The notes beneath the pieces are model-generated. The model was not told the DNA's origin, did no database searches, and worked only from the letters and a program-made list of their open reading frames with translations. Both the position numbers and the translations under genes were made by a program. A stretch of DNA of 34,647 nucleotides, from NCBI GenBank assembly GCA_019347875.1, contig JAHWKN010000008.1, forward strand, positions 1 to 34,647, in the 5' to 3' direction. Source of the stretch: Candidatus Parcubacteria bacterium. Its GTDB lineage: Bacteria; Patescibacteriota; Saccharimonadia; UBA4664; JAHWKN01. Numbering within the stretch: position 1 is the first letter of the stretch; each line of letters begins with the position of its first letter. This document shows, in pieces, positions 1 through 34,647 of the stretch.

Positions 1-1
1 C

Positions 2-256
2 GTCGATGCCCCGATTCATCAGCGCTACGAGCGGGCCAAAGACCGCCGTCGGCTAGATCATGTTATGAGCGTTGATGAATTTAGGCGTCAGGAGTTAGCC
101 GAAGAGGGCAAGAGCGCGACCGACAGCCAGATTACGACGGTGATAAGTTCAGCCGACTTCGACATCGCCAACGACGCTACGCTAGAGGATCTGCACGCTA
201 AGGTGGACTCGGTTTTGGAGCGCTTCGCCGGAGCTAGTACGAAGGAGCCGTCATGA
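2..256 (+). CDS. C-terminal part of a P-loop kinase-like protein (dephospho-CoA kinase / dNMP kinase-like), truncated by window edge
   Basis: Open frame from base 2 (VDAPIHQRYERAKDRRRLDHVMSVDEFRRQELAEE...) continuing into the listed 65..256 ORF; 'VDA...RYER...R.......S.DEF...E' resembles the C-terminal region of such kinases; stop overlaps the next ATG. Confidence 0.6.
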   Translation, partial: VDAPIHQRYERAKDRRRLDHVMSVDEFRRQELAEEGKSATDSQITTVISSADFDIANDATLEDLHAKVDSVLERFAGASTKEPS

Positions 257-1041
257 TTTTAGTTGGTGTAACCGGCGGCATAGGCCAGGGTAAAACCACC
301 GTTAGCCGGATGCTGCGTGAGCTGGCCGGCGCCGGGCCGGAGTGCGATCTGGAAACCTCTTACATCATTGCCGAGGTAGCTAACGCTTGGATAGCCACCT
401 GGCCACCAACCCCCCTTAAAGTGACCCCCGGCCAGGACGCCGTTGGTCTGGCCAACGAGTTAATCAAAACCTTGCCGGCGGCGGTACGCCAAAAGCTGGA
501 CACGAGCGTTACCTCCGAGCAGCTGAAGATCGAACGCAACGATGAAAGTTTGGCCTTTCACCACCAGTTGACCGGTTATCTGCAAGCTCGCCTGGCTGCC
601 GGGCCAGCGGCCGACGAGCTTTTTCCGGCGCCGATTACGCCGGCCAACAAGGCGCTGCACCGCCAGCTGTTTATGTGGCTGGGAGCGTGCCTGGTGGTCA
701 AGGTGGGCCCTAACATCTGGGGTAACGCTTTGGAGCGGCGGATCAAAGCCTTAGCTGCGGGCGGCCAGGGTTTTGTAACGGTTGGCGGCATCCGTTCCAA
801 GTACGAGGTGAAGATGATTCACCGTAACGGCGGGTTGGTCGTCAGGGTGGTCAGGCCTGAGGCCCAGGCCAACACCGATCTGACCGAGCGCTTTATGCGC
901 GAGGTGGTACCGGACGTTGAGGTGATTAACAACGGCAGCTTTGAGGAGCTGAAGGGGGCGGTTAAGCGCTTGCACGGGGACCTGGCAGGCGGCCGCCTGC
1001 GGTCCAACCCCATCAGCCCGCAGCGCTACCGGGCGGCCTGA
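253..1041 (+). CDS. P-loop NTPase, probable nucleotide/deoxynucleotide kinase-like protein
   Basis: N-terminal MILVGVTGGIGQGKTTVSRML Walker A; ATGA overlap with the upstream kinase-like gene. Confidence 0.65.
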   Translation: MILVGVTGGIGQGKTTVSRMLRELAGAGPECDLETSYIIAEVANAWIATWPPTPLKVTPGQDAVGLANELIKTLPAAVRQKLDTSVTSEQLKIERNDESLAFHHQLTGYLQARLAAGPAADELFPAPITPANKALHRQLFMWLGACLVVKVGPNIWGNALERRIKALAAGGQGFVTVGGIRSKYEVKMIHRNGGLVVRVVRPEAQANTDLTERFMREVVPDVEVINNGSFEELKGAVKRLHGDLAGGRLRSNPISPQRYRAA

Positions 1042-1066
1042 CAACTATTTTTTAGCGAAAGCTTGC

Positions 1067-1094
1067 TTGAATTTAAAATTATCCTGCGTAAACT
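1067..1094 (+). promoter_or_regulatory. putative sigma70-type promoter (TTGAAT-N16-TAAACT) for the Rpf-like gene
   Basis: -35 at 1067-1072, -10 at 1089-1094, in an AT-rich intergenic stretch, about 245 nt before the ATG. Confidence 0.45.
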
Positions 1095-1340
1095 AGAACA
1101 AGTTGTGTCAGCGGAAGCAAAGGAGATCTTAAGTACCCTTTCCTGCAAGTTCATGACCATCAAGCAGTACGGCCGCACTTAGCGGCCCAGGACAAACTGT
1201 TGCACCTCGTAAGGTCCTTAAAGACCGAGCCGGTCGAATGACCCCATAGCGCTCGCGAGCAGACTGGTAGCGGTTGTCCGCTTGAACCACACCTAGTGAG
1301 AGCCCGGAAGGGTTTTTGCGCGACTCCACTAAGGAGGATC

Positions 1341-2018
1341 ATGCGGCGTAAATTTGCGTCGATTCTCGTGATGATGGCGGCCAGCTTGCTGCTGATACAG
1401 CCGGCTGGTGCCGAAGGCGGATTGTCGAGGGAGCCCCTCGCCACTTCGGCTGTAGCCCAGGCCGAGCCCATAACACACCGGGTAGAGCCGGGTGAGTACC
1501 TGGATCTGATTGCCCAGCGGTACGGGGTGGCTTGGCCACAGCTGTACGACGCCAACTGCGGGCTGATGGCACCAAAGGGGCCTCATCACGTTGAGGCCGG
1601 GTGGGAGCTGCGAGTTCCGGATCCTACTGAAACACTGGGATCCTGCCCGCTGCCCGCACCGCCTCCGGCGCCTGCAGCGGCGGCATCAAGCGGTTCGCAG
1701 CCTGCCCGGGCGGGCAAGGCTGTGCAGGCAGCGGCCTCGCCCGCCCGCAAGGCGCCTACTCCGGCACCAAGCGGTTCGCACGCAGCCGGGTCATCGGATT
1801 CCGGCCTGGCATCGATCAGGCAGTGCGAATCGGGAGGTGACTACGGGGCGGTGTCATCAAGCGGGAAGTACCGCGGTGCTTACCAGTTCGACCAGCAGAC
1901 CTGGGAGTCGGTGGGAGGCAGCGGCGACCCCGCTGCCGCTTTGCCGGCCGAGCAGGATCAGCGGGCTGCGGCCTTAAAGCAGCAGCGAGGCAGTTCTCCC
2001 TGGCCCAACTGCGGCTAG
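1341..2018 (+). CDS. Secreted LysM + resuscitation-promoting-factor-like (transglycosylase-like) protein
   Basis: ATG preceded by AAGGAGG at 1331; signal peptide MRRKFASILVMMAASLLLIQPAGA; LysM (ITHRVEPGEYLDLIAQRYGVAWPQLYDAN...); Pro/Ala linker; Rpf-type domain SGLASIRQCESGGDYGAVSSSGKYRGAYQFDQQTWESVGGSGDPAAA. Confidence 0.88.
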   Translation: MRRKFASILVMMAASLLLIQPAGAEGGLSREPLATSAVAQAEPITHRVEPGEYLDLIAQRYGVAWPQLYDANCGLMAPKGPHHVEAGWELRVPDPTETLGSCPLPAPPPAPAAAASSGSQPARAGKAVQAAASPARKAPTPAPSGSHAAGSSDSGLASIRQCESGGDYGAVSSSGKYRGAYQFDQQTWESVGGSGDPAAALPAEQDQRAAALKQQRGSSPWPNCG

Positions 2019-2029
2019 GGGTTGCAATT

Positions 2030-2066
2030 GACCCCCAGGAGCAGCTACCGGCTGCTCCTGGGGGTC
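2030..2066 (+). terminator. Perfect 16-bp GC-rich hairpin downstream of the Rpf-like gene, no clear U tract
   Basis: gacccccaggagcagc-taccg-gctgctcctgggggtc; followed directly by a second imperfect hairpin (cccccggaaaaccgcggtttcccggggg). Confidence 0.6.
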
Positions 2067-2096
2067 CCCCCGGAAAACCGCGGTTTCCCGGGGGAT

Positions 2097-2125
2097 TTCA
2101 ATTTGCCGCTGAACTGTTCTATAAT
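2097..2125 (+). promoter_or_regulatory. putative promoter (TTCAAT-N17-TATAAT)
   Basis: Consensus TATAAT at 2120-2125 with a weak -35 17 nt upstream. Confidence 0.45.
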
Positions 2126-2159
2126 CTACTACCACGCCGACCCAAGCGAAAGGAAGGCG

Positions 2160-2357
2160 ATGTATTGGGCATCCAACCGGGTGAAAATTCCGGCGCTCTT
2201 CGATATCCAAGTTCGATACACCGAGCTGCCACTGCTTTGCGAAATCAGCTGCGGCGCAATGGCGCTGCTGGGGTCGTCTAGCAGGCAAGTGCAAGCTCAT
2301 CTGCAAGCCTGCCGCAGGTGCCGTCTGCGGGCTGCCGGTTACCGGCGGCTGAACTAG
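2160..2357 (+). CDS. Small Cys/His-containing protein (65 aa), anti-sigma zf-HC2-like tail
   Basis: ATG preceded by AAGGAAGG; MYWASNRVKIPALFDIQVRYTELPLLCEISCGAMALLGSSSRQVQAHLQACRRCRLRAAGYRRLN; HLxxCxxC pattern. Confidence 0.5.
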   Translation: MYWASNRVKIPALFDIQVRYTELPLLCEISCGAMALLGSSSRQVQAHLQACRRCRLRAAGYRRLN

Positions 2358-2373
2358 CGAGAAGGAGCAAACG

Positions 2374-2634
2374 GTGCACCAGTCTTGCGAAGGGTCCACA
2401 GAGGTGGGCCAACGTTGCGTCTTGTTGTTCATGAACAAGATCAGGCTTCATCACAAGTGGGTGAGTCCAGACCAGATACGGTGTGGCACCCCAACTCCCA
2501 TCGACTACCCCAATTTGGACGCGGATATCCACCGACTGCGACAGAAAGGGCTGCTCGAGCTGGATGACTGTAGCGGAGAGTTTCTCCGTTTGACCGAGGA
2601 CGGAGTGCGTGCCGCCGAGGCATTCGTCGCGTAG
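2374..2634 (+). CDS. Small hypothetical protein, possibly winged-helix-like (86 aa)
   Basis: GTG start preceded by GAGAAGGAG; ...DADIHRLRQKGLLELDDCSGEFLRLTEDGVRAAEAF resembles a recognition helix + wing. Confidence 0.5.
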   Translation: MHQSCEGSTEVGQRCVLLFMNKIRLHHKWVSPDQIRCGTPTPIDYPNLDADIHRLRQKGLLELDDCSGEFLRLTEDGVRAAEAFVA

Positions 2635-2671
2635 CCAGGCTCGACAGAAGCCGCCAATAAGCCCTGCAGGG

Positions 2672-2699
2672 TTCGGCCCTGCGGGGCCGAATCTTTTTT
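2672..2699 (+). terminator. Rho-independent terminator upstream of polA
   Basis: ttcggccc-tgcg-gggccgaa followed by tctttttt. Confidence 0.8.
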
Positions 2700-2716
2700 G
2701 AGCTATACTAATACTC

Positions 2717-5563
2717 ATGACTAAACGGGCCAAACTGGTTTTAATTGACGGCAAAGCCATCTTTCATCGCGCTTATCACGCTATTCCGCATTTGACCAAC
2801 AAGGAGGGGCACCCGACCAACGCCATTTACGGCTTTAGCTCGATGACGTTAAAGGCGCTGGCCGACTTGAAGCCTGATTATGCCGTCTTGGCCTGGGACA
2901 AAGCTAAAACCAGTTTGACCCAGCGCCTCAAGTGGTACCCCGATTACAAAGTGAAGCGGCTGAAGATGCCGGATGACTTCTACGCCCAAATCCCGATGGT
3001 GCGCGAACTGGCGGCGGCGCTGGGTATGCCGTTACTAGAACTGGACGACTACGAGGCCGATGACATCATCGGTACGCTGGTAACCAGGCATCCGGAGCTT
3101 GATGTGGTGATTGTGACCAACGACCGCGATGTGTTTCAGCTGTTGGACCCAAAAACACGTTCAGGGCCGGACCGCAAAGTCGAGGTCTACATGCAGCGGC
3201 GGGGCATGACCGACACCGAGGTGTACGACGCGGCGCGGGTACGGCAGCGCTACGGCATTGAGCCGCGGCAGATTATCGACCTGAAAGCGCTGGAGGGTGA
3301 TGCCAGCGACAACATTCCCGGAGTGGCCGGCGTGGGCGAAAAGACGGCGCTGGACTTAATCGGCCGCTACGGCTCGCTCGACGGGATCTATCACCACTTG
3401 GACGAGATCCCCGGCAAGCTGCATGACCGGTTGGCCGACGGGCGCGACATCGCCTACTTAAGCTACAAACTGGCCACCATTATGTGTGACGCGCCGGTGG
3501 AGCTGAACCTGGAAGAGGCCCGCTGGGGCCGGGTGGACAAGCAGGCCGTGCACGAGCTGTTCCGGCGGCTGGAGTTTAAAAGCCTCTTGGCAAAGCTCCC
3601 GCCGGAGCTGGATGCGGCCCCCAATCTGTTCGACCGGTCGCCGCCGGTGAAGGTGCGCGGGCACATAGATAAGGCCAACTACCACTGCGTTCAAACGCCT
3701 GAGGATCTAGACCGGCTGGTTAAAAAAATGGAGTCGGTGAGCTGTTTCGCCTTTGACGTCGAGACCGACTCGATTGAGGTGGTGAGCGCTAACCTGGTCG
3801 GTTTGGCGGTCAGCTTTAAGGAGGGCGAAGCTTACTATGTGCCCATAGGGCACAAGGGGAGTCAGGAGTTAGGAGCAAGGAGTGAGCAAGTTCGGGCGGG
3901 GGAGCCTCCTGTCTCTGCGGAGCAGCTGCCATTAGAAACGGCGGTCGAGGCGCTAAAGCCGCTGCTTGAAAACGACAAAACTGGCAAGGTCGGCCACAAC
4001 CTGAAGTTCGACTACCAGGTAATGCGGCGCTACGGGGTGACGCTGGCTCCGATCCGTTTTGACACCATGGTGGCGGCCTTTTTGATAAACCCGCTGGGAC
4101 GCGCGCAGACCCTCAGCGACCTGGCCTACAGCGAGCTGGGGATCGAGATGGTCCCGATTGAGGAGCTGATCGGTAAAAAGGGCAAACTGCAGGTGACGTT
4201 TGACCGGGTCAGCGTCGAGGACGCCACCCGCTACGCCGCGGAGGACGCCGACGTCAGCTGGCGGCTGTACCGGAAGCTGGCGCCGGAGCTGAAGCAGACC
4301 GGTTTTGACCGGCTGGCGGCCCGGATGGAGTGGCCGCTCATTCCCATCCTGGCCGAGATGGAGCTGGCCGGCATTCAGCTGGATACGGAGTTTTTAGCTG
4401 AATTTAACAAAAAGATCAGCGCCAAAATCCTTGAGCTGGAGGACAAGATCTGCCGGTTGTGCGGGGAGCGTTTTAACATCGGCTCGCCGGCGCAGCTGGG
4501 CAACGTTTTGTTTAACAAACTGGGCATCTCGCCGGCCGGCATCAAGCGCGGCAAGACCGGCATCTCAACGGCGGCCTCGGAGCTGGAAAAAATGCGCGGC
4601 CTGCACCCGGTGATTGATTTTATTTTTGAGTACCGTGAGCTGGTGAAGCTGAAAAACACTTATGTCGACGCGCTGCCCGAACTGGTTTCGCCGGCTGACC
4701 GGCGCATTCACACCAGCTTTAACCAGACCATCGCCCAAACCGGGCGGCTAAGCTCGACCAACCCTAATCTGCAAAACATACCGGTGCGCACCGAGCTGGG
4801 GCGCGAGATCAGGCGGGCGTTCGTGGCGCCGCCGGGGCGGGTGTTCGTGGCGGCCGACTACTCGCAGATCGAGCTGCGGGTGGCGGCGGCCTTGAGCCGG
4901 GATGAGGCCATGATCGAGACGTTTAAAAAGGGGGTTGATCTGCATCAGCAAACGGCCGCAGAGCTGTACGGCGTGGCACTGGACGATGTTGAAAAGTGGC
5001 AGCGCTACAACGCCAAGACCATTAACTTCGGGGTGCTGTACGGCATGAGCGCGCACGGCTTAAGCGTGGCCACCGGCATGAGCCGGGACGAGGCGGCGGG
5101 TTTTATCAAGCGCTACTTCGAGGTGCGGCCGGCGCTGGCCGAATACGTTGCGGCGACCAAGCGGTTTGCGCGGGAGCACGGCTACACCGAAACTTTGTTT
5201 GGCCGCCGCCGGCCCTGCCCGGAGATCAACTCCAACAACCACATGGTGGCGCAGGCGGCCGAGCGCATGGCGGTGAACGTCCCGATTCAGGGCACCGCTG
5301 CCGACATTTACAAGCTGGCCATGATCGAGGTGACGAAGCGGTTTGCGGCCGAGGCCCTCGATGATGTCCAGCCGCCCTCCGGTACCGTGCGCGGGACCCA
5401 GCTGCTGCTGCAGATCCACGATGAACTGATAGCCGAAACCGCCGCAAGGAATGGGGAGGATGTGGCTCGGGTGATGAAGGAGACCATGGAAAGCGTTTAC
5501 GATTTGGGCGTGCCTTTAGCGGTAGACACGGCTATCGGTACAAGCTGGGGCGAGCTAAAGTAG
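2717..5563 (+). CDS. polA: DNA polymerase I
   Basis: 948 aa; 5'-nuclease domain (LVLIDGKAIFHRAYHAIP...EADDIIGTL), 3'-5' exonuclease-like region (FAFDVETDS), family A polymerase motifs (AADYSQIELRVAA, KTINFGVLYGMSAHGLS, QIHDEL). Confidence 0.98.
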   Translation: MTKRAKLVLIDGKAIFHRAYHAIPHLTNKEGHPTNAIYGFSSMTLKALADLKPDYAVLAWDKAKTSLTQRLKWYPDYKVKRLKMPDDFYAQIPMVRELAAALGMPLLELDDYEADDIIGTLVTRHPELDVVIVTNDRDVFQLLDPKTRSGPDRKVEVYMQRRGMTDTEVYDAARVRQRYGIEPRQIIDLKALEGDASDNIPGVAGVGEKTALDLIGRYGSLDGIYHHLDEIPGKLHDRLADGRDIAYLSYKLATIMCDAPVELNLEEARWGRVDKQAVHELFRRLEFKSLLAKLPPELDAAPNLFDRSPPVKVRGHIDKANYHCVQTPEDLDRLVKKMESVSCFAFDVETDSIEVVSANLVGLAVSFKEGEAYYVPIGHKGSQELGARSEQVRAGEPPVSAEQLPLETAVEALKPLLENDKTGKVGHNLKFDYQVMRRYGVTLAPIRFDTMVAAFLINPLGRAQTLSDLAYSELGIEMVPIEELIGKKGKLQVTFDRVSVEDATRYAAEDADVSWRLYRKLAPELKQTGFDRLAARMEWPLIPILAEMELAGIQLDTEFLAEFNKKISAKILELEDKICRLCGERFNIGSPAQLGNVLFNKLGISPAGIKRGKTGISTAASELEKMRGLHPVIDFIFEYRELVKLKNTYVDALPELVSPADRRIHTSFNQTIAQTGRLSSTNPNLQNIPVRTELGREIRRAFVAPPGRVFVAADYSQIELRVAAALSRDEAMIETFKKGVDLHQQTAAELYGVALDDVEKWQRYNAKTINFGVLYGMSAHGLSVATGMSRDEAAGFIKRYFEVRPALAEYVAATKRFAREHGYTETLFGRRRPCPEINSNNHMVAQAAERMAVNVPIQGTAADIYKLAMIEVTKRFAAEALDDVQPPSGTVRGTQLLLQIHDELIAETAARNGEDVARVMKETMESVYDLGVPLAVDTAIGTSWGELK
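3858..3885 (+). repeat. Heptanucleotide-period tract inside polA
   Basis: GGAGTCA GGAGTTA GGAGCAA GGAGTGA. Confidence 0.85.
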
Positions 5564-5636
5564 CGGTAACTTAGTCAAGCGTCGGCTGCCGCCATCCTGA
5601 TTTGCTAGGTTTGTAAATGTGTAAGTGGCTTAGATT

Positions 5637-5666
5637 TTGACCCTTAAAAATTACCTGGTGTTAGAT
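5637..5666 (+). promoter_or_regulatory. putative promoter (TTGACC-N18-TTAGAT)
   Basis: AT-rich region after polA with -35-like TTGACC and -10-like TTAGAT. Confidence 0.35.
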
Positions 5667-5740
5667 TAATCAACGATGACGCCGCAAACTAAAGAGCTTA
5701 AGATAGGGCGGTTCCATCGGACGACACGAGGAGTATCAGG

Positions 5741-6082
5741 GTGCATGTACCTGAGCTTTTGACCGTCGTCCTGGTGTGGACGGCAGAGCATTTGGAGAAC
5801 TACGGGCCCGAGGCGGACAGATGGCGGCGCATTGAAGGAGCCGTAGCGGTGGTAGGTGGTATGACCAGGAACCGGCCGGCAGGGTTGTTGTGTGATATTG
5901 CGCGATGTGTGAAGCGTCTGCAGTGTGACCTTGAGCTTCAGCCGATCGATCTTGAGTTGGTCTTGAGGGGCCAAGACGGATATCCCGTAGTAGAGGTGGC
6001 TCGAGGGGTGGTTGATCTGCTTGAACTGCCCGACGTCGTCGAACTCGTCAGCGGCCGCTTTAGCAGGCTCAAGTCGTCGTAG
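5741..6082 (+). CDS. Hypothetical protein (113 aa)
   Basis: GTG start with GAGGAG upstream; own promoter-like region; followed by a strong hairpin. Confidence 0.5.
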   Translation: MHVPELLTVVLVWTAEHLENYGPEADRWRRIEGAVAVVGGMTRNRPAGLLCDIARCVKRLQCDLELQPIDLELVLRGQDGYPVVEVARGVVDLLELPDVVELVSGRFSRLKSS

Positions 6083-6093
6083 TTCTCTAGCTA

Positions 6094-6127
6094 ACCGGCG
6101 GTCGCCCGTAGTTGGGTGACCGCCGGT
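6094..6127 (+). terminator. 14-bp hairpin between the 113-aa ORF and mutM
   Basis: accggcggtcgccc-gtagtt-gggtgaccgccggt (one G-U pair); no long U tract. Confidence 0.55.
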
Positions 6128-6134
6128 ATCCCCC

Positions 6135-6149
6135 TGTTATAGTAGGGGT
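6135..6149 (+). promoter_or_regulatory. Extended -10 (TGt-TATAGT) ending 6 nt before the mutM ATG; probable leaderless promoter
   Basis: TG at 6135-6136, TATAGT at 6138-6143, ATG at 6150; no SD in the 6-nt gap. Confidence 0.5.
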
Positions 6150-7082
6150 ATGCCGGAGCTACCAGAGGTTGAAACAATCTGCCGGGGACTGGATCGGCTG
6201 CTGGTAGGCCGGGTGATTGCCGCCGTCCAGGTGGATTGGGCCAAGAGTTTTGCACTGGACGCTGAGCAGCTTCAGTCGCAAGTCATAGGGTCGCAGGTCC
6301 AAAGCCTGGATCGCCGCGCTAAAGTCTTAATCATCAATCTAGCTAACCCCTCCCTCACTACCCGCTACTCACTGCTGTTCCACCTCAAAATGACCGGCCA
6401 GCTGGTGTTGGTGAAGGCGGGCGGCGAGCGGTTTGCCGGCGGCCACCCGACCGAATCAATGGCCGCGGGTCTGCCCGACCGGTCGACACGCGTGACGTTC
6501 ACTTTTGACAACGGTGACCGGCTGTTTTTTAACGACCAGCGTAAGTTTGGCTGGATTCAGTTAGTGGAAACCGACCAAGTTGAAAATCATCAGTTAATTG
6601 CCAGGCTGGGGCCCGAACCGCTGAGCCCTGATTTTACCGCCGAGCATCTAGCGTCAAGAGTCAAACGTCACCCCAAAGCGCCTATCAAGGCCGTAATTTT
6701 GGATCAGTCGACGGTAGCCGGGGTGGGCAACATTTATGCCGACGAGAGTTTGCACTTGGCCCGCATTCATCCGGCGCGACCGGGCGGCAGCTTAAAGCCG
6801 TTCGAAATTAAGCGGCTGCATGGGGCTATTCGTGACATCATGACGCTTGGTATCACCTACGGCGGCACTAGCTTCACCAACTACGTCAACGCTCTGGGCA
6901 AAAAAGGTGATTATTTGAGCCGCGCGAGGGTGTTTCGCCGCCAAGGGCAGCCCTGCACGGCTCTCCTGTCGAGAGGGCAGGTCTGCGGTGCGATCATCGA
7001 AAAGATGCGCGTGGCCGGGCGGGGGACCCACTACTGTCCCAGGTGTCAGCCCTGGCCTAAGGCCACAAAATCCAAGCTCTAA
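6150..7082 (+). CDS. mutM: Formamidopyrimidine-DNA glycosylase (Fpg/MutM)
   Basis: N-terminal MPELPEVETICRGL; FHLKMTGQL; QRKFGWIQL; GVGNIYADE; C-terminal VAGRGTHYCPRCQ zinc finger. Confidence 0.97.
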   Translation: MPELPEVETICRGLDRLLVGRVIAAVQVDWAKSFALDAEQLQSQVIGSQVQSLDRRAKVLIINLANPSLTTRYSLLFHLKMTGQLVLVKAGGERFAGGHPTESMAAGLPDRSTRVTFTFDNGDRLFFNDQRKFGWIQLVETDQVENHQLIARLGPEPLSPDFTAEHLASRVKRHPKAPIKAVILDQSTVAGVGNIYADESLHLARIHPARPGGSLKPFEIKRLHGAIRDIMTLGITYGGTSFTNYVNALGKKGDYLSRARVFRRQGQPCTALLSRGQVCGAIIEKMRVAGRGTHYCPRCQPWPKATKSKL

Positions 7083-7137
7083 GACCCCGGCAAACACCGG
7101 GTTTAAGGCCCGTCATATCCACGAACTCTATAGCGGG

Positions 7138-7701
7138 CTACTGTACGGGCGCCATAACCCCTTCAACAATGTGGTCGGCCGGCGCCGGGTTGCCGTCGTT
7201 TGGCTCAAGCGTCAAAACATACAAGTCGAAGGGCCTTAGGTCGCTGTCGGAACGGAAGCTGTTGGAGTAAACGCCGCCCACCTTTTCGGCGCGTCCGGTG
7301 CTAATGAACTTGAAGGGTGAGCGGCGGACGACCCAGCCTTCGTAAAAATCGCCGTTTTTGGGATCTGGCAGGTCAGAAAAGGTAGCCAACAGCGAGTACT
7401 TGCCGTTTTCGAACTTGGCTTTGGCGGTGCCCCCGCCCCGGCCGCCGGTAGAGATACCGCGCACGGCGCCGACGGTTACGTCTTTGAGCGGTCCGCTTAA
7501 CTGGTACCGCGACTGATCGGCCGTTGGCTGCGAGTTTGTATCTGCCTTCGGCTCGAACACGTTGGTAGCAGCTTGGTCGCGTTGGTTAGCGTTGTAGGCC
7601 CGGTAGCCCACCGCCCCCACCACCGCCAGTACGACGGCCACGATTAGTAACTCGAGCACCATTGCTACTCCGCGTTGGTCGGCCGTACTTGTTTGCTTCA
7701 T
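7138..7701 (-). CDS. Membrane-anchored protein with anti-sigma-K (RskA C-terminal)-like domain
   Basis: N-terminal TM helix (VLELLIVAVVLAVVGAVGYRAY); C-terminal LATFSDLPDPKNGDFYEGWVVRRSPFKF...PFDLYVLTLEPNDGNPAPADHIVEGVM resembles the RskA-C fold. Confidence 0.6.
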   Translation of the reverse strand: MKQTSTADQRGVAMVLELLIVAVVLAVVGAVGYRAYNANQRDQAATNVFEPKADTNSQPTADQSRYQLSGPLKDVTVGAVRGISTGGRGGGTAKAKFENGKYSLLATFSDLPDPKNGDFYEGWVVRRSPFKFISTGRAEKVGGVYSNSFRSDSDLRPFDLYVLTLEPNDGNPAPADHIVEGVMAPVQ

Positions 7702-7824
7702 GGGATTTTCCGCTTAGTTAACTGTAACCGCTACCAACGTATCAACCTACTACCTGACTGTCAATAAGCATAAGCGTAATGTGCGTGTCTTGCGGCTGGC
7801 CGCCCGATACCCGATACTTGAGCC

Positions 7825-8766
7825 ATGATCTTTTTCTTTTATGGACCAAACACCTTCGCCGCCAGACGCAAGTTGCAGGAGATGCAAAAAGCTTATATTA
7901 AGAAAACCGGCAGCGATTTCGGGTTGGAGCGGATCGACGGGGCCGCCATTAGCATCAACGAGCTGTCGGCCGCTCTTCAGGCCGCACCCTTTTTGGCTAC
8001 CTCGCGGCTGGTGATAGTGGAGGGGCTGGGAGCCAACAAGGCGGCGGGGGATAAGCTGGCAAAGATGCTCGAGCAGGTGCCAGAGACAACGGTGGCGGTG
8101 TTTTACGAGACCGAGGTGGACCAGCGGACGAGCTACTTTAAAACCATGTCAAAGCAGCCCAGGTCGGTCAAGTTCGATAAACTAAACGCGCCGCAGCTGG
8201 CAGCCTGGATAAAGCGCGAGACCGAAAAGCTGGGAGGCGCGATTGACCGTCCGGCCATAAACTTACTGCTAGAAATCGTGGGCGACGACCAGTGGCGCTT
8301 GGAGCAGGAGATCAACAAGCTGGTTAACTACAGCCCGAGCATCACCCGCCAGAACGTAGAGTTGCTGGTGACGCGCAGCGAAACCCAAAGCATCTTTGCT
8401 TTGGTTGATGCCATATCGGCGGGCAACATCCAAAACGCACTGGTGATATTTCGCGGCTTGATTGCCGAAAGGACCAACGAGATTTACATTCTAACCATGG
8501 TAACCTGGCAGCTGCGCAACCTGCTGCTGGCCAAGACCGCCGGGTCGGTAACACCGCTTGAGCTGGCCAAGCGGGCGGGGCTGTCGCCGTATGTGGCCGG
8601 TAAGGCGCTGGCTAAGCAGCGCGAGTTCAGCGAACAGACGCTGGAGGCGGCCTTTTTGGCCGCCATCGAGACCGACTACGCAATCAAAAGCGGCCAAGGC
8701 AAGCCCGAGCAGCTGGTGGAGAGTTTAATTTACCGGGTGGCGGCCGGGGAGGTTAACAAGGCTTAA
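7825..8766 (+). CDS. holA: DNA polymerase III subunit delta
   Basis: 313 aa; MIFFFYGPNTFAARRKLQEM..., FLATSRLVIVEGLG, AINLLLEIVGDDQWRLEQEINKL, QSIFALVDAISAGN typical of HolA. Confidence 0.93.
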   Translation: MIFFFYGPNTFAARRKLQEMQKAYIKKTGSDFGLERIDGAAISINELSAALQAAPFLATSRLVIVEGLGANKAAGDKLAKMLEQVPETTVAVFYETEVDQRTSYFKTMSKQPRSVKFDKLNAPQLAAWIKRETEKLGGAIDRPAINLLLEIVGDDQWRLEQEINKLVNYSPSITRQNVELLVTRSETQSIFALVDAISAGNIQNALVIFRGLIAERTNEIYILTMVTWQLRNLLLAKTAGSVTPLELAKRAGLSPYVAGKALAKQREFSEQTLEAAFLAAIETDYAIKSGQGKPEQLVESLIYRVAAGEVNKA

Positions 8767-8829
8767 CGGCCTTTTGGTAGTGCAGGGCGGACGCTCAGGT
8801 TCGCTCGGCGCCACTTGCGGCCCTACTTA

Positions 8830-9405
8830 TTACTGCTGCTCCTGCGGCGGCGTATCGACGTGACCGGGCAGCGGGGCATCCTGTTGCTCCTGCGGCGGCG
8901 TATCGACGTGACCGGGCAGCGGGGCATCCTGTTGCTCCTGCGGCGGCGTATCGACGTGACCGGCCAGCGGGGCATCGGGTTGCTCCTGCGGCTTCTGCTC
9001 CCCCTTATCAACGTGACCGGACAACGGCGCATCAGGTTGCTCAGCGGGGCTTGGAGACTCTGGCCCGGCCTCGGCCGCCGGGGCCCGCTTTGGTTCACCG
9101 GTAGCCGCAGCTTCGGCCTCAGCCGTTACTGGGGCGGCGACAACAGGGGCGTACTCCGTTCCGTTGACGGTGATAGGGGGGGACTCCTCGAAACTATCAG
9201 CCGGCTCCGCCGTTGTTACTGGCTCTTCGGTCCGCGCCTCAGGCTGATCGGCCAGTTCAGCCGCTCCAGCTGCACCTACGGCAACAACCGCTCCAGCTGC
9301 TGCCCCGCCGCCGAGAATCCGTTGCCACAGCGGGCGCTTCTTTGGTTTAAGCGGATCGGTGAAAGTAGCTTTCTCTGGTTCTGGACCTGGTCGTTCTCCT
9401 GGCAT
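8830..9405 (-). CDS. Hypothetical protein with Ala/Gly TM-like segment and repetitive DAPLPGHVDTPPQEQQ C-terminus
   Basis: Start chosen at MPGERPGPEPEKA because AAGGGGA lies upstream and this avoids overlap with the neighbouring ORF; hydrophobic ILGGGAAAGAVVAVGAAGAA; repetitive tail. Confidence 0.65.
   Translation of the reverse strand: MPGERPGPEPEKATFTDPLKPKKRPLWQRILGGGAAAGAVVAVGAAGAAELADQPEARTEEPVTTAEPADSFEESPPITVNGTEYAPVVAAPVTAEAEAAATGEPKRAPAAEAGPESPSPAEQPDAPLSGHVDKGEQKPQEQPDAPLAGHVDTPPQEQQDAPLPGHVDTPPQEQQDAPLPGHVDTPPQEQQ
8839..9042 (-). repeat. 48-bp tandem repeat, about 3 good copies plus a degenerate one, encoding 16-aa units
   Basis: ctcctgcggcggcgtatcgacgtgaccgggcagcggggcatcctgttg at 8839-8886 and 8887-8934, variant at 8935-8982, degenerate copy beyond. 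Confidence 0.9.
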
Positions 9406-9460
9406 GGTTTCCCCTTGTAATATGGTTATGCCTAAATTAAACCAAGTAACGGGATCAGCG

Positions 9461-9667
9461 TCAAGCAGCGTCGGCGCGCTTAACCTCTTCCAGGACCTGT
9501 TCAGCGTCACCAACCAGCGCAACGATTTTGGTTAGCTCGGTTTTAGCCAGCCAGGCGTTACCCGGCTTCATGGCGTAGTTGCGCATGGCTACGACGTGAG
9601 CGGTCAACTCTTCGCATAGCTGCAGGTACTGGGCTCTTAGCTCGTCGCCGGGGTGGGAGGGTTTCAT
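9461..9667 (-). CDS. Small hypothetical helical protein (68 aa)
   Basis: MKPSHPGDELRAQYLQLCEELTAHVVAMRNYAMKPGNAWLAKTELTKIVALVGDAEQVLEEVKRADAA; same strand as its neighbour. Confidence 0.55.
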   Translation of the reverse strand: MKPSHPGDELRAQYLQLCEELTAHVVAMRNYAMKPGNAWLAKTELTKIVALVGDAEQVLEEVKRADAA

Positions 9668-9743
9668 GACTAACAGTTTATCAGCAAAAAAGCTCTGCCG
9701 TTAGCTCGCATAACCAGCGGCACCGACAGGGGAGCTGGGGAGC

Positions 9744-10154
9744 TTACTTGGCCGGGGTCTTTTTAGCCGGCTTCTTGGCGGCTGCCTTAGCGGCCGGCTT
9801 TTTGGAGGCGGTCTTTTTAGCGGTTGCCTTGGCGGTGGCTTTCGAGCCGGCCTTACCGGCGGCCGAGGGCTTCTTGGTAGTGGCCGTACTGCCGGCAACC
9901 TCACTAACTTGCTTACTTAGCCGGGACTTACGCCTGCCCGCGGTGTTTTGGTGCAGGGTGCCTTTTTTGACCGCCCGGTCAAGCTCGCTAACGGCCTGGC
10001 GCAGCGCGGCGGCGGCGGCTTCGGCGTCACCGACCCGAACGGCCTCCAACACCGCCTGCGTGTCGTTTTTAACGGCGCGTTTGACCGCCAGGTTGCGGCT
10101 GCGGCGCTTGGCGGTTTGGCGGACTCTTTTGATGGCGGATTTAATGTTGGGCAT
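9744..10154 (-). CDS. rpsT: 30S ribosomal protein S20 with Lys/Ala/Pro-rich C-terminal extension
   Basis: MPNIKSAIKRVRQTAKRRSRNLAVKRAVKNDTQAVLEAV...KGTLHQNTAGRRKSRLSKQV; start corrected from the track to 10154. Confidence 0.95.
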   Translation of the reverse strand: MPNIKSAIKRVRQTAKRRSRNLAVKRAVKNDTQAVLEAVRVGDAEAAAAALRQAVSELDRAVKKGTLHQNTAGRRKSRLSKQVSEVAGSTATTKKPSAAGKAGSKATAKATAKKTASKKPAAKAAAKKPAKKTPAK

Positions 10155-10353
10155 AGAGGCTGTAAAGTTATAGTGACATAAACTCCGGCAGCCGTTGGCC
10201 GCCAGGACTAGAGTAGGACTATAGCGCACATCTGTAGCTTTGTACATATTGACACAAACATTATAAAGTAGCATAGTGTTAGTTAGAGCTGCGGCTGGTG
10301 TTTTGTGTAGTCGCTTGCTGGAGCGGCCAGATCCTTAGAAAGGAGTGACGGTA

Positions 10354-10689
10354 GTGGCGGTTGTTTGTTTGACGAGCTGTCCGGAGTGCGGCAGGATCGA
10401 GCTTCCACTCAGCGAGGTAACGCTACGCCTTTGCTACAGCGACAGGCAGGCCTCATACGCCTTTCGCTGCAGCTGCTGCAAGCGCGCAACCTCTCTGCCT
10501 GCTAGCGATGCGGTTACCAACGTACTTCTAGCAGCTGGGGCAAGATTCGAGACGTGGCAACTGCCGGCTGAGCTTAAAGAGCCTAAGCCAAACGGTCCGC
10601 CAATCACCTTCGATGACATTCTCCAGTTCCATGAGCGGCTCCAAGATGATCGGTGGCGGGACGATCTTGAACGCCTTAACGGCGGGTAG
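10354..10689 (+). CDS. Zn-ribbon-like hypothetical protein
   Basis: CPECGRIELPLSEVTLRLCYSDRQASYAFRCSCCKR; GTG at 10354 is 8 nt after AAGGAG (track start 10345 overlaps that SD). Confidence 0.65.
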   Translation: MAVVCLTSCPECGRIELPLSEVTLRLCYSDRQASYAFRCSCCKRATSLPASDAVTNVLLAAGARFETWQLPAELKEPKPNGPPITFDDILQFHERLQDDRWRDDLERLNGG

Positions 10690-10708
10690 CAGATCGATCC
10701 CAGCCACA

Positions 10709-10745
10709 GGTTCCGGCCGGCCCTCAGTGAGGGCCGGCCGGAACC
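10709..10745 (+). terminator. Perfect 17-bp GC-rich hairpin with 3-nt loop
   Basis: ggttccggccggccctc-agt-gagggccggccggaacc; no U tract. Confidence 0.6.
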
Positions 10746-10786
10746 AACCAACCAAGCAATGGTCACAACTCTTACGTTACAATCAC

Positions 10787-10815
10787 TTGACAAAATTAAC
10801 ATTTTCAGGTAAACT
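10787..10815 (+). promoter_or_regulatory. Canonical sigma70-type promoter TTGACA-N17-TAAACT
   Basis: Exact consensus -35 at 10787-10792, -10 TAAACT at 10810-10815, 17-nt spacer. Confidence 0.75.
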
Positions 10816-10895
10816 TTAATAAATAAGGAAATTTGCTTCACGAGCACGTAAAGCGTTCCGAAAAGGTTTAACGGTATAAATTAGGAACTTCATAG

Positions 10896-11999
10896 GTGGA
10901 CTTAACCCCCAAACAGCAAACTTCCGAGGCCATCCGGCAGGCTGACTCTATTCTGGTGACCACCTCTCAGCGGCCGAGCATCGACCAGGTGACCGCCGTG
11001 GCGTCGCTGGCGATGATCCTGCGTAAGCTTGGCAAGCAGGTGACGGCGGTGGTGAGCGACAACGTGCCGGCCAGCATCGCCTGGCTGGTCGAGGGGCGGC
11101 TTGACGGGAGCCCGGAGGGCCTGCGGGATTTTATTATTCAGCTTGATCTGGGTCGGGCCGAGGTGGATAAGCTTAAATACACCAATCAGGACGGCCGTCT
11201 CAACATTCACGTCACGCCTTTTAGGGGCCGGTTTAGCCAATCGGACGTCAGTTTTAGCTACGGCGAGGCGGTGGCCGGCAACGAGCAGTACGATCTGGTC
11301 ATCGCTCTGGGGGTGACCAGCCGCTCAAAGCTTGATAAGCTGTTTGAACGAAACCGCTCTTTGGGTGATGTGCCGCTGTTAAACCTGGACTTTCATCGCA
11401 TTAACGAAAATTACGGTGCCGTTAACCTGATAGAGCCGAACGCTTCCAGCTTGAGCGAAATGCTGGTGTCGCTGTCTGAATCGCTGCAAACCGGCTTGAT
11501 TGATGAACCGATCGCCACCGCCCTGCTGGCCGGTATTATGGCCTCGACCGACCGCTTTACCGCCAATCACACCACTCCGAAGGCGTTGACGGTGGCCGCA
11601 CAGCTGATGGCGGCCGGCGGCAAGCAGCAGCAAATCGTCAGGTCGTTGTACCGCAAAGACGGTAGTGTTTCTAGAACGGGCGACAGACCCGTCGGCCAAC
11701 CGTCCGGATCCAAGCCCGGATCGGCCCAGCCGCCTTCCAGGCAGCCCGCTGCCCCCGGTCAGCGCCAGGACCGACCGCAAACGCATTCCGCTCATCCGCC
11801 CGAGAGACGTCAGGGCGCCGGTGCCTCTGGCGACAACTCAGCGCCGCCGTCTACCGACTCGCCCAACACCGCCGGCGAGGCGCCCCGCCCGGCCGGCCGG
11901 CCGGAGCAGCAGCCCGGCGGCGACGAAAAGCCGTCTTCAGCAACGTCGCCCGACGGCCAAGCTGACTATCCGGACTTTTTCACCACTTCGGAACCGTAG
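10896..11999 (+). CDS. DHH-superfamily (NrnA/RecJ-like) phosphoesterase-like protein with disordered tail
   Basis: IDQVTAVASLAMILRKLGKQVTAVVSDNVP; VPLLNLDFHRINENYGAVNLIEPNASSLSEML; GIMASTDRFTANHTTPKAL; Pro/Gln/Arg-rich C-terminus. Confidence 0.75.
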   Translation: MDLTPKQQTSEAIRQADSILVTTSQRPSIDQVTAVASLAMILRKLGKQVTAVVSDNVPASIAWLVEGRLDGSPEGLRDFIIQLDLGRAEVDKLKYTNQDGRLNIHVTPFRGRFSQSDVSFSYGEAVAGNEQYDLVIALGVTSRSKLDKLFERNRSLGDVPLLNLDFHRINENYGAVNLIEPNASSLSEMLVSLSESLQTGLIDEPIATALLAGIMASTDRFTANHTTPKALTVAAQLMAAGGKQQQIVRSLYRKDGSVSRTGDRPVGQPSGSKPGSAQPPSRQPAAPGQRQDRPQTHSAHPPERRQGAGASGDNSAPPSTDSPNTAGEAPRPAGRPEQQPGGDEKPSSATSPDGQADYPDFFTTSEP

Positions 12000-12032
12000 G
12001 GATTGCCGCCGGCCGTAGTGGTCTTTTTGAGA

Positions 12033-12578
12033 TTACGGCACCGGCGGGCTGATCGGCCGGGGGCTGAGCGCCGGCCGCTTATCCTTAACCGAGGCATCGC
12101 GGACAACGATACCCTGCGGGGTTACCTGGACCACCTGCGAGCGGTCTATGACCAGGTTGTTGAGTAATAGGTTTTTGATGATCGACTGCCTGACGTAGAG
12201 CTTTTGAATCAGGAAACTCTTGACGTTAATGGTGTAATCCTCGACTTTACCGAGCTGATGGCCGGATTCGGTCATGACCGGCGCGCCTTTTGGCTGAAAG
12301 TGCTTGTCGATAACGGCTTTTAGCCGGACGATCTCGCTAACCTCCTCGATGTCCTCAAGTGAGTCGATGACTATGCCCTCCCGGGCCACTTCGCGGATGT
12401 CGCGCGCCAGGATGACGGCGGTGTTCTTTCGCCATGGGCCGGAACCGGACTGGCAGTAAACCGCCACCACTTCGAGCTTATCGGGGTCTATGACCGTCTG
12501 GCCGGCCAAGGCTACCGGCTGGCCGTTGCGCAGGCTTAAGATCGGCAGACCGTCCAGGTGGCTGGCAAGTATGTACAT
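12033..12578 (-). CDS. PRC-barrel domain protein
   Basis: MYILASHLDGLPILSLRNGQPVALAGQTVIDPDKLEVVAVYC...; GHQLGKVEDYTINVKSFLIQKLYV second barrel-like motif. Confidence 0.75.
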   Translation of the reverse strand: MYILASHLDGLPILSLRNGQPVALAGQTVIDPDKLEVVAVYCQSGSGPWRKNTAVILARDIREVAREGIVIDSLEDIEEVSEIVRLKAVIDKHFQPKGAPVMTESGHQLGKVEDYTINVKSFLIQKLYVRQSIIKNLLLNNLVIDRSQVVQVTPQGIVVRDASVKDKRPALSPRPISPPVP

Positions 12579-12733
12579 GCCTCTAGTGTATCAGTTGACG
12601 CTAAGCCAAAAAACGGCTATCATGCTGCAAAGATATAAAGTAACCTTTTTGCGCCCCTGCTGAGCTGCCAGCGAGCGAGCCGGGCCGCACCCAGCTTCAG
12701 CTTGCAAGTCTGGGTCCCATAGAAAGGAAAAAC

Positions 12734-13111
12734 ATGAACTTGTATGAACTGGTGGTACTGCTTCACCCTGATCTTGAGATTGATGTCGACGCGCCGGTAG
12801 CCAAGATCGAGAAGCTGGTCGAAAACGCCGGCGGCAAGGTGGTCAAAAGGGACAACTGGGGCAAAAAGCGGCTGGCGTACAAAATTAAAGGGCAAGGTTA
12901 CGCCGTTTATGTCCTGTTCGAGGTCCAGCTTCCGGCGGCCAACGCACGCGGTTTAGAGGGTACCATTTTGCTGACCGAAGAGGTCATGCGCCATCTGCTC
13001 GTGGCCAAGGAGCCGGCCGTCGCCGCCCGGCCGCAGAAGCCCAAGGCCGCCAAGGCAGCGGCCGAGCCGGCAGCCGCGGCCGAGGATAAACAAGGAGAGT
13101 CGAATGGCTAA
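12734..13111 (+). CDS. rpsF: 30S ribosomal protein S6
   Basis: MNLYELVVLLHPDLE...GGKVVKRDNWGKKRLAYKIKGQGYAVYVLFEVQLP; AGAAAGGAAA SD; Ala/Lys tail. Confidence 0.95.
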   Translation: MNLYELVVLLHPDLEIDVDAPVAKIEKLVENAGGKVVKRDNWGKKRLAYKIKGQGYAVYVLFEVQLPAANARGLEGTILLTEEVMRHLLVAKEPAVAARPQKPKAAKAAAEPAAAAEDKQGESNG

Positions 13112-13574
13112 AAGTTTTAATCAAGCGATCGTAATGGGTAACCTGACCCGGGATCCGGAGCTGCGTACCACCCCCGGTGGCCAGTCGGTGGCTTCGTTCG
13201 CCGTGGCTACCAACCGCAGCTGGCAGGACGGTTCGACCGGCGAGCGTAAGGAAGCGGTGGAGTACCACGAGATCGTGGCCTGGGGAAAGCTGGGTGAGCT
13301 GGCCGCCCAGTATCTCGGCAAGGGGCGCAAGGTGATGGTGGTGGGCCGCCTGCAGACCCAAAGCTGGGAAAAAGACGGCGTTAAGCGCCAGCGCACCGAG
13401 ATCGTAGCCAGTGACATTAACTTTTTAGACCGCCCGGGCGACGCGCCGGCCGGTGGAGCCGAGGGGGCGGCCGCAGCCGCGTCCGGTCCGGCACCCAAAG
13501 CCAAGTCGGGTGATGTGGTGGTTGAGGATCTGGACGGGGACGAGCAGGTTAACTTGGACGACATTCCGTTTTGA
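13104..13574 (+). CDS. ssb: Single-stranded DNA-binding protein
   Basis: SFNQAIVMGNLTRDPELRTTPGGQSVASFAVATNRSW..., acidic tail ending LDDIPF; overlaps the rpsF 3' end. Confidence 0.97.
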   Translation: MAKSFNQAIVMGNLTRDPELRTTPGGQSVASFAVATNRSWQDGSTGERKEAVEYHEIVAWGKLGELAAQYLGKGRKVMVVGRLQTQSWEKDGVKRQRTEIVASDINFLDRPGDAPAGGAEGAAAAASGPAPKAKSGDVVVEDLDGDEQVNLDDIPF

Positions 13575-13663
13575 TCAAGCAACGTTTAACGGGTAACATT
13601 TTACATTTGGCCTGGGGATGCGTCGCTCAACCATTAAAGGCCGAAGGTCAAAGGTAATAAAGT

Positions 13664-13882
13664 ATGGCTAATTTTTACACTAAGAAGGTCTGCCGGTTTT
13701 GTGCGGAGAAGACCAACAGCGTTGATTATAAGGACGTCAAGCTGTTGCAGCGCTACTTGTCTAGTTACGGTAAGATCGAGTCGCGCAAGCGCACCGGCAG
13801 CTGCCTAAAACACCAGCGTCGCCTGGCCGTGGCGCTCAAGCGCGCCCGGCACCTGGCGTTGCTGCCGTTTACGGTGAGATAG
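13664..13882 (+). CDS. rpsR: 30S ribosomal protein S18
   Basis: [62 protein letters not shown]. Confidence 0.97.
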
Positions 13883-13894
13883 CGCAGGCTGGGC

Positions 13895-14461
13895 ATGTAC
13901 GGACATACCGATCTGCGCAAGGACACCTTGATTGAACTGGACGGCACTCCCTACCGGGTGGTCGAGTACTCTCACAGCGCCATGGGCAGGGGCGGAGCGG
14001 TGGTACGGACCAAGCTGAAGAATCTGCTAACCGGGGCGGTGATTGAGCGTTCTTTCCGGACGGCCGACAAGGTGGTGCCGGCCCAGCTGGAGCGGGAAGA
14101 TGTGCAGTACCTTTACCGCGACGGCGGTAGCGCCGTGATGATGAACCAAGCCACCTACGACCAAAAGCCGGTTAACTTTGATACGCTGGGCGAACAGTCG
14201 CGTTTTATGGCCGAAGGCGCCGAGGTAACTTTGCTGGCATACAACGGCAAGGTGATTGGTATGGAGATGCCAAACTCCGTCAACCTTAAGGTTACCGAGA
14301 CCGAACCCGGAGCGCGCGGCGATACCGCCACCACCGCGCTCAAGTCCTGCACCGTTGAAACCGGCGCCACCGTTAACGTGCCGCTGTTTATTAACGAGGG
14401 CGACATGATTAAGGTGGACACTAGGACCGGCCAGTACTTGGCTCGGGCAGCCGGGGCTTAG
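13895..14461 (+). CDS. efp: Elongation factor P
   Basis: 188 aa; DLRKDTLIELDGTPYRVVEY...LKNLLTGAVIERSFR...PGARGDTATTALKSCTVETGATVNVPLFINEGDMIKVDTRTGQYLARA. Confidence 0.96.
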   Translation: MYGHTDLRKDTLIELDGTPYRVVEYSHSAMGRGGAVVRTKLKNLLTGAVIERSFRTADKVVPAQLEREDVQYLYRDGGSAVMMNQATYDQKPVNFDTLGEQSRFMAEGAEVTLLAYNGKVIGMEMPNSVNLKVTETEPGARGDTATTALKSCTVETGATVNVPLFINEGDMIKVDTRTGQYLARAAGA

Positions 14462-14479
14462 GCCGCAAACCGTTTAATC

Positions 14480-15274
14480 ATGAAAAAACGTTTGGATAGA
14501 TTGTTGGTGGAGCGGAAGCTGGCGCCCGATCTGCAGGCGGCGGCCGGTATGATTATGGCCGGAGAGGTGATTGGCCCCGACCGCCTGCTGGACAAGCCCG
14601 GCTTGCTGGTAGACGACGGCGTGGTGCTGTCGGTGAGGGCGCGCTCGCGTTACGTGTCACGCGGCGGCGACAAACTGGCGTCGGTGGCGGATGAGCTGGG
14701 GCTGGATTTTCGGGGCAAGGTGGTGCTTGATGTCGGGTCTTCGACCGGCGGCTTCACCGACTTTGCGCTCCGGCAGGGAGCCGCCAAGGTTTACTGCGTC
14801 GACGTTGGCCGGGCCCAGCTGGACTACCGGCTGCGTCAAGACGCGCGGGTGGCGGTGCTTGAGCGGACCGACATCCGGGAGCTGGGGGATCGGCTGCTCG
14901 CGACAGGCGCCGACCGGTCTACGGTCCAAGACCTGACTGCGAGAGGGGCGGACCTGGCCCTGATCGACGTTTCGTTCATTTCACTGCTCAAAATCCTGCC
15001 CTCGGTTTCCGGCCACGTAGCCGCGAGCGGCCTGATAGCGGCGATGGTAAAGCCGCAGTTTGAGGCGTCCAAGGCGGCGGCCGACCGGTTTAAGGGAGTA
15101 ATCGTCGATGAAGCGGTGCGGCAGGAGATTCTAAAAGGTTTTGAAGCTGAGGTTAGCCGCGAGTTTACGATTCTGCGCCAAGCCGACTCCAGGGTAGCTG
15201 GTGCCCGGGGGAACGTGGAGCGGTTTTACGTGCTGGTGCGAAACTCCACTACGTCGCCTTCGCGCAGGCGGTAA
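14480..15274 (+). CDS. tlyA: TlyA family rRNA methyltransferase / hemolysin
   Basis: S4 domain KKRLDRLLVERKLAPDLQAAAGMIMAGEV; SRGGDKLASV; VVLDVGSSTGGFTDFALRQGAAKVYCVDVG; LIDVSFISL; VKPQFEA. Confidence 0.93.
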   Translation: MKKRLDRLLVERKLAPDLQAAAGMIMAGEVIGPDRLLDKPGLLVDDGVVLSVRARSRYVSRGGDKLASVADELGLDFRGKVVLDVGSSTGGFTDFALRQGAAKVYCVDVGRAQLDYRLRQDARVAVLERTDIRELGDRLLATGADRSTVQDLTARGADLALIDVSFISLLKILPSVSGHVAASGLIAAMVKPQFEASKAAADRFKGVIVDEAVRQEILKGFEAEVSREFTILRQADSRVAGARGNVERFYVLVRNSTTSPSRRR

Positions 15275-16302
15275 TCTTTGCCCTCCAGGCGGACCTGGCC
15301 GCGTGCCTTAGCTTCGGCTAGCGAGCCGGCCGCAATTAAGTCGTCGTATCCAACGACTTGAGCTTTAATAAACCCTTTTTCAAAATCGCTATGAATGACG
15401 CCGGCGGCTTCGGGAGCGCTGGCACCGCGGCGGATCGTCCAGGCCCGCACCTCCTTGGGGCCGGCGGTCAAAAAGGTCTGCAGCCCCAACGTTTGGTAGC
15501 CGACGCGGATGAGGTTGTCGAGCGAGGGGTACTCTTGCCCCAGCTCCCGCAGCAGCTCGGCCGCATCTTCGTCCGGCAGTTCGGCCAGCTCCGCCTCCAC
15601 CTTGGCGCACAAGAAAACCGCCTGGGCCGGGGCCACCCGCGCCGCCAGTTCTTGCTGCAGGGCGGCGTTAGCCAGATTACGCTCATCAAGGTTAAAAACG
15701 TAGATAAAAGGCTTGGCGGTCAGCAGGTGGAGGTCTTGTAACGCCGCCGCTTGGTCGTTAGACATGGTCGAAAACAACGTTTTTCCGGAGTCCAGTGCCG
15801 CCCTAGCCCGCTCAAGCATCGCCAGCGTCTGGTTTAACTTCGGCTCTCTTTTAGCCTCCGCTTGCAGCTTGGGCAGCCGTTTTTGGATGGTCTCCAGATC
15901 TGCCAGTATCAGCTCGGTGCTAACGGTATCGATGTCATCCGCCGGATTAACCTGGCCTGCGACGTGGATGACCTCGCTGTCACTGAATACACGTACCACT
16001 TGAGCAATGGCGCTGGACTCGCGGATATGAGCTAGGAACTTGTTACCTAGCCCCTGCCCCTCGCTAGCCCCCCGCACGATGCCGGCGATGTCGACGAACG
16101 TGACGGCCGCCGGTACGATGTTGGAGGCGCTGTACAGTTTAGCCAGTTGCGCCAGGCGGGCGTCGGGTACGGCCACCATGCCCACGTTCGGTTCGATGGT
16201 GGCAAACGGGTAGTTGGCCGCCAGCACGCTGTTGCGGGTTAAGGCGTTAAACAAAGTTGACTTGCCCACGTTGGGCAGCCCGACGATACCGATGCTCAGC
16301 AC
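15226..16302 (-). CDS. ychF: Redox-regulated ATPase YchF (OLA1-type GTPase)
   Basis: GIVGLPNVGKSTLFNALT; FVDIAGIVRGASEGQGLGNKFLAHIRE; C-terminal RLEGKDYRLREGDVVEFR; GTG start. Confidence 0.97.
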   Translation of the reverse strand: MLSIGIVGLPNVGKSTLFNALTRNSVLAANYPFATIEPNVGMVAVPDARLAQLAKLYSASNIVPAAVTFVDIAGIVRGASEGQGLGNKFLAHIRESSAIAQVVRVFSDSEVIHVAGQVNPADDIDTVSTELILADLETIQKRLPKLQAEAKREPKLNQTLAMLERARAALDSGKTLFSTMSNDQAAALQDLHLLTAKPFIYVFNLDERNLANAALQQELAARVAPAQAVFLCAKVEAELAELPDEDAAELLRELGQEYPSLDNLIRVGYQTLGLQTFLTAGPKEVRAWTIRRGASAPEAAGVIHSDFEKGFIKAQVVGYDDLIAAGSLAEAKARGQVRLEGKDYRLREGDVVEFRTST

Positions 16303-16327
16303 TTAAAACCAACCTCTATTACTGTTT

Positions 16328-16714
16328 TCACTTAACTTTTTGCGAGTGGTGCTTTATCCAAACCGCTATGTCCGCTAAGTCGAGCTGAGATGTGGCAATT
16401 TGCAAGGTATACTCCTCGATTTCTTTATTAGTAACAGCCAGGTGAGTCCCGTTTATGGATAGGAACCTAGCCATTGAGGCAAAGCCCGTGCGTTTATTGC
16501 CATCGGTAAAGACGTGGTAATTTACCGTTCCCTCATAAAGCACCGCGGCTTTCAAAAAAATGTCAGGGTATAGGTCTTTGCCCCCGAAGGTAGCCCTGGG
16601 TTTTTGAGCCAGAGATTCCAGCAAGCCCGCCTCGCGCAGACCCGGGCTGCCTCCGGTCTCTTCGATGACAACATGATGTATAGCCGAAATTTCTTCAGCG
16701 CTGAGATACCTCAC
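16328..16714 (-). CDS. doc: Doc-family (Fic fold) toxin, death-on-curing
   Basis: Motif YHVFTDGNKRTGFASM (HxFxDGNKR of Doc), length 128 aa, paired with a Phd-like gene. Confidence 0.88.
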   Translation of the reverse strand: MRYLSAEEISAIHHVVIEETGGSPGLREAGLLESLAQKPRATFGGKDLYPDIFLKAAVLYEGTVNYHVFTDGNKRTGFASMARFLSINGTHLAVTNKEIEEYTLQIATSQLDLADIAVWIKHHSQKVK

Positions 16715-16716
16715 GC

Positions 16717-16929
16717 CTACTGGTCGGCCAGGGCCTCAAAGGCGGGGCGGTGCTTCTTTATTAGCCCGCGCGTCCATTCGCTCGTTTCAGCCAAATCTAT
16801 GCTTGAAGAGGGGGTAATGTTGAAAACCGGCTTGGAGTATTTGAGCACGGTAAAGCTCTCGCCAGCTTGGACCCTTTGCAGAATCTCTTCGGTGTTGGTG
16901 CGCAGTTCTTTGATGCCAATGATAGTCAT
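16717..16929 (-). CDS. phd: Phd/YefM-family antitoxin
   Basis: MTIIGIKELRTNTEEILQRVQAGESFTVLKYSKPVFNITP; immediately upstream of doc on the same strand. Confidence 0.85.
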   Translation of the reverse strand: MTIIGIKELRTNTEEILQRVQAGESFTVLKYSKPVFNITPSSSIDLAETSEWTRGLIKKHRPAFEALADQ

Positions 16930-16965
16930 GACTTCGATCCGGTTAATGGGTATAAGTTACCAAAA

Positions 16966-16991
16966 AGTCACTAATAAGTCAACTACTGACT
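16966..16991. promoter_or_regulatory. Candidate operator upstream of phd: AGTCA half-sites incl. inverted repeat AGTCA-N5-TGACT
   Basis: agtcactaataagtcaactactgact overlaps a possible -35 (TTGACT on the minus strand). Confidence 0.4.
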
Positions 16992-17017
16992 ATCTCTGCC
17001 CTCATACGTTGTTGCTA

Positions 17018-17338
17018 GTGGATGATAGTCCCAAAGAACTAGATATCTTTTCGCATAGTAAGGCACTACTTGCTAACTCCCAAACGACATTCGCAGTTTT
17101 ACGTTCAATTAGAGAAGAGACCAAGGCAGAGGCTCACCAATGGGGTCGGTCGGGGCATCATGCATATCAAAATATCGGCAAAGGAATCTTTGATGCTTCT
17201 GGTAAAAGTTCGGAGAGCAAGCTTTCGGATGATATTTACGTTTATTTACTCAATAACCTTTCGTGGTTACTATCACAGCGTGCCGACGCTATTGCTAACG
17301 ATACGGCACTGGCAGAGAAGTTAAGAGAAGTTAAATGA
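17018..17338 (+). CDS. Hypothetical protein (about 106 aa), AT-richer than surroundings
   Basis: GTG at 17018, VDDSPKELDIFSHSKALLANSQTTFAVLRSIREETKAEAHQWG...LREVK; the upstream part of the track ORF lies antisense to phd-doc and is probably not coding. Confidence 0.5.
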   Translation: MDDSPKELDIFSHSKALLANSQTTFAVLRSIREETKAEAHQWGRSGHHAYQNIGKGIFDASGKSSESKLSDDIYVYLLNNLSWLLSQRADAIANDTALAEKLREVK

Positions 17339-17527
17339 GAGACAGGCCCATTATTACGGTAAAGCAAGCAGTAGCGACAAGCCAAAATATCGCGTTACTG
17401 TCTCTCAAAGCTCAACCCCCTCCTAGTAAAAGTTTTGGCGTCATACTTGAGACTTAGCAGCCGCAAAAAACCTGCCGGCACTCACAGCCACCTTGCCTTA
17501 AAAGCATAAGTGGTTTAACTTAAGTAC

Positions 17528-18040
17528 ATGGACCCAAAGAGCTTTACACACATCAAGGGCTTTAAAAAGCCTTTACTCGGCGTAGCTGTTGTTTTGGCCT
17601 TGGCGCTGATCGTGGCCGGGCTGCTGTACTGGCGCGTCAGCCTGGGCCGTCAAGTTCAAGCCAGCATCAACCGGTCGATCGGACTGAACGTCAACGGAAA
17701 CTACGATATGTCCCTGGCGGTGTTAAACTCCGCCTACCCGAAAGCGCTGTCGAAGGCCGAGAAAAGGGACGTTTTACTCGCGTTGGCGGCAACTTACAGC
17801 AATAAAGGCGGTCACGAGCAGGCCTTTGGGCAGTACCAAAAGATCGAACAGCTGATCGGTCCTAGCCATGGAACCGCCGAAGGTATGGGCCGGGCGGCCG
17901 AAGCCATGGGCAACAAACAGCTCGCGATCGAGCATTACAAGCGGGCCATCCCGCTGCTGCAATCGAGTAACAGTTTAATGATCGAAGACGAAACCCGCGA
18001 TCTTAAAACCAGCATTGAGCGGCTGGGGGGGCGCCCGTGA
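17528..18040 (+). CDS. Membrane-anchored TPR-like protein (module copy A)
   Basis: N-terminal TM helix LLGVAVVLALALIVAGLLYW; repeats YDMSLAVLNSAYPKA..., HEQAFGQYQKIEQL, KQLAIEHYKRAIPLL. Confidence 0.7.
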   Translation: MDPKSFTHIKGFKKPLLGVAVVLALALIVAGLLYWRVSLGRQVQASINRSIGLNVNGNYDMSLAVLNSAYPKALSKAEKRDVLLALAATYSNKGGHEQAFGQYQKIEQLIGPSHGTAEGMGRAAEAMGNKQLAIEHYKRAIPLLQSSNSLMIEDETRDLKTSIERLGGRP

Positions 18041-19875
18041 AACGAAAACGGCTGATCGGCGGCCTGGTTACCGGCCTACTAGTGCTCGGGGCGCTTTTCT
18101 TTGGTTTTAAAGACACCGTTTTGGCCTATACTAATCAGTTCGGCCGGGCGGAGCGCCGGGGCTACTTCTTTGACGTTTTGGACTGCCAGGGCAGCAGAAT
18201 ATACAACCAGGGTATCTGGGTCAACAACGTCAATGAGTTTGTCGGCTTCATCAAAGACAAGCTCGATAACGGCGGCAAAGACACGACCGGGGCCGAGTTT
18301 ATTATCCTGACCATGCTGGGGTTCAACGGCGGCACCCATGGCAAGTTCGTCAGCCCGGCGGAGCTGGCGGACTGGGAGGCTCGCGTCAGGTACTACGACT
18401 CTCAGGGCTGGGTCAACTACAACCAAGTCGTTTCCTATAACATCAACAGCGCTTATCAGGGTTCGGGCAGTATCCCGTCCCCGGCCTGCCCCAACAACCC
18501 CAACCCCGACGACGCCATGTTCTTCGACGACTCGGGCAGCAAGCCCTCGATCGTGTTCGCACGGCCGGGGACGGTCCCTTACATCATTAAAAAAGACTGC
18601 GGCAATACGCTTGGGGGTAACAGCGGCGGGTTGCAGCCGCCGCCCCCACCGCCGCCTCCGGCCGTCTACAACAACGTCCCCTTGGTATTCGGCACTCCAC
18701 CGGGAGGGCCACGCGCCAACCCCGTGCAGGTAAACGTCGGCACCCCCCTGACGCTAAACATATCCGCCCGTAACACCGGCACCGGTTCCAGTCCCGCTGG
18801 GCGGCTCATCGGGTATGAGCCCAACTCAACTAACCCCCGCGTCACCTTTCCGCACGGCGGGATCCCGGCCGGGAGCACCATTGTCCGGTCCTACCCCTAC
18901 CTGGTGCCCGACCTGCCCGACGGCACCGTCCTATGCTTCGGGGGAGAGGTCAGCCCCGGCAGAGGTCTCAGTGACGGCAGCCCGCCGGCTGTACCCGTTC
19001 ACGTTTACAACCCCGACCCCAACGGGCCCTGCTACAAAGTTTCCAACCCCCGCTATCCCTTCGTTACCACCTCCGGCGGCGACGTCCATGCAGGCGGCGG
19101 GATCGGTTACGGCATCAACTGCGACGCCAACCCGGCCAGCCCCAAGCGGATCCGGGGGCAGTTCAAGAGCGGGGACGGCTCAAAGGCCCAGTACGTCGTT
19201 TCGGCCGGCGGCAACATCAACCAGTTCGGCTCGCGGGACACCCCCACCGGCACCGGCCTGACCTTTAGCAACAGTCTGCCGGGCAATCTGGGCCGCTACG
19301 GCACCGTCTGCCGCCCCGACCTGATCACCGCCGCCGAGCGCTACACCGGCCCAACCGCCGGCTACAGCGGCAGCCTCAGCGCCGCCCCGGGCACGCTGCT
19401 GACCGCCAGCGGCAGCACCACCGTGCCGGCCAGTGTGGTCGGTAACCGCGTCACCTTGTTTGTGCGCGGGGACGTCACCATCACCGGCCCCATCACCTAC
19501 AACCCCGCCCCCGCCAGCCGCGACGCTCAGCCCTCGTTCGGCATCATCGCTACCGGCAACATCTTCATCGCGCCAAGCGTCCAGAGGCTAGACGGGTTCT
19601 ACTACGCCGGCGGCGCCATCGACACCTGCGCCGGGGTTAACATCACCACCAACGCCTCCGCCTGCGGGGCCCAGCTAACCGTCAGGGGATTGATGATGGC
19701 CAACCAGTTTAAGTTTAAGCGTACCGGCCCGGTTGGTACCGGCGGGCCGTTTGCCAGCGAGGTGATTAACTTTACCGGCCTGTTGTACGTGGCCACCCCG
19801 CCGGCCTTTAGCGACGTCATCACCCCCATGGCCGGTTACCCGGGCTACCAGAGCGAGAAGCCCCCGGTGTACTGA
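18037..19875 (+). CDS. Large exported/surface protein with poly-Pro stretch and conserved C-terminal domain (module copy A)
   Basis: Signal/TM MKRKRLIGGLVTGLLVLGALFFGF; GLQPPPPPPPPAVYN; C-terminal domain from NPRYPFVTTSGGDVHAGGGIGYG to YQSEKPPVY, shared with 20649..23234; ATGA overlap with the TPR gene. Confidence 0.75.
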   Translation: MKRKRLIGGLVTGLLVLGALFFGFKDTVLAYTNQFGRAERRGYFFDVLDCQGSRIYNQGIWVNNVNEFVGFIKDKLDNGGKDTTGAEFIILTMLGFNGGTHGKFVSPAELADWEARVRYYDSQGWVNYNQVVSYNINSAYQGSGSIPSPACPNNPNPDDAMFFDDSGSKPSIVFARPGTVPYIIKKDCGNTLGGNSGGLQPPPPPPPPAVYNNVPLVFGTPPGGPRANPVQVNVGTPLTLNISARNTGTGSSPAGRLIGYEPNSTNPRVTFPHGGIPAGSTIVRSYPYLVPDLPDGTVLCFGGEVSPGRGLSDGSPPAVPVHVYNPDPNGPCYKVSNPRYPFVTTSGGDVHAGGGIGYGINCDANPASPKRIRGQFKSGDGSKAQYVVSAGGNINQFGSRDTPTGTGLTFSNSLPGNLGRYGTVCRPDLITAAERYTGPTAGYSGSLSAAPGTLLTASGSTTVPASVVGNRVTLFVRGDVTITGPITYNPAPASRDAQPSFGIIATGNIFIAPSVQRLDGFYYAGGAIDTCAGVNITTNASACGAQLTVRGLMMANQFKFKRTGPVGTGGPFASEVINFTGLLYVATPPAFSDVITPMAGYPGYQSEKPPVY

Positions 19876-19912
19876 GGCTGGGGGAGCGTCTTTGGCGTTC
19901 CGGGTCGGATAG

Positions 19913-20089
19913 CACGGCTACAACCAGACCGGCATTGGCGGCGCAGCGAGCTTTGACAGCCAAGCTTTTAATCGGTTAGTATTTAAGCGTAAGGATTATG
20001 ATGCAGGCAATGTACGCTTGGTGGTACAAAAAGGCTCATCGGCAAAGGGCGGTCCGTCGCTGGTTTGCCAGGTTGGCGGCAGCGGCTAG
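19913..20089 (+). pseudogene. Apparent 3' remnant of a coding gene between the two modules
   Basis: Open frame HGYNQTGIGGAASFDSQAFNRLVFKRKDYDAGNVRLVVQKGSSAKGGPSLVCQVGGSG* with protein-like composition but no start, preceded in frame by TAG at 19910, and abutting the next ATG. Confidence 0.5.
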
Positions 20090-20644
20090 ATGAAAGAGTC
20101 ACCGGTCAGTTCGTACTACCCCCAGGTTGAGATACTCAGAGCTCCTCCTAGGCGGCGGCGGTGGCTGGTCGCAGCGGTGCTGGGGTTGGTTTTGTTGGTA
20201 CTGGGGGGCTGGCTGATCAACCGTCAGGCCAGGGAGGCCGAGAGGGAAGTAAGGTTCAGGCAGGCGGTCCTGTCCGCCGATAAAGCCATTCACGACAAGC
20301 GGTACGATTGGGCGATTGCCTCACTCACCAAGCAGTTGAGCCAAGCCGACGGCCCCGGTCAGCGGTCTCAGGTGACGCAGCGATTGGGAACGGCCTACTA
20401 TTACAAGGGGGACTACAGGCAGGCCATCGAATGGCTGGAAGCTGCTCAGGCGTCCGCCTCCCAACCGGACCCAATGCTAACTCTCAGCATCGCTCAGGCG
20501 GCCGAACGGTTGGGCGACAAGCCTAAAGCCAGCCGGGCCTACCGGCAGGTGATTGAGTACCTAAAAGCGGGCGGCAACCCCGCGGCCAAGGCTAACATCA
20601 AGCTGTACGAAGCCAAGATTAAAGCGCTTTCCGGCGGCGCCTAA
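20090..20644 (+). CDS. Membrane-anchored TPR-like protein (module copy B)
   Basis: TM helix RRRWLVAAVLGLVLLVLGGWLI; TPR-like YDWAIASLTKQLSQ..., GDYRQAIEWLEAAQ, PKASRAYRQVIEYL. Confidence 0.7.
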   Translation: MKESPVSSYYPQVEILRAPPRRRRWLVAAVLGLVLLVLGGWLINRQAREAEREVRFRQAVLSADKAIHDKRYDWAIASLTKQLSQADGPGQRSQVTQRLGTAYYYKGDYRQAIEWLEAAQASASQPDPMLTLSIAQAAERLGDKPKASRAYRQVIEYLKAGGNPAAKANIKLYEAKIKALSGGA

Positions 20645-20648
20645 TCTG

Positions 20649-23234
20649 ATGCTTTGCAGTAAAACCAGTACCAGTAGTTTTAAAAGCCTAGGCGGGGTCT
20701 GGCGGTTGGTCGGGGCTGTTAAACTTTCCCGGCGCTTTGTCTGGTTGGGGCTGGCGGCTGCGGTTGCGGCCCTGGCCGTGCTAGTCCTGCTGGCTGCCGC
20801 CGCTCCACCGGCCGCTTCTGCCCCGGGCGGCTCCGATACTTTGCCCAGAGACGGGGACTTCGCTCCGGCCCCGGCGGATAATCCCGGCTCTTACCTTCTC
20901 AACATTGCTCAAGCGGGTTGCTGTATAGGTGAGAACGGCGTAACCACCAATGCTCCGGAGACGTGGGCGAAGCTATACTATGATCCGTCTAACGGGACCA
21001 CCGTTCGAGCCAGGATTTTCGACGCGCCGTTTTCGAAGTGTTCTTTTCCGCTAGACTTTGCTGTTGAAGAGGAGGGTTTTAGCGGCAGCTGCCCGGGGGG
21101 CGTACCCTCTAATGACCCGAAAAACCGGGTCTGGTACGATTTCTACTCTACCAAAGTTGATCCGACCCGTGCCTTCCTGACCGAAGAGCCCTCTGACCTG
21201 CTGTTTTCGCTTAACAGCCAAACGGGAGGGGTGCTTTGCGCTCTCGCCTGTCCCGGGGCGGTTACCGTGCGGCCAAAGGACTGGAGCGATCCCATTGCCA
21301 TCACTCTTAATCCGATCGCCTCGCCTGCGTCCAGCATCACCGGGCAGTACGTCTTGGTGATGCGGGCCCGGTGGCAGCTGCCGCGTGACGACTCGGGATA
21401 CCGCCACGGCAGGCTTAACAGCTTCAAACTGCAAGTGCTGTCAGGCACGGCCGGCTACTGGGCCAAGGCCGAACCCAGCCCTGTCTCACCGCCGCTGCCG
21501 CCCGCGGACGGCCAGTACGCCATACTCAGTACGGATTTCGACGACACCCGCCGTGACACCCCCTACTGGCGGTTTGACTTTGCTCCGCCCTGCCTGCAGT
21601 ATGATGACCGCCAGGTGGCGCTGCGCTGGAGTGACGCCGACCATTATTTGCGCAGCGACTATCCGCCCGATGGGGGGGAGGGTGACCGCCCGCCCGATTT
21701 TACGCTGTTTGAAATTAATCCCGCCGGCACCCAGACCGCCATTTTGAACGTCAGTGACGCTAACGCCATAGGCGGCCAAGATGAGTACCGTGAGGCGGTG
21801 TTTACGGCCAAGGCCAGACACAAGTACCGGTGGGAGTGGCACAACATCAAGAGCGGCAACGATGTTGTGCTGTGGGTGCCGTACGATAGCTTTTACTTTA
21901 ACTTAAACTGCGGCGAAGTCACATTGAGTAAAGCGGTTGATACCGCCGTGGTGTCTCCGGGGCAGCCGTTCAGGTTTGCCTTAACCGTGCAAAAAAGCGG
22001 CAGCGTTGAGCTGGCCTCAATGACGATCGGGGATAACATCGCCGCTCAGCCCATTGGCTTTAGCGGCTCTTCGCCAAACTCACCGGCCAGCGGCCCGCCA
22101 GGCCTAAGCTGGACGCTGACGCCCGCGCAACTAAGCCAGTTAAACTCAGGGGGTACGGTCCAAATTGCCGTTGACGTGGTCGCGAATGCGGGCGCCTCCC
22201 CCGGCACCTACACCAATACGGCTACCGCTACCGCTACCGACACTTTCGGTGGTTCCATAGCCATCAACCCTAGTAGCGTTAACTACCAGGTGACGAACCC
22301 CCGCTACCCCTACCTCACCAGTACTAAAGGCAACGTCCATGCCGGCGGCGGCATCGGCTTCGGCGTTAACTGCGCGGGCAGCGGCCGCATAACCGGATAC
22401 CGTTCGACGGCTCCAGCTGCCGGCTCCCAAGCCGACTATGTGATATCGGCCGGTAACACCGTTACCCAGTTCGGTTCGGCCGGCGGCGGGGGTGACGGTC
22501 TGACGTTTGGCAACAGTCCCAGTTCGGGCGGCTACCACCCTTTGTGCCGGCCGGATTTGCCGGTGATGGCCGAAGCTTACATCATTAAATATCCGGGACG
22601 GGTTAAAACCTTTTTTCCGCTAGCTGATCCGAACTTTTTCACCCTGCGAACCACCGGCCCTATCTGCGGCAGCCCGCTGCTGTCTGATCTGACCGACCCG
22701 CTGCGTTACTGTATCCACAACGGTGATATGGTGGTGGCGAACGGAAACGTGTCGCTGCCCGGGTTCCCGGGGCTGCTGCCTTTAACCGTGCAGCGGCGGT
22801 TCACGCTGTACGTCCGCGGCGACGTCACCGTGACCAGGAACATCGTCTACGCCGGCGGAGCTTACTCGCGGGAGCGGTTGCCTTCGTTCGGCTTGATCGC
22901 CAACAACCTCTACGTCACTCCAGGGGTAGACAAACTGGACGGCTTTTACTTTGCCAAAGGAGAGTTTAACAGTTGCCAAAACCCGGCCGCACCGATCGAT
23001 ATCGCCACCAACGCCAGTGCCTGCGCCCCACCGCTGACTCTGAACGGTTTGGCCATGGCCAACCGGTTCCGGTTTAAGCGCACCGGCCCCGTTGGTACCG
23101 ACGGGCCGTTTGCCAGCGAGACAGCTAACTTTACCGGCCTGTTGTACGTGGCCACCCCGCCGGCCTTCAGCGACGCCATCACCCCCCTGGGTGGCTACCC
23201 GAGGCACCAGAGGGAGAAGCCGCCGGTGTACTAG
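20649..23234 (+). CDS. Large exported/surface protein with DUF11-like region and the same conserved C-terminal domain (module copy B)
   Basis: N-terminal hydrophobic segment; VTLSKAVDTAVVSPGQPFRFALTVQKSG...GTYTNTATATATDTFGG; C-terminal domain NPRYPYLTSTKGNVHAGGGIGFG...HQREKPPVY. Confidence 0.75.
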   Translation: MLCSKTSTSSFKSLGGVWRLVGAVKLSRRFVWLGLAAAVAALAVLVLLAAAAPPAASAPGGSDTLPRDGDFAPAPADNPGSYLLNIAQAGCCIGENGVTTNAPETWAKLYYDPSNGTTVRARIFDAPFSKCSFPLDFAVEEEGFSGSCPGGVPSNDPKNRVWYDFYSTKVDPTRAFLTEEPSDLLFSLNSQTGGVLCALACPGAVTVRPKDWSDPIAITLNPIASPASSITGQYVLVMRARWQLPRDDSGYRHGRLNSFKLQVLSGTAGYWAKAEPSPVSPPLPPADGQYAILSTDFDDTRRDTPYWRFDFAPPCLQYDDRQVALRWSDADHYLRSDYPPDGGEGDRPPDFTLFEINPAGTQTAILNVSDANAIGGQDEYREAVFTAKARHKYRWEWHNIKSGNDVVLWVPYDSFYFNLNCGEVTLSKAVDTAVVSPGQPFRFALTVQKSGSVELASMTIGDNIAAQPIGFSGSSPNSPASGPPGLSWTLTPAQLSQLNSGGTVQIAVDVVANAGASPGTYTNTATATATDTFGGSIAINPSSVNYQVTNPRYPYLTSTKGNVHAGGGIGFGVNCAGSGRITGYRSTAPAAGSQADYVISAGNTVTQFGSAGGGGDGLTFGNSPSSGGYHPLCRPDLPVMAEAYIIKYPGRVKTFFPLADPNFFTLRTTGPICGSPLLSDLTDPLRYCIHNGDMVVANGNVSLPGFPGLLPLTVQRRFTLYVRGDVTVTRNIVYAGGAYSRERLPSFGLIANNLYVTPGVDKLDGFYFAKGEFNSCQNPAAPIDIATNASACAPPLTLNGLAMANRFRFKRTGPVGTDGPFASETANFTGLLYVATPPAFSDAITPLGGYPRHQREKPPVY

Positions 23235-23311
23235 CCGTGCCGCGACCGCCAAACCAAATTAAACAATTGCGTATTCACAAAGTAATAGTTCTTATGCTAA
23301 ACTAACGACAA

Positions 23312-24352
23312 ATGGGATTACTAGATCACGAAACCAACTACTTCGGGCTAGATATCGGCTCTACCGCTATCCGCCTAGTGCAGCTGCGCCAGGGCGGCGG
23401 CAAACCGGTTTTGGTGACGTACGCAGCGGTAGCGGTGCCGGCGGGCCAGACGGTTAGCGACTCTCAGCTTGACCAGGACAAGGTGGCAGCGGTGATCCGC
23501 CAACTGGTCAAAGACAGCCGGGTCAGCACCAAAAACGTGGTGGCGGGGCTGCCCTCCGGTAGTTTGTTTGCAGCGGTCATTACCACCCCCAAGCTAACTC
23601 ACACGGAGCTCAGTAAGGCCATCAAGTTCCAGGCCGATCAGTATGTGCCGATGGCGCTCGACCAGGTCAAGCTCGACTGGTCGGTGGTGGGGGCGGGCGC
23701 CAACGATAACGAGCTGGAGGTCCTGCTGGTCGCGGCCCCCAACACCAGTACCGCCAAGTACGCCAACATTTTGGAAAAGGCCGGGCTGGAGGTGGTGGTG
23801 CTGGAGGCCAACGCCATGGCGGTAGCACGGGCCGTGGTGCCTCCGAGTGACCTGGCGGTAATCGTGCTCGACATGGGCAACACCTCCAGCGACCTGACCG
23901 TAATTTACCAAAACTCGCCCCGATTGATGCGTTCCATCCCGGTCGGGGGGAACACGTTCGTGCAGTCGGTCGCCCAGAACCTGGGCCTGGACCGAACCCA
24001 GGCGGAGCAGTTTACCTACCGCTTTGGTTTAACTCAAACCAAGCTGGAGGGTCAGGTGTTCCGGGCCGTGAAGCCCAGCATCGACCAGCTGGTGGGGGAG
24101 ATTCAAAAATCGAGCAAGTTCTTCTTGGGCCGCTACGAAGGCGTTAAGCTGGAAAAAATCGTCCTAACCGGCGTGACCTCTTCCCTGCCGGAGCTGCCGG
24201 CCTACTTAGCCACCGCCACCGGTTTGCCGGTAGAGATCGGTAACGCTTGGGTCAACGTGGCCTACCCGGCCAGCATTCAGGACAAGCTGATGTCCGCCAG
24301 CAGCCAGTACGCTGCCGCTTCGGGACTAGCCCAAAGGATGTTTGTTAAATGA
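23312..24352 (+). CDS. pilM: Type IV pilus assembly protein PilM
   Basis: YFGLDIGSTAIRLVQLRQ; VVVLEANAMAVARAVVP...VIVLDMGNTSSDLTVIY; IVLTGVTSSLPEL. Confidence 0.92.
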   Translation: MGLLDHETNYFGLDIGSTAIRLVQLRQGGGKPVLVTYAAVAVPAGQTVSDSQLDQDKVAAVIRQLVKDSRVSTKNVVAGLPSGSLFAAVITTPKLTHTELSKAIKFQADQYVPMALDQVKLDWSVVGAGANDNELEVLLVAAPNTSTAKYANILEKAGLEVVVLEANAMAVARAVVPPSDLAVIVLDMGNTSSDLTVIYQNSPRLMRSIPVGGNTFVQSVAQNLGLDRTQAEQFTYRFGLTQTKLEGQVFRAVKPSIDQLVGEIQKSSKFFLGRYEGVKLEKIVLTGVTSSLPELPAYLATATGLPVEIGNAWVNVAYPASIQDKLMSASSQYAAASGLAQRMFVK

Positions 24353-24395
24353 CGGCTCGAGGGGAAATCATAATGGCTAAAACGGGAACACTCTA

Positions 24396-25007
24396 ATGAC
24401 CGCCAAAATTAACTTACTGCCGGATATTCGCCAAGCCAAGGTGCGCGCGCGGCAGCAGCGCCGTCTGGCCGCTGGTATCGGCACCATGGTGTGTACTTTG
24501 TCGATTGGAGCGGTGGTGGTGCTGGCGCTGGTGATGGCGGCCCAAAAGCTGCGCCTGGCCGCGCTCCAAAACAGCATCAACGCCAGCCAAAACCAGCTGC
24601 AGTCGGAAAGTAATCTGAAGGACATGTTGACGGTGCAGCAGCACCTGGCGGCTTTGCCCGGGCTGTACGACCAGCGCGCTTACATTACGCGCTTTCTTGA
24701 CACGCTGGTGAGCGTTTCACCCACCCAGTTTGCCGTCTCCAGTTTGGAGATCGATGCCCAAAACAACCTCAAGTTTACCGGCCAGGCCCAGAACTACAAC
24801 TTGGTTACAAAGTTTACCCAAGCCCTGGAGGCCTCTAACCTGACGCTGGGCCCCGCCGCCAGCCCCTCTAACCCGCCCCACTTTACCAACGTCAACATCT
24901 CCAGCGTATCGCTTGATAGCGATAACAAGGTCGCATTTTCACTGAGCGCCACCATGGCGCCGCAAGTCACCAATGGAGCTACAGGAGTAAACAATGGCGT
25001 CCGCTAA
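24396..25007 (+). CDS. pilN: Type IV pilus assembly protein PilN-like
   Basis: KINLLPDIRQAKVRARQQRRLAAGIGTMVCTLSIGAVVVLALVMAAQ; position after pilM. Confidence 0.82.
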   Translation: MTAKINLLPDIRQAKVRARQQRRLAAGIGTMVCTLSIGAVVVLALVMAAQKLRLAALQNSINASQNQLQSESNLKDMLTVQQHLAALPGLYDQRAYITRFLDTLVSVSPTQFAVSSLEIDAQNNLKFTGQAQNYNLVTKFTQALEASNLTLGPAASPSNPPHFTNVNISSVSLDSDNKVAFSLSATMAPQVTNGATGVNNGVR

Positions 25008-25641
25008 GAAGCAAAGTAACCTTTCAAACAACCACTTTATCCTGGTTATGGTGCTGGTGTCGCTGGTGACGGTGGTACTAAGCGTAGTAATCGGGCGCTC
25101 GCTGGTCAGCGGGATACTGCTAAACAACAAAGTCATCGCTAAAAAAGTGACGGCCGACAACCAGCTGAAGGACAACCTGGCGGCCGTCGAGCAGCTGCGG
25201 CAGGAGTACGACCAGCTGGGAGGCCGTCGCCGGCTGATCCTGGAGTCTTTGCCGGTTAAGCGCGACGTTCCCGGCCTAGCCAGCACCCTGGAGCTGATAG
25301 CCGGTACCAGTGGCTTAAAGCTGAAATCGATTACTCCGGTTGAAGCCGCCGCCGACACCGCTCCCGCCCCCCCCGCCGCCGACGGCAACGCCGCCGCTCC
25401 CGCCCCCGCCGCCTCAACGGGCGAAGACCAGCCCACCCCTTATCAGGTAGCTTTGAGCGTCGAGGGAAACTACACCAGCTTGGTTAATTTTTTGCGCAAC
25501 CTGGAGCTGTCGGCCCGTCCGGTCAGGGTCACCGCCCTGACGGCCACCGGCAACAGCGCCTCGATGAGCGCCGACCTGCAGCTTAGCAGCTACTGGCAGG
25601 CGGAAGCGGACCTAACCCCTAAGACGGAGGTCGTCCAGTGA
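24994..25641 (+). CDS. pilO: Type IV pilus assembly protein PilO-like
   Basis: N-terminal TM helix, coiled coil, GNYTSLVNFLRNLELSARPVRVTALTATG typical of PilO; overlaps pilN. Confidence 0.82.
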   Translation: MASAKKQSNLSNNHFILVMVLVSLVTVVLSVVIGRSLVSGILLNNKVIAKKVTADNQLKDNLAAVEQLRQEYDQLGGRRRLILESLPVKRDVPGLASTLELIAGTSGLKLKSITPVEAAADTAPAPPAADGNAAAPAPAASTGEDQPTPYQVALSVEGNYTSLVNFLRNLELSARPVRVTALTATGNSASMSADLQLSSYWQAEADLTPKTEVVQ

Positions 25642-25898
25642 AGAAGAAAGATGTCGTATATCTGGCCCTGGCCGGGGTTATCTTTATGGCGGCCGGGTTT
25701 TTGGCCTCAACTAAGCTTGCTCCCTCAGGCGGTCAGGCCGGTAAGCAGGTCAGCGTGGAGGTGGTTGAGCCGATCAGCCCGAACTACGACCGCGCGGCGC
25801 TTGAGCAGTTAGCCGATAAGGACCGCGCCCGCGACTTTTCGGTCACCAACGATCTAAACAGCGGGCTGGGCAACAAAGCACCGTTCGGGCCGTTCTAG
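25638..25898 (+). CDS. Small pilus-locus membrane protein (86 aa)
   Basis: ATGA overlap with pilO; single TM VVYLALAGVIFMAAGFLAS. Confidence 0.65.
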   Translation: MKKKDVVYLALAGVIFMAAGFLASTKLAPSGGQAGKQVSVEVVEPISPNYDRAALEQLADKDRARDFSVTNDLNSGLGNKAPFGPF

Positions 25899-25936
25899 CC
25901 CCGGTGCCAAGTAATGCACCACACTAAGGGGGCGCC

Positions 25937-27715
25937 GTGCTGACCGTCGAAAACCAGCAAAAGGTCGAACATCTGATACTGGAGTCCAAACTGGTCTCCG
26001 CGTCCGAGCTGGAGGCGCTCAAGCTTGAGGCCATCCAGCAAAACACCCCGCTGATCGCCTTACTGGGCCAGCGGCAGCTGATAGGGGACGAGGAGCTGGC
26101 CAAGATTCAAGCTAAGGTAGCCGGGGTCCCTTACGTTAACCTGGCCGACGTCCCCATCCAGGCCGACGTCTTAGCGCTGTTGCCAAAATCGTTCGCCCAG
26201 AACTATAAAGCGGTGCCTTTCGGCTTGATGCAGGGGCGCCTGGCCATGGCGATGCTCGACCCGACCAACGTGCAGGCGGTGGACTTTTTGGCGCGCAAGA
26301 CCGGCAAAGGGTTGGTCGTCTACATGGCTTCGCAGTCCAGCATCGAGCGGGTGCTGACTCAGTATCCCAACAACGTCACCTCTGACGTCAACGCCGCCAT
26401 CCAGAGCGTTAACGTCAACCAAAAAAGCGCCGAAAAGGCCAAGCCGACGACGGCTAAGGGGTTGCAGACGCTGGTTCAGGACGCTCCGATTACCCGGGCG
26501 TTAAACGCCATTTTAGATTACGCCACCCAGTCCGGCGCTTCCGACATCCACATCGAGCCGCGCGAAAAGGAGCTCAAGATCCGCTACCGGGTAGACGGAC
26601 TGCTGCAAGACACCATGACGCTGCCCAAGTCGGTTGAGCCGGCGCTGGTGTCGCGGATTAAGATTTTAGCCAACTTAAAGATCGATGAGCACCGCGTGCC
26701 TCAAGATGGGCAGTTCCAGATCCAGTCCGGCAGTAAGGAGGTTGACCTGCGTATCGCTATCGCGCCGGTGGTGTGGGGAGAGCAGATCGTCATCCGGCTG
26801 CTCGACAAGTCGGACAACGTCCTAACGCTCGACGGGCTTGGTTTTAGGGGGCCGGGGCTGCGTCTGATTGAAGAGGGAATCAGAAAGCCTCACGGCATGA
26901 CGCTCTCGACCGGCCCGACCGGCTCCGGCAAGAGCACCACGCTGTATGCGGCCATTCACGCCATTAAGGACGTCTCGATTAACATCGTCACGCTGGAAGA
27001 CCCGGTGGAGTACAAGATGGACGGCATCAACCAGATCCAGGTCAACGGCGACGTCGGCTTAACCTTTGCTTCCGGTTTGCGCTCGATCTTGCGGCAGGAT
27101 CCCAACGTGGTGATGGTGGGTGAGATCCGCGACCGGGAGACGGCCGACCTGGCGGTTCAGGCGGCCCTAACCGGGCACGTTGTTTTGTCGACGCTGCACA
27201 CCAACTCGGCGGCCGGGGTCTTGCCGCGCCTGTTAGACATGGGCATCGAGCCGTTTTTGATCTCCTCGACCGTCAACACGGTGATCGGGCAGCGGCTGGT
27301 GCGCCGGGTGTGCCAAAAGTGCAAGACCGAGTCCCCGGCCAACGAAACCGAGGTGGCCTCGATCAACGCTTCATTGGGGGGTATTTTGCCCAAAGACAAA
27401 AGCGAAGTTAAGGCCGTTAGCGAAGAGTTGGGCTACGATGACTTGCCGATTGCCGGTCAAAGCGCTTATACTCTTTATAGAGCTAATGGTTGCCCGGCAT
27501 GTACTAAGGGTTACCGGGGGCGACTGGGGATCTGCGAGACGTTCTCGCTCAACCCCGCCATGGAAAAGCTGCTGGCGTCTCATGCGACCACCGGCGAGGT
27601 CCAGGCCCAGGCTCAGAAAGACGGTATGATTACGATGAAGCAAGACGGCTACTTGAAGGCGCTTTCCGGGTTAACGACGCTGGAAGAGGTAGCCCGGGTG
27701 GCGGCGGACTTTTAA
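25937..27715 (+). CDS. pilB: Type IV pilus assembly ATPase PilB (GspE family)
   Basis: SGASDIHIEPREKELKIRYRVDGLLQDTM; GPTGSGKSTTLYAAI; ILRQDPNVVMVGEIRDRETADLAVQAALTGHVVLSTLHTNSA; CQKC...CPAC zinc motif. Confidence 0.96.
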   Translation: MLTVENQQKVEHLILESKLVSASELEALKLEAIQQNTPLIALLGQRQLIGDEELAKIQAKVAGVPYVNLADVPIQADVLALLPKSFAQNYKAVPFGLMQGRLAMAMLDPTNVQAVDFLARKTGKGLVVYMASQSSIERVLTQYPNNVTSDVNAAIQSVNVNQKSAEKAKPTTAKGLQTLVQDAPITRALNAILDYATQSGASDIHIEPREKELKIRYRVDGLLQDTMTLPKSVEPALVSRIKILANLKIDEHRVPQDGQFQIQSGSKEVDLRIAIAPVVWGEQIVIRLLDKSDNVLTLDGLGFRGPGLRLIEEGIRKPHGMTLSTGPTGSGKSTTLYAAIHAIKDVSINIVTLEDPVEYKMDGINQIQVNGDVGLTFASGLRSILRQDPNVVMVGEIRDRETADLAVQAALTGHVVLSTLHTNSAAGVLPRLLDMGIEPFLISSTVNTVIGQRLVRRVCQKCKTESPANETEVASINASLGGILPKDKSEVKAVSEELGYDDLPIAGQSAYTLYRANGCPACTKGYRGRLGICETFSLNPAMEKLLASHATTGEVQAQAQKDGMITMKQDGYLKALSGLTTLEEVARVAADF

Positions 27716-27731
27716 GCTCAGGAGGACCTAG

Positions 27732-28802
27732 ATGGAAAAAACTGCCCCTAAAATCGAACTGTTACTGGAGCAGGTCATTAAGCTGGAAGCCTCCGACCTG
27801 CACCTGCAGGTGGGGGTGCCGCCGATGCTGCGGGTTGACGGCGCGCTGAAGGCGGTAGAAAACGCGGCCGAGCTGAGCGACGACGACATCGAAAAGCTGA
27901 TATTCCCGATTTTGGATGAGGACCAGAAAGAGATCCTGGTCAAAGATAAAGAGGTTGATTTCTCGTTTGCTTTTGGCGACTTCGGGCGCTTCCGGGTGAA
28001 CGCCTTCCACGAGCGGGGCAACCTGGCGGCCGCCCTGCGCCTGATCCCGACCAAGCTGCGCACGCTGGAAGAGCTGGGTATGCCCAAAACGGTCCTTAGC
28101 TTTACCGACTACCCGCGGGGGCTGGTGCTGGTAACCGGGCCGACCGGTTCCGGCAAAAGCACTACGCTGGCGGCCATGGTCGACAAGATCAACAGCGAAA
28201 AGGCGGTGCACATACTAACGATCGAAGACCCGATCGAGTACGCCCACCACAGCCAAAAGAGCATCGTGGTGCAGCGCGAGATCCATTACGACACCTACTC
28301 GTTCGGGGCGGCGCTGCGCTCGAGTCTGCGCCAGGATCCGGACGTGGTGCTGATCGGCGAGATGCGCGACCTGGAGACGATTGCCGCCGCCATCACCATC
28401 GCCGAAACCGGCCACTTGGTGCTGGCGACGTTGCACACCAACTCGGCCTCACAGTCGGTCGACCGCATGATCGACGTCTTTCCGCCGCACCAGCAGCAGC
28501 AGATCAGGGTGCAGCTGGCCGGTATTTTGCAGGGCATCTGCTCGCAGCGCCTGGTGCCGATGATCGGGGGCGGGCGGATCGCTGCGGCCGAGATTTTGGT
28601 GGCCACTGGGGCGGTGCGTAACATTATCCGCGAAGGCAAAAGCCACCAGCTGGACGCCGTCATCCAGACCGGCGGCCAGTACGGCATGCAGAGCATGGAC
28701 AAAACGCTGGTCGGACTGATCCAGGCCGGCAAGATCTCCTACGACGAGGCCAAGAACGTGGCCATCGACCTGGCCGAGCTAGACAGGCTGATGAGAGGGT
28801 AG
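27732..28802 (+). CDS. pilT: Type IV pilus retraction ATPase PilT
   Basis: ASDLHLQVGVPPMLRVDGAL; GPTGSGKSTTLAAMVDKIN; LRQDPDVVLIGEMRDLETIAAAITIAETGHLVLATLHTNSA; FPPHQQQQIRVQLA. Confidence 0.97.
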   Translation: MEKTAPKIELLLEQVIKLEASDLHLQVGVPPMLRVDGALKAVENAAELSDDDIEKLIFPILDEDQKEILVKDKEVDFSFAFGDFGRFRVNAFHERGNLAAALRLIPTKLRTLEELGMPKTVLSFTDYPRGLVLVTGPTGSGKSTTLAAMVDKINSEKAVHILTIEDPIEYAHHSQKSIVVQREIHYDTYSFGAALRSSLRQDPDVVLIGEMRDLETIAAAITIAETGHLVLATLHTNSASQSVDRMIDVFPPHQQQQIRVQLAGILQGICSQRLVPMIGGGRIAAAEILVATGAVRNIIREGKSHQLDAVIQTGGQYGMQSMDKTLVGLIQAGKISYDEAKNVAIDLAELDRLMRG

Positions 28803-28835
28803 AGGGGTGATAACCGCCATAAGGAGACTAGCCAC

Positions 28836-30068
28836 ATGATCACTTTTGTCTACAGCGCCAAGCACATGAAGACCGGCGAGAGCGTTAAAGCCGAGGTGCA
28901 GGCCGAGAACGCCCACGCGGCGGCCAAGCTGTTAATGGCTCAAAACCTGTTTCCGATCACCGTTACCAACAAAGCCGACCAAAAGGGGCTGGCGGCCATG
29001 TTCGGACTGGGCAGCCGAATCTCGACCAAAGACCGCATCATCTTCACCCGGCAGCTGGCCACCCTGATTAACGCCGGGTTGCCGCTGCTGCAGTCGCTGC
29101 GGACGGTGAAGGGCCAGATCTCCAACCCGGCGCTGCAGGATGTGGTGCAAAACGTCAGCAACAGCGTAGAGGGCGGCAGCACGCTGTCGGCCGCCTTCGC
29201 TGAGCACCCCAAGGTGTTTAACCAGATTTATGTGGCGCTGATTGCCGCCGGAGAAACCTCCGGATCGCTCGATAAAACCATGGAGCGCATCGCCGATCAG
29301 CAGGAAAAAGACGCCGCCATAGTGTCTAAAATCCGCGGGGCTTTGATCTACCCCATCATCGTTTTGATGGTTATCTTGGGCGTGCTGGCGTTCATGCTGA
29401 CCACCGTTTTGCCGCAGATCGGCCAGCTTTACGCCGACCTAGATAAGCCGCTGCCGTTTTTGTCCGCGGTCCTAGTTAGCCTGTCGCACTTTATCATCAA
29501 GTTCTGGTGGCTGGTACCGGTTTTACTGGTGATGGCCGGGCTGGGCCTGCGCAACCTGCTTAAGACAGAGCAGGGTAAGCGGTTCGCGGATCGGATGAAG
29601 GTTAAGCTGCCCCTGTTCGGGCGGATTTTTCGCAAGGTTTACATGGCCCGCTACAGCCGCACGCTGGGCACCCTGCTGGGCAGTGGCATCCCGCTGTTGG
29701 AGGCGCTGGACATCGTCAGAAAAGCCATCAACAACGTTTTGCTGGAAGAAAGCATTGAGCGCTCCATGGGAGAGGTCAAGGGCGGCAAGGCGCTGTCGGA
29801 GACGCTGGAGGACGACCCGCAGTTTCTGGTGTTGGTGCCGCAAATGATTAAGATCGGTGAGCAGTCCGGGGCGATCGACGAGATGCTGGGGCGCGTGGCG
29901 ACGTTTTACGAAAACGAGGTTGATACCGAGGTTAAAAACCTCTCCACCACCATCGAGCCGCTGCTGATGGTGGTTTTGGGGGTGCTGGTGGCCCTGGTCA
30001 TCGCGGCGGTGCTGTTCCCGGTTTACAGCCTGGTCGGCGGCGGCGGGCTGGACAACGCCGGCCGCTAG
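28836..30068 (+). CDS. pilC: Type IV pilus inner membrane platform protein PilC
   Basis: ISTKDRIIFTRQLATLINAGLPLLQSL...; MARYSRTLGTLLGSGIPLLEALDIV; IGEQSGAIDEMLGRVATFYENEV. Confidence 0.95.
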   Translation: MITFVYSAKHMKTGESVKAEVQAENAHAAAKLLMAQNLFPITVTNKADQKGLAAMFGLGSRISTKDRIIFTRQLATLINAGLPLLQSLRTVKGQISNPALQDVVQNVSNSVEGGSTLSAAFAEHPKVFNQIYVALIAAGETSGSLDKTMERIADQQEKDAAIVSKIRGALIYPIIVLMVILGVLAFMLTTVLPQIGQLYADLDKPLPFLSAVLVSLSHFIIKFWWLVPVLLVMAGLGLRNLLKTEQGKRFADRMKVKLPLFGRIFRKVYMARYSRTLGTLLGSGIPLLEALDIVRKAINNVLLEESIERSMGEVKGGKALSETLEDDPQFLVLVPQMIKIGEQSGAIDEMLGRVATFYENEVDTEVKNLSTTIEPLLMVVLGVLVALVIAAVLFPVYSLVGGGGLDNAGR

Positions 30069-30102
30069 CCCGGGCCGTAGTTCCATAACGGTCAGAAAAA
30101 GC

Positions 30103-30132
30103 TTGACGTGGTTAAAGCATAAGTGCAATAAT
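30103..30132 (+). promoter_or_regulatory. putative separate promoter for the major pilin (TTGACG-N18-AATAAT)
   Basis: Located in the pilC-pilin gap; the pilin has an AAGAAGGTG SD. Confidence 0.45.
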
Positions 30133-30173
30133 ACCAGTAAAGCCGATTAATTAACTAAGAAGGTGAACAAAGC

Positions 30174-30599
30174 ATGCTAAAGCAATTACTAAATAAGGAG
30201 CGGGGTAACTCGAAAGGGTTCACCTTGATCGAGATCGTGCTGGTTTTGGCCATCGCGGGGCTGATTTTGTTGATCGTGTTCCTGGCGGTGCAGGGCGCGC
30301 AGCGTAGCCGGCGCGACGGCCAGCGTAAGAACGACGCTGCCCGGATTTTGTCTCAGGCCGAGCAGTTCGCTTCCAACAACAACGGCCGCTATCCGACAGC
30401 CTGGACCGACACCAGCTTCCAGACGGCTTATGTTGCTCCGCTTAACATCACCCCTCCCGGCGGCGGTGTTTACACCTACGCGGGCGGTTATCCGGCCGCC
30501 TGTCCTGCCCCCAACACCGTCTACATGCGGCCGCTAGGCCGCGGTGTTCAGGTCAAGATGTGTCTGGAGACCGCTTTCCAGGAGCTGACCAACAGCTAA
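30174..30599 (+). CDS. Type IV major prepilin
   Basis: Prepilin motif KGFTLIEIVLVLAIAGLILLIVFLAVQGAQRSRRDGQRKNDAARI. Confidence 0.93.
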   Translation: MLKQLLNKERGNSKGFTLIEIVLVLAIAGLILLIVFLAVQGAQRSRRDGQRKNDAARILSQAEQFASNNNGRYPTAWTDTSFQTAYVAPLNITPPGGGVYTYAGGYPAACPAPNTVYMRPLGRGVQVKMCLETAFQELTNS

Positions 30600-30617
30600 G
30601 CCTAAAGGCTACTAGCT

Positions 30618-30646
30618 AAAAAAGACCCCATGTTGGGGTCTTTTTT
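30618..30646 (+). terminator. Rho-independent terminator after the pilin gene
   Basis: aaaaaagacccca-tgt-tggggtctttttt. Confidence 0.93.
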
Positions 30647-30654
30647 AATTGGTC

Positions 30655-30669
30655 TGCTATAATTTGCTT
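30655..30669 (+). promoter_or_regulatory. Extended -10 TGc-TATAAT ending 6 nt before the pilD ATG
   Basis: TG at 30655-30656, TATAAT at 30658-30663, ATG at 30670. Confidence 0.55.
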
Positions 30670-31533
30670 ATGCTTACACTAGCGCTTGTGACGGTGCTCG
30701 GCCTGCTCGTCGGCAGCTTCATCAACGCCGCGGTCTGGCGGCTGCACCAACAGTCAGCGGGCCGTTCGACAGGCTCAGGGCCGACCGGTCAGACGTCAAA
30801 CGTCAAAGGTCAGTCGGATGTCAGTATCACCCACGGCCGTTCGATGTGTCCGCGCTGTCGCCACCGGCTGGCGGCCACCGACCTGATCCCGCTGCTTAGC
30901 TGGGTCTGGTTGCGCGGCCGCTGCCGCTACTGCCAGGCTGCAATACCAGCCCAATACCCGCTGGTGGAGCTTTTAACCGCCGGGCTGTTCGCATGGTCTT
31001 ACTCCTCACTCCTCACTACTCACTACTCACCACTCGGCGTGGTTGACTTCGCGTTTTGGCTGTACTTTTTGACGGTACTGATCGTTCTGGCGCTGTATGA
31101 CGCTCGCTGGATGCTCCTGCCCGACGTTGTGCTGCTGCCCGCTATCGTGGTGGCGTTACTGCAGCTGCCGGTTAGCCTGGTGCTTGGCCAGCCGTTCGGC
31201 GGCGTCTGGTCGGCGCTGCTGGCGGCCGCCTTGGCCGGAGGCGGCTTTTACGCCATCGCCTGGGTGACGCGCGGTAAGGGTATGGGCGGGGGAGACATCA
31301 AGCTGGCCTTTTTGATGGGGTTGCTGTTGGGGCTGGGTAAAACGGGCGTCGCCTTGTTCGTGGCCTTTATGTCCGCGGCGCTGGTGGGGGTGGCCCTGGT
31401 GGCCGTAGCCCGGCTTATGCGGCACCGGCGGCCCAAGTACATCGCTTTCGGCCCGTTCCTGATCGCCGGGACGGTGATCGCCAAGCTGCACGGGGCGGCG
31501 ATTATAGAGTGGTATTTAAGGGGGCTGTATTAG
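30670..31533 (+). CDS. pilD: Prepilin peptidase (A24 family)
   Basis: GLLVGSFINAAVWRL; CPRCRH...CRYC zinc motif; GKGMGGGDIKLAFLMGLLLG active site; start moved to 30670 (track start 30649 lies over the terminator/promoter). Confidence 0.94.
   Translation: MLTLALVTVLGLLVGSFINAAVWRLHQQSAGRSTGSGPTGQTSNVKGQSDVSITHGRSMCPRCRHRLAATDLIPLLSWVWLRGRCRYCQAAIPAQYPLVELLTAGLFAWSYSSLLTTHYSPLGVVDFAFWLYFLTVLIVLALYDARWMLLPDVVLLPAIVVALLQLPVSLVLGQPFGGVWSALLAAALAGGGFYAIAWVTRGKGMGGGDIKLAFLMGLLLGLGKTGVALFVAFMSAALVGVALVAVARLMRHRRPKYIAFGPFLIAGTVIAKLHGAAIIEWYLRGLY
30788..30815 (+). repeat. Heptanucleotide-period tract inside pilD (different heptamer)
   Basis: GTCAGAC GTCAAAC GTCAAAG GTCAGTC. Confidence 0.85.
30998..31032 (+). 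repeat. Heptanucleotide-period tract inside pilD
   Basis: CTTACTC CTCACTC CTCACTA CTCACTA CTCACCA. Confidence 0.85.
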
Positions 31534-31561
31534 CCGAAGGGATGTTATAATCAAAACAGTT

Positions 31562-32182
31562 ATGTTAAAAAGTAACGCGCAGTCTGGGTTTACGCTGATC
31601 GAGGTGGTTATGGTGCTGGCCATTTCCGGCCTGCTTCTTATAATGGCGTTTTCGGGGCAAAGAGAGGTGCGCGAGCGGGCCCAGTTTTCGGCCGCCGTGG
31701 AGCAAGTTAAGAACAACGTCGTGAAGGTCAAAAACGAGGCGAACACCACCGTCCATCTCGACGCCCTTGGTACGGGGGACAGGCTGTTTTTCGGCAAGCG
31801 TATCAGGTTCACCCCCAACAGCTCGAGCTTGGAGGTGACCACTCTGACCGCTGACCGCAACGACCTGAGCGCAACGCTGGTAGAGTCACCGGTTGAATAC
31901 ACCATCGATGTCCCTTACGGGGTGCGCTACGCCGACCCTCAGCGGCGCTCCGTCATCTTTACCCGCCGCGAGAGCGACGGGCAGCTTATCACCTACACGC
32001 CGGATACGCCTGTTTGGACGCCGCCGCCTCCGGTTAACTTTTCCCGCGATCCCGACCGGTACAGGCCGGATGACGCCTCGCTGCGGGGAGACTTGGTTTT
32101 GCGGTTCGAGGATGACGCCGGGCGCGCCGCTACGGTGACCGTCAACGGCCTAACCGGCGCGGTCACCAGGGTGATCAACTGA
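31562..32182 (+). CDS. Type IV pilin-like (GspH/FimT-type minor pilin)
   Basis: SGFTLIEVVMVLAISGLLLIMAFSGQREVRERAQFSAAVEQV. Confidence 0.85.
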   Translation: MLKSNAQSGFTLIEVVMVLAISGLLLIMAFSGQREVRERAQFSAAVEQVKNNVVKVKNEANTTVHLDALGTGDRLFFGKRIRFTPNSSSLEVTTLTADRNDLSATLVESPVEYTIDVPYGVRYADPQRRSVIFTRRESDGQLITYTPDTPVWTPPPPVNFSRDPDRYRPDDASLRGDLVLRFEDDAGRAATVTVNGLTGAVTRVIN

Positions 32183-32694
32183 TGAGAGCGCACGCGCAAC
32201 GGGGCGATACGCTGATCGAGGTGGTGATGGCGCTGGCCATTTTGTCGAGCGTGCTGCTGGCCTCCTTTAACGTGGCGACCGCCGCTTTCCGGCAGGGCCG
32301 GTCGGCCCAGGAACGCACCCAGGCGGTGAACTTGATCCAGGAGCAGGCCGAGGGGCTGCGCAACATTCGTGACACCCGCAGCTGGGGCATGTTTAGAGGC
32401 GCGGTTTTTGGCGCCGGCACCTTTCACATGAGCGACGCCGGCGGCTCGTGGCAGGTCAACTCCGGTATGCTTAACAACGGCATTTACCGGATCTCGGTTC
32501 ATGCCAACGGCAGCGTCGGCGCCACTACCGGGATCACGGCGGTAGAGGCGGGCGAAAAAATCAGGTTCGACATTGCGGCCGAGTGGGACAACGCCGGTGT
32601 CGGGCCGCCCAACCGCACCGTCATTAGCACCTATCTCGTCAATCTGGACGGTATGGGCCCGCGTGACTGCTCGGCCGGAGGGGCGGGATGTTAA
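32182..32694 (+). CDS. Minor pilin-like protein (PilV/GspI-type)
   Basis: GDTLIEVVMALAILSSVLLASFNVATAAFRQGRSAQERTQAVNLIQEQAEGLRNIRD; TGATG overlap. Confidence 0.8.
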   Translation: MRAHAQRGDTLIEVVMALAILSSVLLASFNVATAAFRQGRSAQERTQAVNLIQEQAEGLRNIRDTRSWGMFRGAVFGAGTFHMSDAGGSWQVNSGMLNNGIYRISVHANGSVGATTGITAVEAGEKIRFDIAAEWDNAGVGPPNRTVISTYLVNLDGMGPRDCSAGGAGC

Positions 32695-33269
32695 AGCGTG
32701 AGGAGGGCTTTACCTTGATAGAACTGTTGCTGGCCATGGCGCTGTTTAGTTTGATGCTGCTGGTGGTGATTGGCGGGTTTATAAACATCGTGCGGATGTA
32801 CCAGGCTGGCTTGGCCTCGCGTAACACCCAGCAAAACGCCCGCTCGGGTCTGGAAGAGATGGTGCGCACGGCACGCGGCGCCTCGGCGGCCGAGGTGGTG
32901 CCGACGGGGTTGTGCCTGCGGGGCGACAGCGCCACCAGTATTTTTTACGTGCAGTCCGGGCAGCTGCGGCGGGGGCTGATCAATCCGGCCGCCGCCTCCG
33001 GATGCGATCCGGCCAACGTCCAGGGCGCCCCCACCGTGCTGTCTTCGGGTGACGTCAGGGTTCTGAGCTTAACGGCCACGTCCATTCCGGCGGGGAGTGC
33101 GCATCCTGACACCGGCTTTAGCCCGGACAGTGTCCGGATGGAGCTGCGGGTAGCTACCGCCAACCCCGGCCTCTTAGCCGGCAGCAACTGCATCACCGGC
33201 CAAGGCGCCCAGTTTTGCTCGGTCAGCAACCTCACCAGTACGGTTAGCTTGCGGGGGACGGCCCAATGA
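32688..33269 (+). CDS. Minor pilin-like protein (PilW/GspJ-type)
   Basis: EEGFTLIELLLAMALFSLMLLVVIGGFINIVRMYQAGLASRNTQQNARSGLEEMVRTAR. Confidence 0.82.
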   Translation: MLKREEGFTLIELLLAMALFSLMLLVVIGGFINIVRMYQAGLASRNTQQNARSGLEEMVRTARGASAAEVVPTGLCLRGDSATSIFYVQSGQLRRGLINPAAASGCDPANVQGAPTVLSSGDVRVLSLTATSIPAGSAHPDTGFSPDSVRMELRVATANPGLLAGSNCITGQGAQFCSVSNLTSTVSLRGTAQ

Positions 33270-34243
33270 GCCGGCCAAGTTTCTTGCAGGATCAAAAGGG
33301 GGTTGTGGCGCTTGCCACCACCATTATCGTTAGCTTGCTGCTGCTGATCATTACCACCGCCATGGTCAGCTTAATGATGGGAGAGCTGCGCCAGGCGGAG
33401 GACGCCGACCAGTCGATCCGCGCCTACTACGCGGCCGAGGCCGGGGCTGAAGAGGCGCTGCTGGAGCTCAAGCGGGCGATTAACAGCGGCGGCGCTTTGT
33501 CGTTTTCCGGTAACTGTGTGGCCAGTAGCGTGGCCGACATCGCTTACACCTGTAAGCGCATTACCGCCACCAGCAACACGCTGGAAAATAAATCCGCCCG
33601 CGACCGCTCGCAGCAGTTTGAAATCCCCGCCTCGGCGGGCTTTAACCGCATTGATCTCAGCTGGAACATCAGCGGCTTTGAGCAGGACCCGTTGGCGCCG
33701 AATCCGTTTCCGTTTATTTCAAACTTCCCCCCTGGAGCGAGCTGGAACTTTCCGGCGGTGATGGAGCTAAGTGACGTGACCTATCCGAGCGGTACGTTTA
33801 CGGCCGGCAACATCAACCTCCAGACGCTGGTGTTGCGGCCAAACCGTACCGGCGGGGCCGCTACGGGCATAGGGGCGGTCGGCCCGGTTTCGGTACGGTG
33901 CACCGCCAACGTGCCCCAGAACGATCCCTACAACTGCCGCATCAGCATCACCGGCTTTAACGCCGGTCAAAACCACATTCTGCGCTTGCGCCCGCGTTAT
34001 GCCGGGGCCCACTACAAGCTGGAGTTTTACAACAACGGCACGAGGGTGAGCGTGCCCGACCAGAACGCGGCGGTGGACGTGACCGCCCGCGCCGGGGACG
34101 TGTTCCGCCGCATCAGGATCAACGTGCCGATCCGCTCCGGCGCGGCTTCCGGCCTGGATCACGTTTTGTTTAGCGACACCGATATTTGTAAGAATTTTGA
34201 GGTGCGGGATGGTAATAACAGCGCGGTTGGGATGTGCCCCTAA
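33266..34243 (+). CDS. PilX-like minor pilin/assembly protein
   Basis: QKGVVALATTIIVSLLLLIITTAMVSLMMGELRQAEDADQSIRAYYAAEAGAEEALLELKR. Confidence 0.78.
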   Translation: MSRPSFLQDQKGVVALATTIIVSLLLLIITTAMVSLMMGELRQAEDADQSIRAYYAAEAGAEEALLELKRAINSGGALSFSGNCVASSVADIAYTCKRITATSNTLENKSARDRSQQFEIPASAGFNRIDLSWNISGFEQDPLAPNPFPFISNFPPGASWNFPAVMELSDVTYPSGTFTAGNINLQTLVLRPNRTGGAATGIGAVGPVSVRCTANVPQNDPYNCRISITGFNAGQNHILRLRPRYAGAHYKLEFYNNGTRVSVPDQNAAVDVTARAGDVFRRIRINVPIRSGAASGLDHVLFSDTDICKNFEVRDGNNSAVGMCP

Positions 34244-34370
34244 GGAAGTAGGGGGTTCTGAGTTGCCTCGGCACTTTTTCTGCTCCAATCGTTAGCCGGT
34301 ATGTCATCACCCCCGCCCTCCCCGCAGCGGGCCTACCGTCTATCCCTCCTAACTCCCACGTAACCCGCTC

Positions 34371-34530
34371 TTTCGTCACTTTTGTCCCGCCAAAAGTAAC
34401 CAAAACCGGCCGAGTAGGTCGCTCACTCCAAGCCATCCAGCCCGCAAAAGGCCGGGCCTGCGGAACTCGTCCCTAGCGGTCCTCAAACAGTCCTCGGCCT
34501 TAATCGGCCTTTTCCGGTCTGGCTGTTTGG
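34371..34530. repeat. Intergenic interspersed-repeat-like sequence with two inverted repeats
   Basis: ACTTTTG-tcccgc-CAAAAGT (34378-34397) followed by CAAACAG (34484-34490)...CTGTTTG (34523-34529); no coding ORF. Confidence 0.55.
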
Positions 34531-34560
34531 GGTTAGCTCCAATACTCGGGGATGGTAAGA

Positions 34561-34595
34561 GGGATTAGGGGTTCGGGATTGGTAGATCGTAGATC
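34561..34595 (+). repeat. Heptanucleotide-period tract
   Basis: GGGATTA GGGGTTC GGGATTG GTAGATC GTAGATC. Confidence 0.7.
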
Positions 34596-34647
34596 GGTTC
34601 TTGCTTTTTGATTACTTAATCCATAGCTTTTCTAAGCCAACCCCAAG

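Follow-up and report, generated by a model that had tools for sequence, protein, structure and literature searches.

PilY1 is a large, Sec-exported non-pilin protein that is encoded with type IV pilus (T4P) genes, and that combines a variable N-terminal part with a conserved C-terminal part. A second point of reference is ComZ of T. thermophilus; according to the authors who describe it, its solenoid comes closest in fold to an ice-binding protein, and they propose a tip position for ComZ (PMC6561018). Among the Saccharibacteria, the T4P-2 adhesin of TM7x is PilX2 in the proposal of Grossman et al., who give the first T4P locus of this strain as TM7x_00415–00475 (13 genes; PMC12206443); TM7x_00415 is pilM, according to the gene/tag list (PMC10768705). 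Wang et al. give the T4P genes of S. epibionticum as SEML1_0104–0116, a set of 13 genes (PMC10633639). It is known that Saccharibacteria and other Patescibacteria need T4P for host recognition.

Here, we characterize a locus in a 34,647 bp stretch of DNA (hereafter, the window). The stretch corresponds to contig C39 in a draft genome of 789 kb, and the related loci come from Saccharibacteria. We propose that the locus encodes a new accessory, of the T4P tip or of the envelope, that is based on a nameless domain family.

A two-gene module upstream of the pilus operon

The features of interest in the window are as follows.

17528..18040 (+): TPR protein A, 170 aa; N-terminal transmembrane (TM) anchor, then TPR domain
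18037..19875 (+): exported protein A, 612 aa; signal-peptide-like N-terminus, N-terminal domain, poly-proline linker, conserved C-terminal domain
18637..18660 (+): poly-proline stretch of eight prolines in exported protein A, starting at residue 201 (PPPPPPPP)
19033..19872 (+): conserved C-terminal domain, copy A (HMM match, E=3e-97; AF2)
19345..19767 (+): beta-rich core of the copy A domain, confidently modelled (AF2 block pLDDT 75–97); approximate bounds
19855..19872 (+): C-terminal tail EKPPVY-COOH, copy A
19876..20089 (+): inter-copy spacer, 214 bp
19953–19982: promoter-like TTGACA-18-TAGTAT in the inter-copy spacer (consensus match only)
20090..20644 (+): TPR protein B, 184 aa; single N-terminal TM
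20649..23234 (+): exported protein B, 861 aa; N-terminal part unlike that of A, one DUF11, C-terminal domain as in A
21918..22241 (+): DUF11 / NPCBM_assoc-like Ig-type domain in protein B (Pfam)
22284..23231 (+): conserved C-terminal domain, copy B (HMM match, E=3e-90)
23214..23231 (+): C-terminal tail EKPPVY-COOH, copy B
23312..34243 (+): T4P operon: pilM, pilN, pilO, orf86, pilB, pilT, pilC, pilin, pilD, three pilins, PilX-like

An initial annotation of the window had described a tandemly duplicated module, in which each copy pairs a single-TM TPR protein with a large exported protein, the exported proteins have unlike N-terminal parts and a common C-terminal domain, and a pilus operon follows. 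This description holds up throughout. All four open reading frames are present at 17528–18040, 18037–19875, 20090–20644 and 20649–23234, with TPR gene A and exported gene A overlapping by 4 bp. Pfam TPR models match both small proteins (TPR B exceeds the Pfam cut-off, TPR A lies just below it), which are distant relatives of one another (24% identical, E=5e-5). The C-terminal domains of A and B are 48% identical over 331 aa (E=1e-73), and match at the DNA level too. Their N-terminal parts differ: the poly-proline stretch occurs in A, and DUF11 (E=2.5e-5) in B only; the N-terminal domain of A is common to about 12 relatives. Finally, A and B group next to each other in the tree (SH-aLRT 86), as expected of a tandem duplication.

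The pilus operon lies directly downstream of the module, starting 77 bp after exported gene B, and is recognizable from Pfam matches to PilM_2 (E=2e-48), PilN, PilO and N_methyl pilins. A second promoter-like match (23274–23303; consensus only) precedes pilM. Between pilO and pilB lies orf86 (25638–25898, +; 86 aa), which has no Pfam match and whose position is kept in many relatives. On the other side of the module, between it and ychF, there is a gene for a Fic/DOC-family protein (16328–16714, −; PF02661, E=3e-16).

Distribution of the module and its linkage to type IV pilus genes

The duplication matters less than the single-copy module itself, which almost all members of the class carry and which is tied to the T4P operon. 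A scan of genome contigs with a single protein gave no matches and was replaced by a PilM-anchored scan of genomes. Searched with an HMM (profile A1), the C-terminal domain proved to be widespread in Patescibacteria: it is present in 267 of 295 Saccharimonadia genomes and, in a phylum-wide sample, in about a third of the genomes, although it scores lower beyond the class. The domain is not detectable in the remaining 28 class genomes, yet a PilM profile matches all 295. One candidate, a 25,343-aa open frame in genome G012 (contig C2), was rejected as an artefact of Ns from contig position 320,001 (N run 13702–19901 of locus L043).

In 89 of the 93 genomes for which both genes are listed, the end of the domain is followed on the same strand by pilM, at a distance of 43–1233 bp (median 66); this count selects on the domain and is possibly biased, and hence the analysis was repeated with pilM as the sole anchor. 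Anchored in this way, the domain gene is found immediately upstream of pilM in 66 of 73 named Saccharibacteria loci, and one gene further in two more. Among other Patescibacteria, it lies directly upstream of pilM in 9/20 loci, and beside pilN/O in one more.

The association goes beyond mere gene order, because it survives three kinds of change: (i) in other Patescibacteria classes, the flanking genes differ while adjacency to pilM persists, (ii) in a lineage whose pil operon has been divided (L051), the domain gene precedes pilN, with pilM elsewhere, and (iii) in one genus in which the module has moved from pilM, the TPR and exported pair lies beside GFTxxE prepilin genes at 3 of 12 loci (L226, L228 and L229). 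Linkage of the module to the T4P is thus well supported, and the exported protein is very probably a functional part of the T4P system.

Other arrangements also occur. Three gut-type-looking loci (L180, L182 and L183) have no domain gene beside pilM, and extra copies are found away from pil genes at L041. In an animal-associated-looking genus (L222–L235) the domain gene is usually away from pilM, and this location may be the reason that the gene has been overlooked. At some of the loci L180, L182, L183 and L222–L235, two TPR genes flank the domain gene. A literature search of main texts, largely of open-access papers, found no papers on the locus tags neighbouring the published T4P inventories. 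A near-universal neighbour of adhesin-like architecture appears to have been omitted from these inventories.

The exported protein and its TPR partner

Under a simple rule based on hydrophobicity and the cleavage site, 108 of 110 complete in-class exported proteins have a signal-peptide-like N-terminus, while neither a C-terminal TM nor a prepilin motif was seen in any of the 110. With the sortase motif LPxT[GA] also absent from window proteins A and B, a sortase-anchored adhesin was rejected. The two halves of the protein differ sharply in conservation: the C-terminal domain is detectably similar in 76% of pairs, and the N-terminal part in 15.6%. Within the C-terminal domain, Cys 531 and Cys 543 (protein A numbering) are invariant across a 68-member alignment, suggesting a disulphide. 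The protein ends in a tail of the form LPPx[FYL]-COOH (typically ELPPRF, SLPPVL or EKPPVY), which AF2 models as disordered; proline at tail position −3 is found in 117/124 cases in the class, as opposed to 2/22 outside it.

The initial annotation could not place the C-terminal domain in a named family, and neither could we: the window proteins' domain has no significant Pfam or NCBIfam match, and searches with 19, and then 68, family members gave single weak matches only and no characterized family. Comparison with PHROG gave nothing useful, and comparison with all PDB chains gave nothing by single sequence and, by profile (A5), nothing at E≤10. Membership of two named families was not supported. 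These are (i) DUF3494 / ice-binding-like adhesive (PF20597, pAdhesive_15), matched weakly by one of 19 members (E=0.004) and by none of 68, and (ii) DUF7305 (PF23981), for which 0/61 genomes exceeded the curated cut-off.

AF2 modelling of the domain from 68 sequences produced a confident beta-rich core (blocks with pLDDT 75–97) within a model of mean pLDDT 69.9, while the full-length model of exported protein A is of low confidence (pLDDT 47.7). Foldseek searches of the PDB placed ComZ (6qvi) first, followed by DUF3494-type ice-binding proteins, none of them significant (E≥0.09); among viral models there was no match at E≤0.001. With E=0.09, TM 0.25–0.31 and prob 0.93–1.00, the match to ComZ is a weak one, and we treat it as a lead on the fold, with no claim of homology. 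The pairing of ComZ with an ice-binding fold is the same as that made in the ComZ paper (PMC6561018). From the AF2 model and these Foldseek matches, the conserved C-terminal domain is predicted to be a beta-solenoid.

The pairing with a TPR gene, tested by a neighbourhood count, recurs elsewhere. The initial annotation had named two findings that would speak against its reading, a domain match to a well-characterized family and a lack of such recurrence, and neither was obtained. Of 109 in-class domain genes, 76 are preceded, at no more than 150 bp, by an ORF of 90–270 aa with a single N-terminal TM, as compared with 23/388 control ORFs from the same loci; in 68 of the 76 cases the gap is between −20 and +20 bp. 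(This non-circular ORF count, together with Pfam, was used in place of our own TPR profile, A4, which contains many of the ORFs tested on it.) Pfam TPR_2 matches 28 of 50 family TPR proteins at E≤0.01. About 30% of in-class domain copies have no adjacent TPR-type gene: the link is strong but non-obligate, and the TPR gene is not strictly needed in cis. Positively charged residues concentrate before the TM (mean K/R count of 4.8 before versus 1.5 after, with an excess before the TM in 48/50 TPR proteins), and hence the TPR domain is predicted to be extracytoplasmic, on the outer side of the membrane, as in a type II membrane protein. Extended C-terminal peptides are frequent ligands of TPR domains, making the tail of the exported protein an obvious candidate.

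The duplication in the window is one of several. Tandem copies also occur at L050, L125, L133, L154, L159 and L213, and several of the pairs are mutually nearest in the tree. Two patterns are of interest. Firstly, the ends of A and B are unusually alike at silent positions: over the last ~75 codons, third positions of the four-fold type agree at 29/37 sites, versus about 31/67 upstream, which points to partial gene conversion. Secondly, the adjacent exported ORFs at L050 (G023; 6487–8397 and 8450–12229) have C-terminal domains that are 94% identical, and no N-terminal similarity, an apparent case of N-terminal replacement. Together, these patterns suggest that the constant end is homogenized by conversion while the free end diverges. 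Outside the class, L199 (G303) carries two copies about 4 kb apart (8270–10171 and 14026–15915) with identical C-terminal domains.

Proposed role and comparison with known systems

Our main reading, to which we give a probability of roughly one half, is that the exported protein is an adhesive T4P tip protein with a PilY1-like role, from a family unrelated to PilY1, and with a membrane TPR protein as its docking factor. Tip location, adhesion, binding of the tail by the TPR domain and handover to minor pilins are all inferred. The exported protein would leave via Sec, and signal peptidase I would cleave it. The fixed end, for docking, would consist of the conserved C-terminal domain together with the LPPx[FYL] tail. 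The TPR protein from the same transcript, membrane-anchored and extracytoplasmic, would hold this end first (acting as chaperone or docking platform) and then hand it over to the minor-pilin complex, which the exported protein would cap. The long, variable N-terminal part would point outward and determine the binding target of the pilus. Duplication, N-terminal replacement and C-terminal homogenization, as in the window, would diversify specificity. A more detailed version, which we put forward tentatively and regard as rather doubtful, is a Patescibacteria-specific tip-delivery system in which the TPR protein binds the free LPPx[FYL]-COOH tail and loads the beta-solenoid adhesin onto the minor-pilin tip, and in which N-terminal replacement sets the host specificity of these episymbionts. 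The module offers one gene family and a C-terminal tail to manipulate where genetics now exist; host range could be predicted from sequence, provided that specificity resides in the N-terminal part.

The chief rival to a tip adhesin is an envelope exit component: the exported and TPR proteins would form a pilus guide that spans the wall or surface layer, in place of the PilP/PilQ secretin and TPR pilotin, which are missing from these bacteria. The position of the domain gene beside pilMNO fits this arrangement, given that pilPQ adjoins pilMNO in other bacteria. PilQ, moreover, has not been found in CPR bacteria (PMC6744442), and the TPR partner recalls Tgl/PilW, albeit at scores far below the cut-off. 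We nevertheless consider an exit component unlikely: the window proteins have no Pfam match to the secretin domain of PilQ, and the N-terminal part varies in length and sequence far beyond what is expected of a channel. Recurrent tandem duplication with N-terminal replacement, and relocation of the module beside pilin genes in some genomes, also argue against a guide.

Alternatively, the exported protein could be a free-standing secreted or surface adhesin that is co-expressed with pili and forms no part of them. Variable N-terminal regions with DUF11-type domains, a signal peptide and the extra copies away from pil genes in some genomes (L041) are all compatible with such an adhesin; however, nothing in the way of a sortase motif (A and B) or a C-terminal TM (family-wide) would retain it at the cell, and adjacency to pil genes is kept across classes and operon rearrangements. 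We judge this quite unlikely. Of the two options raised in the initial annotation—a surface system or a pilus-associated one—the class-wide tie to the T4P operon favours the second.

A tip-located DNA receptor for competence, with a ComZ-like role rather than one in cell adhesion, seems improbable. The nearest fold is that of ComZ, a DNA-binding tip pilin, and S. epibionticum is naturally competent (PMC10633639), but the fold match is weak, the essentiality of the S. epibionticum T4P is unrelated to competence, and N-terminal variability suits diverse targets better than DNA. Lastly, conserved gene order alone, with no pilus role, would be in keeping with the conserved ychF/tlyA/efp/ssb/rpsF flank within the class, and is strongly disfavoured by loci outside the class, where the flanks change and the pilM neighbour remains, and by the cases of operon splitting and relocation.

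The module invites comparison with five groups of known proteins. Like PilY1/PilC of Pseudomonas, Myxococcus and Neisseria, the exported family is large, Sec-exported, non-pilin and encoded with T4P genes, and joins a variable N-terminal part to a conserved C-terminal one; it differs in its predicted beta-solenoid C-terminus, its TPR partner gene and its position upstream of pilM, and searches of 19 and 68 family members against Pfam gave no match to the PilY1 beta-propeller domain. Tgl, PilW and PilF resemble the smaller protein of the module in being TPR proteins tied to a T4P system. They are, however, lipoprotein pilotins that assist a secretin, whereas the module's TPR protein has a single-pass TM anchor and no secretin to assist; identity with PilW/Tgl was rejected on scores of 24.1 against a cut-off of 154 bits and 12 against 225 bits (TIGR02521, NF033762).

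ComZ, the best Foldseek match, has a beta-solenoid resembling ice-binding proteins, a fold that is predicted for the exported family, and a tip position has been proposed for ComZ; the DUF3494 ice-binding and pAdhesive_15 domains have the beta-solenoid fold as well. ComZ is a pilin fold with an inserted solenoid, whereas members of the exported family carry a Sec signal and lack a pilin motif—a difference to be read with the caveat that ComZ also lacks pilin sequence motifs, as do the exported proteins (prepilin motif in 0/110). Finally, PilX1 and PilX2 of Nanosynbacter lyticus TM7x are likewise T4P proteins of Saccharibacteria; they carry extra C-terminal domains, lack a predicted PilD site and have been suggested to act as adhesins. 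They differ in being pilin-fold proteins with a jelly-roll or RCC1 propeller, and the window carries a PilX-like gene of its own (33266–34243) besides the two genes for exported proteins.
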